DNA from: Candidatus Raymondbacteria bacterium RIFOXYA2_FULL_49_16
Lineage (GTDB): Bacteria; Fibrobacterota; OXYB2-FULL-49-7; XYB2-FULL-49-35
NCBI GenBank assembly: GCA_001789205.1
Contig: MFYT01000040.1
Coordinates: 1-58,528 of the forward strand
Direction of reading: 5' to 3'
Length of the DNA stretch: 58,528 bases
The notes under the pieces are model-generated. The model was not told the origin of the DNA, did no database searches, and was given only the letters and a program-made list of their open reading frames with translations. Of the stretch, positions 1 to 58,528 are shown piece after piece (the stretch's first letter is position 1; each line of letters starts with the position of its first letter). Both the position numbers and the translations under genes were made by a program.

Positions 1-798
1 GGTAAACTGATGGGATACATACGGATAGAAACAAACGGGACCTCTGCGGATGAGCTATGGTATCTAATCGGCGCTAGATACTATGACCCGGAATTAGCAC
101 GGTGGATAAGTCCCGATCCAATCGGTGATTCAGTTACGCCAGGGTTATCACCTTATGTTTATTGTGTAAATGATCCTATCAATTTTAGAGACCCAACCGG
201 CCTCGCTCATGAAATATCTGCAGAAGAATGGGACTACAGAAATTCGCAAAACATGTGGGATCCATCAGGAGATGATTCTTATGATACATATATCCCGGAG
301 GAAGAGGTAAATAATTGGAGCAATAATTATAACAATCCTAGTTTGCTTGTAAGCGACTTTAATTATAAAATGCCACAAAATTTAGTAGAATCTTATTTAA
401 ATAATCAATTCGAATATCGACTCGGGCAATTAATGCAAATAAATCCAACCTATAAGACTGGTGGATGGGACTGTAGCGGAGTTGCTGGATATTTGGTGAT
501 GGGTCGTGATCCGAGCACTGGCAAGTTTTCCACGCAAGATTTACTACAAGGAAATGTGAATGGTGTTGGCCTTACCAAGGGACCGCTTCAAAATAGAGAT
601 ATGATTGCGTTCTATTATCTCGGTCGGAGTGGGAGGGAACAGCCGATTTCTGGGCATGTTGGAGTATATTACAAGGGTAATATTGTCGATATTACTGGGA
701 GCGCTAATTTGCAGGTACGGGAGTGGGATTCTTGGGTCAGGGGATATTATAACCTCGCAGAGAATCATCAATTTAACATATATCGCGTTAATGAATAG
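1..798 (+). CDS. Rhs-family toxin, C-terminal part, with NlpC/P60-like tip (5' end outside window)
   Basis: The frame is open to the first base, so this is the 3' end of a larger gene; residues are numbered from the ATG at 10. Residues 17-65 carry the Rhs core signature (GARYYDPELARWISPDP, then NDPINFRDPTGL), which marks the self-cleavage boundary before the variable toxin tip. The tip (about 70-262) contains WDCSG with Cys155, and SGHVGVYYKG with His216 followed by a polar residue (Asp227). This is the Cys-His pattern of NlpC/P60 peptidoglycan hydrolases and related amidases. The inferred role is a contact-delivered toxin acting on cell wall. The region is clearly richer in A+T than the rest of the window, suggesting transfer. 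The stop overlaps the next gene by 8 bp. The Rhs assignment is firm; the catalytic class rests on the two motifs. Confidence 0.85.
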   Translation, partial: GKLMGYIRIETNGTSADELWYLIGARYYDPELARWISPDPIGDSVTPGLSPYVYCVNDPINFRDPTGLAHEISAEEWDYRNSQNMWDPSGDDSYDTYIPEEEVNNWSNNYNNPSLLVSDFNYKMPQNLVESYLNNQFEYRLGQLMQINPTYKTGGWDCSGVAGYLVMGRDPSTGKFSTQDLLQGNVNGVGLTKGPLQNRDMIAFYYLGRSGREQPISGHVGVYYKGNIVDITGSANLQVREWDSWVRGYYNLAENHQFNIYRVNE

Positions 799-1594
799 AT
801 TGATATTTTTGATAATTGTGTTTTGTAGCGGCCTCTCATTTGCTGAGAGCTATAAAATACCTGTTGGTAAAAATAATGAGCAGGTGAATCTGAGCTTTGA
901 TGGGGCTTCATTTATTGGCATTCGGGATATCGAAATTGGAAATGAGAATATCTATATCCTTACAGAAAAATCGGTTAAGGTGTTTAAAAAGAATGGCGGT
1001 TTCGTATCTGAAGTCAAATTGGACTCAGTGCGGTTCTGCGGACTTGCGCTCTATCGGGCAGATACTCTTGCGATGGTTGTAAATCAAAAGGGACTATTTC
1101 AGGTTCGAATTTATCGGATTTGTTCCACTGATAGCGTTTTATTGATTGGTGCTTACCCTTACGAATATCGCTTTTTTGATTCTACACGACCATTATTTAT
1201 TGATGGGAATAAATTAATAATACCGGTGATGTATCCAAAACCAATGGATCGGGGTATCTTGGAGTATGATTTGAGTAAAAAAGAATACGGCAGATCGATA
1301 AAGTGGCATGACTATATTAAGGAAAATTTTGTGATGGTGCAAGATTTGGAATTTAAGTATATCGATGGTCGTTGCGAAAATACGCTTGTATATTCAAAGA
1401 TGAATCTCGATGGCAATTTGGAAATATTCTGTTTAGATGTCAATGAGAATAAAAAATCAAATATATTGATCCAACAGAAAAAATACGGTCAAGCATTAGG
1501 TGTGCCAAATAAAATTAATTGCTCAAAGAATTGCTATTGCTATTGGGGTATAGTGAAAGAATCTTTAATTATAAGTGAACTCCCCTTAAAATAG
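791..1594 (+). CDS. Secreted protein, probable immunity protein for the Rhs toxin
   Basis: This is a 267-residue protein whose ATG lies inside the last codons of the toxin gene (ATGAATAG overlap), so translation is probably coupled. The N-terminus MNRLIFLIIVFCSGLSFA is a clear Sec signal peptide, placing the product in the periplasm. That is where an NlpC/P60 toxin would attack. The body has short repeated beta-rich segments (IEIGNENIYILTEKSVKVF, then LDSVRFCGLALYRADTLAMV), resembling a beta-propeller of the 6-bladed type, but I recognise no named family. The immunity role is inferred from gene order, overlap and export. An in-frame ATG at 605 would extend the protein upstream through the toxin gene; it is rejected because it would bury the signal peptide. 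Base composition matches the AT-rich toxin gene. Confidence 0.7.
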   Translation: MNRLIFLIIVFCSGLSFAESYKIPVGKNNEQVNLSFDGASFIGIRDIEIGNENIYILTEKSVKVFKKNGGFVSEVKLDSVRFCGLALYRADTLAMVVNQKGLFQVRIYRICSTDSVLLIGAYPYEYRFFDSTRPLFIDGNKLIIPVMYPKPMDRGILEYDLSKKEYGRSIKWHDYIKENFVMVQDLEFKYIDGRCENTLVYSKMNLDGNLEIFCLDVNENKKSNILIQQKKYGQALGVPNKINCSKNCYCYWGIVKESLIISELPLK

Positions 1595-2147
1595 TTATTT
1601 GCCCCGTTTTCCGAACCGCCCCAAGTCTGTTCATTCCGCTTCCGGCTTCATTCTCGTTACAGTGTGTCTTGAAAAATCATCATCAACTTACAGGTGGAAG
1701 TCCTGCCATGGAAAGAACCAGATCGCCATGTAGCCAGTCCCCAGTGTCCTGACGCGAGTTGGGATGCTGAAGCGGGATACTGGCAAGATAGCAGCCCGTA
1801 ACATAAAGTGAATCCTGCAGCGTCGTTATGATGTATAGAGGCAGTCGAGCCGCTTGTAAACGGCGAAGACCATGGAAAAGGCGGTGAATCTGGAAAACAG
1901 CCTTGAAGGAGCCTCCGGCGTAAGGGGAGCGGGACGCTATGACAGTGATGGATGAAACAAGAGAGGTCTCACAGGGTCATGGGTAAATATCAAACATGTA
2001 AGCCGTGGTATAAGCCGATAGGCGAAAACCATGGCAATGTCCTGTGAGAAGTCGGAGGAGGCCATAGTACCAATGATAGTAAGGACAAAAGAACCTTGCT
2101 TAGGGAAGGGTCTCTGCTTCAACACAGTTTGCGTAAGGAGGTAAGTG

Positions 2148-3458
2148 ATGGTGCATGCCATACAAGGCCAACAACACCAGTTAAAATCACGAGAACTGCA
2201 GCGCAAACTATATCGAGCAGCCAAGCAGAATCGTGAGAGGCGATTCCATGCACTGTATGACCGAATCTGCCGGTCCGATATACTCCGGCGGGCGTGGGTC
2301 GAAGTGCGTGCAAACGGCGGTGAGGGAGGTATTGACGGACTAACGATACAAAATATCGAAGAGAACGGCGTTGCCTCTTTTCTTGAGGGGATAGGCGAAG
2401 AATTACGGATGGGGAATTACCATCCGCAACCCGTACGGAGGGTGTATATACCCAAGCCGGACGGGCGAAAGCGTCCTCTGGGAATACCGACTGTTCGCGA
2501 CAGGGTAATACAGCAAGCGTGTCGGATTGTGATAGAACCGGTGTTTGAAGCGTCTTTCGAGGAGTCTTCCTATGGATTCAGACCAAGACGCAGCGCCCAA
2601 CAGGCGGTTACGGAAGTTAAGAAGAATCTGATGTGTAATTGGTTTGTGCTTGATGCAGACATTGAAGGATTCTTCGATAATATCAACCATGCAACACTTA
2701 TGGGGCTTGTGGCCAGGCGTATCTGCGACAGGCGAGTGCTAAAGCTGATACGAAAATGGCTCACAGCCGGAGTTGTGGACGAAGGTCGATATTCCAAAAC
2801 CGGCAAAGGAACGCCACAGGGAGGGGTAATAAGCCCTTTACTGGCAAACATCTACCTGCACACGCTGGACCGCTACTGGACATTGGAATGCGCGCATCTG
2901 GGAAAATTGTATAGGTATGCGGATGATTTTGTGATCGTATGCAGATCCCGCGATCAAGCGGATGAAGCAAGACGTAGAATAACCGTAATACTGGAAAAGC
3001 TCAAGCTTACCCTTCATCCTGAAAAGACCCGCATTGTAGATACACGGGATGAGGGCTTTAATTTTCTTGGATTCTATTATCGTAAATGCCATAGCAAGAA
3101 AAACGGAAAGCTTTATCCTTATATGTGGCCAAATACCAAGGCTATGAAAACCGTCAGGCAAGGAATCAAAGCATGGACGGAGAGCCGTATACAACAGTTG
3201 TCGTTGCTTGAAGTAGTTGACAGACTCAACGAAGTCATTAGAGGCTGGCGCAATTATTTTGTAACTGGCAACTGTTTCCGGCAATTCAAATTGCTTGATC
3301 GCTATGTCTGGTGGCGAATCCGGAAGTTTTTCTTACGGAAACTTGGTGGTAGGTCGCGAAGGGCGGGTATTCGTTTTAACGGCTGGTATAGACAGTGTCG
3401 AATTACGCGATTCCTAGCGCCTCATTACATAATCAAGATTGGTGAAAGCTGCCGCTGA
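2148..3458 (+). CDS. ltrA: Group II intron reverse transcriptase/maturase
   Basis: This is a 436-residue intron-encoded protein. ATG 2148 is chosen because AAGGAGG ends 6 bases before it. The reverse transcriptase domain spans about 50-320, with [38 protein letters not shown] and the catalytic YADD at 257-260. A maturase (X) domain follows, with RGWRNYF in the thumb-like region near residue 365. The protein ends soon after, so no HNH endonuclease domain is present; mobility would rely on endonuclease-independent insertion. The gene is uninterrupted with all key residues present, so the element may still be active. It promotes splicing of its host intron and reverse transcription at new target sites. 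Confidence 0.95.
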
Positions 3459-3471
3459 ATGTGTTGTCGGT

Positions 3472-3562
3472 AAGCCGTATGAGGGAAAACTTCACGTACG
3501 GTTTGATGTGGCGGGAGTTGGCACGGACTCGAAAGAGCACCGACCAGCTCTCGACCCTCCTA
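3472..3562 (+). ncRNA. Group II intron domains V and VI
   Basis: Domain V: AAGCCGTA (3472-3479) pairs with TACGGTTT (3497-3504) around the usual GAGGGAAAACTTC loop region. AGC at 3473-3475 is in the position of the catalytic triad. Domain VI: GGGAGTTGG (3513-3521) pairs, with wobbles, with CCAGCTCTC, and an inner CTC-GAAA-GAG hairpin caps the stem. The intron 3' end follows directly. Confidence 0.75.
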
Positions 3563-3689
3563 ATCTGCGCAATATGCCCATTGCACAGCCGCCCCGCGAA
3601 CGGGTCGAGCCAAGTCCCTGATGCATGGGTCTCACTATCGTCATATTGCGAAGATTCATGTAAACTTGTGGCTAATACAAAATCAGTGA

Positions 3690-3722
3690 AGGCCTTAGTC
3701 CGCCTGAGGCGGACGGAGGCCT
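3690..3722 (+). repeat. GC-rich nested palindrome (REP-like)
   Basis: GTCCGCC (3698-3704) and GGCGGAC (3708-3714) form a 7-bp stem with a 3-base loop, nested inside two AGGCCT sites (3690-3695 and 3717-3722). It lies in the otherwise empty stretch 3565-3761 between the intron and the PIN module. Apart from this hairpin I see nothing coding there. Confidence 0.5.
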
Positions 3723-3761
3723 GAACGGACAGGGAGCCCTTGGAGCGAATGAGGGAAAGGA

Positions 3762-3932
3762 TCAACTACCATGAACGGGTTCACACTTGGCCATACGGCA
3801 TTCAATGCCCAGAGCGCGGCAGGCGCTGTCATTAATGAATTTCACCTGCTGGTTACGCGGAATTTTATTCAGTTCTTCCTCGAAGGTTACCCGCCATTCC
3901 AATACTTCTTCAACAGCTTTTCCGGAAATCAT
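3762..3932 (-). CDS. Small PIN-partner protein, second copy
   Basis: This is a 56-residue reading frame on the minus strand, starting MISGKAVEEVLEWR. It aligns over its length with the partner protein encoded at 4091-4276: GKAVEEVLEWRVTFEEELNK matches GKALEEVWEWRAAFAKELEK, and QVKFINDSACRALGIECR matches RVKYINDKAEKLCRQYGINCR. Its start codon overlaps the stop of the truncated PIN copy by the same ATGA arrangement as in the intact pair. The frame is intact although its toxin partner is truncated, so it could still act as an antitoxin. The function is inferred only from pairing with a PIN protein. Confidence 0.75.
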   Translation of the reverse strand: MISGKAVEEVLEWRVTFEEELNKIPRNQQVKFINDSACRALGIECRMAKCEPVHGS

Positions 3933-4075
3933 AATGCAGACGCATCAGGTTTAATGATGAATTTGTGCGGAGTGCTGATATCGATAATCCGATCATGTCT
4001 GCAGTTGAAATTTATCGCATCGAAACCGTCAATGCGGCTGTCTTTTACGAGGCCGTTATTGGGGCGGGTATCCAT
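3929..4075 (-). pseudogene. 5'-truncated PIN-domain gene fragment
   Basis: This encodes about 48 residues matching the C-terminal end of the PIN protein at 4273-4770. GLVKDSRIDGFDAINFNCRH aligns with HLVNDRKIDGFNAINIRNGY, and IIDISTPHKFII aligns with VVDITTPHRFLL. Homology stops close to the stop codon of the intact partner gene (4091). The first two thirds of the duplicated gene, including its catalytic acidic residues, are therefore missing. The pattern suits tandem duplication of the two-gene module followed by deletion, or recombination between related modules. An ATG at 4075 could still initiate a short peptide. Confidence 0.75.
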
Positions 4076-4090
4076 CGTATGCCTTGCGTA

Positions 4091-4276
4091 TCAGGTATGT
4101 GCTGGCTCTTTCTGTGCTGGCTTCCTGCAATTAATCCCATACTGACGGCATAGCTTTTCAGCTTTATCATTTATATACTTGACTCGCTCGTTTTCCGGGA
4201 CTTTTTCGAGTTCCTTGGCAAAGGCTGCACGCCATTCCCAGACTTCTTCGAGCGCTTTTCCGTAATTCATACTCAA
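4091..4276 (-). CDS. Small PIN-partner protein (putative antitoxin)
   Basis: This is a 61-residue, charged, probably helical protein (EEVWEWRAAFAKELEKVP, then NERVKYINDKAEKLCRQYG). Its start overlaps the stop of the PIN gene by 4 bp (ATGA, 4273-4276), so the two are co-translated. Gene order is toxin first, the reverse of classical VapBC. I see no standard DNA-binding fold at this length, and the family is not one I can name. A second copy at 3762-3932 supports it being a real, conserved partner. The antitoxin role is inferred from gene pairing. Confidence 0.75.
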   Translation of the reverse strand: MSMNYGKALEEVWEWRAAFAKELEKVPENERVKYINDKAEKLCRQYGINCRKPAQKEPAHT

Positions 4277-4770
4277 TCCTCCTGTTCCGTCTCCAATAGA
4301 AATCTGTGTGGGGTCGTGATATCGACAACCAGATCATACCCATTCCGGATATTGATGGCGTTGAAACCGTCAATTTTTCGGTCATTAACCAAGTGTGTAA
4401 AATTGAAACTTACAATATGCCGGATATTGTAAATCGTTGCCAGCGCTACCTGCGCACAATCACGATATACCCGCAAAGGTGTGTTACTCACATACATGGC
4501 GGCTAGATATTGGCGGGCCAAGGCCTCCGCCTCACTGTTCATATCCAGAATTACAGGCTGATATCGGTTGATGTGATCGACCAATCTCTGAAACCTTACC
4601 TTGTCCGGGGTAACGCTGATTTCATCAATGACGATATTCGAGATGTACGGCTCATAAATGCCGGCACTTACAATTTTAAAGAATTTATCAGATGTCTCCC
4701 GCCATTCTGGACGGTCGTCATGTTCCAGCTGGTTCCATACAGACGTTTCGATGTATAACTTCTTTCTCAT
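4273..4770 (-). CDS. PIN-domain protein (putative ribonuclease toxin)
   Basis: This 165-residue protein has the PIN-domain layout: the first strand KLYIETSVWNQ with an acidic residue (Glu8, where many PIN proteins have Asp), an acidic residue in helix 3 (VIDEIS), YRDCAQVALATI, and a late HIVSFNFTHLVN motif. It belongs to the KLYIETS-type PIN proteins found next to small partner proteins. Its inferred activity is metal-dependent RNA cleavage. It is the first gene of a two-gene operon with the small protein at 4091-4276. There is no Shine-Dalgarno, and the predicted -10 box ends only 4 bases before the ATG, so the mRNA may be leaderless. Confidence 0.85.
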   Translation of the reverse strand: MRKKLYIETSVWNQLEHDDRPEWRETSDKFFKIVSAGIYEPYISNIVIDEISVTPDKVRFQRLVDHINRYQPVILDMNSEAEALARQYLAAMYVSNTPLRVYRDCAQVALATIYNIRHIVSFNFTHLVNDRKIDGFNAINIRNGYDLVVDITTPHRFLLETEQED

Positions 4771-4773
4771 GTG

Positions 4774-4802
4774 TGTATAATAAAATACATTTTATCTGCC
4801 AA
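4774..4802 (-). promoter_or_regulatory. Promoter of the PIN module with operator-like palindrome
   Basis: On the minus strand, TTGGCA (4797-4802) and TATACA (4774-4779) are 17 bases apart. The spacer holds a perfect palindrome, ATAAAAT-GT-ATTTTAT (4780-4795). A repressor bound here would block RNA polymerase, which would fit autoregulation of a toxin module. Confidence 0.55.
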
Positions 4803-4902
4803 GGAAGGGTAGGAAAGTGTCGCATTGTCTTGACAACAACCCATGTATATAGGCATATTACTAAATGGAACCTCTAAAAATTAGCTTTTAAAAAGAAAAA
4901 GC

Positions 4903-4931
4903 TTGACACGGAGCCACTTTTATACTATATT
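4903..4931 (+). promoter_or_regulatory. Sigma-70-type promoter ahead of a transposase fragment
   Basis: TTGACA (4903-4908) and TATATT (4926-4931) are separated by 17 bases, close to consensus. The promoter lies 43 bases before the ATG of the truncated IS5-type frame, which has its own GGAGG. Confidence 0.55.
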
Positions 4932-4974
4932 CTAGTCCGGTAAAATCGTATTTCACCCGGACTGGAGGTAATTC

Positions 4975-5160
4975 ATGGGTCAGTTGAGCATTTTTACAGT
5001 GGAAGACCGTTACGCCGCCATCAGCAAATGCGGTGACCCGCTCGAAAAGCTGGATAAAGTCATACCGTGGGAGGAATTTCGGCCATTGTTGAACAATGCT
5101 TTGAAGAAAGAACACTGAAGCTGGCCGCAAGCCTTTCGATTACGTTGGCATTATCATGAA
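4975..5160 (+). pseudogene. IS5-family transposase, N-terminal fragment
   Basis: The frame from ATG 4975 (preceded by CTGGAGG) reads MGQLSIFTVEDRYAAISK, then GDPLEKLDKVIPWEEFRPLL, and stops at 5118. This is the typical N-terminus of one IS5 transposase group (LSKLGDPLERLN..IDWEIFRPLL). Just after the stop, the +1 frame reads AGRKPFDYVGIIM from 5120, matching the next conserved block (AGRKPYD). A single frameshift therefore separates the two blocks. Nothing of the DDE catalytic domain remains, so this is a dead remnant. Whether the 47-residue peptide is still made is unknown. Confidence 0.7.
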
Positions 5161-5340
5161 TTGTTGGCGAATGCAGTGTATGATGGAAAATTCCTCTTGT
5201 ACGGTTTTGCCATAACTTATTATGTACTCCCGGTGGTCTTCCTGCGTACAATGTTGCCGAACAGCGGATAGAATTATGATGAGGCATATAAGCTGATTGA
5301 AAGAGAGGCTAAAAAGAAGGAAATTTTAAAACTTTTGTAG
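5158..5340 (+). pseudogene. Possible degraded coding remnant
   Basis: One frame reads ELLANAVYDGKFLLYGFAITY, then a hydrophobic stretch YYVLPVVFLR, a TAG at 5269, and a charged tail NYDEAYKLIEREAKKKEIL ending at 5340. The hydrophobic-then-charged composition suggests the end of a membrane protein interrupted by one stop, but I cannot match it to a family. It may be chance. Confidence 0.25.
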
Positions 5341-5370
5341 GTTACAGTATTTCTCTCATGAAAGGGTTCT

Positions 5371-6138
5371 ATGGATAACCAGTTGTTCGATCTCACCGGA
5401 AAAGTGGCGCTTGTCACCGGGGCTGCCGAAGGCATTGGCTTTGCACTTGCCTGCGGTCTTGGAGAGGCAGGGGCCAGGGTGGTCATTTCGGGCCGCAGCA
5501 AGGAACGGCTCCAGCATGCAATCTCGAAGCTCACTGCTGAAGGGCTTGCAGCGTCCGGCCACCGGTTCAGCGTGGCAAGCGCTGCCGAGGTGCGGGCTGC
5601 CATACCGGCCATTGAAAAGGAAGTTGGCCCTATTGATATTCTAGTGAACAATGCCGGCATTCAAAGGCGGAGCCCCCTGGAACAGTTCAGCGAAGCCGCA
5701 TGGCGGGAAGTGCTTGACACTAACCTGACCGGTATTTTTCTGGTGTCGCAGCAGGTTGCCCGGGGAATGATCGAGAGGAAAACAGGTAAAATCATCAATG
5801 TGTGCTCGCTCATGTGCGAAGTGGCCCGGCCTACCATTGCGGCATACACTGCGGCAAAAGGAGGAGTGAAGCAGCTTACCAAGGCCATGGCAATTGAATG
5901 GGCCAAACACAATATCCAAGTGAACGGTCTTGGGCCAGGGTATATCCGTACTGAAATGAACCGGGCACTCACCGAGGATCCTCAATTCGACTCGTGGATC
6001 AAGGCCCGTACACCCATTGGCCGATGGGGTGAACCCGCGGACCTTGCCGGGACCGCTGTATTTTTGGCTTCCGCGGCCTCCAACTTTATCACCGGCCAGA
6101 TTATCTACGTTGATGGGGGTATTCTTGCCGCGCTCTAG
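5371..6138 (+). CDS. SDR oxidoreductase, gluconate 5-dehydrogenase-like
   Basis: This 255-residue classical short-chain dehydrogenase has a Rossmann motif TGAAEGIG (16-23), NNAG (93-96) and the catalytic set Ser146, Tyr159, Lys163 (YTAAK). The stretches QRRSPLEQF, NVCSLMCEVARPTIAAYTAAK and NIQVNGLGPGYIRTEMN are those of gluconate 5-dehydrogenases and the related 2-deoxy-D-gluconate 3-dehydrogenases. These interconvert 5-ketogluconate and gluconate with NADP(H), or 3-keto sugars acids with NAD(H). It is cytosolic. AAAGGG lies 6 bases before ATG 5371. No kinase or aldolase of hexonate metabolism is adjacent, so the exact substrate is open. Confidence 0.85.
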   Translation: MDNQLFDLTGKVALVTGAAEGIGFALACGLGEAGARVVISGRSKERLQHAISKLTAEGLAASGHRFSVASAAEVRAAIPAIEKEVGPIDILVNNAGIQRRSPLEQFSEAAWREVLDTNLTGIFLVSQQVARGMIERKTGKIINVCSLMCEVARPTIAAYTAAKGGVKQLTKAMAIEWAKHNIQVNGLGPGYIRTEMNRALTEDPQFDSWIKARTPIGRWGEPADLAGTAVFLASAASNFITGQIIYVDGGILAAL

Positions 6139-6176
6139 TATCGGCATTTGCTTGACGTAACAACTGTATTTTTCAA

Positions 6177-6206
6177 TTGAAACCCGCTTCCATTTTTTGC
6201 TATAAT
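6177..6206 (+). promoter_or_regulatory. Promoter of the URO-D-family gene
   Basis: TTGAAA (6177-6182) and TATAAT (6201-6206) are 18 bases apart. The boxes lie 30 bases before the GTG start at 6236, leaving a short leader with AGGAG. Confidence 0.55.
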
Positions 6207-6235
6207 CTTCTTATCTTTGTTCCATAGGAGTACTT

Positions 6236-7375
6236 GTGACTTCAAAGCAACGGGTTCTGGACACAGTAGAAGGCCGGATACCTGACCGCGTACCCATTGG
6301 CGAATTCGCCATAGATTCTGACACGGTTGAGAAGATCATTGGCCACGAGACCTATCTGCGCGCAAAGGCAAAGTCCCAGATAGCCTTTTGGGAAGGCAGG
6401 CACGACGAGGTCGCGGAAAGCTGGCGCAAGGACCATATTGAACTGTTCCGGAAACTCGAACTTGACATCATAACTTTTCCTATGTATACCTGGGATGTCC
6501 CCCGGCCAAGCGATGATCCGCCGCCGCGAAAGGTCGATGCCGCGACCTGGGAGGATACCCATGGCAGGGTCTTCAAATTTTCAGAGGCAACAGCGGATAT
6601 TACGTGCGTCAGTGATCCGGTTATGGACCGGAAGGTGTTTGCAAAAGAGGAATTTGAAAAAGAACCTGACCCGTCAGCCCCGGATAAACGTTCGCGGGCA
6701 ATACTAGATTCGGTCATCACTGTTTTTAAGAATGAAAAATTCATCATAGGACCTTCGGGCGGGGAAGTGGGCATTGTGCTTCTTGGCGGCATGGAACGGG
6801 GTATGGAGGAATTACTTACCAATCCCGAGGCTGTTTCCGCTGCAACAGCGTATTATCTGAAAAAACAAACCGCGGCTGATCCCCTGTGCATTCATCCTGA
6901 TTCAGACGCTATTATGTGGGGCCAGGACTTCTGTTTCAACAGCGGCCCATTTATCGATCCCGAGATGTTCAGACAGCTGTTTTTCGCGGCAAACAAGGAA
7001 CGGGTCGATACAATCCACCGGAAGCATGGAAAAAAAGTGTTCAAACATTGTTGTGGCAATACGCAGATACTCCTCGATATGTTCGTCGACATGGGCTACG
7101 ACGTCTACCAGTCAATCCAGCCCACTGCGGGCATGGATGTGTGCGCGGTGAAACGATCACACGGTCATAAAATAGGCCTTTGGGGCGGGGTTGCGCTCGA
7201 ACACCTGATCGGCGGTACCATGGACGATGTGCGGACCGATGTCAGGCGCGCAATGCAGTGCGCAAAAGAGGGCGGCAGGTTCATCCTAGGCGCCAGCCAT
7301 TCCATTGCCGTGGGCGCCAAGTACGACAATTATATGGCCATGATCGACGAATACTGGAAACATTGCAGCTATTGA
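6236..7375 (+). CDS. Uroporphyrinogen decarboxylase-family (MtaA/CmuA-type) protein
   Basis: This 379-residue protein starts at GTG 6236, preceded by AGGAG. Its N-terminus MTSKQRVLDTVEGRIPDRVPIG is the typical opening of URO-D-fold proteins outside haem synthesis. The C-terminal third has KVFKHCCGNTQILLDMFVDMGYDVYQSIQP and GLWGGVALEHLIGG, with GGRFILGASHSI near the end. Those positions carry the substrate or zinc-binding loop and barrel strands in methylcobalamin:CoM methyltransferases (MtaA/CmuA). There is no haem pathway gene nearby. The role could be methyl-group or corrinoid transfer, or an unknown decarboxylation. The HCCGN motif suggests thiolate metal ligands. It follows the SDR gene but has its own promoter. 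Confidence 0.8.
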   Translation: MTSKQRVLDTVEGRIPDRVPIGEFAIDSDTVEKIIGHETYLRAKAKSQIAFWEGRHDEVAESWRKDHIELFRKLELDIITFPMYTWDVPRPSDDPPPRKVDAATWEDTHGRVFKFSEATADITCVSDPVMDRKVFAKEEFEKEPDPSAPDKRSRAILDSVITVFKNEKFIIGPSGGEVGIVLLGGMERGMEELLTNPEAVSAATAYYLKKQTAADPLCIHPDSDAIMWGQDFCFNSGPFIDPEMFRQLFFAANKERVDTIHRKHGKKVFKHCCGNTQILLDMFVDMGYDVYQSIQPTAGMDVCAVKRSHGHKIGLWGGVALEHLIGGTMDDVRTDVRRAMQCAKEGGRFILGASHSIAVGAKYDNYMAMIDEYWKHCSY

Positions 7376-7448
7376 ATTCCTATGATCATTTAATCTATTT
7401 TAAAAATCAAACAGAAGTTAACCGTTCAACTTATCAAAAGGATGCATT

Positions 7449-7802
7449 ATGGCTGATAAATTAGAAGAACTTAAGAACATCCTTGTTGGCGACGAACTCC
7501 GTAAATTTGACACCAAATTTATGGAGTTCGGCGACCAGCTTAAAAAGATGTCTGAGAGTTCAAACAGTTCGCAAGTTGCGGAAAAGCTGAACACCATTAA
7601 GGCGGAGTCTGACGGAGAAATCGCCAAGGTGAACGATAAAATCGTCAAAATGCAGAAGAATATCGAAGCTGGTTTCTCGAAAATCGTCGATACCCTGAAC
7701 GGACAGTTCAAAAAACTCGAAGAAGATCTTGCGAAGAACAAGCAAGATCTCCAGGCCATCAGGGACAAATTCGACGGGTTCAAGAAACTCTTCGGTTCCT
7801 AA
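7449..7802 (+). CDS. Small coiled-coil protein
   Basis: This 117-residue protein is rich in Lys, Glu and Asp and has no signal peptide. From about residue 35 to 110 it has heptad-like hydrophobic spacing (VNDKIVKMQKNIEAGFSKIV, LNGQFKKLEEDLAKNKQDL), predicting a long coiled coil. AAAGGATG precedes the ATG by a few bases. I do not recognise a family; a cytosolic oligomer or scaffold is possible. A short inverted repeat starts at its stop codon, so it may be transcribed separately from the secreted gene that follows. Confidence 0.7.
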   Translation: MADKLEELKNILVGDELRKFDTKFMEFGDQLKKMSESSNSSQVAEKLNTIKAESDGEIAKVNDKIVKMQKNIEAGFSKIVDTLNGQFKKLEEDLAKNKQDLQAIRDKFDGFKKLFGS

Positions 7803-7818
7803 CCGGCGTTTTCCGGTT
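7801..7818 (+). terminator. Inverted repeat at gene end, possible weak terminator
   Basis: AACCGG (7801-7806) and CCGGTT (7813-7818) flank the loop CGTTTT, directly at the stop of the coiled-coil gene. No T-run follows, so intrinsic termination would be weak. Confidence 0.3.
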
Positions 7819-7861
7819 GTCCGCGTTACCAGCCATAGTTATTAACCGCGAAGGATCTCCC

Positions 7862-9013
7862 ATGAAGGCATGCATTCTTTTTTTCCTTTTATGTACGGCG
7901 ATTTTTCCGTTTTGCATGGCTACGGTTGAAAAGACTGCTGGCGCCCTCACGGTCGACGGTGAGTTGGACGAACCTTCGTGGCAGGCTGCGGGTGTGTTGT
8001 CCGATTTTCTCTTTCCCTGGGGCGGTGAAAGCAGGGGGACGATCACGCATATCAAACTTTTATACGACGATTCCGCGTTCTACATCAGCGGCACCTTGCT
8101 TGATGACCAAATTATTGAGCTTGCCACAGCTGTCCACGGCATACCGAACATGTATAGGGACGATATGGTTGAAACCCATATTGCCCCGGATACGGCAAAC
8201 GCGGATTATTTCTACCTCCTTGAATGTAATGCCCGGGGTCCCATAAACACCCAATTCAGGAATTCATACCCAAGTGGCAGGAACAAATGGAACGAGGTTT
8301 GGGACACGCTTCCCGGTCTTCGGAGGGCCTTTGTTTTTCATGGCACCGCTAATATCCTGACCGATGTGGACACTTCCTGGACCTTTGAGTTTAGGATACC
8401 CTGGCTTATGCTATCAGGATGGCAGGTGTCGTCTAGTTTGGAGCCGCAGGATTGGAACCCCGCGGTACCCCCGGTTCCCGGATCTGTCTGGAGATACAAT
8501 ATAAACAGGTTGAATACGGACAAGCCATCGGGTGGTGTATGGAACGTGGACTACGAGCATTCTATCTGGTCGCATAACGGTAACTACCCCTATGGCACGC
8601 CCGACAGCACGGGTGAAAGCTCAGTCCATTTTCATGATCAAAACAATTTTGGAAGACTCACTTTTGGCTATACGGTCGATATCGAAGAGGCTGTGGCAAT
8701 GTCAGACGAAGACCTTGTCGTGGAAGCAGTCCCTAATCCGTTCAATCCACAGACAAAAATAACAATTACAAATCCTTCGACAAAGCTCGGGACAAGTTTC
8801 AAAGTACCCGCTTCGCCTGCGAAGCGAGGCGAGCGAATTACGAATATTGAATTAAAAATATTCAATGTGCAGGGAAAACTCGTAAAAGAACTGATACCGG
8901 ACATCAGTAATTCTATTGTCTGGGACGCTTCAGCACAGCCTTCAGGCATATATATGGCGCAGATCCGGGTCGGAGAGAAGATTCTGACGAAACGCCTTGT
9001 ATTGGTCAAGTAA
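7862..9013 (+). CDS. Secreted CBM9-like protein with type IX sorting domain
   Basis: The start is set at ATG 7862, because MKACILFFLLCTAIFPFCMA is a clean signal peptide and AAGGATC precedes it. The resulting protein has 383 residues. Residues 20-240 resemble the family 9 carbohydrate-binding fold used in xylan- and cello-oligosaccharide-binding proteins: LTVDGELDEPSWQAAG, HIKLLYDDSAFYISGTLLDD, DDMVETHIAP, SWTFEFRIPW. The end is a FlgD-like sorting domain (PNPFNPQTKITI, IELKIFNVQGKLVKEL, PSGIYMAQIRVG). Its expected fate is export to the cell surface by type IX secretion, where it would bind sugars. A short palindromic DNA element sits inside the sorting-domain coding sequence (8809-8835). Confidence 0.85.
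   Translation: MKACILFFLLCTAIFPFCMATVEKTAGALTVDGELDEPSWQAAGVLSDFLFPWGGESRGTITHIKLLYDDSAFYISGTLLDDQIIELATAVHGIPNMYRDDMVETHIAPDTANADYFYLLECNARGPINTQFRNSYPSGRNKWNEVWDTLPGLRRAFVFHGTANILTDVDTSWTFEFRIPWLMLSGWQVSSSLEPQDWNPAVPPVPGSVWRYNINRLNTDKPSGGVWNVDYEHSIWSHNGNYPYGTPDSTGESSVHFHDQNNFGRLTFGYTVDIEEAVAMSDEDLVVEAVPNPFNPQTKITITNPSTKLGTSFKVPASPAKRGERITNIELKIFNVQGKLVKELIPDISNSIVWDASAQPSGIYMAQIRVGEKILTKRLVLVK
8809..8835 (+). repeat. Palindromic element inside a coding region
   Basis: CGCTTCGC (8809-8816) and GCGAAGCG (8819-8826) form a perfect 8-bp stem. The following AGGCGAGCG can pair instead with CGCTTCGCCT, leaving one bulged T, so two hairpins compete. It is translated as part of PASPAKRGERIT, an insertion between the first two strands of the sorting domain. 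Confidence 0.6.
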
Positions 9014-9024
9014 TTTTTTTCGCT

Positions 9025-9498
9025 TCAGGGAGTCTGCTCACCCAGGCGGGCGGAGAAGCGTTTGTACAGACGTTCGCTCACCGATGTAAGATAATCGTTT
9101 ATTTTGTTCTGGTGTTTTTTCGCAATGGGCAGACCATTTGCGTCTACCCACGAGGAAAAAAGCGTCCGATATTCCACGGTAGGCCGTATTTTTATGGCCT
9201 TCAAGTCTTTTAAGATGTTGATGGAAAACCGGATGCGTGCAAAAGTCCACATACCCAGATGAATACCACCCCATTCGGTAGTCACCAGACCCACGTCAGC
9301 ATTGGCGTGCTCAACAATGAAGTTGTCCTCAGTCAGGATCCCCACAGCAATGGAGGTGAGGTCTTTGACGGTCTGGTCCGTGGCCGTGGTCATTGGGATC
9401 TCCAGCCCCTTTCTGCTGAAGGTGAAGTCCGGAGCGCATCCCGCGCACAGGATCGCAACAACAAGCGAAAAGGCAAGGTACAGTTTCATGTGTTTCAT
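9025..9498 (-). CDS. Lipoprotein of the CsgG-like/beta-helix operon
   Basis: This 157-residue protein has a lipoprotein-type signal (MKHMKLYLAFSLVVAILCAGC, lipid-attachment Cys21). AGGGAG lies 6 bases before ATG 9498. The mature part contains a predicted alpha-beta domain (TVKDLTSIAVGILTEDNFIVE, ADVGLVTTEW, IRPTVEYRTLFSSWVDANG). This resembles small envelope domains in which a strand-helix pair precedes a DxGLVTT-like strand, as in CsgG-associated or TonB-dependent lipoproteins, but no family is certain. It starts 13 bp after the stop of the giant beta-helix gene, so it is the last gene of that operon. Its likely place is the outer or inner membrane, facing the periplasm. Confidence 0.75.
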   Translation of the reverse strand: MKHMKLYLAFSLVVAILCAGCAPDFTFSRKGLEIPMTTATDQTVKDLTSIAVGILTEDNFIVEHANADVGLVTTEWGGIHLGMWTFARIRFSINILKDLKAIKIRPTVEYRTLFSSWVDANGLPIAKKHQNKINDYLTSVSERLYKRFSARLGEQTP

Positions 9499-9511
9499 AG
9501 CATGCTCCCTG

Positions 9512-12500
9512 CTATTTTACGATCACCATCTTCTTTTTACATACAAATTCCGGCGAAACGAGCCGGTACACGTACATTCCTGAGGCCACAGCTTTTCCGG
9601 TATTGTCCCTGCCGTCCCAGAGCGCGACATACCGGCCAAAGCGCATCTTTCCCTGGACAAGGGTACGCACCAGCTGTCCGCGAATATTGAAGATTGAGAG
9701 GTCTATTCGGGTGTCGCGTTTGAGCGCATAGTGGATGGCGGTGATTGGATTGAACGGATTTGGGGTGTTCTGCGCCAGGAAGAATTCGGGCCGGCCTATT
9801 TTTCCGTTCAGACGGTTCTGCACATAGTCATGTGCGCCAACGACCACTTCGTAGTTCTTTGACCCGTTTTTGGCCAGCAGGTCGTCGTAGGCGCTGTCGG
9901 TCTGTAGATCGACACCTACCATGCGTTCGGGATCGTAGAGCACGGTCATAAACCCCTGGGGCATGTTTTCGATTGCGGCCAGATGTATGGATACGTTCCG
10001 TTTTTTATCCAAGGAACGCATGGTCAGGGGCCAGGTCCTGCCGTCCTCGAACAAACAGGTGAAATCAGCCCGGTAGCTGCCGCTGGCGGTTTTCCAAGTT
10101 GTCCGTGGAACGCAGGCAAAGCGTGTTTCCATGAGACTGGGCGGATGGATATTGTCGTTCCGGTCGTATCCGTCTGAGGCGGTTGAACGCGCGCCCAGCG
10201 TAATTGTTTCGGAACGTTTTGATCCGTCGTTTATTTCCAGGGAGATCGCCCAATTGAATTTCGCAAGCGTATCGGTGGCAATGGCCGCTTTGGGCACTGT
10301 TGTGGAGAACTCGACCGAAGCAGGAACGATCAGCGTATCAGGTGCACCAGCGTTGAACACGAAATAGCCCTGCATCGCGCCCATGGAATCGTGGTCAACG
10401 GTGCTCACTGTGTCAAAGCGCACGCTGGTGCGCGCGCCTGTGAGCCGGTACCAGGTGAGGGAATCGCCCAGTCCGCCTGCGTCGCTGGCAAGCGACAGCC
10501 ATTCGAGCCCGGTTCCCAGATTAAAGGGATTGCCCACCAGGTTCCATCCCGAGCGCAGCGGGATTTTGAAGGGCACATCAAGGGCCTTTGCGGTAATGTT
10601 ACCATTGCCCAGGATGATGGTGTTGGGCGCGCCGATATAGTTGAGCCGGGTAATGGCCACATACCCTTCGCCCCGCTCAATCTCCATGTCAGCATCGGTC
10701 ATTTCAGTATAGAACTCGCCGGGCGTGGAGCCTGTTTTACCTTCGTACTTGAAGATCCGGAAGAGCGAATCGTTGTACGGGGCATTGGCATTGCCCAGGA
10801 TGGAAGGATAGAGTACGTTGCTCACGGTCTTTGAGCTCATGGCAAAGGGGAAGGCTACAATCCGGTAGGTCTCCTCGGGTAGAATGGGCATGCTTGTGGC
10901 ATTGGCATAGGTGACATCAATGGAATAATACGCCGAGGTATCGGTGTTACCCAGGAAATCCGTGGCGATAAAGCGGTATTGGAGGCCGCTTTCCCTGGAA
11001 AGAACGCGGTTGAACGCTACTGTGGCTGTTATTTTGGAAGGATCAGAGGTGTTCGTTGACACGGAGATAGGAGTGGGGGTTATTTCACCGCCCTGCCGGT
11101 ATTGGCACTCTATGTTTGCGGCCGCAACAAAAATATTATCGGAAATATCGGCCGTGAGCTGCACTGTTGAGCCTTCGGTATAATTAGTCGTTGCGGTTGT
11201 CCGTGCAACAGTGGGTCGCGTGGTATCGGCCACCACCCGGTAAAATGAAAAATGCTCGACAAGGTTATATACTAACCCGGCAGCAGGGCTGGGCACGGGC
11301 CGATAGGTGGTTGAGACAATGGCCCACCTGCTCCCTGTATAGGTTAAAATGCAGATTTTTCCCGATCCCACGCTTGCGGTCCGTGTCAGTATGGTGTCGT
11401 AGGGAATGGCGAGTTGCAGACCCTTGAATTCGGCGCCGCTTGGCGAAAAGACATAGATGGGACCGAGTTTTACCAGGGTTGAATCCATGATCCCGAAGTC
11501 CTGGCCCTGTGCCAGGGTTGTCACGGTTATGGGCAGCGTGCTCACGGTCTGCTGCTGGGGATTGGTGAATTGAGCAGTGTCTGAGATTACGAGTTTTACG
11601 CCGCCAAAATCGACCGTATCGATTGCGGACGAGGATACTGTCGCGGTATCGATTGCGACCACGCTGTCCACCTTTAAAAACGATAGGGAATCGACATGGC
11701 TCCAGTTGCCTGCTGAATCGAGTACCGCAAGGAAGACTGTGTGAGACGAAAAACTTGGCCAGGCAGTATCGACCGGCACCTGGAAGACCAGGGTGACGAT
11801 GATGCTGTCGGTTGGCACGTTGATTGGTGTGCCGCTGTTGAGGACGCCTAGGCTGTCAATAAAGTATTCGGCATAGACAATGGGGCTGGCGCTGGTGGCA
11901 AAAGTGGAATAGGTCACGGAAAACGTGAGGGTTGCTGAATCGCTGGTGGCGATTTGCGGCGCGGTTTTGTAGGCCAGCTCCGGGCCATTGAACGAGGTAT
12001 CTGCGCCGCCGGTTCTCTCGCCAATATACACAATGGTTGTATCGTACCGAGTATGGTATGCGGCATCCTGTACCTGAGTGCGGATGCGGTAGCCATATTT
12101 GCCGGTTGTGTCGGGATTGCGCAGATAGTAATTGGACGTGTCGGCGCTCAGTTTGAACGAGAAACGGTAGATGGAGGTATCCGCGTTGAATTGGCCGTCG
12201 TAGTAGGAACCATATGAAGTATATCCATACCAATACTGGCTTGCGGCATTATATTTGTACCAATAATCAATGGACACGGTATATGAGTAAATATCCGACC
12301 GCTGGTCAAGGGTATGGCCGGTTTCATCGTCAAAGAGCACATTGACTGTTATTGAATCGCCCAGGGAATCGCGCATGAAGACCAGGGAGTCGGGAATGGT
12401 GCTGACAACCGCGCGAGGAGCGAGCGTGTCTGGGGCCCACTGAAGGCGCAGAAAGGCGGAGTCGATTGCGCCCCAGAACCCGTGTTCGTCCCTGCCAAAG

Positions 12501-15500
12501 GCATAGACCCACAGAGTGTCTTCACCCACAATATACCCGGTGTCGGTTTTGGGGTTTGTCAGCTGGAGGACGTTGATTGCCTTGGTGTAGACCATGATGG
12601 TGGAGTCAGACCCAAGGGGTTCTCCCGAGTCAAATCCAAAGCCGCTGGCAGTGTCGAGTCCTGTTGCGTGCGCGTAGAGCGCGTCATCCACGTTTGACAC
12701 GCCAGTGGAGCGGTCATTGACATAGACCGAGAAGGAGAGATGGCCGCTTGCGCCAATGCGGGCGTTGGCGAACCTGATGGAGTCAACGCGCGGACCCAGT
12801 TTATCGGTGCTCACAAAGGGAACGTAGTTGATCCATCGTCCTATTTTTCCGCCCATGCCGAAATTGGCCAGCTGCAGCGTGTCGGAAGCGGCTGTCGCGT
12901 AGTTGACGCTGTAAAAACCGCCGGTCAGGCTTGGGTCGTAGGGGCCGGTGGAGTCTCCCCAGAAGGTGTTGGCAATGGTGAGAGGCAGGGAATCGCCGGG
13001 AGAATTATCATATGGATAAGTCAGGACCATGGCCGCGACCTTGGAGGTGTCAAAGGTTGAGTCGAAATGAAGGCTTCCGATGACAGGGTAGACCGTATCG
13101 CTCACCAGCAAGCCGATTTTCTGCGGATTGGAGAGCGTGTTGTTGCGGAAAATAAGCTTGTTGGTATAGATCTGCACCATGGCCTCGTAGCCCGATGCCC
13201 AGTCGCCCGCGTCGCTGATGGAGACGTATTCCAGGCGGCTTGAATCGGTCTTGGAAGAATCGTTTCTGAAGACAAATCCCGCCCAATGGTATGTTGTATC
13301 AATCCCGTAGAACTCAATGGGTTTTGTCGCTGTACCCACGGCGTTGAGGATTCCCCTGATTTCAACCGCGCCATCGTCGTTCGCGTTGTCCACATACATG
13401 CCGATGCGCGTGTTTGGTCGAATGTTCAGGACCTGGTGGGTGTCGATAAGGATTTTACTGTCCTTGAGGTCAAAGTTCCAGGCATACTGAGAGTCGAGGG
13501 TCACGGTATCGGGCGCGATGCGCGCCAGGGAATCGTAATCGCTGCCAACGACCCAGATGCCCGTGCCCGACGAGTCGCGGTTCGCCGTGAGTCTGGGGAA
13601 GTTGCATGACGGAAAGGAAATTGCGCGGGTGGAGCAGGCTCGGAAGAGGTTGCCGCCAAGCGAGTCGTTCGAATATTTGGTCTGGATGGCAATGCCGCCC
13701 GCCACGCTGTCAAAAACGGTCCGCACGATCGTGGCACTCACCAGGGTATCGATCTTGCCTTTGACCGTGATGCCTTCACGTTTGCTCTTAAAGATACGGC
13801 AGCGGTCAATGGTCGCCGACCCGGTTTCGAGGTGGATGGCACCCTTTCCCGTACTGCCGCCAGCGTTCAGAATGCCGCAGTAGCGCAGCGTGGAGCCTGT
13901 GGATGCGTCGAAAAAGGAGATGCCCTGCCAGCTGCCGGAGGTGTCTGCGGTTGCCGTGAAAATGATGGAATCAGCGGCGGTGCCCATTGCCTGCAGGGTG
14001 CCGCGTACCCTGATGTCAGACTGCGCGTATCCGCCTGCGATCTCCACGCGCGTACCGGGCTGCACCGTGAGCGTTGCGGCCGCGGGAATGGTCAGGTAGC
14101 CGTTGGCGCCGTTGCTAATGCGCCAGTTGTATACGCTGTCAAGCGTCAGGCTGCCGGCGAGGCTCGAGGCAGCGAGCGTATTGCCGCCCCGCATGGTGAT
14201 TGTTCCTTTTGCGCCCGAAGAATCGCGGTTGCCGGTCATGTACGGCGGGTTGGGCGCGGGGAAATCGACAAGCGACAGAGCCGCGTCGAGAAAGACGTTG
14301 TTGAAGAGTGAATCGGCGGAGGTGAGTTCGGCGATCTTTATGCCCGTACTGCACCCTTCCATAAGGCAGTTGCGGATCTCGACCTTTGCGTTGCCTGCGA
14401 TCTGGAAGCCGTCGTTGGCCGATTGCAGGACGTGGACGCTGTCAAATGCGGGCTCGCAGTTGTTGATTTCAATTGCCGCGCCGTTGGAATTGCCGCCCGC
14501 ATAGGCGACGGCGGCGTTTTTGATATAGGAGTTGCGGTTGGATCCAGAGGCGAATTCAATGCCGCCCCACGATCCGGGAGTTTGGGCCGGGCCCGTGAGA
14601 ACCACCGGACTGACAGTGGTTCCGTTGACGCGTAATTCTCCATACACGCGCAGGTCCTGCGCAGGATCAAAGAAGCGCAGCTTTGTGCCCGCCTCGATGG
14701 TCAGCCGGTTTCCGGCGCCAACCTCAAAGTCGGGTGTCGTGTTGTCCAGCTCTTTGATAAGATACCACATGCTGTCTGCTTCCCAGACCGCGTCCTGCGA
14801 AAGGTCGTTGGTCAGGTCCATCTGGATACCGTTGTTTCCATTGTTGACAGCAGTGTTGTTCCGGAAGATCGGGTCGGGTTGGAGTACGGTCGTATTGACG
14901 ATGTAGACGCAGCCGAACATGTTGTTGCTGAAAGAGCAGTTTGTTATGCGCGGCTTTGCGGCGGTGCTGTTATTGGCATTGACCCAAATGGCATATGCCC
15001 AGTTATTGGTAAACGCGCATGAGTCTATGAGAGGAGACGCGCCGTTGCAGGTAAGGACGCCGCCCGCGGACTGCGAAATCTCGGCCTCGCTGAAAATGAC
15101 GTGCCTGAAACGCGAGGTATCGGTCACGTTGTTGAGCTGTATGCTGCGCCAAGTCGAGTCCTTGTCGAACTGGCCGCTGGCGTAGACCGATTCCCAGCGG
15201 ATTGGCTGGTCTTTTGTGCCTTGGGCAAGTACTACGCCGTTGACCTGGAACTCGGTCTCGTAGGTGGAACGGGTCACTTCCATGCAAACGCCTGGTGCGG
15301 CGGTAAAGGTATCACCGGCATCAATGAAAAAATCGTACGTGTTGCCATAGAACCAGTATTTGTTGACAGAGTCGGCAAAGGTGATATTGTTGCCGTCCGT
15401 GTGATAACCGTTGCCATAGAGGCTCTGAATAAAATACCCCTTCCATCCGCAGTCATAGATCGAGATGTTGCTGAATGCTGTGGCGCAGTAGAAGTTCATG

Positions 15501-17263
15501 GTTATTGCCGCCCCGGTGCAATATTCGATCCGGGTGTTTTTTATGACACCACCCCTTGTCCGGTGCAAACGCATGCCGAAGGTGGCGCTGTAGCGGATGG
15601 TGCAGCTGTCAACGTAGAGACTCTCGGCCGTGTTGTCGACCATGAGGCAGCCGTAATCGTATGAATCGTTCTTGCCGCCTTTTTCAATAGTAACGTTGAT
15701 GAGGGTGCAGGCTTTTGCCGTGGAGGAGATGGTAATGCCCTGCCAGGCGCCCGCCCCGTCGGTCGGATTTTCGCTGGTGAACACGACGGGTTTTTCCTTT
15801 GTGCCCCGGGCGATGAGCGAGCCGTGCACGAGGAAATCGTAATTGGCGTTGTTCATGCGGACAACAACGCCGGGACCGATGGTCAGTCGCACCGTGTCCT
15901 GGATATAGAAGTCACCGGTGAGTATATAAGGGCTCCCGGCGCTGTCCCAGGTCACGTTTTTGGGACTGCGTAGCGAGCCGCTGATGACGGTCCCTGCGCC
16001 CATCGTGGTCACCACTGTGTCGTACGAGACCGGGCCTGTGTTCGCATAGCCGTCAACAGGCCTGACCGCGACATAATATGTGTCGCCTTTTACGGTGACG
16101 GCCTCGAACGTCTCGGGTTGTCCCGGGAGCGCTCCCAGATATTTGTTCGTGCTGAACCTCGCCGAATCGAAAATGGCGATTGGGATCGTGTCCCAGCGGA
16201 CCTGGTACAGATAGACCGGATCCCCGGAAGCGGGAGTGCTGTCCTGATCAGGCGCGATCCAGGTAAGCGTGAAACCTGACGAGGTTGGCGTTGCAATCAG
16301 GGAGGAGATCGGATCCGGGCATATGGTATCGGGGTCTGCCGTTGGGTTGGCATAGTAGGTCGCATTGCCCTTGAGCGTTGCGTTGATCCAGTATATGTTT
16401 CTGTTGGCTGTGTCGGGTGCGCACCAGTAGTTGCTCATGGCTTTGACCGGGTTGGTGGTCGCGCCGTTGAGAATAGCGGTGTTTATGTTTCCCGAGTTGT
16501 TTGTATGGATGCGGTTGCCTCCGCTTCCGGATACGGCCGTGTCGCCAAGGACCGCGTTGGAATTGTCGGTCCCTGCGTCCGCGCCAATGGCAACGCCGTA
16601 CCTGCCGTTGTCGTGGATCCAGCAGCCGGCGATGTAGGGACGTGAGGCGGAATGCGCATACACGCCGTGCCAGACCGCTGTCTTGATTTCCGAGTTGGTT
16701 ATCTGGACCCTTCCGGTGCCGCAGTTCAACAGCCGGATGTTCGAATGTCCGGCGCGCTCGAAGATGCAGGAATCAATGCTGGCCGTATCAGGGGTATCAA
16801 TATACAGCATGGCCTCGTAGTAGCTGCCGCCCCAATACGACTGGCTGCCGCCAAACCGGAAATGGGCGTGTTTGATGAACACCTGCGAGGACGAAAAGAG
16901 CTGTATGCCCTGGAAGATCCCGCCGATGGTGGGGTGGGTGAGGTCGCCGTCGTTGTTGTCGTCACCGTTGATGGAGTCGTCAGTGATGTGTGTAAACACC
17001 ACCATGCTGTCGGCCGTGCCGTTGATGTTCAGCGTGACGCCATTGGCTTTGATCCGGTAGTCGCCGGTGAACTTGAAGACCGCGCCCGGACCAATGTTCA
17101 GAATGATACCAGTGCGCAGGTAGACATTGTGCGATATTATATATGGGTTGCCTGCGGCGGTGAGTGTGGTGTCGGCAATGAGGGAGTCGGGTAGAGAGCT
17201 CTGACCAAAAAGCGCCTGGGCCGCAATAGCCAGAATCAGAGGAAGCGTGTATATGGTTTTCAT
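9512..17263 (-). CDS. Giant secreted parallel beta-helix protein with type IX sorting domain
   Basis: This 2583-residue protein has a signal peptide (MKTIYTLPLILAIAAQALFGQ). Residues 25-310 and about 430-1500 contain repeated right-handed beta-helix rungs with recurring units (LTIGPGVVVRMNN, ARGTKEKPVVFTSEN, AWQGITISSTA, IDSCIF, IRNC). A fibronectin III-like domain lies between them (about 315-425, PISSLIATPTSSGFTLTWIAPD). The second half holds Ig-like domains (TISVTVLFDDETGHTLD, STPISVSTNTSDPSKITATV). The last 85 residues form a FlgD-like sorting domain (NTPNPFNPITAIHYAL, ASGMYVYRL). Proteins of this plan are surface adhesins or polysaccharide-binding scaffolds; no catalytic site is evident. 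It follows the CsgG-like gene by 18 bp and precedes the lipoprotein by 13 bp. Confidence 0.9.
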   Translation of the reverse strand: MKTIYTLPLILAIAAQALFGQSSLPDSLIADTTLTAAGNPYIISHNVYLRTGIILNIGPGAVFKFTGDYRIKANGVTLNINGTADSMVVFTHITDDSINGDDNNDGDLTHPTIGGIFQGIQLFSSSQVFIKHAHFRFGGSQSYWGGSYYEAMLYIDTPDTASIDSCIFERAGHSNIRLLNCGTGRVQITNSEIKTAVWHGVYAHSASRPYIAGCWIHDNGRYGVAIGADAGTDNSNAVLGDTAVSGSGGNRIHTNNSGNINTAILNGATTNPVKAMSNYWCAPDTANRNIYWINATLKGNATYYANPTADPDTICPDPISSLIATPTSSGFTLTWIAPDQDSTPASGDPVYLYQVRWDTIPIAIFDSARFSTNKYLGALPGQPETFEAVTVKGDTYYVAVRPVDGYANTGPVSYDTVVTTMGAGTVISGSLRSPKNVTWDSAGSPYILTGDFYIQDTVRLTIGPGVVVRMNNANYDFLVHGSLIARGTKEKPVVFTSENPTDGAGAWQGITISSTAKACTLINVTIEKGGKNDSYDYGCLMVDNTAESLYVDSCTIRYSATFGMRLHRTRGGVIKNTRIEYCTGAAITMNFYCATAFSNISIYDCGWKGYFIQSLYGNGYHTDGNNITFADSVNKYWFYGNTYDFFIDAGDTFTAAPGVCMEVTRSTYETEFQVNGVVLAQGTKDQPIRWESVYASGQFDKDSTWRSIQLNNVTDTSRFRHVIFSEAEISQSAGGVLTCNGASPLIDSCAFTNNWAYAIWVNANNSTAAKPRITNCSFSNNMFGCVYIVNTTVLQPDPIFRNNTAVNNGNNGIQMDLTNDLSQDAVWEADSMWYLIKELDNTTPDFEVGAGNRLTIEAGTKLRFFDPAQDLRVYGELRVNGTTVSPVVLTGPAQTPGSWGGIEFASGSNRNSYIKNAAVAYAGGNSNGAAIEINNCEPAFDSVHVLQSANDGFQIAGNAKVEIRNCLMEGCSTGIKIAELTSADSLFNNVFLDAALSLVDFPAPNPPYMTGNRDSSGAKGTITMRGGNTLAASSLAGSLTLDSVYNWRISNGANGYLTIPAAATLTVQPGTRVEIAGGYAQSDIRVRGTLQAMGTAADSIIFTATADTSGSWQGISFFDASTGSTLRYCGILNAGGSTGKGAIHLETGSATIDRCRIFKSKREGITVKGKIDTLVSATIVRTVFDSVAGGIAIQTKYSNDSLGGNLFRACSTRAISFPSCNFPRLTANRDSSGTGIWVVGSDYDSLARIAPDTVTLDSQYAWNFDLKDSKILIDTHQVLNIRPNTRIGMYVDNANDDGAVEIRGILNAVGTATKPIEFYGIDTTYHWAGFVFRNDSSKTDSSRLEYVSISDAGDWASGYEAMVQIYTNKLIFRNNTLSNPQKIGLLVSDTVYPVIGSLHFDSTFDTSKVAAMVLTYPYDNSPGDSLPLTIANTFWGDSTGPYDPSLTGGFYSVNYATAASDTLQLANFGMGGKIGRWINYVPFVSTDKLGPRVDSIRFANARIGASGHLSFSVYVNDRSTGVSNVDDALYAHATGLDTASGFGFDSGEPLGSDSTIMVYTKAINVLQLTNPKTDTGYIVGEDTLWVYAFGRDEHGFWGAIDSAFLRLQWAPDTLAPRAVVSTIPDSLVFMRDSLGDSITVNVLFDDETGHTLDQRSDIYSYTVSIDYWYKYNAASQYWYGYTSYGSYYDGQFNADTSIYRFSFKLSADTSNYYLRNPDTTGKYGYRIRTQVQDAAYHTRYDTTIVYIGERTGGADTSFNGPELAYKTAPQIATSDSATLTFSVTYSTFATSASPIVYAEYFIDSLGVLNSGTPINVPTDSIIVTLVFQVPVDTAWPSFSSHTVFLAVLDSAGNWSHVDSLSFLKVDSVVAIDTATVSSSAIDTVDFGGVKLVISDTAQFTNPQQQTVSTLPITVTTLAQGQDFGIMDSTLVKLGPIYVFSPSGAEFKGLQLAIPYDTILTRTASVGSGKICILTYTGSRWAIVSTTYRPVPSPAAGLVYNLVEHFSFYRVVADTTRPTVARTTATTNYTEGSTVQLTADISDNIFVAAANIECQYRQGGEITPTPISVSTNTSDPSKITATVAFNRVLSRESGLQYRFIATDFLGNTDTSAYYSIDVTYANATSMPILPEETYRIVAFPFAMSSKTVSNVLYPSILGNANAPYNDSLFRIFKYEGKTGSTPGEFYTEMTDADMEIERGEGYVAITRLNYIGAPNTIILGNGNITAKALDVPFKIPLRSGWNLVGNPFNLGTGLEWLSLASDAGGLGDSLTWYRLTGARTSVRFDTVSTVDHDSMGAMQGYFVFNAGAPDTLIVPASVEFSTTVPKAAIATDTLAKFNWAISLEINDGSKRSETITLGARSTASDGYDRNDNIHPPSLMETRFACVPRTTWKTASGSYRADFTCLFEDGRTWPLTMRSLDKKRNVSIHLAAIENMPQGFMTVLYDPERMVGVDLQTDSAYDDLLAKNGSKNYEVVVGAHDYVQNRLNGKIGRPEFFLAQNTPNPFNPITAIHYALKRDTRIDLSIFNIRGQLVRTLVQGKMRFGRYVALWDGRDNTGKAVASGMYVYRLVSPEFVCKKKMVIVK

Positions 17264-17281
17264 GGTATGTTCCCTTTGTCC

Positions 17282-18097
17282 TTAATTGATGCCAGGAGGA
17301 AGAATGGGGTCGGGCAGTTTTCCACTCGCGGGTTCGATCGTGTCGACCGGAGGCTTGTCCTCTTTTTTAGTCACCAGATAATAGACCAGACCGCCCGCGC
17401 CTCCCAGAAGGGCCACTGCCGTAATCACGGCGCCGACACTCGGTCCTTCTTTTTTCACTTCAACCGGGGCAATGGGGGTTGCCTTGGCAGCCTGTTCCTT
17501 TTCTTTGTCCTTTTTTGCCTGGTCTTCGATGGCTTTTAGATCTTTTAGGTTTTGTGATACGTCGTCTCCGGCGAGTTTTTTGGCCACAATGGTGATTGCC
17601 AGGGGAAGATTTTCAACCTCGCAGGTGCAATCCTGCGAAACGGTTTGTTCTATTTTACCCGTGCGAATATCGATGGTGCGAAGATTGACCAGATAGAGTT
17701 TTCCCAGTTTTCCCAGACTGCCCGCGACCATTTTTTCCACGCCAAGCAATTGGCCTATCTCTATGAGACAGGCCTCGTCGGAGCAGGCGCCGCTTGCCTG
17801 AAAGCCCTGTTCCTTCATTATTTCATCCATTTGTCCCCGTTCCATGACCGTAAAGCGGCCAGTGGCGACCAGATCGGAGCGCAGCCGGTCGGACAACGCC
17901 TTTCCCGCTATCGCTTCGAGCCCCTGCAGTTCGAGATCGAGCACCGCAACACCGAATTTTACCTCGGCTGCAGTCATGGGTTTGGCCGCAGGAGCAGCCA
18001 TTGTATCAGAGATAGGAGCTACTGGGGCCTGTTCCACCTGGCACCAGAGGCCGCTGGTTGCAAGGCCTAACAATAAAACAACGTATTTTCTTTTCAT
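17282..18097 (-). CDS. CsgG-domain protein with C-terminal transmembrane segment
   Basis: This 271-residue protein starts at ATG 18097, where AAAGGA lies 8 bases upstream and the signal peptide MKRKYVVLLLGLATSGLWC begins. An upstream ATG at 18136 would bury the signal. Residues 47-180 match the CsgG/FlgT-like fold (VAVLDLELQGLEAIAGKALSDRLRSDL, RFTVMERGQMDEIMKEQGFQ, ACLIEIGQLLGVEKMVAGSLGKLG). A highly charged linker (185-205) leads to one membrane helix (221-242, GAVITAVALLGGAGGLVYYLV) and a Pro-rich tail. Such CsgG-type proteins monitor or assist outer-membrane export; curli CsgG itself is a pore, but this one lacks the pore hairpins as far as I can judge. It heads the operon with the giant beta-helix protein. 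Confidence 0.8.
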   Translation of the reverse strand: MKRKYVVLLLGLATSGLWCQVEQAPVAPISDTMAAPAAKPMTAAEVKFGVAVLDLELQGLEAIAGKALSDRLRSDLVATGRFTVMERGQMDEIMKEQGFQASGACSDEACLIEIGQLLGVEKMVAGSLGKLGKLYLVNLRTIDIRTGKIEQTVSQDCTCEVENLPLAITIVAKKLAGDDVSQNLKDLKAIEDQAKKDKEKEQAAKATPIAPVEVKKEGPSVGAVITAVALLGGAGGLVYYLVTKKEDKPPVDTIEPASGKLPDPILPPGIN

Positions 18098-18204
18098 AGT
18101 ACAATTCCTTTGGTTGGGGAAATTCTCAGGTGACATAGGAAATATTCTATTGAATTATAACAGATGAATTATAACAAATTTCCGGGAAAAGAGCAATAAA
18201 AAAA

Positions 18205-19131
18205 TTAGAATAAATTATACGCTATCCCAAAGAGAAAAGCGCCGAAGAGCGTAACAATCAAATACAGCGTAACAACCCTCTTTTCCATACTCGCGAACAG
18301 GGCTGCAAGGGTCGACATTTTTGTGGCCGGACCTGAGATAAAAAAGGCAAGGACCGCGCCTTTACTCATGCCGCTTTGATAGAGTACCTCGATGACTGGA
18401 ATGCTTCCGCCGCCGCACGCATAAAGAGGAATCCCCGCCGCGACCGCGATCAGGACCGAGATTTTTGAGTTGCCGCCAAGCACCCGGAGCACCAAATCAG
18501 ACGGTACCAGGATATTTACCAGGGCAGCGACCAGCAGGGAGATAAGGAACACCCGCCCAATGAATTTGCCCTGTTTAAGCAATTCCATTCCGAGTTGGCG
18601 CCAGGAAAAAGGTCCGCCTGGTATCGCAGGAGTAGCATGGCCTGACTGTGTCTGGCCGTTACCAGCATGGCGCCAGAGGCGTTGCGCTATAAGTCCTCCG
18701 ACAAGCCCCAATCCAATAGAGGCGGCGACCCGCATGACGGCCATCTCAGGACCAAATGCGCCAAGGGTCAGAAAAAAGAGGATGGGGTTTATCAATGGCG
18801 AAGCGATGAGGAATGCGATCAGGGGCGCCACGGGTATGGCCTTGCTTTTAAGCAGGCTGGCGATAATGGGGATAACCGCATAGGTCCCCACTGGAGAGAT
18901 TCCTCCCAGAAACGTTGCAATGATCACCGCGGCAAAGCCGTGTCCTGAAAAACCCCTGTTGATCCGGTCCCTGGGAAAATAGAGCGTTAGCAGGGCGCTT
19001 GCCACAATACCCACCAGGACAAAGAGCCACATTTGGGAAAAGAGGTCCGCAAAGGTGACAATGATCTTTTTCGTATGGGTGTTTCGAAAGACAAACAGAA
19101 AATAGGAATACCAGCGTTCGAGGGTCTCCAT
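18205..19131 (-). CDS. ArsP-type permease (DUF318 family)
   Basis: This 308-residue membrane protein has about eight hydrophobic helices. Conserved blocks of the predicted permease family PF03773 are present: GGISPVGTYAVIPIIASLL, FLIASPLINPILFFLTLG, and GIPLYACGGGSIPVIEVLYQSGMSKGAVLAFFISGPATK. Characterised relatives (ArsP) export organoarsenicals; most members have unknown substrates. The CGGG motif is where the family has conserved Cys and Gly residues. It begins 7 bp after the stop of the DUF362 gene, with AAGGGG before ATG, so the two are co-transcribed. This suggests a link to redox or metal handling rather than arsenic alone. Confidence 0.85.
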   Translation of the reverse strand: METLERWYSYFLFVFRNTHTKKIIVTFADLFSQMWLFVLVGIVASALLTLYFPRDRINRGFSGHGFAAVIIATFLGGISPVGTYAVIPIIASLLKSKAIPVAPLIAFLIASPLINPILFFLTLGAFGPEMAVMRVAASIGLGLVGGLIAQRLWRHAGNGQTQSGHATPAIPGGPFSWRQLGMELLKQGKFIGRVFLISLLVAALVNILVPSDLVLRVLGGNSKISVLIAVAAGIPLYACGGGSIPVIEVLYQSGMSKGAVLAFFISGPATKMSTLAALFASMEKRVVTLYLIVTLFGAFLFGIAYNLF

Positions 19132-19138
19132 GCGCCCC

Positions 19139-21415
19139 TTATTTCAGATACACGAGCCGGTGCGTCAATATGGTTGAACCGCTTGCAAGCCGGACAAAAT
19201 AGACGCCGCTGACAACAGATTTGCCGTATGCGTCCCTGCCGTTCCACAGAATAGTGGCGTTTTGGCGGGCGGTCGGTCCGGAAAAGAGCGCCTTGATCTT
19301 CTTCCCAGAAGCGTCAAACACGTCGATTCTGACAGGCGCGGCGTTTCCCGGCAATGTAAAACTGATTGCTACCGTGCTGTTGAACGGATTGGGGCTGCCC
19401 GACAGGGTCGCCTTGGTTGTGGCAATGGTACGGGGCTTTTCAATGGCCACATTGGCGCCAAGATGATAAAAGGTGTTTGGCACTGTACGGCCGCCAAAGT
19501 ACGACATTTTCATGCCCGCTGAAAGGGTGACTGGGTTTCCAAGCGACCCCCACGTGTGGGGCACGTAGCTTGTGCGCATGGTCGCTGTCCCGGAAGTGAC
19601 CGCGGCAATACTGAACCCGTATTCGGAGCCGCTTCGCCGTATTTTTACTAAAATCGAATTATCGCCCTCGTTCAGCTGGACATCCTTGAGGAAGGCCACT
19701 CTGCTGTAGGTGAGGAGGCCGGTTGTGTCGAGGGCTTCAACACCGTTTACGTGCACTCTGAGGTCCCTCAGCCCGCCTATGTAGAGTCTGGCTGGCTGCG
19801 CTGTCTTCGAATAAATACGCGTAAAGGCGTAGGTTACGCTATTTGCCGCTGTTGCTGGCAGTGTTGGGTCAAGCATATCGATATAGTCGGCGGGTGAATA
19901 ATATGGGGTCCAGGTATGACCGTTCTCCTGGTCGCCTTCGTAGGGGTCTGCGCTTGTTTCGCTTATATGCAATGTGTCAATATCGGGCGAGGAAAAGGGG
20001 CCGAGAAGCAGCCACCGCCTGCACCCTCTGCCGTAATAGTGGGACGCGGTAAAGTTGGCGTAGGTCCCGGAGAGTTTGATTGGCGCCATGACGTCTGTTT
20101 TTACCATGTCCACTGAGTCGCCCACCACGGCGATCTGGTCTGGAAACAAGGTGCCAAAACCTTTGGCTGTTCCCCAGCGAAGGATTTCTATATCAAGGGG
20201 ATTCAGGTTCATTGTCAGGCAGCCCACCGCATCCACAGCAATGGGATCGCTTCCGGCAAGTATAAAATTCCGTTTGAGAAAGCCGGTCCGCTGCGCATCC
20301 GGGTGCGAACCATCGCCTTCGAGCGAGGCCAATGCGTCGACAATACAGTAGTCGCTGGGGTGGTAGCTGAAGAGATTGGCCACTGTTTTTGCCAGCAGGT
20401 CGTGGTCAAGAAGGCTGAGTGACGAGCTCCGCGTTGTTCCGTAGACAGTGTTGGCGTATGTGGCGCGCGAAACAGTTCCAATGTAATTTTTTTGCACGCA
20501 ATTGATGATGACATCCCGGGTCGTTTTCATGACTGGTATATTGACTAAAATATTGCAGTGAAGGACCGCGTCCGTGGGATTGTAACCGGTGCCACTGATG
20601 GTATTGGCAGTGGCAAGCGCGCCTAGGCCGATCTTGTTGTCAGTTGGCACGGGATAGATTTGCGGTACGCGGCCCACGCGTTCAGAATCAGGAATCTCGT
20701 TGTATGGCAGGCCATTGTCCATGATCTCGTTATAATTCGAATTGATATATTCAATTGTTTTTCCCGGGTTGCGTGCGCGTGCCGCTTCCACAAGTGTCTT
20801 AAAGGAAAAGGTGCTGGACAGTCCTGGGAAATAACTGTTCCAGCGCGACCCATAGAATTCGGACCGTTCAAAGATATCAAATTCTCCTGAGAAGCCGCTA
20901 TACGAACCGCCGGCAAGCAGGGAGATGCGTTGGGCATTGGTGCTGTCGGCAATATAGTCAAAAACAGCCTGGATAATACGCGGGTCAGTCTGGTCTCCCA
21001 GGGTGTAGGTATAGCCAGGATAAAAGCAAAGGTTTGGCAATAGCGCTACCCAGCAGTTCGCGCCAAAGGCGTTGATTTTGTATTTCAGTTCCGATGTGCT
21101 GGTGCCCCAATGTTTGTCCAGTGAAAGCGCGCGCAGCACCATTTCCCTGATTTCAGCAGGGGTAAGGTCTTCCTGGCTCCCCTTGGAAAAGGAGAGACCA
21201 GCGTGTTGGGAGGTGATGAGGCTCACATGGGTTGTTATCGATGCGCCGGATACGGCGTCGTATCCATCGATCATCTCTTCGCCCGATTCAGAGAAAAAGG
21301 TGTCCACAACAGGGTCAATGATGTCCTTGGTGCGTGAGGTGACAATGTCGAAAGCGACCAAACATGCGATTATGCTGAAAAGAAGCAATGGTTTTTTGTT
21401 TTTTAGCAATTTCAT
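19139..21415 (-). CDS. Secreted DUF362-domain protein with type IX sorting domain
   Basis: This 758-residue protein has an N-terminal signal or anchor (LLLFSIIACLVAFDIV). Residues 50-62 read DGYDAVSGASITT, resembling the flavin-attachment motif (SGA-S/T-xT) of FMN-binding domains in NqrC and RnfG, although the rest of that domain is not evident. Residues 270-460 match DUF362 (CNILVNIPVMKTTRDVIINC, CIVDALASLEGDG, FILAGSDPIAVDAVGCLTMNLNPLDIE). Then comes a beta-rich region with a PA14- or galactose-binding-like look (ARLYIGGLRDLRVHVNG). The end is a sorting domain (SPNPFNSTVAISFTL, SGVYFVRLASG). DUF362 proteins often accompany iron-sulfur or corrinoid enzymes. AAGGACC precedes the ATG. Confidence 0.85.
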   Translation of the reverse strand: MKLLKNKKPLLLFSIIACLVAFDIVTSRTKDIIDPVVDTFFSESGEEMIDGYDAVSGASITTHVSLITSQHAGLSFSKGSQEDLTPAEIREMVLRALSLDKHWGTSTSELKYKINAFGANCWVALLPNLCFYPGYTYTLGDQTDPRIIQAVFDYIADSTNAQRISLLAGGSYSGFSGEFDIFERSEFYGSRWNSYFPGLSSTFSFKTLVEAARARNPGKTIEYINSNYNEIMDNGLPYNEIPDSERVGRVPQIYPVPTDNKIGLGALATANTISGTGYNPTDAVLHCNILVNIPVMKTTRDVIINCVQKNYIGTVSRATYANTVYGTTRSSSLSLLDHDLLAKTVANLFSYHPSDYCIVDALASLEGDGSHPDAQRTGFLKRNFILAGSDPIAVDAVGCLTMNLNPLDIEILRWGTAKGFGTLFPDQIAVVGDSVDMVKTDVMAPIKLSGTYANFTASHYYGRGCRRWLLLGPFSSPDIDTLHISETSADPYEGDQENGHTWTPYYSPADYIDMLDPTLPATAANSVTYAFTRIYSKTAQPARLYIGGLRDLRVHVNGVEALDTTGLLTYSRVAFLKDVQLNEGDNSILVKIRRSGSEYGFSIAAVTSGTATMRTSYVPHTWGSLGNPVTLSAGMKMSYFGGRTVPNTFYHLGANVAIEKPRTIATTKATLSGSPNPFNSTVAISFTLPGNAAPVRIDVFDASGKKIKALFSGPTARQNATILWNGRDAYGKSVVSGVYFVRLASGSTILTHRLVYLK

Positions 21416-21440
21416 ATGAAGGTCCTTAGAATACTAAAAT

Positions 21441-22514
21441 CTAGTTAATTCTCCGCTTCCCGGCAATCAGGGAGGCAATTGAGTCTGGCTTGAAAACGCC
21501 TTTTTCAGTAATGATGGCAGTGATATATTTTGCGGGAGTTATATCAAAAGCTGGATTGCCCGCCCGGCATCCCGCAGGCGCAACCGCCACCGTGGCAATG
21601 GTCCCGGTTTTTGTGCGGCCTGAGATTGTTAGGACTTCATCCTCGGGCCGTTCTTCTATCGGGATCGCATTGCCTGTGGAACAGGCGCTGTCTATTGTCG
21701 ACGTGGGTGCGGCAACATAGAAGGGGATGTTGTTTTCGCGCGCAAGCACAGCCTTTTCATAGGTGCCGATCTTGTTCGCCGCATCGCCGTTTATCGCTAT
21801 GCGGTCCGCGCCAACAATGACCATGTCAATGAGTCCCTTGCGCATGTAGTGGCCCGCGGCATTGTCCGCGATAATGGCAAAGGGTACGCCTTCTTCTTTT
21901 AGTTCCCATGCGGTGAGCTTTGCTCCCTGGAGCCGCGGCCGTGTTTCATCCGCATATACGAAGACTTTTTTTCCCGCCCGATGCGCCGCATACACAGGCG
22001 CCAGGGCAGAACCCCAGTCCTGCAGGGCCAGCCATCCGGCATTGCAGTGGGTCAGGATCCTGAAATTGTTTTTTATAAGCTTTGCACCGGTTTTTCCCAC
22101 AGCTTCTCCTGATGCGACATACTGGTCTGAGATGGCCTTTGCCGCTGCTACCGCGGCTTTTTTCGCCTCACACAGATTTTTGGTTTTTTTTACTGCTTCG
22201 GCAACACGGTCAACAGCGTAAAACAGGTCTTGAGCGGTGGGACGGGTTTTCCGTAAGATTTCAAAGCCTTTTTTAATATAGGGTGTAAAACCTTTTTGCG
22301 GGGCAGACAATACAACCTGGGCAGCGCCAAAACCTGCGGCAGCGCCAATGGAACCTGCGCCGCGGACGGTCATTTGTTTAATCGCTTCAGCGGTCTGATG
22401 GTAGCTTTTCAGCACAGCCACCCTGAATTGATGGGGGAGCAGTCTCTGGTCTATCATATATACCGTGGGGCCTTTCATCCAGACAGCGGTATAATTTTTT
22501 CCCCTTACACGCAT
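21441..22514 (-). CDS. mtnA: S-methyl-5-thioribose-1-phosphate isomerase
   Basis: This 357-residue protein has full length for MtnA. It has RGAGSIGAA (51-59), the catalytic Cys157 in THCNAGWLALQDWGSAL, and Asp237 in VGADRIAINGDAANKIGTY, the acid-base pair of the eIF2B-like isomerase family. It converts 5-methylthioribose 1-phosphate to the ribulose form in methionine salvage; some bacterial forms also act on 5-deoxyribose 1-phosphate. Other salvage genes (mtnK, mtnB, mtnD) are not in the window. The DxGSALA and DETRPRLQGAKLTAWEL blocks fit the bacterial MtnA subgroup rather than ribose-1,5-bisphosphate isomerases. It is transcribed away from the envelope cluster at 22626. Confidence 0.93.
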   Translation of the reverse strand: MRVRGKNYTAVWMKGPTVYMIDQRLLPHQFRVAVLKSYHQTAEAIKQMTVRGAGSIGAAAGFGAAQVVLSAPQKGFTPYIKKGFEILRKTRPTAQDLFYAVDRVAEAVKKTKNLCEAKKAAVAAAKAISDQYVASGEAVGKTGAKLIKNNFRILTHCNAGWLALQDWGSALAPVYAAHRAGKKVFVYADETRPRLQGAKLTAWELKEEGVPFAIIADNAAGHYMRKGLIDMVIVGADRIAINGDAANKIGTYEKAVLARENNIPFYVAAPTSTIDSACSTGNAIPIEERPEDEVLTISGRTKTGTIATVAVAPAGCRAGNPAFDITPAKYITAIITEKGVFKPDSIASLIAGKRRIN

Positions 22515-22625
22515 AACATTAAAAATGCATATTAATAGAGGTAAAAGGCAAAAGGAACAAAGGGCGGTGGAGAGAGGCTTTTAAATAGATAAAAAAGCTA
22601 TATTACTCCAGAAAGGACTACTATC

Positions 22626-23978
22626 ATGAAAATGTTTTTTTTTGTTTTTGCGGCTTTTGTCAGTCAGGCTGCGGCCCTTACCTATGTGGATCTGCCGGAA
22701 AAGATCATGAGCATTGACTCATTAAAAAAGGCCAAACTTCAGCAGACTTTTGCCAAAAACTGGAAACCCGCTCAGCTGGTTGAAAAACCTTTGGAAAAGT
22801 ACCTTATCGATCTGGTTGGCCTTGCCCTGCTCAACAATGAATCTCCAGACAAATGCGTTGCCGTGGTAATGCAGTTCTGCGCAGTGGTAAAAAAACGGGT
22901 TGCGCCTGATGATCTTTTCAAGGTCATTGAACTTTCTTTTAATCAGAACGTTACGGACAATCAACTAGCGGCTGGTGCTGCGGCCCTCAAGTCAGCGCAG
23001 CAAAAGGGACTGCCATCCTCCTTGGTGGGCTTCATCCTATCGCACGGTATTGCGAAGCAATGGAATGAAGCCAAGTTAACCGCGGCCTTTAGGGGACTTG
23101 AACAGGCAAAGTCATCCAAGGTTTCTTTGGTAAAGGCGGCCCTGGCTATCATGGCCGCCCTTGATGCGGCGGGAGGCGATGCGTCTCCGGCGCCTGTTGC
23201 GCTCCAGGCTGTAAAAGGCGTGGATAAAACGGCTGGCTGGGATGGAGTCGAAGCGGCAGTGGCTGGCGGAGTAGCGCCTGAAATTGCTTACGAGCTATAT
23301 CTTTCGCTCAGACAAGCTACGTGCAAACCTGAGTATGTCAACGACCTTTTACACGGACTGGTGCGGGCCCTTGGCCAGGGGCTGTCCGCCAACCGCATGG
23401 GTGTCTCACTGGCAAGCAGGGTCCAGGAAGCAAGTGATACGCCGCCCCATGGTATCATAGAAGAAGAACTTATCTCAATCAGGGGAATGAACGAAGAGGC
23501 GCGGCGGCTGGTTGTACTCAGTAAAAAACCCGGCCTATTGGAGCGGATTAATAAACCCGTGCCAGTACAGGCTGCGGGCCCGCGTATGCTTGACGAAGAC
23601 CTTCTCCGGACGTCTCTCATGGAATTCCACAGCTCACGGACCCCGTTTTCATGGTATGGGGCGACCCTCAACGGTGTTGACGGCGGGGGGCTGGCATACG
23701 TCTGTTATACGGAACAGGGCCTCAGTATCCCGAGGACGAGTGATGAGCAGTTGGCCTGGTTTAAACAACAGAAAAAACTTGCCGATACCAGCGATCTGAA
23801 ATTTGGCGACATTCTTTTCTTTACCGGTAATGGCGTTGCCCCTGTTGTCCATGCGGGCGTATATTATGGCAGTGGCAGGTTTTTGCATGCCACCTCGACG
23901 GTTGGCATCACGTTCGGCGATCTTAACGACCCCTTTTTCCATACACGGATAAGCGCGGCGGGCAGGGTGGGTGATTGA
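22626..23978 (+). CDS. Secreted NlpC/P60-like protein lacking the catalytic cysteine
   Basis: This 450-residue protein has a signal peptide (MKMFFFVFAAFVSQAAA). Residues 20-320 form an alanine-rich helical region I do not recognise. The C-terminal 130 residues follow the NlpC/P60 plan: FSWYGATLNGVDGGGLAYVCY, LSIPRTSDEQLAW, LKFGDILFFTG, VVHAGVYYGSGRFLHATSTVG. The catalytic His409 and a third His421 are present. The position of the nucleophile in the usual D-C-S-G motif reads D-G-G-G (Gly353), so it is unlikely to be an active cysteine peptidase. It may bind peptidoglycan or act as a regulator or inactive homologue. AGAAAGGA lies upstream of the ATG. It opens a cluster with a BamE-like protein, a barrel and two glycosyltransferases. 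Confidence 0.8.
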   Translation: MKMFFFVFAAFVSQAAALTYVDLPEKIMSIDSLKKAKLQQTFAKNWKPAQLVEKPLEKYLIDLVGLALLNNESPDKCVAVVMQFCAVVKKRVAPDDLFKVIELSFNQNVTDNQLAAGAAALKSAQQKGLPSSLVGFILSHGIAKQWNEAKLTAAFRGLEQAKSSKVSLVKAALAIMAALDAAGGDASPAPVALQAVKGVDKTAGWDGVEAAVAGGVAPEIAYELYLSLRQATCKPEYVNDLLHGLVRALGQGLSANRMGVSLASRVQEASDTPPHGIIEEELISIRGMNEEARRLVVLSKKPGLLERINKPVPVQAAGPRMLDEDLLRTSLMEFHSSRTPFSWYGATLNGVDGGGLAYVCYTEQGLSIPRTSDEQLAWFKQQKKLADTSDLKFGDILFFTGNGVAPVVHAGVYYGSGRFLHATSTVGITFGDLNDPFFHTRISAAGRVGD

Positions 23979-24047
23979 TTTTCCACTGGGGCATACGTTA
24001 TATTTCGATAAGAAATACTTCACGTGTCACACTATTCCGGAGGGTTT

Positions 24048-25070
24048 ATGTATAAAATCAGCGCGCTCTTTATCATTGGCATTCTTGCGGGGGCGCTCGC
24101 AGCCGACATCCTTGTGATCAGAGAGGATACGCCGCTTTTTACCGACAGCACGCTCTATGAGAAAGCCGCGGTCCTGACCCTGACCGACGAACCGCAGATC
24201 ATAACCATCCAGTCGGAGACCGAGAACGGGTATGGCGTGGAATTCGTTGACTCGCTCTTTCTTGATTCAATCACCGGCTATGTGAACGCACGGTCGCTTG
24301 AGAACAAGAAGGAAATCACTTTTTATTCAATGGCTGTCGTGGAAGGGTCGCTGGTCTATTCCCAGGATTTTTCCGTAAAATACGACCTCTACCGGGACGG
24401 CAGGGTGGTCCTTGATAAGCTGGTCTATGTGGCGTTGTGTGAAAAGGGCACCATTGATACGGTCTATTGCAAATACGCTTTTCTGGAAAAAATAGACGCC
24501 ATCGAGAAGAAGGCAAAGGACCTCATGGCACAGATCGATAAGACAAAGCGGGCCAAAACAAAGAAAAAATTGATCACCGACCTTGCGGCGGTCCAGTCGC
24601 AGAGTTTTCCCATCCAGACCATCAAGGTCCAGTTTTCAAGCCCCCGTATGGTGAAGAACCCGGTCCTTTCGTATCTTATGATAGACCAGGAAAAATTCTT
24701 CGAGGTTGCAAGCAAGGACAAATTCAACGCGTGCAAATATTTTGTCCGCGGCCGCAAGGCGACATACTGGATACGGAAAGGGTCCGCGTTGCGCGTGTAC
24801 AAGGATGAAGCCGAGTACAAGGCGCATGTGGCCCTGATTAAGGGACGGGAAGACTATGTCAGGACCAACAAGGTCACGGGTCTCAAGGCAAAGGCGATCC
24901 TCACGGGAAAGATCGTCCTCGACATGACCGGACCCGATGTCGTCGCAAGTCTCGGGACGCCAATCGATAAAACGCCCGAAGCGGAACGGTTCGGCGTATT
25001 GCAGCAAACCTGGGTCTACAAGGATTTCAGGCTCATATTTTTTGACGGCAAACTGGTAAAATGGGAATAA
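24048..25070 (+). CDS. Secreted protein with BamE/SmpA-like C-terminus
   Basis: This 340-residue protein starts at ATG 24048, after GGAGG; an ATG at 24024 has no ribosome site. The signal peptide is MYKISALFIIGILAGALA. Residues 20-95 look like an SH3-like fold (LVIREDTPLFTDSTLYEKAAVL, GYGVEFVDSLFLDSITGYVNA). A helical lysine-rich middle follows (about 148-195). The last 55 residues read ILTGKIVLDMTGPDVVASLGTPID, then QQTWVYKDFRLIFFDGKLVKW. This resembles the BamE/SmpA pattern, in which a Met-containing turn precedes 'LGxP' and a final strand pair, often seen in envelope lipoproteins. The likely location is periplasm. The next gene starts 13 bp downstream, so the two form an operon. Confidence 0.75.
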   Translation: MYKISALFIIGILAGALAADILVIREDTPLFTDSTLYEKAAVLTLTDEPQIITIQSETENGYGVEFVDSLFLDSITGYVNARSLENKKEITFYSMAVVEGSLVYSQDFSVKYDLYRDGRVVLDKLVYVALCEKGTIDTVYCKYAFLEKIDAIEKKAKDLMAQIDKTKRAKTKKKLITDLAAVQSQSFPIQTIKVQFSSPRMVKNPVLSYLMIDQEKFFEVASKDKFNACKYFVRGRKATYWIRKGSALRVYKDEAEYKAHVALIKGREDYVRTNKVTGLKAKAILTGKIVLDMTGPDVVASLGTPIDKTPEAERFGVLQQTWVYKDFRLIFFDGKLVKWE

Positions 25071-25083
25071 ACAGGGGGAACCA

Positions 25084-26409
25084 ATGAAAAATATCCTGGC
25101 GCTGCTGCTTGCTTTTTGCGGGGTTCTGTACGCTTCATACTCGCGAATCGAGTCCATGGGCAAGACCGATTTCTACTTTGAGGACGATATGAACATGTTC
25201 GTCAATCCCGCGAACATGGCATTGCATTCCAGCTTCATTTTTGGTGAACTCGGGACCACGATGACGGATTCGGCGCTTATCACCGACCCCTATGTAATCC
25301 GGGAGACAGCCTACAATCCCTGGTTTGGCGGCGTTTTTTCAAAAGACCTCAAGAACGAGTCGCGGTTTTCCGTTGGCATGGCTTTCAACCGGGACGATAA
25401 ATGGGTTTCACTCATGAACGGCATCATAGATCTTGCGAATACGGATACCGTATTTAAAGACAACTCGGGGATCGGTCCCATGCTGCCCAAAGTGATAAAC
25501 AAGGTCGATCTTGCCATTGCCTACCGGCATCCATCCCGTTTCTCCGTGGGCGCGCTTATCTATGGCGGCGCGAACCGCGACAACCAGACGCAGATATCGG
25601 TCGCTGAAAACTACAGCAAGCGGGAAGCGTTCATGGTAAAGGGCATTCTTGGCGTTACCAAGCATTTTATGAACAACTTTTTCCTTGAAGGGTCTTTTGG
25701 CACGTCAGTGCATGATTTTACCTACCGGTCGTTCGATCAGACGCTCCAGGTCAAGCCGCGCAAGGGTCTCAACCTTTTCGGCCACCTGCGTATGTTTGTC
25801 CCGCTTTCCGATCGTTTTTCACTGGTCCCTGTAGCGAATTTCGAGCAGGTCCTGCAGGGGCACCAGTTCACGGACATCGGTGATGTTGATTCGGTGCTTG
25901 CCGCAAACGATGTCAACGACTATCTCGACGTTTCAGGCGGTTTCGGATTCAATTTTTTCGAGGCGGAGAAAAAAACGCAGTTCATCTTCGGTATGGACGG
26001 GCATTTCCTCAAGGCGCAGAACGACCGTACTATAACGGTCAACGGCGCGGCGCCGCCCGACGGCGGCTACAGCGGCGGCAAGAGCGAGGACCTCTACGGT
26101 GTGTTCACGTTCGGCATTGAGCGGCAACTCTATTGGAACTGGCTTGTTGTCCGTGCCGGCGGCAGAAAGGTCTTTGGTATCAGCAGGACGGTCACAACCA
26201 CGACCTCCAAGATCGAACAGATGTGGGAGAACCCGGCGACCAACAATTCCCGGTCCGACCTCATTGGCGTGGGCCTTGGCGTCAATTTCCTGCGCAAGCT
26301 GCAGCTCGATTTCACCCTTTCTGAAGATATTCCTTACAGCATCCTCTATGTTGTCAGCGGTGTTTCGGGCAATGTTTTCACCCGTTTCAGCTGCTCGTAT
26401 TATTTCTAA
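25084..26409 (+). CDS. Outer-membrane beta-barrel protein
   Basis: This 441-residue protein has a signal peptide (MKNILALLLAFCGVLYA) and alternating hydrophobic strands throughout (FSVGMAFNRDDKWVSLM, FSVGALIYGGANRDN, FNFFEAEKKTQFIFGMDGHFL, RLLVVRAG-type strands). It ends in aromatic residues (FTRFSCSYYF), with the terminal Phe typical of a BAM recognition signal. The N-terminal segment (DDMNMFVNPANMAL) recalls the 'NPA.LA' motif of the FadL/PorV-like barrels common in FCB bacteria. No catalytic motif is seen. The gene's stop is directly followed by the ATG of a glycosyltransferase. A role in export or surface display of a glycan or glycoprotein is possible. GGGGGAACC lies before the ATG. Confidence 0.8.
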   Translation: MKNILALLLAFCGVLYASYSRIESMGKTDFYFEDDMNMFVNPANMALHSSFIFGELGTTMTDSALITDPYVIRETAYNPWFGGVFSKDLKNESRFSVGMAFNRDDKWVSLMNGIIDLANTDTVFKDNSGIGPMLPKVINKVDLAIAYRHPSRFSVGALIYGGANRDNQTQISVAENYSKREAFMVKGILGVTKHFMNNFFLEGSFGTSVHDFTYRSFDQTLQVKPRKGLNLFGHLRMFVPLSDRFSLVPVANFEQVLQGHQFTDIGDVDSVLAANDVNDYLDVSGGFGFNFFEAEKKTQFIFGMDGHFLKAQNDRTITVNGAAPPDGGYSGGKSEDLYGVFTFGIERQLYWNWLVVRAGGRKVFGISRTVTTTTSKIEQMWENPATNNSRSDLIGVGLGVNFLRKLQLDFTLSEDIPYSILYVVSGVSGNVFTRFSCSYYF

Positions 26410-27510
26410 ATGGCGCGGACATTTCTTGTTGTCCTCCCTGCGGAGGGAGGCTCACGGACCCACGGCGAATATGTGGTCAGCGCGCTTGTTGCGCGGGGCC
26501 ACCAGGTCCACACTTTCGACTGTGGCGCCTATGCGCGCGGTCTCTCCAGCCTGCTTGCGGCCAAGGGCGATATTGCCAACGACCTTCTGAACCAGTCCCT
26601 GGTGGTCAAGGCTCTTGAGATAAAAGCCGACGTTGTGCTGGTCATGGCGCTTGCGCCTGTCACGGTTTTCGCGGTCACCCTGCTTAAAAACGCTAGCATC
26701 AGGACCGTCCACTATTTCTGCGAAGATTTGAAGATGTTTTCGCTCTGGAAGCCCATCATCAAAACGTACGATCATTTTTTCATTATCCAGAAAAATCCTT
26801 GGGAAAAGCAGCTGCAGGAGGCGTATAACCCGGAAACCCGCTACCTGCCGCATGGCGCCCCCATAGAATACCTGGAAGGGACCCGGGCGCCAAAGGAATA
26901 TGGAGCGGTCTTTGTTGGTTCTCCCTACGAAAACAGGGTCCGTTTTTTTGACAAACTTTACCGCATGGGATGCAATTTTTCCCTCTGGGGCCACCGCTGG
27001 GCCAAGGCCCCGCTTTCACCCGAATGTAAAACGCGGATCGTGGACGGCGTCAGCTGGCTCTCGTCCGCGCAGATCCAGGCCATTTTCAGCAAGGCGCAGA
27101 TCGTCATCAACCTCCATTCAACCATTGTGGGAGACCAGGACGTTGATATCAAAGGCGATTTCATCAACCCCCGCACATTTATGGTCCCCCTTTGCCGCGC
27201 CCTCCAGATTGCGGACCGCCGTGACTTGTTGTACGATTTTTACGAAGAGCGGACTGAAATAGTCACTTTTTCCTCTGCGTACGAACTTAAGGACAAAATC
27301 GAGTATTATCTAACCCACGAGGAAGAGCGGGAACGGATAGTTGAAGCCGCTTTTCGGAAGACTGTCGCCGCCCATCTTTTAACCACCCGCATGGACAGCC
27401 TTGAGCGTCTGGTCTTTCCCGATCCCTCCGCGCATTGCCAACAAGCGATCAACGAGCTTGCCGAAGATATTTCGCGCACCCATTCGCACCGGGAAAAGGG
27501 GTATGCCTGA
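26410..27510 (+). CDS. CgeB-type glycosyltransferase
   Basis: This 366-residue protein belongs to the CgeB/YkvP-like GT-B glycosyltransferases. The N-terminal half has the donor-independent Rossmann part (HGEYVVSALVARGHQVHTFDC, DVVLVMALAPVTVFAVTLLKN, TVHYFCEDL). The C-terminal half has YGAVFVGSPYENRVRFFDKLY, LWGHRW and the nucleotide-sugar region with NLHSTIVGDQDVDIKGDFINPRTFMVPLCRALQIADRR. Family members modify surface proteins or spore coat with sugars; here the acceptor is unknown. It has no signal peptide and should be cytosolic. It starts immediately after the barrel gene's stop (no spacer, no Shine-Dalgarno), so expression depends on translational coupling. Its last 8 bp overlap the next glycosyltransferase. 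Confidence 0.85.
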   Translation: MARTFLVVLPAEGGSRTHGEYVVSALVARGHQVHTFDCGAYARGLSSLLAAKGDIANDLLNQSLVVKALEIKADVVLVMALAPVTVFAVTLLKNASIRTVHYFCEDLKMFSLWKPIIKTYDHFFIIQKNPWEKQLQEAYNPETRYLPHGAPIEYLEGTRAPKEYGAVFVGSPYENRVRFFDKLYRMGCNFSLWGHRWAKAPLSPECKTRIVDGVSWLSSAQIQAIFSKAQIVINLHSTIVGDQDVDIKGDFINPRTFMVPLCRALQIADRRDLLYDFYEERTEIVTFSSAYELKDKIEYYLTHEEERERIVEAAFRKTVAAHLLTTRMDSLERLVFPDPSAHCQQAINELAEDISRTHSHREKGYA

Positions 27511-29338
27511 TATTCTGGTAATGCTCCCTAATAATCCGGGCGATGTTCTCATGGCCACGCCTGCGCTGCGCGGTCTGAAAGAACAGGGCAATACGGTCCA
27601 TTTCCTTGTTGACCGCGAATGCGTTGACATGGTCTCCGGCAATCCCCGCATCGCGTCCCTGCATGTCTTTGAACGCCAGGAGCTGAAACAAGCGCTCCAA
27701 CATAACCGGGCCGCGGGAATGCGCGACCTTGAGAAATTCGCTGGCAAACTTACCGGCCGTTCGTACGATATGGTTGTTAACCTGTTCCAGGGCGCGTCAA
27801 CAGCCATTATGGCATCGCTTGTAAAGACGCAACAGTTTATGGGCGCGCAACGCAACGCGGCAGGCAAGAAGACGCTTTCCGGCGCCCTCACGGCGCTTCT
27901 CTATTCCATTCCTTATGCGCGTGCCTATGCGCCCGCTCACGTGTCAGACCTCTTTTGCCTTTTGGCCGGTGTTGCGCCCGACGGCAAGCCAGTGGAACTG
28001 TTTATTCCAGAGGCGGTGAAAAAGGCCGTTCAATCGCGGCTTGAAGCATGTGGAATCAGCCAAGGAACCTATGCGGCCATCCATGCGTGTTCAGCGCACA
28101 GGAAAAAAGAGTGGGACCATGGTGAGATAGCGGCTTTGGTCGCATTGCTCGAAGCGAACAACATCCCGGTTGTGCTGACCGGCTCTGAACATGAGAGGGA
28201 ACGTGTCGCTAAAATCATTTCCATGGCAGGGTCCAGGAAAAGCCTTAATTGCGCCGGTGAATTTAATCTCATTGAATCGGCTGCTGTCATTTCCCATGCG
28301 CGCTGCCTGGTGACCGGCGACACGGTTGCCATGCATATGGCCGCGGCAACAGGGACAAAGATCATCGCGATCTTCGCGCCAACGTCGCCGCTTGAGACAG
28401 GGCCCTATTGCAGCGGGGCCACGGTCTTTCGCGCGCAGTGCTGGTGCCACGGGCATTATTCAGGAGAATGCTCCATGAATGAACGTTGTACAGCAGGCAT
28501 TACGGCCAGAGATGTTCTTGATGAAATTTTGGGCAGGCCTTATACGCCCAGAAAGGGCGTTACCCGTTATGAGTCCCGATTCGATGCCCATGGCTTTATT
28601 GATTATCAGGACCAGGGAAAGAGCGGGTACACGCCAGTTGCCCGGTCGCTGGTTCAGGAAATGGACACTCTGAGCGTAACGCAGCTTGAAAAAGAGACCC
28701 TTGAGGCCTTTCAGAAACTCTTGCGGCAAAGCATCGATTGTCTTTCCCGGTTGCAGGCCAAGGGGAAGAAAGGTTCTGAGTCAGCGGATCTGGTAAAAAA
28801 GAACGCTGCTGCCGAGAAGCAGATGGGAAGGCTGCCTGGTATTGGCGCGTATCTAACCGCGTTTTTACGGTTCAGAAACAATTCAATTGAATCCGACCAT
28901 GTCTTGGCGCTTACCCAAAGCATGATTAAAAACAGCGAAGAGATGCTCAATAGTGTGGACAAGATATTGGACGCGTGTTGCCAGCTTTCTACACCTTCCC
29001 TTGATCAGGGGGAGATTAAATCAAAATATATCCTGCTGTTGGGTCAGGGTGTTTCTGCCCTGCCCGGCAGTTTGGAAGAGATGGCTGCTGCGCTTGATCG
29101 GGACAGCGCTTTTGTGGCCTGCTCGGGTAAAATACTCGATGACAATGACCTTGTTGTCAGCGCAGGCGATGGGTCTGGCCACGGTCTGAAACGGTACAAT
29201 GAACATGTTATTCAATACCGTGAAATAGAGGATGGGTGCAGGGATTTCACGCTGGTGAGAAAAGAGGCGCTCAATGCCTCGAATGATTTTTCAGGAAGGG
29301 TGCTCTATTGTCCAGACGCTGAGGCTGTTGTTTGTTAG
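27503..29338 (+). CDS. GT9 (heptosyltransferase-type) glycosyltransferase with long C-terminal extension
   Basis: ATG 27503 is chosen because it overlaps the upstream stop by 8 bp (ATGCCTGA) and begins the GT9 strand MPDILVMLPNNPGDVLMATPALRGLK. The protein has 611 residues. Residues 1-370 follow the LPS heptosyltransferase plan: the N-terminal motif, then IHACSAHRKKEWDHGEIAALV, then ALVSHARCLVTGDTVAMHMAAATGTKIIAIFAPTSP-like acceptor and donor sites. A cysteine-rich stretch (CWCHGHYSGECSMNERC, about 345-361) follows. The remaining 250 residues are not heptosyltransferase-like and include helical parts (SVTQLEKETLEAFQKLLRQS). They could be a regulator or partner-binding domain. Substrate is likely an envelope glycan. 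The pairing with a CgeB-type enzyme points to glycosylation of a surface polymer. Confidence 0.85.
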   Translation: MPDILVMLPNNPGDVLMATPALRGLKEQGNTVHFLVDRECVDMVSGNPRIASLHVFERQELKQALQHNRAAGMRDLEKFAGKLTGRSYDMVVNLFQGASTAIMASLVKTQQFMGAQRNAAGKKTLSGALTALLYSIPYARAYAPAHVSDLFCLLAGVAPDGKPVELFIPEAVKKAVQSRLEACGISQGTYAAIHACSAHRKKEWDHGEIAALVALLEANNIPVVLTGSEHERERVAKIISMAGSRKSLNCAGEFNLIESAAVISHARCLVTGDTVAMHMAAATGTKIIAIFAPTSPLETGPYCSGATVFRAQCWCHGHYSGECSMNERCTAGITARDVLDEILGRPYTPRKGVTRYESRFDAHGFIDYQDQGKSGYTPVARSLVQEMDTLSVTQLEKETLEAFQKLLRQSIDCLSRLQAKGKKGSESADLVKKNAAAEKQMGRLPGIGAYLTAFLRFRNNSIESDHVLALTQSMIKNSEEMLNSVDKILDACCQLSTPSLDQGEIKSKYILLLGQGVSALPGSLEEMAAALDRDSAFVACSGKILDDNDLVVSAGDGSGHGLKRYNEHVIQYREIEDGCRDFTLVRKEALNASNDFSGRVLYCPDAEAVVC

Positions 29339-29418
29339 CGTGCTCCCATGCTTTGTATCAGATAGACCATCTTGCATATATCCAAATACAATGATGGGTC
29401 TGGTTACATAACACCCAA

Positions 29419-32400
29419 TCACTTCTTCAGGGTTTGTTTCCCTATATCGAATGCGCCTTTGGTCCCCACAGGAATGGTAAAAACGGCATTGGCCCCAGAT
29501 TCATCGTCGGCCACTGCTATTTTGTAGTGACCGGGTTTTCTGCACACAATCTGGAAGCCGCCGTCTTTGTTCGTGAAGGTATTCATTGGCTGGGCGTTAG
29601 GATCGTCGAGGTGCACAATCGTAATCGACACAAACGCGAGCACTTTGCCATCCATACTCGCAAGCGTGCCAAGCAGAAAGATGTTTTCTCCTTGCGGCGC
29701 TGTGTCAACGCTATCGACCGTTTCCTTTCGTTTGGGAAGGGGCGCGCCGCTGCCCGAGAAGGTCATGGTCGGAGAACGGTAATAGCCGTTGTTTTCGACC
29801 GGGATATCAAAGGTAATAGGATGGCGGCCTTTGGCTTCCACAGGCGTAATCAAATATGTTCCTGTTCCCAATCCCATGAACTGGAACCGGCCAGCGCCAT
29901 TGGTAAAGGTTTTTGTAGGCTGAGCGTCTTTTTTATCTCGGGACGTAATTATAATGGCCTGGTACGCAAATGGACTTCCATCGATATCGAGCAGACTCCC
30001 GAAAACCAGCACGGTTTTCTCAGCGCCTACTGAAAGCAGAAAGCCACTCTTGTACTGGGGGAAAAGCGTGAAGTCCATTTTTTCTTCCACAGACCCTATG
30101 GGCGGATTCAGCGGGGTCAATTTCAGCCGTTTTAGCTGATACGATGTATAGAAAGGGAGTACAGCTGGCCCCAGTTTATTGGAAATTGCTTCATACCCCT
30201 GATCGGTTGGATTGATCATTATCTGGCATTGGGATAGATTTTTGATGCCCTTTGCCACCACAAATCCCCCATATATGGGCCGGGAAAGGCAGACTGTCTT
30301 GTCCACATAGACCAGGGCGGTCTTTAAACTCAGGGCTGTCTGGTGCTGTAAAAAGGTGCCTTTTGCGTATGTGGGATCATCCATGGCTTGTGAAAGCTCA
30401 ATGCTCCCTTGGTTTCCCGAATATCCAAGCGTGCCTCGATAATCATTGTTGTCTGGTCCAAGCTGGGCTGCAACAGACGCGGAAACCCTTTCCGGAGCAG
30501 ACTTGGTATTATCATAGTTCCACTGGAAACTCGTGTTATAATCCCATTGGGGTTCCTGGGGCTGAGGCTCTGTGGTAAATTGGTCCAGTTTGCTTGGCTG
30601 ATGCCTTCTAATGATTTCACCCACGCTGAAATCATTGGGACCAGCCCGGAACGACCACTGGGCGCTGAAGATAATGGATGAATTGGCTTTTCGGGCATTC
30701 AGGTCTGAAGCATGCTGGATGGTTGCGCTGGTTCTTAATGCATTTTTCCAGGTTTTCTGGAAGGTGAGGGAGAGCATGGTAACATTTACTGTATCCCGGC
30801 ACAAGTAGTACCTTCCGGCAATACTGACGTTGAATTGACCAGCCAACGGTATGGTGACATCAGAGGAAAATTTTAACGCTTCCAGATTGCGGATGAGCGT
30901 GTCTTCAAAGTTTTTCAGGAATTTCGGTCCAAAGTATTCTGCCTGGGTATTCCAAATAACCGGTGTGGGCAGTCTGTCCGCGCTCACGCCTTTATTTTTG
31001 GAATACTTATAAAACACGGAAGAGCGCAATGTGAAACCAAGCCGCGTAGCGAAGCTTGGGCCAATTTTATTGATGTAGCTGCCAGTAGTGTTCAATGCAA
31101 GGGGTCCAAGGGGGGTTGCACGGGTGAATTCGTATCCAAGAATGCCCTTAGAGGGAAAGGCCTGGGTATAATAGCCATGGGTATACACATTGGACACCGC
31201 GCCCTGGTAGCTAAAGGAGACAAAGGGTTTTTCCACATCATAGTCATAGCCTCCATCATGGAGGTGGCTGGGGAACCCGACATTTGCGGAATACCGGGAT
31301 ATGCCTTTTGCCAGCAGAGCGGTTTCGTATATGGAGGAAAATTCCATGGTTTCCTTGCGGCCGGCAAAATCTTTGGTAACAATTTTAACATCGTTGTTAC
31401 CGGCAATGAAAGGATATCCGCGAATATCGTGTGTTCCCGCATCCAGATACATTCTACTCACCATGGCGTCATTTACCCAAACTTCCACTTCAGCGGGGTC
31501 GGTAAGGTAAAATTCATATTCACCCACCGGGTATGTAAGAATGTGGGGCTGCAGCGAGTAATCCTTTGAAGCTCCTATACCACCCATGTGAACAAAAGAC
31601 TGATATCCTATGGTGGGATACAGAATGTCGCCCGCCATTATTCTAAGGGCGTTTCTCTGAGGCTGGTCGTATACCAGGCGAATATCATTGCGTATAACAG
31701 CAGGATCGGCGTTTTGTTGAAATCCGGCAGACCCTTCTAAAACAGTATGATACACGTTCAATGCACCGTCAAAATGGCCATAAAATGGCTGGCGGACCTT
31801 TCTGTTCATATTCACGATAAACAGGGAATCGCTCCTCGATAAATTTTCCGAGACTTTTTGGCGATACTGAAATTGCTGGTTGACGTGGATGTTCACATAT
31901 GCGGACACGGCATTGGGCTTGATGGACTCCACCACATAGGGATCTTCCATACCCCCGCCTGTCAGGTAATGGGTCTGTTTCAGCAGAAAAATCGTGGGGA
32001 CAGTGATTTTTACTTTGTCTGATCGTGAATCAAAGGCCGTGGTGAGGTTGAGCCCATCGAGAACATGCTGTGAGATTCTGCCATTGGCCTCGACTTTGTC
32101 TTTGACCATTTTCACAAATTCGGGCGTTGCGATGGAAGATATTACAGTAAGGATGGGCGCCGAAGGAATGGTGAAGTCGAGCCGGTCTTCTGAAAAAACC
32201 ACATCGACCTTTCCATTGACTATTTCATTAATGATAAGGACAGCCTCAACCTCCTTAATCTGCTCGGGCGGAGCCATATTAAAGATTTCGCGGTAGAGTT
32301 CTTCGCGGGTCTTGTTTGAAAGTTTCTCTTCCTGAAGTTGTTTGCCTGCCTCAAAATCGACGGCAGCTGCATAACCTGGGATATAGCCAATGGAATACAT

Positions 32401-32451
32401 TAATGCAAGGACACCAAAAAAGCGTTTATACATAGGCTTTGAATGGCGCAT
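29419..32451 (-). CDS. Chaperone-usher pathway outer-membrane usher
   Basis: This protein of about 1010 residues begins at ATG 32451 (GTG 32463 and ATG 32433 are alternatives; no strong Shine-Dalgarno separates them). It has a signal peptide ending near PGYAAA. The N-terminal region (about 50-170) resembles usher N-domains (FSEDRLDFTIPSAP, ATPEFVKMVKDKVEANG). The central barrel has the usher hallmarks GIGASKDYSLQPHIL and EYEFYLTDPAEVEVWVNDAM, then DAGTHDIRGYPFIAGNNDVKI in the plug/hinge region, and NWN-type strands. Two C-terminal Ig-like domains of the carboxypeptidase-regulatory type follow (DIDGSPFAYQAIIIT, SMDGKVLAFVSITIV). It starts 36 bp after the chaperone gene. It would assemble the pilins encoded upstream. 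Confidence 0.85.
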   Translation of the reverse strand: MRHSKPMYKRFFGVLALMYSIGYIPGYAAAVDFEAGKQLQEEKLSNKTREELYREIFNMAPPEQIKEVEAVLIINEIVNGKVDVVFSEDRLDFTIPSAPILTVISSIATPEFVKMVKDKVEANGRISQHVLDGLNLTTAFDSRSDKVKITVPTIFLLKQTHYLTGGGMEDPYVVESIKPNAVSAYVNIHVNQQFQYRQKVSENLSRSDSLFIVNMNRKVRQPFYGHFDGALNVYHTVLEGSAGFQQNADPAVIRNDIRLVYDQPQRNALRIMAGDILYPTIGYQSFVHMGGIGASKDYSLQPHILTYPVGEYEFYLTDPAEVEVWVNDAMVSRMYLDAGTHDIRGYPFIAGNNDVKIVTKDFAGRKETMEFSSIYETALLAKGISRYSANVGFPSHLHDGGYDYDVEKPFVSFSYQGAVSNVYTHGYYTQAFPSKGILGYEFTRATPLGPLALNTTGSYINKIGPSFATRLGFTLRSSVFYKYSKNKGVSADRLPTPVIWNTQAEYFGPKFLKNFEDTLIRNLEALKFSSDVTIPLAGQFNVSIAGRYYLCRDTVNVTMLSLTFQKTWKNALRTSATIQHASDLNARKANSSIIFSAQWSFRAGPNDFSVGEIIRRHQPSKLDQFTTEPQPQEPQWDYNTSFQWNYDNTKSAPERVSASVAAQLGPDNNDYRGTLGYSGNQGSIELSQAMDDPTYAKGTFLQHQTALSLKTALVYVDKTVCLSRPIYGGFVVAKGIKNLSQCQIMINPTDQGYEAISNKLGPAVLPFYTSYQLKRLKLTPLNPPIGSVEEKMDFTLFPQYKSGFLLSVGAEKTVLVFGSLLDIDGSPFAYQAIIITSRDKKDAQPTKTFTNGAGRFQFMGLGTGTYLITPVEAKGRHPITFDIPVENNGYYRSPTMTFSGSGAPLPKRKETVDSVDTAPQGENIFLLGTLASMDGKVLAFVSITIVHLDDPNAQPMNTFTNKDGGFQIVCRKPGHYKIAVADDESGANAVFTIPVGTKGAFDIGKQTLKK

Positions 32452-32487
32452 GATTGGCGTCACAGACTTACCAACGTCCGTACCCTT

Positions 32488-33282
32488 TTAATCCCCGAAT
32501 CCAATGATTGCGCGTATGCGGCCCACAGGCGCCTGCGAGGGCCAGGGAAGGTCGAACCTCCTGTGGTATCCGGGAAAAAGGCTCTGCCGTGTCTGTTGCG
32601 AGGTAAGGACCGGGACATATGCCACACTTTTTTTAGTGTCCATCTGGCCGTTTTTGTCAACAGGGGTGATCCGCAGTTTCATTCCCGCAAGTTTTTGCCT
32701 TCCAGTACCTTTGTTGAAAATGTATAACATTAAATGGGGCTGACCAGCGCTATCAATCTTGGCTATGGCAGAATCCACAACAGTCTCGGGTTGTGGATTT
32801 GCGGGAAGGACCACAATAACGCCTTCGTACCGTGTAAGGACATTGAGCCTGCCCTGTGCTGTTGCCCTTTGCTGATCCTCGTCGCCCAGCTTTACCGGCG
32901 CCTGGTCAGCGATTAATCCATAGGCGGTCTCTTTTGCGGGGATTGAATCTCCCACCCATTTGACCTGAACGCGCTGGGTTTCACCTGGCAGAAGCACAAT
33001 CTGCGAAGGGTATACGACAAAGTTTTCAGCTGAGTTGTCGTCTTTATATGTAACCTTTGAGCCGCCGATATCAACTTCACGGCCTTTAACTTGCAACTCA
33101 ATGGCCATGGGAATCTTTGCGTCACCTTTTTCTGATTGAATGGAGACCTCAGCGCTGGTCTTGTTTGCTGCAAGGTCTAAAAAGGTGATGAGCGGGTTTA
33201 AAGAATAGCCCGCGTGCACTGGCAAAGACAGACACAGCAAGGAAAAGCATGCAAACGCTTTGACCGCAACGGCTTTTTTCAT
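32488..33282 (-). CDS. Periplasmic pilus chaperone (PapD-like)
   Basis: This 264-residue protein starts at ATG 33282, where AAAGGGG lies about 8 bases upstream and MKKAVAVKAFACFSLLCLSLPVHA is the signal peptide; ATGs at 33288 and 33315 are alternatives. The mature part has two Ig-like domains of pilus chaperones: YSLNPLITFLDLAANKTSAEVSIQSE, NFVVYPSQIVLLPGETQRVQVKWVGD (the G1-strand region that templates pilins), and AETAYGLIADQAPV with RYEGVIVVLPANPQPE. The chaperone keeps pilins folded in the periplasm and hands them to the usher. It lies 29 bp after the second pilin gene and 36 bp before the usher. Confidence 0.85.
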   Translation of the reverse strand: MKKAVAVKAFACFSLLCLSLPVHAGYSLNPLITFLDLAANKTSAEVSIQSEKGDAKIPMAIELQVKGREVDIGGSKVTYKDDNSAENFVVYPSQIVLLPGETQRVQVKWVGDSIPAKETAYGLIADQAPVKLGDEDQQRATAQGRLNVLTRYEGVIVVLPANPQPETVVDSAIAKIDSAGQPHLMLYIFNKGTGRQKLAGMKLRITPVDKNGQMDTKKSVAYVPVLTSQQTRQSLFPGYHRRFDLPWPSQAPVGRIRAIIGFGD

Positions 33283-33311
33283 GGCCATATCCCCTTTTCT
33301 AAATTGATATT

Positions 33312-33812
33312 TCATAGTCCTACGCTTATGACCGCTGTTATTGCCTCAGAATAAAAACCCGCCAGCTTGCCCGCTGGATTTGCCCAGCTTGCCCTCAGTT
33401 CAACGATATAATTGACTGTTTCCGTTGTCTGGGCCGCCCCTGGGTCCCATATAAATTCATCACCGGAAAGGTTGTGGAGCACATCCAGATCAATGGGCTC
33501 CGCGAGCCCAGTACCCAGGACGCCGCTGACTTTGTCTAAAATAACCGCGGTCATGGGGATCTCCCTGGTACCGCAGGTGAATTTGCATCTGTTCGCGAAC
33601 CTGAAGCTTACGTCAAACCCGTTTACGGCATTGCTGTTGATGATAAAAAGGGCGATCTGCTCGTTGCTGCTGCTTCCTGAAAAATCAAAACCAACCACGC
33701 CCTGACATTGCATGGTGTTAACTAGCGGATCGGGAGGAGAGAGAGCGCCGGGTTTAATGACAACAACCAGGCCCATGAAAAGAAAACAGAAATAAAACAA
33801 CCTGATTTTCAT
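33312..33812 (-). CDS. Second pilin-like subunit
   Basis: This 166-residue secreted protein has a hydrophobic N-terminus (FYFCFLFMGLVVVI) that should be a signal or anchor. It shares a plan with the major pilin at 33928-34494: FDFSGSSSNEQIALFIINSNAVNGFDVSFRFANRCKFT corresponds to LDFSSAATVPVEIGNFIINCNGNSFDVSWTFANSAEFT, and the C-termini GFYSEAITAVISVGL and GLYTESIVFSIVATIN correspond. The last strand would be the donor or groove-filling strand. Four Cys (residues 35-82) may form disulfides. It lies beyond a terminator after the major pilin, so it is probably made in smaller amounts as a tip or adaptor subunit. No Shine-Dalgarno is visible. Confidence 0.75.
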   Translation of the reverse strand: MKIRLFYFCFLFMGLVVVIKPGALSPPDPLVNTMQCQGVVGFDFSGSSSNEQIALFIINSNAVNGFDVSFRFANRCKFTCGTREIPMTAVILDKVSGVLGTGLAEPIDLDVLHNLSGDEFIWDPGAAQTTETVNYIVELRASWANPAGKLAGFYSEAITAVISVGL

Positions 33813-33865
33813 TGATAATTAATATAAAAATAAACAGTGCCAATGCACCACAAAGGAATGGGTGT

Positions 33866-33897
33866 CAAAAAAAAGAGGGCGCAACCGCCCTCCTTTT
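33866..33897 (-). terminator. Rho-independent terminator between the two pilin genes
   Basis: On the minus strand, GAGGGCG (33886-33892) and CGCCCTC (33875-33881) form a 7-bp stem with a 4-base loop, followed by eight T (33874-33867). It stands between the major pilin stop (33928) and the second pilin start (33812), inside what is otherwise one operon. Confidence 0.85.
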
Positions 33898-33927
33898 TCA
33901 CTAACTCGTTTCTTTGAAACAATGCTA

Positions 33928-34494
33928 TTAGTTGATCGTAGCAACAATCGAAAAAACGATGCTTTCGGTGTACAACCCTGCCAACATGCTGGAAGCATCG
34001 CCCCAACGCGCCTTCATGCTGATCGCATAGTTGGTGGTTGCGTCTGTTTGGTCAGTCGGGCTCCAGTTCACGGCGGCACCTGTTTTAGCAAGGGCTAAAA
34101 TATTTCCACCGGTTGCTACTATCGGGTCTCCCAGACCTGAACCAACCGCGGGATCCAAAATTTCAACGCCAACACCCTTGTGCGAACCAGCTGGCTGATT
34201 TGCATTTGGTTCAATGGTGAGCGCTGTCATAAGAATGGCCTCAGCAACATTTTTTGTGAATTCAGCGCTGTTTGCAAAGGTCCAAGAAACGTCAAAGCTA
34301 TTGCCGTTGCAATTAATAATAAAATTGCCGATTTCAACAGGGACTGTGGCTGCGCTTGAGAAATCAAGGGTCATAACGCCAACACCAACGATGTTGTTGA
34401 TCAGAGGGATGTTACCACCTGTCAGCAACTGAGCGCTCATGGCGCTTCCAGCCAGCATGCCTACGAGGGCAAGAGCAAGTACCATCTTTTTCAT
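33928..34494 (-). CDS. Major pilin-like subunit
   Basis: ATG 34494 is chosen because AAGGAG ends 6 bases before it; ATG 34500 would touch the ribosome site. The protein has 188 residues with signal peptide MKKMVLALALVGMLAGSAMSA. The rest is Ig-like and Thr/Ser/Ala-rich, with VGVGVMTLDFSSAATVPVEIG, GNSFDVSWTFANSAEFT, ATTNYAISMKARWGDASSMLAGLYTESIVFSIVATIN. It is the first gene of the pilus operon and precedes a strong terminator, so it would be made in the highest amount. It has few cysteines, so it probably forms the shaft. Recognition rests on its relation to the neighbouring pilin and on the chaperone and usher genes. Confidence 0.75.
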   Translation of the reverse strand: MKKMVLALALVGMLAGSAMSAQLLTGGNIPLINNIVGVGVMTLDFSSAATVPVEIGNFIINCNGNSFDVSWTFANSAEFTKNVAEAILMTALTIEPNANQPAGSHKGVGVEILDPAVGSGLGDPIVATGGNILALAKTGAAVNWSPTDQTDATTNYAISMKARWGDASSMLAGLYTESIVFSIVATIN

Positions 34495-35082
34495 CTGCAT
34501 CTCCTTTTTTAGGTTTATTTTACTAAAAAACTACGCATTTCAATCTTTGCAATGCAAGAGAAACAACCAATGCTTTAAGCGCATCCTGGATAAATTTCCC
34601 TCGGCCCTCCTTTCCATCCCATTGATTTAAAACGCTTAATAGTGTTTATATGTATATTGAGAATCCTGCATTTCATATATCGACATAATTGGTTTCAACT
34701 TGAATTTTTTCCATAAATTTAAGCGCTTAATAAATATAACAATAAAATCAATTTATTTCAATACTTAATTTTATTTAATTGTTAAAGAAAAATTTAAAGT
34801 ATTCTTTTCCATACACAAATGATAAAGCAAGGATCAATCCATAAGCTTTTTTTATATAATCAATTGCTGAAAAACAAATTATGACAATATTTGGTGCTTA
34901 ATAATTTCAAAGAATGTTGCCAAAAAGCTGCACAAGAAATAAAAACCAATTTAATGCATTGAAATTATGTGTTTTATGATAGTTGCAGCAGTTTATCGAT
35001 ATGATGCCAAAAGGAGACAGAAATGAGGTAGTTTTCAACTATTGCTCGGTGAACGCAGGAAAATTTCCTGCAAGGGCATGGC
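34495..35082. promoter_or_regulatory. AT-rich region upstream of the pilus operon with CG-centred palindromes
   Basis: No gene is seen in these 588 bases. A perfect palindrome TTAAGCGCTTAA lies at 34719-34730. Two imperfect matches lie nearer the pilin gene: TAAAACGCTTAA (34628-34639, 10 of 12) and TTAAGCGCATCC (34575-34586, 9 of 12). Centres of the form CG within AAGCGCTT are typical of LacI-family operators. A short tail ATGAGG-TAG near 35023 has a good ribosome site but stops at once. The sites suggest regulated pilus expression, but the regulator is unidentified. Confidence 0.45.
35055..35071. terminator. Inverted repeat after the lyase-like gene
   Basis: GCAGGAAA (35055-35062) and TTTCCTGC (35064-35071) flank one base. 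It begins 12 bases beyond the stop of the minus-strand gene at 35083. No clear T-run follows, so termination is only possible, not certain. Confidence 0.35.
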
Positions 35083-36606
35083 TTATCGAATCAGAACAAT
35101 ATGCTTGGTAAAGACCCTATTCTCGGTATGCATTTTTATTATATAAATTCCGCTTGGACGGGTTTGCGCGTTCCATTCAATCACGGCAACCGCTGACCTG
35201 GAACCCGGAATCGTCATATGATCCACCACCCTTCCGACCATATCCATAATCTGTATATTGCCACGGATTGTCTGCGCTTGATTGCTGAACTCTATCCGTG
35301 TGCTTGCATTGAACGGGTTCGGGTAGGCCTGCAATACCATCTGATCTCTGGAGCCCTGTGGCAGTTCCGCCACCTGTGTTGTTTCGTTTCCATACTCATC
35401 AGCGCCCATGTCCGGACTGGCGTCGCGGGGAAGATTATCAAAATCATCCAAGACCTCGGGAAGCGCGACACCAGTGTTGATCGCCTGCGTGGCTGTTGCC
35501 TTGAGATGAAAATCTCCATTGACTGGATCCTCAAACCAGGATGATATGTTGCTTTGTACGCTGATGTTTCCCGTGGTATCGGGCAAAGTCCCAATTTCGC
35601 ACACAAAAGGACCGACAATGATATTGTTTTTTAAAATATTGCCGGTCATGATCTGATAGGCGTGGACCATGCGGCGGGTAGGATTGGATGTGTAAAAGGT
35701 ATTATTGTATACCTTTACGTCCTTGCAAAAGCACAGCTCCAGACCATAATCGAAACCAGCGTTAATGAAATTGTTCCTGACCACGATGCTTTCCGCGTCA
35801 AAAATACCCGAAGGATTGCCCAGGGCGATACTGCGATCGTTTCCGACGAATACATTGTCTTCAATGATAATGTTCCTGCACCCGCCCTGCGCCCCGCCCC
35901 ACATGAAGATGGCTGCGCGGCCGCCGCCGGTGATTCCCTTGAAATTCAGGAACACGTTGTGATGTATCTGCCATCCCTCCAAGCGCATCATGTCCATCCC
36001 TGCAACATAATTGCCCACATCGCCAGGAAGGTCCAGATTGGGGATGTCGAGGGAAATGGGGGTTTTCTGTTCAAACAGGCAATAGCGGATAATGCCGTTA
36101 TGCGATTCGGGCACCGGTTCCGTCGGGCCGGTCACATATCCCGGCGCCTTGAGACAACGCTTGTTGCAGTCGATGAAGCGGCAGCCGTGCAGAAGCATGT
36201 TGTCATTGTTGCCGGTCCTGAGCATCATGCCGTAGCTCCGAACGTCCTCAATGGTAATGTAGGCGAGCACCGTGCTGTGCGAGTAAATACGGAAGAGGTC
36301 GATTTTAAGCGAATCCTTAAAACCGTTGCCCCTGATAATCGCCTTAGTGGCGTCGTCGGACGCGCCACGTACAGTCACGTTGGGGGCGTTGATATTCAAC
36401 GGGACATACGGCTTCATCTCATAAGTGCCGTCAGCAACGAGAATGGTCTGGCCATCCTGGGCGTCTATGATGGCCTGGTTCAATTCCGCTGCGGTCGCGA
36501 CATTCACGATGATGCCCGAAGGCGGCGGCAGGGCGGGTATGCTGTCCAAAAAGCTCTGTGCTTGCGTTAAGGTTATACTTGTCAGTATGATCATCAGGGT
36601 TCGCAT
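35083..36606 (-). CDS. Secreted PL6-like polysaccharide lyase with type IX sorting domain
   Basis: This 507-residue protein has signal peptide MRTLMIILTSITLTQA. Residues 30-400 form a right-handed beta-helix resembling chondroitinase B and alginate lyases of family PL6: IIVNVATAAELNQAIIDAQDGQTILVADGTYEM, NVTVRGASDDATKAIIRGNGF, LHGCRFIDC, IHHNVFLNFKG, IIIEDNVFVGNDRSIALGNPSGIFDAESIVVRNNFI. The catalytic lysine and arginine of PL6 were not placed with confidence, so a binding-only role cannot be excluded. The C-terminus is a FlgD-like sorting domain (AYPNPFNASTRIEF, PSGIYIIKM). AAAGGAG precedes the ATG. It is a single transcription unit, with a palindrome 12 bp after its stop. Confidence 0.8.
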   Translation of the reverse strand: MRTLMIILTSITLTQAQSFLDSIPALPPPSGIIVNVATAAELNQAIIDAQDGQTILVADGTYEMKPYVPLNINAPNVTVRGASDDATKAIIRGNGFKDSLKIDLFRIYSHSTVLAYITIEDVRSYGMMLRTGNNDNMLLHGCRFIDCNKRCLKAPGYVTGPTEPVPESHNGIIRYCLFEQKTPISLDIPNLDLPGDVGNYVAGMDMMRLEGWQIHHNVFLNFKGITGGGRAAIFMWGGAQGGCRNIIIEDNVFVGNDRSIALGNPSGIFDAESIVVRNNFINAGFDYGLELCFCKDVKVYNNTFYTSNPTRRMVHAYQIMTGNILKNNIIVGPFVCEIGTLPDTTGNISVQSNISSWFEDPVNGDFHLKATATQAINTGVALPEVLDDFDNLPRDASPDMGADEYGNETTQVAELPQGSRDQMVLQAYPNPFNASTRIEFSNQAQTIRGNIQIMDMVGRVVDHMTIPGSRSAVAVIEWNAQTRPSGIYIIKMHTENRVFTKHIVLIR

Positions 36607-36684
36607 GGATTTCTCCTTTCACACTACTGTCAATAAAATAGCCCTTCTAGGCCGTGAAAACAAGGGGAAAATATCCGTGAATTT

Positions 36685-37263
36685 CTAGTTTTTCTTCGAG
36701 ACCATGATAATCACGATGATTATCATGAACAAGGCATTAACACAGTACGGAATCAGTCCGTTTATGAATTGGTCAAAACCGGCCAATTCCAGATGGATGC
36801 GGTAGCAGACAAGATTGACTGCCGTGGATATGAATACGAGGGTGGTAATTGCGTAAAACGGAGCTTTTGCAATGCGCCCGGATTTATAGACAACATGGAT
36901 GAGGTTCATTTCCGATAGTGCCCATAGGAACGCAAAAAATATTTCCGAGGTAAAAGGCCGCTGAAAGACCGGGCCCATAACAACCAGAGATATTATAAAA
37001 AGAGCAACACCCGTAACGTTTATGGGCCAGCTTTTTACACGGGTCGATTCCAAAAGAATTCCCGCCGAAATAAAAAATAAGAAGATTCCTGAAAAGCCGA
37101 TGAGAATAGAACCCAGAACAAGAAAGGGCAGGAGAGATGCAAGGGAATGGGCCGTATCATAATACCGGATTATCCAATAGGCTGAATACATGACCCCTGT
37201 TGTGATAAGAAAGATATGTCCGAGCAAAACCGGGACAGGAACGGCTGGTTTGTCTGTACTCAT
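36685..37263 (-). CDS. Polytopic membrane protein of unknown function
   Basis: This 192-residue protein, counted from ATG 37263 (MSTDKPAV), has about six hydrophobic helices: VLLGHIFLITTGVMYSAYWII, FLVLGSILIGFSGIFLFFISAGILL, VTGVALFIISLVVMGPVF, FFAFLWALSEMNLIHVVY, ITTLVFISTAVNLVCY, GLIPYCVNALFMIIIVIIMV. An ATG at 37344 would add a partly hydrophobic leader. No ribosome site is convincing for either. I do not recognise the family, and the neighbours (a secreted lyase and a branching enzyme on the other strand) give no function. Confidence 0.7.
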   Translation of the reverse strand: MSTDKPAVPVPVLLGHIFLITTGVMYSAYWIIRYYDTAHSLASLLPFLVLGSILIGFSGIFLFFISAGILLESTRVKSWPINVTGVALFIISLVVMGPVFQRPFTSEIFFAFLWALSEMNLIHVVYKSGRIAKAPFYAITTLVFISTAVNLVCYRIHLELAGFDQFINGLIPYCVNALFMIIIVIIMVSKKN

Positions 37264-37371
37264 TGTCAAGAAAATAACCATTGGAAAGCGTGAAAACAAT
37301 GAAAATGACTCAACTGATACGTTTGGTGTGCAGTCTTTAAACATCTCTAGTGCAGGGTGATAGAATTAATT

Positions 37372-39396
37372 ATGTTTTCATTGAAAATGGACAACACCAC
37401 CAGACCCATGCCCGCGATTGTTATACAAGACCCCCTGCTTGAGCCGTACGCACACCATATCCAGCGGCGTCTTGACCAGGTGAACTTCCGGATACGGGAA
37501 TTTACAACAGATGGCAAGGCGTTTAAGGACATGGCCCTGGGCCACCTGTACTATGGGCTGCACAAAGAACCGGAGCGCTGGGTCTTCCGCGAATGGGCCC
37601 CCAACGCAACTGAAATATATTTGATTGGTGAATTTTCGGATTGGGGCATTCTTGACACGTTCAAGTTCAGAAGAATCAATGGTGTTAATTGGGAACTGGA
37701 AGTGCCGCTTGGTATTCTGCGGCACAAAGACTTGTACCGGATATTTATCCGGTGGCCTGGCGGTGAGGGACACAGGATCCCGGCATGGGCAACACGGGTG
37801 GTCCAGGACCCAGCGACCCTTATTTTCAATGCGCAGGTCTGGTCTCCTGATGTTCCGTATGTGTGGAAGAACACCCGGCCAGGCGGAAAGGCCGCGGCAC
37901 CTTTTATCTATGAGGCGCATGTGGGCATGGCAGGTGAGGAACTCCGGATGGCCACCTATGATGAATTCAGGAAGAACGTGTTTCCCCGAATTGCAAAGGC
38001 AGGGTACAACACCATCCAGCTTATGGCCATCATGGAGCATCCCTATTACGCCTCGTTCGGGTACCAGGTCTCAAGTTTTTTTGCGCCTTCGTCGAGGTTT
38101 GGCACACCTGACGAGTTGAAGCAACTGATTGACGAGGCGCACAAGTACGGTTTTCGCGTCATTATGGACCTTGTGCATTCTCATGCAGTAAAAAATGAAA
38201 TGGAAGGCCTTGCGCGGTTCGACGGCACACACTGGCAGTTCTTCCACGATGGCGCCAGGGGAACGCATGCGCACTGGGACTCAAAATGCTTCAATTACGG
38301 CAAACCCGAGGTGGTCCATTTTCTGCTTTCGAACTGCAGGTACTGGCTCGAGGAATTCAGGTTCGACGGCTTCAGGTTCGACGGGGTCACCAGCATGCTC
38401 TATCTCGACCATGGGCTGCGGAATTTTACCCATTATGATTTCTATTTCGACGGAAACCAGGACGAGGATGCGCTTACCTACCTGTGTCTGGCCAACAGGC
38501 TCATTCACGAGGTGCATCCCGGCGCCATTACCATTGCCGAAGATGTGAGCGGCATGCCCGGTCTTGCTTCGCCCTTGGACCAGGGAGGATACGGGTTTGA
38601 CTACAGGCTCGCAATGGGTACCCCTGACTATTGGATCAGGATCATCAAGGACAAGAGGGACGAGGAGTGGGACATGGGTGAAATGTTCTACGAACTCACC
38701 AACAGGCGCAAGGACGAAAAGGTCGTGGGCTATGCTGAATCGCACGACCAGGCCATTGTGGGCGACCAGACCATTATTTTCAGGCTCATGGAAAGGGCAA
38801 TGTACACGGACATGCATGGCAGTTCAGACACGCTCGCTGTTGAACGGGGCATAGCTCTGCATAAAATGATCCGCCTTATCACGGCCGCAACCTCGGGCAA
38901 TGGATATCTGAATTTCATGGGCAATGAGTTCGGCCATCCTGAATGGATCGATTTCCCGCGTGAGGGCAATGGCTGGTCTTTCTCTCATGCCCGGAGGCAG
39001 TGGAGTCTGGCCGACGACGCAGACCTCAAATACAGGCCTCTCGGTTTATTCGACAAGCACATGCTCGATTTTTTAAAGAGGGAAGAAGTGCTGCTGCATC
39101 CGCATATTGAAGAGCTATGGATACACAACGAAGACAAGACCCTTGTATTCGGGCGTGCAGGCCTCATCTTTGCCTTTAATTTCAATCCTGACAGGTCATT
39201 TCCAGACTATGGTTTTCTTGTTGAACATGGGAAATACAGCATAATCCTCGATTCAGACCAGAAAAAGTTCGGAGGCCAGGGCCGCATTGATAATTCACTC
39301 GTATATGCCTCGTTCGCAACCAGCGAGCCGCACAAGGGACTGCTGAAGATTTACCTGCCTGCCCGGACCGCTATGGTGATGAAATGGCTGGCCTAA
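37372..39396 (+). CDS. glgB: 1,4-alpha-glucan branching enzyme, GH13, eukaryote-like form
   Basis: This protein of about 674 residues is counted from ATG 37372; GTG 37357 and ATG 37387 are alternatives, none with a good Shine-Dalgarno. An N-terminal CBM48 domain (WVFREWAPNATEIYLIGEFSDWG) precedes the GH13 barrel. Catalytic residues are Asp337 (FRFDGVTSML), Glu390 (IAEDVSG) and Asp459 (ESHDQAIVGDQT). NFMGNEFGHPEWIDFPREGNGWS is the region where this subfamily differs from the E. coli enzyme, so it belongs to the eukaryote/Bacteroidetes-type branching enzymes. It makes alpha-1,6 branches in glycogen. Its stop is one base from the stop of the TPR gene on the other strand. No glycogen synthase gene is near. 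Confidence 0.93.
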   Translation: MFSLKMDNTTRPMPAIVIQDPLLEPYAHHIQRRLDQVNFRIREFTTDGKAFKDMALGHLYYGLHKEPERWVFREWAPNATEIYLIGEFSDWGILDTFKFRRINGVNWELEVPLGILRHKDLYRIFIRWPGGEGHRIPAWATRVVQDPATLIFNAQVWSPDVPYVWKNTRPGGKAAAPFIYEAHVGMAGEELRMATYDEFRKNVFPRIAKAGYNTIQLMAIMEHPYYASFGYQVSSFFAPSSRFGTPDELKQLIDEAHKYGFRVIMDLVHSHAVKNEMEGLARFDGTHWQFFHDGARGTHAHWDSKCFNYGKPEVVHFLLSNCRYWLEEFRFDGFRFDGVTSMLYLDHGLRNFTHYDFYFDGNQDEDALTYLCLANRLIHEVHPGAITIAEDVSGMPGLASPLDQGGYGFDYRLAMGTPDYWIRIIKDKRDEEWDMGEMFYELTNRRKDEKVVGYAESHDQAIVGDQTIIFRLMERAMYTDMHGSSDTLAVERGIALHKMIRLITAATSGNGYLNFMGNEFGHPEWIDFPREGNGWSFSHARRQWSLADDADLKYRPLGLFDKHMLDFLKREEVLLHPHIEELWIHNEDKTLVFGRAGLIFAFNFNPDRSFPDYGFLVEHGKYSIILDSDQKKFGGQGRIDNSLVYASFATSEPHKGLLKIYLPARTAMVMKWLA

Positions 39397-39397
39397 T

Positions 39398-42300
39398 CTA
39401 CTGCACATCCTGGCGCAGGCGGGGGTCCACCTCGTTGATATCACCGCCAAGACCGAGATACTGCTTGTAGCTGATAACAGCCGAAGCCCTGTTGTCTTTA
39501 TAGCGGAAATAAATAAAGCCGCGCAGTTTATACGCGTCTTTATAGTTTGGATCCATCTTGACCGCTTCCTGAAGGTGCATGAGCGCATAATCAGGTTCGT
39601 TATTTTCAACATACGCAAGGGCAACCGAGTACCGGATAAGGGGTGAAGACGGGTACCGTTCCGCAGCCTCTTTTCCAGTGGCAATTGCCTTGTCTGTTTT
39701 TTTTGATTTTACCAGGCACAGGATAAAATAGTAGACAGGCTCCTCGTTCAACGGCATTAGTTTGACCGCTTTTTTAAAATATTCCTGTGCCTCATCATAT
39801 TTGTCTTCATCAAACAGCTTTTTCCCGTATTTCATATTGGCGTCACCGCTGTTGGGGTCTTCCTGCACCGCCTTTTCAATATAAACTCCCGCCTGCTCTG
39901 TCTTGTTTTTTGCCTGGTAGCAATTGGCCAGTCTCGCACTTATACCGGGAAAGGTGGGACTGAGTTCCTGCACCTGTTCATAATACCCGGCAGCCAATAG
40001 CACGTCTGCTTCAGAATAAGCGATTTCACCCAGATAAAAAAGGGCATCCGCGCTGGTTTTATCCATCTCGATTGCTTTTTTTAAGGCAATCTTGGCCCGC
40101 CGGAAATCCCGCTGTTTATAATAGATTACGCCCAGGGTATACACTGCTTCCGCAGTACCGTCGGTCAGCCCGAGTTCTCTTTCCAGAACCTCACGCGCCT
40201 TGGTCATAGTGCCCTGGTTGAAATAGGCAATGCCCAGCTGAATCCGGATCTCGCTCGAAGCCTGGCCCGTGGCGGTTATTTTATTCAGAATGGGAAGAGA
40301 TTTGTTGTATTTGCCGAGTTTGTCATAGGTGGAAACCAAGTCCATCATTAATTGTAAATCATCCGGTGTCTGCTTATACGCAGCCTCAAGGAGCTTTTCA
40401 GCCTTTGGGTATTTTCCCTGCCGATAGTAGAGCTTGCCCAGCATGACTAAAAGCTCAGTGTCCTGCCGGTTTTTCCTGGCTGCCTGCAGGAGCACAGGTT
40501 CGGCCTTGGCATCGTATCCCTGGCCTACAAACATTTCAGACAGGCTTTTTAACGCCTCAATGTCCCCGGGATTTATTCTCAGCGCTGATTCATAATGGGT
40601 TGCCGCGCCGGCAAAGTCGTTTGCTTCCCGCGCTATTTGAGCAAGTTTCTTATGTGCATTATAATGGTTGGAATCCAGTGAAATGGCTCGTTCGAACTGT
40701 TCTTTGGCCGCAACTTCATTGTTCTGATTCTCAAGAAAGATGGCGCCTAGTTTATAGACTGCATTCACTTGATTGGGGTTGAGCCGAAGCGAGGTCTGCA
40801 AATGCTCAATCGCATCGAGTATCTGCCCTTTGGCCAGCAGTAATACCCCCTGACGGTTAAGAATATCCGGATCGTCTCTCTTCAGCGCGAGTGCTATTTT
40901 GTACTCTGCCATGGCTTCGTCATACTGTTTTTTAGCATAATAATAATTACCCAGGCCTTTATGGGCGTTCGCATTCTGCGGGTCAACCGTGACGATCTCC
41001 TTGTATGTCTGGTACAGCGCATTGGATAGATGCAGTTTCTCATACACCTCTGCCAGGGTCTCAGCGGTTTCTGTATTCTTTTTATCCTGTTGATACGCCT
41101 TTTCCAGAAAATACCGTGCCTTTTCGTACTGGGCGCCAACCTTATAAGCAATGCCCAGGTTGCGGTTGACGGTTACGTCGTTTTTCAGCTGCTGCTGGGC
41201 TATGATCAGGTATTCGAGAGCTGCGCTGTATTGTTCTTTCTCAATAAGGATCGTGGCATACAGGGCGCAGGCCTTGGCGTGGGTAGGCTTTGCAGACAAC
41301 ACTTGTGCCAGATTGGCTTTGACCTTGTCCTTTAGACCGTCGGCATATTCCAGTTCGGCAAGCATATACCGGTAGTTGTATTGTCTGGGTTCTTGTTGCA
41401 GCAGTTCTTCCAGCATCGCCATAAGCTCGGGTTTTTTATCATTGCCTGCCCGTTGATAAATATCCATAAGCCGTTCTTTGATCACGGGTTCGCGGGGAAA
41501 GACTATTTCCATTTCCTTGTAGTGTTCTGCCGCCAGTTCGTCGTCTCCGCCTTTTTCGTACGCCGTGCCCAGGGTAAGCCCGATAGAAAGACTGCCTTTG
41601 TCCTGCGCATAGAGTTCCCGGTAGGCGGCTACCGCGTCGTCCACCCGGTTCTTCTTCTTGTAGAGCGCGGCCAGCATGGCATAATAGTCCTTGTTTTTCT
41701 GCGGCCCCATGGTTTCGAGTATTTCAAGCGCCTTGTCAGATTTGCCTAATTTATAAAAGGCCTGGGCTACTTTGAAGTTTTTCGAAATTTGTGCCGGATC
41801 CGCTTTTTCAAGCAGGGTAATGTATTGCGCCGCCTGCGGCATTTGCCCCAGCGAAAGATAACAGTCTATGAGTGTGGCAATGGTCTTTATGTCCGATCTG
41901 TCTGTTGAAAAAAGATTGAGCAGTATTGGAATGGCCTTTGTATAGCTTTGTATTTCGTACAGAGCGGCGGCATATTGTATTCCATACTCTCTGTTTGCTG
42001 AAGAGAATTGATACGCTTTGCCGTAATAGGCGGCCGCGGTCTTGTACTGCTTTTGATCAGCGTATAATTCACCCAGAAAAGAATAGGCCTTTGGGTCTTT
42101 AGGGGCAAGCTTGACCGCTTGTTTCAGGCTCGCTTCGGCAGTGGCATATTTTTTCGCATCCAGATATACCTTTCCCAGAGTCCTGTGGCCTGCGGCATCA
42201 TTGGGCTGTGCCTCAATGAGCTTTTTCAGCATTGCAACGGCCTTTTCCTGGTAATGAAAGGCCGTGTACAACAGACCTAAATATTCTGACGCTGCACGAT

Positions 42301-44575
42301 GGTCTTTTTTATACAGAAGCACTTTTTCAAACGCATCCATGGCAGCGGTTGAATCATGTTTGGCCAGATACAATTTGCCTACAGCAAAATGAAGATCTGG
42401 ATTGTCGGCCTGAATAAAAAGCGCCATTTTATAAAAATCGATTGCCTCTGGGAACCGTTTTTGCGATGTACGGATATCCCCAAGCGCGGAATAGGCCTCA
42501 AAGCTCTCGCCTTTAATCTCGACCGTCCGTTTATAACAGGTTTCCGCCTCAGGCGTGTTGCCGCTTTTTAGATAGAGATGTGCCAGCTCAAGATACGTGT
42601 CTCCTGCCTTGGGGTTTATATCGGTTTTTTTCTTGAGCCAGAACAGAAGCTTGTCGCTCTGGCCTTTTTTCCGGTACAGGTCGGAGAGTTTGTCTACCAC
42701 AGCTTCGTTCGCAGGCTCGATTTTGACCACATTTTTATACTGGGCAATGGCTTTGTCCGTCGCGTTCGTGGCAACATACAGGTCTGCAAGAGCCAGGGCC
42801 GCATCCGCAGAACCAGGATCATATTTCACAGCGGCGGTCAGCTTTGGCAGGGCTGTTTTAAAGTCCTTGTTTTCTAGATATATCTTCCCCGCATAATACA
42901 GCGCTGTTTTGTGACGGGGCGAAAGCTTAAGCGCGCTTAAAAAGGAACTGAGCGCGGCGTTTTTATCGCCATTAGCATAGTCTATTTCCCCTAAAGCGAC
43001 CAGGCCGCCGACATCCTTTGTGTTCGCCGAGGTAATAATGGCCAGCATTCTCCGCACGTCTTCTTCTTTTTTGTCTCGTGTATAAAGGGCCAGCAGTTTC
43101 CGGGCTATTGTCACGTCCTTTTTTGACTCAAGGTATTTTTCGTAGTTTGAAGCGCCGAGTTCCTCGTTTTTGAGTTCAAAGTATGTATCCCCGATTTTTT
43201 TTAGGAGATAGATTTTTGTTTTGTCCGCAGCGACAGCTTCGTTGAAATGAGAAATGGCGTTTGTCTTGTCTCCTTCGGCAATAAAAATATTACCCACCAT
43301 TTCCTGTATATCGCTGTTTTCCGGGTGGGTTCGCAGGATGTTTTCAAGAATTGTTTTGGCCTTTAAATATTGCTTTGCCTGGTAATACAGAACACCGACA
43401 TCCCCATCGTCCTCGATATATTTTATGTTTGCGCCAATCACCTTGTCAAATTGGGTAATGGCCGCGTTTTTCTGGTTCAGCTTCATATAGATCTTACCTA
43501 GATTGGCCCTGACCTCCAGATCGTCCGGATGTCTATCCAGGTATTTTTTATAGAGCGGCCCAGAGATCTTGTACTGTTGCGCCTTGAAACATGCTTCTGC
43601 GTACAGTTTCAGGTAATCGTTATTTTTCGGGTTCAGGCGATACGCTTTGGCAAAATAGGTGATGGCGGTTTTAATATCTTCCTGGATCATGAAAATCTGG
43701 CCCAGCATGAACTGGCCCTCATCGAGTTTGGGGTTCTTTTTTACTACCCGCAGCAGCGCCTGTTTTGCCAAAGGGTAATTACTCTGTTTAAAACTGGCGC
43801 GGGCAGATAAAAAGAGATAATTGATTTTGGCGGGCAGTGCTTCAAACGCCAGTTCGTAATACGCCGATGCTGCTGCGTAATCTTTCTTATCTTCGCATAT
43901 GTTACCCAGATTAAAACTGACATCGTGCATGAGCGGCTTCAGGTCCAGGGCCATGGCGAAACTGGCCGCTGCGCTGTCGCTGTTGCCGTCCGCGAGGTAC
44001 AGGTAGCCGATTTTGGCCAGATATTCTTCCGGTTGCTTGGCCTTGTGGTTGACCGCTTTCTTATAGAATTCAATCGCCTGTGCGTTGTCTTTTTTCTTTT
44101 CCGCTATTTTCGCAAGCTCGATGAGCGCATTGGCGTTCTTGGGCGCATAGGTGGTATCGAGTGCGATCGCTCTCGCATAACTCTGGGCCGCCAGGGCATA
44201 TGTCGTCTTATTCTTCATTAAAATATCGCCAATCATCCGGTGCACGTCGGCACTGTCCTTATGAGTAACGGCCGCTATTCTCAGATAGGGCAATGCGGCA
44301 GTGTATTTTTTCTGGTTAAAATAGAGGGTTCCGAACACCAGCGGAATGGCCGTATACTTTTTTTTGAGATTGTCGGCGTCTACTAAATGTTTGAGCGCGG
44401 TTTTGTCCGCTGGTTTGCGTTCAAAATAAATTTCAAGGGCTCCTACCGCCTTGGCGCTGTCGCCCCGGCTTAAATAAGTGGCCGCCTGTTTGAGATAGTC
44501 GACCGGAGCTTTTTTCGCGGGCAGAGTTAGAGTCAGGAAAAGAACACAGAGAAATGAAAATTTACCTATAGGCAT
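39398..44575 (-). CDS. Giant TPR-repeat protein
   Basis: This 1725-residue protein is built almost entirely of tetratricopeptide repeats of about 34 residues (e.g. AVGALEIYFERKPADKTALKHL; AAITQFDKVIGANIKYI; AIEHLQTSLRLNPNQVNAVYKLG; ALMHLQEAVKMDPNYKDAYKLRG). I estimate more than 40 repeats. The start MPIGKFSFLCVLFLTLTLPAKKAP is a signal or lipoprotein-like leader without the lipobox cysteine, so it is probably periplasmic. TPR solenoids bind partner proteins, and long ones occur in outer-membrane or type IX-related assemblies. The reading frame is unbroken. It starts 38 bp after the SGNH gene, so the two form an operon. Which partner it binds cannot be read from the sequence. Confidence 0.9.
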   Translation of the reverse strand: MPIGKFSFLCVLFLTLTLPAKKAPVDYLKQAATYLSRGDSAKAVGALEIYFERKPADKTALKHLVDADNLKKKYTAIPLVFGTLYFNQKKYTAALPYLRIAAVTHKDSADVHRMIGDILMKNKTTYALAAQSYARAIALDTTYAPKNANALIELAKIAEKKKDNAQAIEFYKKAVNHKAKQPEEYLAKIGYLYLADGNSDSAAASFAMALDLKPLMHDVSFNLGNICEDKKDYAAASAYYELAFEALPAKINYLFLSARASFKQSNYPLAKQALLRVVKKNPKLDEGQFMLGQIFMIQEDIKTAITYFAKAYRLNPKNNDYLKLYAEACFKAQQYKISGPLYKKYLDRHPDDLEVRANLGKIYMKLNQKNAAITQFDKVIGANIKYIEDDGDVGVLYYQAKQYLKAKTILENILRTHPENSDIQEMVGNIFIAEGDKTNAISHFNEAVAADKTKIYLLKKIGDTYFELKNEELGASNYEKYLESKKDVTIARKLLALYTRDKKEEDVRRMLAIITSANTKDVGGLVALGEIDYANGDKNAALSSFLSALKLSPRHKTALYYAGKIYLENKDFKTALPKLTAAVKYDPGSADAALALADLYVATNATDKAIAQYKNVVKIEPANEAVVDKLSDLYRKKGQSDKLLFWLKKKTDINPKAGDTYLELAHLYLKSGNTPEAETCYKRTVEIKGESFEAYSALGDIRTSQKRFPEAIDFYKMALFIQADNPDLHFAVGKLYLAKHDSTAAMDAFEKVLLYKKDHRAASEYLGLLYTAFHYQEKAVAMLKKLIEAQPNDAAGHRTLGKVYLDAKKYATAEASLKQAVKLAPKDPKAYSFLGELYADQKQYKTAAAYYGKAYQFSSANREYGIQYAAALYEIQSYTKAIPILLNLFSTDRSDIKTIATLIDCYLSLGQMPQAAQYITLLEKADPAQISKNFKVAQAFYKLGKSDKALEILETMGPQKNKDYYAMLAALYKKKNRVDDAVAAYRELYAQDKGSLSIGLTLGTAYEKGGDDELAAEHYKEMEIVFPREPVIKERLMDIYQRAGNDKKPELMAMLEELLQQEPRQYNYRYMLAELEYADGLKDKVKANLAQVLSAKPTHAKACALYATILIEKEQYSAALEYLIIAQQQLKNDVTVNRNLGIAYKVGAQYEKARYFLEKAYQQDKKNTETAETLAEVYEKLHLSNALYQTYKEIVTVDPQNANAHKGLGNYYYAKKQYDEAMAEYKIALALKRDDPDILNRQGVLLLAKGQILDAIEHLQTSLRLNPNQVNAVYKLGAIFLENQNNEVAAKEQFERAISLDSNHYNAHKKLAQIAREANDFAGAATHYESALRINPGDIEALKSLSEMFVGQGYDAKAEPVLLQAARKNRQDTELLVMLGKLYYRQGKYPKAEKLLEAAYKQTPDDLQLMMDLVSTYDKLGKYNKSLPILNKITATGQASSEIRIQLGIAYFNQGTMTKAREVLERELGLTDGTAEAVYTLGVIYYKQRDFRRAKIALKKAIEMDKTSADALFYLGEIAYSEADVLLAAGYYEQVQELSPTFPGISARLANCYQAKNKTEQAGVYIEKAVQEDPNSGDANMKYGKKLFDEDKYDEAQEYFKKAVKLMPLNEEPVYYFILCLVKSKKTDKAIATGKEAAERYPSSPLIRYSVALAYVENNEPDYALMHLQEAVKMDPNYKDAYKLRGFIYFRYKDNRASAVISYKQYLGLGGDINEVDPRLRQDVQ

Positions 44576-44613
44576 ATTGATTGTCTGGTTTGCGTCATCT
44601 CGCCCGATGACAA

Positions 44614-45882
44614 TTAAAAAATAGCCAATTTCATGGTTTTAACGGTAGCGCCCGCCCGTAATATAACGTAATAGATTCCGGAAGTCACCGCATTACCGTT
44701 ATTGTCCTTCGCGTCCCAGGTAATCGAATAGCTGCCGTTGGTACGGTCGGCATTAACCAGATTCCTGACAAGAGTGCCTTTTAGATCAAATACATCGACT
44801 TGAATTCTACCCGAAAAATTATTTGGTACATTGTACGAAAGTATGGTTGATGCTGTTGCAGGATTCGGAAGGAGCCGCAGAACCGGGGATGTGACACCGC
44901 TGCCCTTGCCTGTATTATCGATTCCAGTCGCCTGGAGGTCCGCGGGATAAATGACCTTTTCGCGAAGCTCGTAGGTCATCTCCAGAAGCATCACATTTAA
45001 AATCCCGCAAACCGGCACCAGGGTCCTGGGCCGTTTATATTCAGCAAACATGATATAATCTGCAAAGTTGCCGGCATATTCCGACCGTTCCGGATGCACG
45101 CCATCGCGGGTGCAGGTATCGGGACGGTCATAGCAGCCGCCGATCAGCGGGTCCACGGCCGCGCCGAACCAGTCAAGAAAGGGAACACGTTTCACCCGGG
45201 CGTATGCTCTGAGAGAATCACTCAGGGGGCGGCAGTTGAGACCGCCGTACATATTGGCCTTGGCCGGGTTGATGGACATGATAATGGGAATCACGTTGTT
45301 GCTCAGGGCACGCTGCAGCATATTGTCCCAGGACGAGCGGATGCCGCTGTCCCACCGGCCGCCGTCATTATGGCCGAACATGATGGTGACCCACATGGGC
45401 TTCAAATTATCCAAGGCATTCTGTAAAAGGGTGTAGCCCTGGGCCGTGTTTGCGCCGCTCTGGTTTCCGTTTTCCGCACGGTGACAGGTAAGATCGTACA
45501 GCCAGGGATGGTCCTGTTCGCTTATTCCCGGACCTCCCCAGGTCTCACTGAGAAAGGCGGTCCAGAAACTGTTATCGGGCCGGGTGCAATTGATAATCCC
45601 AGACCCCCACCAGCCGCCGGGCTGCGTTCCTTCTGACAAATCAGACGGAAAGGGTCCGTCATTGGTTACGGAATTCCCAATGAGTCCGAAGCGGTACTTG
45701 TTCCAGCCGTTTTGCCCCTGGTTCAGCTGCCACCGGACATTTACATTGATCATGGAATCAATGCATTCCTGGTCGCAGTGCAGATACGGATAGAATTCGG
45801 GCCAATAACTGGACCCGTCAAATGCCGCCTGCGATAAGGTGCAAAAAGAAATAATGATGAAGATAACGGTGATATACCTCAT
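44614..45882 (-). CDS. Secreted SGNH-hydrolase-like protein with type IX sorting domain
   Basis: This 422-residue protein has signal peptide MRYITVIFIIISFCTLSQA. The SGNH esterase blocks are present but loosely spaced: FGLIGNSVTND (Ser in the GNS position of block I), GYTLLQNALDNLKPMWVTIMFGHNDGG (block III GHND) and RDGVHPERSEYAGN (block V Asp and His). The substrate would be acetylated or acylated polysaccharide. The last 85 residues form the FlgD-like sorting domain (LLPNPATASTILSYN, TSGIYYVILRAG). GGAAAAGGAGGGG lies before the ATG, a very good ribosome site. It is the first gene before the giant TPR protein. Confidence 0.85.
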   Translation of the reverse strand: MRYITVIFIIISFCTLSQAAFDGSSYWPEFYPYLHCDQECIDSMINVNVRWQLNQGQNGWNKYRFGLIGNSVTNDGPFPSDLSEGTQPGGWWGSGIINCTRPDNSFWTAFLSETWGGPGISEQDHPWLYDLTCHRAENGNQSGANTAQGYTLLQNALDNLKPMWVTIMFGHNDGGRWDSGIRSSWDNMLQRALSNNVIPIIMSINPAKANMYGGLNCRPLSDSLRAYARVKRVPFLDWFGAAVDPLIGGCYDRPDTCTRDGVHPERSEYAGNFADYIMFAEYKRPRTLVPVCGILNVMLLEMTYELREKVIYPADLQATGIDNTGKGSGVTSPVLRLLPNPATASTILSYNVPNNFSGRIQVDVFDLKGTLVRNLVNADRTNGSYSITWDAKDNNGNAVTSGIYYVILRAGATVKTMKLAIF

Positions 45883-46017
45883 AATCCCCTCCTTTTCCTC
45901 TTTAAAAAAGATAACCCCTCCAGATTGTCAAAACAAGGTAAAAATAGATTGAAGAATGGAACCTTATCCAGTTATCGCAGAAAAAATGTATATTATATAA
46001 CGAAATCAAGGAGTAAA

Positions 46018-46275
46018 ATGCCTTCTGTTTGCGAATTTTTCGGTATTTCTATTTACTTCTACTTTTCTGAGCACATGCCGCCGCATTTTCATGCGAATTA
46101 TGGCGAATACTGGGCTGAATTTGATTTTCACGGAACTATTCTGAAGGGTAAATTCCCACCCCGTGTTGCCGGATTCGTGACAGAGTGGGCTTTATCGCGA
46201 CAAGAAGAGCTGGGAGAAAACTGGAAACGTGCTCGCCTGAAAAAAATACTGAAGAAAATCAAACCCCTGGAGTAA
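46018..46275 (+). CDS. DUF4160-family protein
   Basis: This 85-residue protein starts at ATG 46018, preceded by AAGGAG. It has the DUF4160 pattern: ISIYFYFSEHMPPHFHANYGEYWAEFDFHGTIL, then LPPRVAGFVTEWAL-like and RQEELGENWKRAR. Such proteins occur with DUF2442 partners in two-gene modules that are often described as toxin-antitoxin-like, although their activity is not established. The next gene (DUF2442) starts 5 bp after its stop. It is probably cytosolic. An upstream ATG at 45925 lies in an AT-rich region and has no ribosome site. Confidence 0.85.
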   Translation: MPSVCEFFGISIYFYFSEHMPPHFHANYGEYWAEFDFHGTILKGKFPPRVAGFVTEWALSRQEELGENWKRARLKKILKKIKPLE

Positions 46276-46280
46276 TAATT

Positions 46281-46568
46281 ATGAAAAGAATCACCAAAAT
46301 TAGCGTGCAGGAATACCGTAGTCTCCTTGTCGCATTCGATGATGGCAAATCAGGAATATTTCATGTGAAAGACCGGTTTACCGGCATAGCAGGACCATTG
46401 AACGATAGAAATGTTTTCAATACGGCCAAAATTATCAATAAAGGCCATGGCGTTGGATTTGACGGTACTGAATATGATATTTGCTCTGAATTAATCTATG
46501 CGGAACTGGTTGTAAAGCCCGCGACTAAGAATCGACGGACAAAAAGACGCCAGGAATGCTTTGCCTGA
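46281..46568 (+). CDS. DUF2442-family protein
   Basis: This 95-residue protein starts at ATG 46281, with GGAG 10 bases upstream (inside the DUF4160 gene's end). It has the DUF2442 pattern: ITKISVQEYRSLLVAFDDGKSGIFHVKDRF, then FNTAKIINKGHGVGFDGTEYDICSELIYAEL. The gene ends in a basic tail (KNRRTKRRQ). Members form a stable complex with a DUF4160 partner. It lies 5 bp after DUF4160 and 51 bp before a short frame containing a copy of the comEC start. It is probably cytosolic. Confidence 0.85.
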   Translation: MKRITKISVQEYRSLLVAFDDGKSGIFHVKDRFTGIAGPLNDRNVFNTAKIINKGHGVGFDGTEYDICSELIYAELVVKPATKNRRTKRRQECFA

Positions 46569-46619
46569 TACCTTCCAGACCAGAAAAAATATTTCGCCAT
46601 TTTCTGATAACACACTTTC

Positions 46620-46748
46620 ATGAACGAAAAAACCGCATCCCGTTTTTTCTTCCTCGTCCCGGTCTACGAATTTTTCCTCGCCTTTCGCTATCACTACGGA
46701 TTAAATGGTCCCACAGGCTTGCAGGTTGGTCTTGTGGTCCTTGTTTGA
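46620..46748 (+). pseudogene. comEC 5'-end copy with broken continuation
   Basis: The ATG at 46620 begins MNEKTASRFFFLVPVYEFF and runs through LAFRYHY, which is identical in residues SRFFFLVP...FRYHY to the start of ComEC at 47687. After 46698 it continues GLNGPTG and stops at TGA 46746. On the DNA level the identity is exact for 61 bp. The remainder of comEC is not here, so this is a detached 5' end. Confidence 0.8.
46638..46698 (+). repeat. 61-bp direct repeat, left copy
   Basis: This 61-bp sequence, beginning TCCCGTTTTTT and ending CACTACG, is identical to 47705-47765. It lies 1067 bp upstream in the same direction and overlaps the coding start of the comEC fragment. Confidence 0.9.
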
Positions 46749-46892
46749 ACGGCTGTCAGGGGCAAAATAACGCACGGTTTTACCATTCCCGCCCTTGTCC
46801 TCGTATTCCCCTACGTGCAGGGGCGCATGGAGGTCTCCGATGAAGTGTACAAGGAAAGAGGGCTTGCGACATTTGCGATACTTCTTGTATAA
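46699..46892 (-). pseudogene. S1/P1-type nuclease gene fragment with frameshift
   Basis: The minus-strand translation reads SFLVHFIGDLHAPLHVG, EYEDKGGNGKTVRYF, then KDHKTNL. These are the zinc-binding core blocks of S1/P1 nucleases and phospholipase C-like enzymes (HxxGDxHxPLH and GGN). The next conserved motif NLH-S-LWDHLI is split: a single missing base near 46720 shifts the frame, and SLWDHLIR is read in another frame. The N-terminal hundred or so residues and the C-terminus are absent. The fragment joins the left 61-bp repeat directly. It is non-functional as it stands. Confidence 0.75.
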
Positions 46893-46925
46893 AGGTATAT
46901 TTTATGCAAATATAAGAGGTGTTCC

Positions 46926-47204
46926 ATGGTCATTTCCAGCATCAAGATGAAATCTGTCATTGATTCTCTGCGCCGGTTCGGCGCTCGGCGGATACTTCTT
47001 TTCGGCAGCTATGCTGAAACACCCGAAAAAGCTCAGGACGTAGACCTCGCAGTTGAAGGGATCCCCTTGGCGCGTCTCCTTGATGCTGATGTTGCGGTGA
47101 GTGACATACTTGCCGTGCCTTGTGACCTTGTCAGCAGAGAAGAGAACCCTGATTTTTTCAAGATCATACAGAATTCCGGCAAGGTACTCTATGAAGAGGG
47201 ATAA
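46926..47204 (+). CDS. MntA-type nucleotidyltransferase (antitoxin)
   Basis: This 92-residue protein has the minimal nucleotidyltransferase fold: RILLFGSYAETPEKAQDVDLAVEG, with GS followed by DxD (GSx9DVD) and the second acidic strand CDLVSREENPDFFK. This is the MNT domain seen with HEPN partners. In studied MntA/HepT pairs it AMPylates the HEPN protein on a tyrosine and so neutralises it. It is cytosolic. The HEPN gene starts 14 bp before its stop. The pair sits inside the segment flanked by 61-bp repeats. Confidence 0.85.
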   Translation: MVISSIKMKSVIDSLRRFGARRILLFGSYAETPEKAQDVDLAVEGIPLARLLDADVAVSDILAVPCDLVSREENPDFFKIIQNSGKVLYEEG

Positions 47205-47649
47205 GCTCGAGGCTGAGATCCGGTTTGAGCTTGGACAGTTGGAAGAACTTGCATCAGCAGCAAAAGAGTTGTCTGCCACAGTAACCCATGAACGCAGGTC
47301 CTGGGACCCGGCTGCCGCAGCAAAATATATCGCAGATGTTGCGGCAGGCCTGGAAAATCTTTGTAAAAGACGATACGTCTATCTTGAGATTAATCCACCA
47401 GCGGGCCCAGATTCCCATAATCAGATACTGAACGACTTTTTTTCCACAGAAGGTCTTGGAAAGGCATTATCAGAGGATATAGCACTCCGTATTAAAAAAT
47501 ACCTGCGATTCCGGCACAGATTTATTCATGGATATGGTCACAAGATCCAATGGGAACTTGTTGAGGAACCATTGCGGCTTATTCCCGATACCGTGGCCAT
47601 ACTCAAAAAGGTTTGGCAGGAGTGGCTTCTCAACCTGTCGGCTAACTGA
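47191..47649 (+). CDS. HEPN-domain ribonuclease (HepT-like toxin)
   Basis: This 152-residue protein starts at ATG 47191 (MKRDKLEAEIRFELGQLEEL), overlapping the nucleotidyltransferase gene by 14 bp. The HEPN motif RHRFIHGY (R-x4-H-x-Y) is intact, including the tyrosine that partner MNT proteins modify. Surrounding features are IADVAAGLENLCKR and DTVAILKKVWQEWL. Such proteins cleave RNA when free and are silenced by AMPylation. It is the toxin half of the pair. A frame extending upstream to 47101 has no ribosome site and is unlikely. Confidence 0.87.
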   Translation: MKRDKLEAEIRFELGQLEELASAAKELSATVTHERRSWDPAAAAKYIADVAAGLENLCKRRYVYLEINPPAGPDSHNQILNDFFSTEGLGKALSEDIALRIKKYLRFRHRFIHGYGHKIQWELVEEPLRLIPDTVAILKKVWQEWLLNLSAN

Positions 47650-47686
47650 CAAAAGTTTTTGAACAACCAGACATTTATTTTTACGC

Positions 47687-50107
47687 ATGAGTGACCTTAC
47701 ACGCTCCCGTTTTTTCTTCCTCGTCCCGGTCTACGAATTTTTCCTCGCCTTTCGCTATCACTACGCTCTTCTTGCTGTTTTGCCCTTTATAACTGGCATT
47801 CTCTGTGCCCATGCGTATCAACATGAGTTCTTGCTGTATGCCATTGCCTTTCTTTTAATTCTGATTTCCGGATACATCCTCAGCATAATCCGTGGGAATC
47901 TCAACAAACGAGCGCTTCTTTGGCTCTTATTCATTCCATTTGGATATGGCCTTGGTCTGCACGAGATACAAGCACCGGAAAACAGCAGTATTCATGAGCA
48001 GGCGGGGAAGAAAAACTCTGTGGTTTCAGGAATCATTGTCACTGAACCCTATAAGAAAAAGAACTCCTGGGTCGCTGATCTGGATGTTGCAAACATCAAT
48101 GGTTTGCCGGCTAATGGAATCATCAGAATGACAGTGTCCAACGGCTCACTCGAATACGGTGACAGTGTGCGCGTGCAGGGGAGGATCGAACCTCCGCGCG
48201 GCAGACGGAATCCAGGCGCGTTTGATTATAAGACCTATCTCTGGAACCATGGCATCTATGCGCTATATAAGCAGGGAAAAAACGATGCTGTTGAAGTTTT
48301 GGCAAAGGGCAGGGGAAACCCTGTGGTTCAGGGGGTTATTATTCCTTTACGCGTGTATCTGCGGTCTGTCATAGATAAAAGAACAGGGGAGAATGGGTTT
48401 CTGCTCAAAGGGCTATTACTCGGCGAACGCAGGGAACTCCCCGAAGATGTGAAAGAGAATTTCCGTGTCTCAGGTATGATGCATGTTCTGGCTGTTTCCG
48501 GGCTCCATGTGGGCATGCTTTTCTTTATTTTCTTCCAAATTTTCACTGCGCTTTTCATTCCCTATCGTGCCAGGGTACTGTTGACCATCTTTGTTCTCTG
48601 GCTTTATTGTGCCCTTACCGGTATGAGTCCTTCCGCTGTTCGCGCCACGGTCATGGGCAGTGTTATCCTGGCAGGATGGTTCTTTGAACGCAAGTCATAT
48701 ATCTACAACAGTATCAGCGTTGCAGCGCTCGTGCTGCTTGTCCGCAACCCGCTCTATCTTTTTGATGTGGGATTTCAGCTCTCCTTTACCGCCACTGTGG
48801 CCATTATCTATCTGTATCCCCGGTTAAAAGAGATGCTTCCCGGACTTTCAAAGAGACCGGCCATTGTCCAGCGGGTGGGCGAATCACTGCTGCTTTCCAT
48901 TGCAGCCATGGCAGGAACAGCGCCCATTATTGCGGCAACATTCAACCAGATCGCGTTCATCAGCCTGCTTGCGAATATTATCATTGTCCCTCTTTCATTT
49001 GTGCTCCTCGGGATTGGCCTTTTACTGGCTTTTTTCGGCATGGTTCCTTTTCTTGGCGCTGCGTATGGAACCTGCGCGTACTATGTCACTGAAGCGATCA
49101 ACTGGTGTGTTGCTTTTTTTGCCGCAGTTCCCCATGGTTATGCTGAATGCACTTCACCTTCGGCCAGCGTGGTCATATTCTATTTTCTGGCGCTTGTCTG
49201 CGCGGCAAACCTGAAGCGGAAGAAATGGGCGCGCAAGGGTTTGGTTTTTATCCCTTTTGTGTTCGCCTGCATTTGTTTTTATTCCGCGCTGTTCATCAGT
49301 CAGCCGCTGGCAACAGTGACCTTTCTCGATGTCGGACAGGGTGATTGCGCAATCGTTGAATTTCCCGGGAAAAAGGCGGTCCTCATCGACGGCGGTGATA
49401 ACACTGAATTCAGCGATGCGGGAAAGGACATTGTATATCCCTATCTCAGATACCGGGGTATTAGGCGGCTCGCTGCTGTCATTAACACCCATCCTGACGC
49501 GGACCACATTGGCGGATTGCCTTATATTCTCGAAAGGGTCGCAATTGACCGGGTGGCTGATCCTGGTTTTCCAGCACAGTCAGATCTGTATACGCGATAC
49601 GACAGTATTATTACCGCTCTTCATATACGCCACGATACGCTTTCAGCAGGCATGCGTCTCTCTCTTTCGCCTGAGTGCTATTTTGACGTGCTTTCGCCAA
49701 TGCCAGGGACAGAACCCAATTCAGCGAACAATGCCTCTGTTGTCCTGCGCTTTGTCTGCGGAAAGAACAAGGTGCTTTTTACCGGCGATATTGAATGGCA
49801 GGCGGAGTTGTGCATTCGAAATGCCTTTGATACCATTGCCGCGCAGGTCATAAAAGTGCCGCACCATGGGTCTACTACATCGTCGACCCCTGAATTTGTA
49901 AAACAGGTTCATCCGAAAATCGCAATTATCTCTGTTGGAAAATGGAATAAATACAGGCATCCGTCCCAGGAAGCCATTGATTTATATAAATCGCTCAATG
50001 TCCGGTTATTCAGAACAGACAGGGATGGCGCTGTGGCGGTCAGAATCTATAAGGACTTAATTAAAGCAACGGCGCTCAATCAGGAACTAAGGGCGTCGTT
50101 GAAATAG
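47687..50107 (+). CDS. comEC: DNA-uptake channel protein ComEC/Rec2
   Basis: This 806-residue protein has a DUF4131 OB-type domain (about 60-200), the Competence domain with many helices (HVLAVSGLHVGMLFFIFFQIF, LYCALTGMSPSAVRATVMGSV, about 225-500), and a C-terminal metallo-beta-lactamase domain (THPDADHIGG with His602, Asp604, Asp606, His607; VPHHGSTTS). All are characteristic of ComEC, which makes the inner-membrane pore for single-stranded DNA in natural transformation. Its first 30 residues include the 61-bp repeat shared with 46638-46698, so the present start may have been re-created. No other competence genes are near. It is convergent with the next gene. Confidence 0.93.
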   Translation: MSDLTRSRFFFLVPVYEFFLAFRYHYALLAVLPFITGILCAHAYQHEFLLYAIAFLLILISGYILSIIRGNLNKRALLWLLFIPFGYGLGLHEIQAPENSSIHEQAGKKNSVVSGIIVTEPYKKKNSWVADLDVANINGLPANGIIRMTVSNGSLEYGDSVRVQGRIEPPRGRRNPGAFDYKTYLWNHGIYALYKQGKNDAVEVLAKGRGNPVVQGVIIPLRVYLRSVIDKRTGENGFLLKGLLLGERRELPEDVKENFRVSGMMHVLAVSGLHVGMLFFIFFQIFTALFIPYRARVLLTIFVLWLYCALTGMSPSAVRATVMGSVILAGWFFERKSYIYNSISVAALVLLVRNPLYLFDVGFQLSFTATVAIIYLYPRLKEMLPGLSKRPAIVQRVGESLLLSIAAMAGTAPIIAATFNQIAFISLLANIIIVPLSFVLLGIGLLLAFFGMVPFLGAAYGTCAYYVTEAINWCVAFFAAVPHGYAECTSPSASVVIFYFLALVCAANLKRKKWARKGLVFIPFVFACICFYSALFISQPLATVTFLDVGQGDCAIVEFPGKKAVLIDGGDNTEFSDAGKDIVYPYLRYRGIRRLAAVINTHPDADHIGGLPYILERVAIDRVADPGFPAQSDLYTRYDSIITALHIRHDTLSAGMRLSLSPECYFDVLSPMPGTEPNSANNASVVLRFVCGKNKVLFTGDIEWQAELCIRNAFDTIAAQVIKVPHHGSTTSSTPEFVKQVHPKIAIISVGKWNKYRHPSQEAIDLYKSLNVRLFRTDRDGAVAVRIYKDLIKATALNQELRASLK
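47705..47765 (+). repeat. 61-bp direct repeat, right copy, inside comEC start
   Basis: This copy is identical to 46638-46698 over 61 bp. It begins 18 bp into the comEC reading frame and encodes SRFFFLVP...FRYHY. Bases just outside the repeat differ, marking both ends clearly. Confidence 0.9.
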
Positions 50108-50133
50108 CCGCCAGTATCACAATATCAGGGAAA

Positions 50134-50156
50134 CGATAATGCTGGAGACATTATCG
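50134..50156. terminator. Inverted repeat between convergent genes
   Basis: CGATAATG (50134-50141) and CATTATCG (50149-50156) flank a 7-base loop, between the ends of comEC and the propeller-like gene, overlapping the latter's stop codon. It could end transcription in both directions; no T-run is present. Confidence 0.45.
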
Positions 50157-51320
50157 TCCGTTCAGTTTGATGAGCTGGACCTGGCCTTCACCATCGTGTC
50201 TACCAATGGCCGCTACCCCGCCGTCAGACGTCAGCAGAATGCCGTGGATAACGTTGTCGTTGGCGCTGTCCTCGAATATCTGTGTCCACATAACAGTACC
50301 AAGAGCGTCGGTACGGATCATGTACCCGCTTGTCTTATCAAGCCCTGTATGGCCGCCGACAAGGAATCCCCCGCCTGGGACCTCTTTTACAGACCTTCCG
50401 CATTCAGCAGTACTGTCTGTGCCCAGGATCTTTTCCCACAGTATAGTACCGTTGCTGTCCGTGCGGACAAGGTAAACGTCCTGGAAATCATTCGCATAGC
50501 CAGTGAGGATAAACCCATTGTCAGCTGTCTCTTCGACCCAATATCCTCCTTCATGGGTATCGGCATTGCCGAATGTTTTTGACCACAGGGTGTTACCCGT
50601 CGAATCAGTGCGCACCAGATACACATCAGAACCGCCTGCGCCAAAAGAACGGGTAAAACCGCAAAGAACAAATCCCCTGTCATGCGTTTCGCGCACGCAA
50701 TGGCCGCCATCGTTGCGTGTTCCGCCAAACACCCGTGTCCAGACCGAATCACCTGAGACGTTGAGACGCATCAGATATGCATCGTATTTGTTGGCGCCGT
50801 TTGATTTATATCCGGCAACGATGAAACCATTGTCATGTGTCTGCTGGACCGAATAGGCTTCCTCGTACACATAATAGCCGGGGTTGCCGTATTTTTTCGA
50901 CCAGAGTTCATTTCCCGCAGAATCAATCCTGACTATGTAGATATCTCCTGTTCCACTGCCAAGATCCATGGTCAGGCCAGCGATAATGAAACCCCGGTCC
51001 GAAGTTTCACAGATACTGTTGCCGATTTCGTTCAGGTTATTGTCATCATACCGTTTTGCCCATTGGAGATTGCCGACCTGGTCTGTCCGCATGACAAACA
51101 TATCGCCCATGCAGTGCGTACAGCAGCAGTGGCCTGTGAAACAGAAGCCGGAATCGCGGGTCTCAACCGCGGAATGGCCGCGGATATCGCCCTGGTCGCC
51201 TGTCTTGGCAACAAGTGAGTCTTTCGGATATAGCTTTATCCAGCCTACATCTGGCGCCTGTGAATAGGCAGCAACAGCCGCGGCAATAAGCGTTATGCGC
51301 ATCAATGTGCGTATGTTCAT
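50151..51320 (-). CDS. Secreted beta-propeller-like repeat protein
   Basis: This 389-residue protein has signal peptide MNIRTLMRITLIAAAVAA. It is made of about seven repeats of 45-50 residues with the pattern 'ETxDRGFIIAGxT...DIYIVRIDSAGNELWSKKYGN' (for example ETHDRGFVLCGFTRSFGAGGSDVYLVRTDSTGNTLWSKTFGN). These correspond to propeller blades. It has no FlgD-like sorting domain, unlike its two operon neighbours upstream (51331 and 53885). It starts 10 bp after the stop of the 51331 gene, so it belongs to the same operon. The function is unknown; binding is likely. Confidence 0.75.
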   Translation of the reverse strand: MNIRTLMRITLIAAAVAAYSQAPDVGWIKLYPKDSLVAKTGDQGDIRGHSAVETRDSGFCFTGHCCCTHCMGDMFVMRTDQVGNLQWAKRYDDNNLNEIGNSICETSDRGFIIAGLTMDLGSGTGDIYIVRIDSAGNELWSKKYGNPGYYVYEEAYSVQQTHDNGFIVAGYKSNGANKYDAYLMRLNVSGDSVWTRVFGGTRNDGGHCVRETHDRGFVLCGFTRSFGAGGSDVYLVRTDSTGNTLWSKTFGNADTHEGGYWVEETADNGFILTGYANDFQDVYLVRTDSNGTILWEKILGTDSTAECGRSVKEVPGGGFLVGGHTGLDKTSGYMIRTDALGTVMWTQIFEDSANDNVIHGILLTSDGGVAAIGRHDGEGQVQLIKLNGR

Positions 51321-51330
51321 AATGTCCCCC

Positions 51331-53862
51331 TTACTTGATCAGACTTATTTTTTTCAACATCGTACTATTGCCAACCGTTGCCCGGATGATATAAATTCCG
51401 CTGGGCTGGTCTGACGCGTCCCAGGAAATACCAGTAGACAGCAGCAAGGAGCCAGTAGAAAGCTTTTGGACAATTTTCCCTTGGGTATTATATATCTTTA
51501 TTTCTATCTTCTTGCTACTTGCTGCTGGATTCTTGCTACTGATTGTAACCACCGGATTGAACGGGTTAGGATACGCGATAATCCCCGTCTTGTCCCCTGT
51601 TCCGGTCATTGCCCCTGTTCCCGCCGTGCAGTTGTCACAGTTGATCTTAAGTGTCCGTTGCGTTTTGGACAGGGACAGACCTGTGATGGTGATGAGGCCG
51701 TTGACATCAGCAGTGGCGTTTCCGCTGGCAACAGGCGTGACGCCTTCGACAAATTCCCACGTATAGGTGGACCCTGCCCCATGCATGAGCTGCTGGAGCC
51801 GCCGTGGAGTAATGTCGATTGTCTCGGTGGTCTGTGGTGCGCTGCTATTGAGCCACATGGTCATTTCCCATTGGGAAGGTTCGTCAACAACCGTGGCAAG
51901 GTTCCACATCACATACAGATTGATGTCCCCTTCCAAGTCTTCTTCGCCCGGCGCATTGCCCAAGCTCTGGTCAAGTGACCCATTGGTGAATGCCGGATAC
52001 GACTGGCTCTTTTTGAATTGGTTTCCATTGGCAAATCCGCCCATTCCCTGGCTATGCCCGCCTTGGCCCCAGTGAAAGTTGAATCCCCGTTTGTGCGAGA
52101 TCAGCGCTTTTGTGTATTCCCATGCCTGGGGCCAGCCAATACCGCCATCCAGGACGCCATTGGTGAATGTCTCCCACGGGGTTTCGACAGTGGGATTCGA
52201 TGCAAGCCACTTTGTATTGTCCCAGTAATCCCATACAGAGACATTGTCTGAAGGATGAATGACCGGATACCCGAACCGCTCCAGCGCTGCATTGGAATAA
52301 ATGCAATGCCACGACGAGTCGCCGTAGCTGCCCGCAAAAGAATTGGCATAGGTCGGTGATTTGCTGGGTATATGCACGCCAACGAGGCCAGCGATGTTTG
52401 AGAAGATATGGCCGCTGCGTATGCCCCAAAGGGAAGCCCCGGATCCGCCCATGGAACCGCCCTGTGTCATGATACGGTCGGTGTTAATGGAGAACGTCGG
52501 AACGGCAAAATCAAAAAGAAAGGAAAGTATCCTGGCCTCGGTGTATGGCTGCACCGTGCCTTCGGTATAGGGTTTGAAGGTCCCCATGTTCTCGTGGGAT
52601 GCGGTCCACCAGTCGTACGGTTCATCGTTGGTCGAGATAAGGATCTGGCCGTTGGCCCCATCATTCCAATTGATCCACCCGGTGTTTACGGTGCCGCTCC
52701 AGCAATGCAGCCCGACCATGGCGTGCGGGTTTACAGGCGCATTGGGCGGAACAGCTATCAGATAGTCCATGGCATGACTCGGTGTGCGGTAATAGGGCGG
52801 GCATTCCCAGCGGACATAGTAATTAAGCGTGGTGTGCGCAACATATGCAAATGTTACGTCCGTCCGTACCTCGCGTTTTATAATCCATCCGCATTCAGGC
52901 CCTGGTGTCGCAGCCACAGACCCTGTGGCGTTTCCATTCTGGATCAAGGATGAAAAGTCTTCTGCGCCGTCAACGCAGTGACTCACGAAATAATACAGGG
53001 TTTCGCTGCCACTACCTTTGTACCGGTCCATATATATGCCGGTCCCGGGACTTGCAATCACCAGGTCGTCGACCGGATACTGCGGAACGATATTTGATGG
53101 GTAAATGGCAGCACCATCCTGGCCGAAATACCTGGAGTCCCAGCAGCTCAGCGGTGCTATTTCATCAATAAGGTCTGCTGTGGCAAGGGCGTTTTCCGAA
53201 GTCAAAGGCTGTGTTGAGCGATAGATGCGGTACCGTATCTTCTGTACATCGCCTAGCCGGTCTTCGGGATTGTGGGCGTTCGTATAAGTGGTAAACTCAC
53301 TCATGGTGACAGCTGTTGTGGTGAACGGTGGATCGACCTCCTTGAATGTGATCATGGCGTCACCGTCCTTGAACCGTGCCAGGGCGCTGTCTACCTGTTC
53401 GAGTGCAGAGTCAGCGGACAGGTTGCACATGACATCAAGCGTTGCCATGCCGCCGTACGAGTAGAAACCAGGCCCGCTCGCTACGATAAGAGTACAGCGA
53501 GTACCTGCTGCAAGCGCCTGCTGTACCGCCAGGGTCATGTCAAATGTCATGTACCGGGGCCCCATGATCTGCAGCGTATCGCCTGCTTTGGATATAAGGA
53601 TGGTTTTGCTGAGCGCATGGAGGCTGGTAGGGTAGGAGCCACCGCTTGGGTAATTCCGCGGAGGACCGAAGATCGCCCTATATACGGTAGCGCCATTGAT
53701 GGCCGAAAGGTTAAAGACCATCTGTCCGCCGCCATAGGTGATGGTGCTCGGATGGCTGCCTCGGTCGGCCCTGTCCGTAAAACTGTGCGTTGAGAGCGCT
53801 GCATGCAGACCGGTGCAGAACAATCCGAGAGCGCAGAGAATGAAAAGGCTGTTCTTGTTCAA
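51331..53862 (-). CDS. Secreted alpha/beta-hydrolase-like protein with type IX sorting domain
   Basis: This 843-residue protein starts at a TTG codon (53862), with GGAGG 5 bases upstream. It has signal peptide MNKNSLFILCALGLFCTGLHA. Residues 150-340 look fibronectin-like (KIRYRIYRSTQPLTSENALA). The hydrolase part has a nucleophile elbow GGSMGG with Ser470 and a late His in WGQGGHSQG, the pattern of esterases and peptidases. A sugar-ester target is possible. The C-terminus is a FlgD-like sorting domain (AYPNPFNPVVTISS, IEIKIYNTQGKIVQKL, PSGIYIIRATVG). Two loops of that domain are coded by short repeated DNA (51431-51546). It lies 22 bp after the preceding gene in the operon. Confidence 0.75.
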   Translation of the reverse strand: MNKNSLFILCALGLFCTGLHAALSTHSFTDRADRGSHPSTITYGGGQMVFNLSAINGATVYRAIFGPPRNYPSGGSYPTSLHALSKTILISKAGDTLQIMGPRYMTFDMTLAVQQALAAGTRCTLIVASGPGFYSYGGMATLDVMCNLSADSALEQVDSALARFKDGDAMITFKEVDPPFTTTAVTMSEFTTYTNAHNPEDRLGDVQKIRYRIYRSTQPLTSENALATADLIDEIAPLSCWDSRYFGQDGAAIYPSNIVPQYPVDDLVIASPGTGIYMDRYKGSGSETLYYFVSHCVDGAEDFSSLIQNGNATGSVAATPGPECGWIIKREVRTDVTFAYVAHTTLNYYVRWECPPYYRTPSHAMDYLIAVPPNAPVNPHAMVGLHCWSGTVNTGWINWNDGANGQILISTNDEPYDWWTASHENMGTFKPYTEGTVQPYTEARILSFLFDFAVPTFSINTDRIMTQGGSMGGSGASLWGIRSGHIFSNIAGLVGVHIPSKSPTYANSFAGSYGDSSWHCIYSNAALERFGYPVIHPSDNVSVWDYWDNTKWLASNPTVETPWETFTNGVLDGGIGWPQAWEYTKALISHKRGFNFHWGQGGHSQGMGGFANGNQFKKSQSYPAFTNGSLDQSLGNAPGEEDLEGDINLYVMWNLATVVDEPSQWEMTMWLNSSAPQTTETIDITPRRLQQLMHGAGSTYTWEFVEGVTPVASGNATADVNGLITITGLSLSKTQRTLKINCDNCTAGTGAMTGTGDKTGIIAYPNPFNPVVTISSKNPAASSKKIEIKIYNTQGKIVQKLSTGSLLLSTGISWDASDQPSGIYIIRATVGNSTMLKKISLIK
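51431..51546. repeat. Short tandem repeats inside the sorting-domain coding region
   Basis: The stretch 51508-51546 has repeats of CTTGCTACTTGCTGCT type, and 51431-51460 has CCAGTAGACAGCAGCAAGG. Each falls in a loop of the sorting domain. Similar sequences occur in the gene at 53885. They form low-complexity Ser/Leu residues (NPAASSKKIE, STGSLLLSTGIS). Confidence 0.55.
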
Positions 53863-53884
53863 AATGTCCTCCCTCTATGTGGTA

Positions 53885-55414
53885 TTATTTCAGCAGTGTC
53901 ATTGTCTTTGTGGCAGTCATGCCGCCGATGCGGACCCTGGCAATGTATATGCCGCTTGGAAAAGACGAAGCGTCCCAGGTGAGTCCGGAAGCAAGTAGCA
54001 AGTAGTCAGCAGTCAGTAGCTGGATCAATTTCCCGTGCACGTTAAATATTTTTACCTCTGTCTTCCCTGCTTGCTTCTTGCTGCTTGTTACTTGCTCCTT
54101 AATGTTAATCACTGTACTCGGATTGAACGGATTCGGTCTTATGGTGATCGTTATGCCTTCGTCTGCCTTGGCCGCGCTCATGGCGACCGAACTTTCTGTT
54201 GTATCAATCCGGAAAACGTGTATTACAGGATTTCCCCCTCCGCCCGGCATAAGTCTTTGCGCTACATACAGTCTGCCACGCTCGCGGTCATAGGCCATGC
54301 CGCCGGGGCTATAACCGCCCGCCTCCAGGTCAAAGTTACCGCCGCTTGGGCCTGTTTCCCCGAAAAAGAAGTGATCAAGGTTTTTTCTCGCATACCAGCG
54401 CGGCTCCCAGGAATCCTTCTGCCCCTTGGCAACACCAGAGAGATCGTCGGGGTCGTAGAACAGGAAACAAGGATATCGTCCAGGCCCGTAATGGCCATGA
54501 TAGTACAGGTGGTCCAGGCTGTAGTTCACTGTGGCCAGGATCACGACAGCGCTGCGGTTGCCCATGGTCAGCCATGCGCCTGCGCAATAATCAGTGCATG
54601 CCGTAAATGCTTTGTCCGCTTTTCCGGTAAAATGCATGAGCGGTATTCCTTCGATGGTGTCCCCGGAAGGTGGTGGATTGCCATTCTCCCAGGGTGCACA
54701 GGCAAAAAGATTGGGACCTTCCGCGCCCCAGTTTCTGCACCGTCCGCATGCAAGAATCTTTCCCGGTGTGTTTGAATCTGCCCAAACCTTGGGAATCTCG
54801 AACAGGTATCGTCCAATGTCCCACTGGGCATATGAACCCAGGCGCCATAACCCGGCCGTATTGGGGTTGGAAAGGTCAGGGTCCATCCAGGCCATATGCA
54901 CTGCATTGGTAAGTGCGTTATAATCATCCCCGAGATCAGCATATAGCTTGCCCGATCCCTGTCCGTCCTGCGCTGGAAGATAGGCAAGGCCCCATACACC
55001 GATGTTCGCAATGCTGGGAAGGCCTGTGAATGGGTCTGCAAAAGCCTGGAGCGGGGTAGTTGAGGGAAGGTCGCTTACATTTTTTGCAGATGAGATGACT
55101 GGTTGGGGTATGCTCACCTCGGCAATGCAATTGCCGGTTTCGTGGCCCGAACCGAAAAGCGATCCAGGATAGCCATCATTGGCGCCTGAAGGATCTCCCT
55201 GCGGATTATAAGCGAATGCATATCCTCCGTAAGCGAAAAGCCCATAGCTGCCCACCCGGGCGCCTGCATCGAGGCGGAAAGATCCTTCATATATTATGTT
55301 CTCAGGCGTAATGAGATTTTGGGGATATGCTTGAGTAAACAGCGAACACACAAGAATTAATACGCCCAGGCAATTACATGCCATGCTATTTGTATTTTTC
55401 AAAGGAACCCCCAT
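53885..55414 (-). CDS. Secreted propeller-like protein with type IX sorting domain
   Basis: This 509-residue protein has a signal region around LGVLILVCSLFTQAYPQ. The body is beta-rich, with GSYGLFAYGGYAFAYNPQGDP, ANIGVWGLAYLPAQDG, WRLGSYAQWDIGRYLFEIP and SPGGMAYDRERGRLYVAQRL. This looks like blades of a propeller, but no enzyme family is recognised. The FlgD-like sorting domain is at 415-509 (IRPNPFNPSTVINI, SSFPSGIYIARVRIG). It is the first gene of the minus-strand operon that continues into 51331 and 50151, and it diverges from the regulator at 55529. Several Cys near ACGRCRNWG are noteworthy. Short DNA repeats fall in two sorting-domain loops. Confidence 0.75.
   Translation of the reverse strand: MGVPLKNTNSMACNCLGVLILVCSLFTQAYPQNLITPENIIYEGSFRLDAGARVGSYGLFAYGGYAFAYNPQGDPSGANDGYPGSLFGSGHETGNCIAEVSIPQPVISSAKNVSDLPSTTPLQAFADPFTGLPSIANIGVWGLAYLPAQDGQGSGKLYADLGDDYNALTNAVHMAWMDPDLSNPNTAGLWRLGSYAQWDIGRYLFEIPKVWADSNTPGKILACGRCRNWGAEGPNLFACAPWENGNPPPSGDTIEGIPLMHFTGKADKAFTACTDYCAGAWLTMGNRSAVVILATVNYSLDHLYYHGHYGPGRYPCFLFYDPDDLSGVAKGQKDSWEPRWYARKNLDHFFFGETGPSGGNFDLEAGGYSPGGMAYDRERGRLYVAQRLMPGGGGNPVIHVFRIDTTESSVAMSAAKADEGITITIRPNPFNPSTVINIKEQVTSSKKQAGKTEVKIFNVHGKLIQLLTADYLLLASGLTWDASSFPSGIYIARVRIGGMTATKTMTLLK
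53990..54100. repeat. 7-bp tandem repeats inside the sorting-domain coding region
   Basis: At 53990-54022, GCAAGTA occurs twice, then GTCAGCA and GTCAGTA. At 54065-54100, related units (CTTGCTTCTTGCTGCTTGTT) recur. They encode the two loops TADYLLLASG and SSKKQAGKT of the sorting domain. Confidence 0.55.
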
Positions 55415-55464
55415 ATTTTGAGTTGCAGGAATACTATCTTCAACAAGCGTCTCTGATACTATAA

Positions 55465-55478
55465 ATTAATCGATTAAT
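55465..55478. promoter_or_regulatory. CG-centred palindrome in a divergent promoter region
   Basis: ATTAATCGATTAAT is a perfect 14-bp palindrome between the secreted-protein operon (minus) and the GntR/LacI-type regulator (plus). Operators with CG at the centre are typical of LacI and AraR-type regulators. It suggests autoregulation and control of the operon. Confidence 0.55.
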
Positions 55479-55528
55479 GTATTGTGCGCTACATTGTATT
55501 TCATTATTTTACCCTTATACTGATATTT

Positions 55529-56596
55529 ATGATAAAATACACAGCTATTTTCCGGGCCCTAAAAAGTGACATTATAGCAGGCAGGTATAAACCTGATACA
55601 AAGCTGCTGCCAGTCATTGGACTTATGAAAATGTTCGAGGCAAGCAGATGCACAGTCCAGCATGCCCTTAGCCTTTTAGAAAAGGAAGGTCTAGTCAAGG
55701 GTGTGCGTTCTCAGGGCATCTTTGTCAGGGGTGCGAATGATCTTCGTTTATACGGAAGGAAACGAAAAAAGAGCGATATCCGGAAAGTATGTGTACTTGT
55801 GGCGCGCGATGTTATGCGTATCGCCTCATCTCCCTATATCCAGCAGATTTTCGAGGGGATTGGAACGGTACTTGCCGCGCATGGCATTAGGGGATACCTG
55901 CTCGAAGCGCTCGGTACCCGCTTCCAAGAGGTGTTCAGGGAGATCAATGCGCTGGAGATCGACGGATTGATATGCGTGGAGATTGATGACAAGACGCTCC
56001 AGAAAGAGCTTCTCCAGCTCAAACTGCCTCTTATCAACGTAGAGCATGTGGATGTGCGCTCACCCTCGCTCATGGTCCTTGCCGACCATTTCCACGGCGG
56101 CGAATTAGCGGTCAAAAAACTGCGCGAACTGGGCCACCGTAAAATCGTTTTTCTCTATGGCCACAACCTGAAGCGCCGTGTGATTGACGAGACCAGCGAG
56201 CGCAGGTGGCAGGGCATTCAATCCGCGGTAAAGCAGGTGGGTATCTCCGCTTTCAAGGAATTCATACCAATGGAAATACCGCCTGAGGAGTTTCCCGGCA
56301 GAATCAGGCAGGTGCTGCGGAAATATACGGGCAGGACAGGGTACATCGTATTAAGTGAACAATTCCTCAACACGCTCAAACTGGTTGTCGAGGAAGCACC
56401 CGAAGTCATGGCGCCGGAAATGGACGTGGTCGCCTTTGGTTTTTACTCTGCGGCGGTAAAAGTGCTGAACAGATCGGTCTGGTTCTGCAAATGGGACGCG
56501 GACCTCATGGGCAGGCGCGCCGCAGAGATCCTGCTCAAACGGGAAAAAGTCCAGCCGCGCGTACAACTATTACCCATGATTCTGACCAGGAATTGA
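55529..56596 (+). CDS. GntR-N/LacI-C sugar-responsive regulator
   Basis: This 355-residue protein is counted from ATG 55529 (MIKYTAIFRALKSDIIAG). Residues 1-65 form a GntR-type winged helix (YKPDTKLLPVIGLMKMFEASRCTVQHALSLLEKEGLVK). The rest is a LacI/periplasmic-binding-like effector domain (VCVLVARDVMRIAS, YIQQIFEGIGTVLAAHG, DGLICVEIDD, LADHFHGGELAVKKLRELGHRKIVFLYG), the same combination as in AraR. Ligands are probably sugars. An ATG at 55484 would add a hydrophobic leader with no ribosome site. It diverges from the secreted-protein operon and shares a palindrome with it at 55465. It is convergent with the AraC-type gene. Confidence 0.87.
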   Translation: MIKYTAIFRALKSDIIAGRYKPDTKLLPVIGLMKMFEASRCTVQHALSLLEKEGLVKGVRSQGIFVRGANDLRLYGRKRKKSDIRKVCVLVARDVMRIASSPYIQQIFEGIGTVLAAHGIRGYLLEALGTRFQEVFREINALEIDGLICVEIDDKTLQKELLQLKLPLINVEHVDVRSPSLMVLADHFHGGELAVKKLRELGHRKIVFLYGHNLKRRVIDETSERRWQGIQSAVKQVGISAFKEFIPMEIPPEEFPGRIRQVLRKYTGRTGYIVLSEQFLNTLKLVVEEAPEVMAPEMDVVAFGFYSAAVKVLNRSVWFCKWDADLMGRRAAEILLKREKVQPRVQLLPMILTRN

Positions 56597-56631
56597 GTCT
56601 CGTGCAAGGAACAAGACAACGGTTGGCGAAA

Positions 56632-58317
56632 TTATCTGGAAGTCCGATAGGAGCCAGGTGTGCGGCCGGTATATTTCTTAAATATGTGCTGGAAATTGAC
56701 AGGATCGTATAAACCAACGGTTTCTCCCACTTGTTGTATCTCCATAATGCCGCTTTTAAGCAGATTGCGGGCTTCCTTTATCCGAAGGTCTGTCTGGTAT
56801 GCCTTGGGGCTTAATCCGAAATACTCCTTGAACAGCTTGATGAAATATTTCTGGCTCACACAGCACTGCCGCGCTAAAATAGCAAAATCTATTTTCCGGT
56901 AGAAATTGTCCTCGATATATTGACGGGTTGTTTCAAACAGCCGCAGATAGCTGTCCTTTTTTTTTGGCAGCGAAAACGTTTTTATTGCATGGAAACGCAC
57001 GGCAATGGCCGATTTACTGCCCAAATAGCTTATGAGCTCGGTTGTAAAGTGGTACAGTTTTTCCGGCGCGGCGGCAAATGACACGACCGGTTTATCAGCA
57101 GCCTCAATATCATCAATATTGAAGACAGTGGGCCTAGTACGGATGGTGAAACGGGTCAGCCCCATTTCTCCGTTCCAGATAATCAGCGAAAAATTGGATG
57201 GTGACCTGGCAAAAATAGGGTAAGGATCAGCGTACGAAAAAAGTGTTTTGCCATCCAAAGAAAGTTCGAAATACCCCCCAATCCGGGTGATTGTTAAATT
57301 TGGCGCTGATGCACGAACGCGGCGGGAAAAAAGCACAGTCCCCCGCCTGATGAAAGTAAACAGCGTAGCGCTGTTAATGTCTACATCAAGGTAATAGCCG
57401 TTTTCAAAGCGTAACGATTTGTTAACAAGGGGATGCCCCAGAACAAGGGTAAAGCTGCATTTTTTGGCACAATCTATCTTCAAGTTGATCTCGAAGTCCT
57501 GAATCGTGGTATTGGTTGAAAATTCTGTCGTAAGTACGGCCCATTGTTCGGTCCGTTCAGGAGAGCGCCCAATGATAATTCCCTTTTCCTTTTTAGAAAA
57601 CACGGCGCCTGCATGGACACAGAACCCGGCGGCTTCGGGTGTTGCCGGAATACCCTTGCTGAAAAGATCAAAATATTTTTTCCATGCTTGCCCCTGCCGG
57701 CAGGCCATTGTGCGGATCAGTCTGGTCCGCTTCTCGTTCAAAAAGGGATTGGGAGAACGGCACTCTTTGGTAAGCAAAGGAAAAATTGGCTTTCGACGGA
57801 ACGTACGTATATCTGTGAAATTGAGTATTTCCTGGAACTGCAGATTGCAGGAAACAAGTCTAAATTCATTATCCAGAATGATAATGGGAATATTTTCACT
57901 TCGATATATGGCCATAAATTTTTTTGTCAGGGGAGCATTATTGGTCTGGCGAGCAAGAAAAACCAGTGCGCAACGGTGTTTCCCTTTAAAAAAGGCCGGA
58001 GTGAAGGAATATAGAAAAAGGCTGAAATCGCTGGAAGCAATTGATGGATGCCGGACCTGCACGTATAATTCGTCGGGTACGAAGCCTTTATAGGGAACAG
58101 CGCATGGGTTCATGAATGGTTCCGTAGCCTGTGTTATTGGCCGTAACACCTTGTTAAGCCGTCTGCCTATGATTTCATTACGGGTGAAGATTAAAAAGTG
58201 TTCTGGCTCCCGGGAAACATCCCTTATTATCCCTTGTACGTCAACCAGCAAGATGATAATTCCCGGTATCTGCCATTCTTTCATTGTGCTAAAATCGAGC
58301 ATACCTGTAAAATACAT
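56632..58317 (-). CDS. AraC-family regulator with PAS-like and beta-sandwich domains
   Basis: This 561-residue protein ends in an AraC/XylS double helix-turn-helix (about 460-561, with DFAILARQCCVSQKYFIKLFKEYFGLSPKAYQTDLRIKEARNLL and VNFQHIFKKYTGRTPGSYR). Residues 10-60 and 135-190 look PAS-like (IIILLVDVQGIIRDVSREPEHFLIFTR; IPIIILDNEFRLVSCNLQFQEILNF). A region at about 260-400 looks like a laminin-G/jelly-roll fold (IQDFEINLKIDCAKK, GGYFELSLDGKTLFSY). It probably senses a ligand and activates a carbohydrate operon. Alternative starts at 58302 and 58284 are possible. Its target is not obvious from the position; both it and the GntR/LacI gene converge. Confidence 0.85.
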   Translation of the reverse strand: MYFTGMLDFSTMKEWQIPGIIILLVDVQGIIRDVSREPEHFLIFTRNEIIGRRLNKVLRPITQATEPFMNPCAVPYKGFVPDELYVQVRHPSIASSDFSLFLYSFTPAFFKGKHRCALVFLARQTNNAPLTKKFMAIYRSENIPIIILDNEFRLVSCNLQFQEILNFTDIRTFRRKPIFPLLTKECRSPNPFLNEKRTRLIRTMACRQGQAWKKYFDLFSKGIPATPEAAGFCVHAGAVFSKKEKGIIIGRSPERTEQWAVLTTEFSTNTTIQDFEINLKIDCAKKCSFTLVLGHPLVNKSLRFENGYYLDVDINSATLFTFIRRGTVLFSRRVRASAPNLTITRIGGYFELSLDGKTLFSYADPYPIFARSPSNFSLIIWNGEMGLTRFTIRTRPTVFNIDDIEAADKPVVSFAAAPEKLYHFTTELISYLGSKSAIAVRFHAIKTFSLPKKKDSYLRLFETTRQYIEDNFYRKIDFAILARQCCVSQKYFIKLFKEYFGLSPKAYQTDLRIKEARNLLKSGIMEIQQVGETVGLYDPVNFQHIFKKYTGRTPGSYRTSR

Positions 58318-58455
58318 TTTTTTTTATTAAAAGGAGAGTTTTAACCAATCACATTCAGAATTATGATCAATCCGTACTGTTTAAATCGGAGTTATATTTA
58401 AAATGTTTGCGATTGGGAGACACTATTAAAATAACTTAAAGAGGGGGAAAAAATG

Positions 58456-58528
58456 GTGCGCCAAGAAGTAGGCGCTGTTTTATATAGAGCGCAAGTCTGC
58501 CATTTCTTGCGGGGTGCAAGTCCCTGCT
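58456..58528 (+). mobile_element. Probable 5' end of a second group II intron (continues past window)
   Basis: GTGCGCC (58456) fits a group II intron start. GCGCC-AAGAAGTA-GGCGC forms a hairpin, followed by GCGCAAGTCTGCC and GGGGTGCAAGTCCCTGC, which resemble the AAGTC-type segments of domain I. The base before it is the last of an ATG preceded by GAGGGGG, so the intron appears to start directly after a plausible start codon. The rest lies beyond the window. Confidence 0.6.

Follow-up and report, generated by a model that had tools for sequence, protein, structure and literature searches.

Does a bacterium of the phylum Fibrobacterota encode a chaperone-usher pilus and, if so, of which kind? 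The question is raised by contig MFYT01000040.1 of Candidatus Raymondbacteria bacterium RIFOXYA2_FULL_49_16, whose whole analyzed stretch of 58,528 nucleotides is referred to below as the window. For attachment in this phylum, the literature names type IV pili and fibro-slime proteins, ushers not being mentioned (PMC4704652). A literature text search for Fibrobacter, Fibrobacteres or Fibrobacterota together with chaperone-usher or usher retrieved no relevant paper; its coverage was short on the subscription literature, including the Nuccio and Baeumler classification, so that this branch may have been noticed earlier. We conclude that the locus very probably codes for a non-classical, archaic-like chaperone-usher pilus system that is minimal but complete. 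Such pili are thereby added to a phylum in which adherence to plant polymers had been credited to those type IV pili and slime proteins.

The operon and the identity of its products

The locus comprises four adjacent ORFs on the minus strand (34500-29419), in which the first-pass annotation had recognized a contiguous major pilin, second pilin, chaperone and usher; the ORF list bore this layout out. The ORF of P1, the predicted major pilin (33928-34500), opens at 34500, the start being probably the ATG at 34494 that sits behind an AAGGAG box. After a gap of 115 nt follows P2, a second pilin of the same family (33312-33812), whose 3' end overlaps by 4 nt the ORF of a non-classical PapD-like periplasmic chaperone (32488-33315). 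The outer-membrane usher of 1,014 aa (29419-32463) lies 24 nt further on; its ORF opens with GTG, and the signal peptide probably begins at the ATG at 32433. By inspection, all four proteins have signal peptides, that of P1 ending in ...AMSA. The P1-P2 gap holds a strong hairpin resembling an intrinsic terminator (33867-33892, minus strand; GAGGGCG-GTTG-CGCCCTC followed by T8) with a dG of -15 kcal/mol, equalled by none of 60 shuffles. A hairpin with a T-run was present in 7 of 15 homologous P1-P2 gaps against 0.43 expected, whereby the hairpin sequences were unrelated. Such a signal after P1 fits its predicted role as the major (bulk) subunit. The 580 nt upstream of P1 (34501-35080) are very A+T rich (G+C of 0.295 versus 0.50) and include an extended -10 promoter-like site at 34761-34733, promoter-like sites being no commoner there than in shuffled sequence.

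Elsewhere in the window, C-terminal sorting domains of type IX secretion (Por_Secre_tail) occur in the proteins encoded at 35083-36606, 19139-21415 and 51331-53862, one of them with a right-handed beta helix, and this type of secretion system is probably encoded by the genome. The window also encodes a probably secreted beta-helix protein of 2,583 aa whose C-terminal domain is FlgD Ig-like (9512-17263), and a 1,725-aa protein consisting almost wholly of tetratricopeptide repeats (39398-44575).

As single sequences, the usher matched PF00577 of Pfam with E=1.6e-4 (21.1 bits versus a gathering cut-off of 27.1) and the chaperone matched PapD_N with E=0.018 (15.5 bits versus 23). The NCBIfam profile search gave no match for the operon proteins, and single-sequence searches of the PDB found nothing for the usher and CsuC as the best match for the chaperone (E=0.3). 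Relatives of the usher reached PF00577 with E=1.1e-10, members of the chaperone family reached PapD_N with E=1.3e-4, and the chaperone profile aligned with that of eight sigma chaperones at an hhalign probability of 97.7% (E=2.3e-12). Against the PDB, the usher family profile matched FimD weakly (E=0.0035), and the chaperone family profile gave chance-level matches. An AlphaFold2 model of the usher, built from an alignment of eight sequences and of moderate confidence (mean pLDDT 65), comprised an N-terminal domain (NTD, 70-155), six strands, a plug (310-376), eighteen strands and the C-terminal domains, with strands counted from DSSP. The plug thereby sits between strands 6 and 7 of a 24-strand barrel, which is the arrangement of PapC and FimD. 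When this model was compared with the PDB by Foldseek, the best 17 matches were all FimD or PapC, with E down to 7.5e-28. Thus, although the single-sequence scores stay below the Pfam cut-offs, the family members, the profile comparison and the fold search settle the identity of usher and chaperone, in agreement with the initial assignment. Since curated models barely detect this usher branch, such systems are probably under-annotated.

The usher had been called distinctive for two C-terminal domains of carboxypeptidase-regulatory type. Both stretches were detected (CarboxypepD_reg, Pfam E=1.8e-12), domain 1 at residues about 818-901 (29761-30012) and domain 2 at about 928-1011 (29431-29682). 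The distinction belongs to the second domain, since the first is present across the usher family. The pairwise score of domain 2 against domain 1 was 112, whereas none of 300 shuffles scored above 41, and extra copies were restricted to the sub-branch of the window usher and three near relatives, two relatives having a third copy. Judged by these comparisons, the second domain is a lineage-specific tandem duplicate of the first.

Position of the usher and the anchoring arginine of the chaperone

Usher trees were calculated from 43, 55 and 31 sequences, with the alpha clade represented by EcpC alone, the beta and kappa clades left out and the sigma ushers taken as those adjoining SCPU genes. 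In all three trees, the ushers of Fibrobacterota, Cyanobacteria (100) and Proteobacteria (97) formed one group apart from sigma, classical and EcpC ushers, the proteobacterial members belonging to Alphaproteobacteria and Vibrionaceae. Support for the group was 80/94 in the careful 31-usher tree and 97 in the quick 55-usher tree, while the branch joining sigma with classical ushers and leaving this clade outside received 99/97 and 93, respectively. The Fibrobacterota ushers came together with an SH-aLRT of 93 and in 76% of bootstrap trees. The earlier suggestion of a divergent clade is therefore supported by the trees. Membership in the classical clade was rejected on the usher trees and the chaperone alignment, the beta and kappa clades lying outside the sample.

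The trees point to a distinct branch of non-classical ushers, which may lie inside or outside sigma sensu lato: joining the clade to sigma was not rejected by the AU test (p=0.325), and EcpC forms a very long branch. The system might thus be a deep branch inside the sigma (archaic) clade, its oddities representing divergence within a known class, and we regard this reading, which is compatible with the mechanism proposed below, as falling just short of an even chance. Besides the AU test, it draws on the pilins of the clade's proteobacterial and cyanobacterial members, which match SCPU profiles, and on the literature, in which cyanobacterial chaperone-usher systems are classed as archaic (PMC10104325, PMC4390875). 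However, the free trees join sigma to the classical ushers and keep this clade apart from both, and two features of the proteins described next, one in the usher and one in the chaperone, also separate it from the sampled sigma systems.

The first feature is a motif like ELFExxFGRxxP (the 'ELF...F' N-tail) just ahead of the NTD, seen in the Fibrobacterota and cyanobacterial ushers of the clade and in those of three alphaproteobacteria. In the window usher it reads TREELYREIF (residues 52-61; 32281-32310), directly before the NTD, and it is helical in the AlphaFold2 model. Outside the clade, no sampled sigma, classical or EcpC usher was found to have it; inside, it was not found in the Vibrionaceae members or in two from sphingomonads. 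In classical ushers, roughly 60% of the surface that binds the chaperone comes from the N-tail (PMC9452303), and by analogy the motif may likewise bind the chaperone.

Variation was also seen at the N-termini of several relatives. The Fibrobacterota ushers L021 (6427-9693), L060 (4847-8095), L061 (3354-6617) and L070 have an apparent second NTD-like segment upstream of the normal NTD, with extra profile matches at E from 3e-4 to 2e-7, possibly forming tandem chaperone-binding domains. The Chitinivibrionales usher L019 (69-3911) carries an N-terminal extension of ~260 residues with two similar segments, and it is probably this usher that accounts for the DUF5666 match in one member of the usher alignment.

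The second feature concerns the chaperone. Arg89 of CsuC and EcpB is super-conserved in archaic and alternative chaperones and binds the C-terminal carboxylate of the subunit (PMC4654587). In an alignment of 41 chaperones, 22 of them from Fibrobacterota, an arginine at this F1 position was present in all eight sigma chaperones, in EcpB and in both cyanobacterial chaperones, and absent from all 22 Fibrobacterota chaperones, which have Gly (eight) or Leu, Ile, Ser, Phe, Asn or Thr instead. The same 22 share an arginine at the position of residue 79 of the window chaperone, expected to lie in strand C1 next to F1. This C1 arginine is common to the Fibrobacterota, cyanobacterial and two alphaproteobacterial chaperones; the position is occupied by tryptophan in all eight sigma chaperones and in the classical ones. 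We infer that the C1 arginine is a candidate replacement for the missing F1 arginine. With a super-conserved residue missing throughout the Fibrobacterota chaperones, nature provides an experiment by which a mechanistic rule can be examined. A bolder reading is that the ushers of Fibrobacterota, Cyanobacteria and some Proteobacteria make up a major lineage of their own, distinct from sigma, classical and alpha, and that in its chaperones the anchoring arginine moved from F1 to C1, both being kept in cyanobacterial and some alphaproteobacterial chaperones and only C1 in Fibrobacterota. We consider this doubtful as a whole; if true, subunits would be captured by a chemistry unlike that of all studied systems.

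The predicted fibre and its occurrence

P1, P2 and their family had no significant match to any Pfam pilin family, PF05229 (SCPU) included, and their profile gave chance-level matches in the PDB. The AlphaFold2 model of P1 (pLDDT 70) is a beta-sandwich, and the top of its list of PDB matches is rich in chaperone-usher pilins, none of them below E=1e-3. Compared directly, the pilin profile showed no significant similarity to SCPU pilins (3%) or FimA-type pilins (19%). The profile did align with the pilins encoded beside related cyanobacterial and proteobacterial ushers (hhalign 97.1%, E=6.1e-11), and the latter aligned with spore-coat-U pilins (98.3%, E=1.9e-14). As a control, pilins were set against chaperones in two comparisons, which scored 1.7% and 0.8%. 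Since this intermediate family alone bridges the gap, the link of the Fibrobacterota pilins to archaic pilins is transitive, not direct. P2 aligns with P1 and its relatives, including an N-terminal extension common to both that resembles a donor strand, and for that reason does not stand out as a tip adhesin. The usher gene has no gene for a two-domain tip adhesin as a neighbour, the rest of the genome yielded no other clear pilin-like gene, and the ~300-aa protein that follows the usher in proteobacterial relatives is absent here.

Going by the families to which the proteins belong, P1 and P2 would reach the periplasm via Sec and be held there by the chaperone through donor-strand complementation until delivered to the usher. 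The N-terminal tail and NTD of the usher would capture the chaperone-subunit complexes, and the usher would then polymerize the subunits by donor-strand exchange, the fibre exiting through the 24-strand pore. P1 would provide the bulk and P2 a minor subunit at the tip or base. The resulting fibre is probably thin and flexible, and it may reasonably be guessed to adhere to polymers or to other cells. Alternatively, the usher might export a non-fimbrial surface coat, spore-coat-U- or capsule-like, as could be expected from the lack of a tip adhesin gene and the distant relationship of the pilins to spore-coat-U family proteins; we judge this quite unlikely, since two single-domain subunits with a common donor-strand-like extension, accompanied by chaperone and usher, make a polymerizing system parsimonious, and the terminator fits one bulk subunit.

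The pilus system, described in the first-pass annotation as unusual for the group, is not confined to one genome: members of the usher family were found in 23 of 168 Fibrobacterota genomes, which represent 10 of 41 genera (among good-quality genomes, 15 of 89), in the families coded f1, f3, f5, f6 and f8. A second usher in the window's own genome was rejected, a genome search having found one only. The family is patchy and deeply split. It is absent from the listed members of the most sampled genus (g3) and from the sole other genome of the window's order, and the nearest relatives of the window usher, all from Fibrobacterota, have identities of 40-47%, the best being 44-47%. The pilin-pilin-chaperone-usher order is the usual one in the phylum and recurs in both deep Fibrobacterota sub-branches, with the usher first in one genome; cluster L066 (4859-10506) has two chaperone genes and three pilin-like genes ahead of one usher. 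Outside the phylum, the best plasmid match was the usher of Leptolyngbya sp. BL0902 (28% identity over 91%, E=1e-80), followed by Azospirillaceae, sphingomonads and Vibrionaceae. Matches were found in 15 of 146 cyanobacterial genomes, eight of them strong, and the sole strong match outside Fibrobacterota in a wider genome sample was a cyanobacterium. Viral contigs contained no relative.

That this genome received the operon recently by horizontal transfer, with a proteobacterium or cyanobacterium as donor, was rejected as extremely improbable: the patchy distribution, the same-order genome without the system and the plasmid-borne copies among the outside relatives would suit it, but the G+C of the operon (0.48-0.50) equals that of the window, and the nearest relatives are all Fibrobacterota, whose ushers group together. 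The acquisition long ago that had been suggested is no more than a possible history: the base composition equals that of the surroundings, and the Fibrobacterota ushers form their group beside the cyanobacterial and proteobacterial ones.

Comparison with known systems

With the alternative (alpha) ECP of Escherichia coli, the system shares its non-classical kind and, in some relatives, weak matches to TcfC-type domains. It differs in the great distance of EcpC in the trees, in the Arg89 that EcpB has retained and in the absence of an EcpD-like adhesin here. The classical pap/fim-type systems have the same usher architecture and likewise begin the operon with the bulk pilin; papA is also followed by an intercistronic hairpin. 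In comparison, the chaperone and pilin sequences differ, a FimH-like adhesin is absent here, and the usher has 1,014 aa versus 878 aa in FimD.

Archaic (sigma) pili, such as Csu of Acinetobacter and CupE of Pseudomonas aeruginosa, resemble the system in a chaperone that is non-classical by profile comparison, in pilins that end in a C-terminal G-x-Y-x-D/E-T pattern and connect to SCPU pilins by way of intermediates, and in an usher with NTD, plug and C-terminal domains. Unlike them, the system lacks a direct SCPU match, a two-domain tip adhesin and the F1 arginine, and possesses the usher N-tail motif, the extra C-terminal domain and a separate position in the usher tree. The plasmid operon of Leptolyngbya sp. 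BL0902 (GFS31_RS20245-20260) and related cyanobacterial operons keep the F1 arginine and have a single C-terminal carboxypeptidase-regulatory domain, and the operon of the cyanobacterial genome L114 has one pilin only. Nevertheless, these cyanobacterial operons share with the Fibrobacterota system both the N-tail motif and the C1 arginine of the chaperone, and that of Leptolyngbya also has the identical order of four genes.
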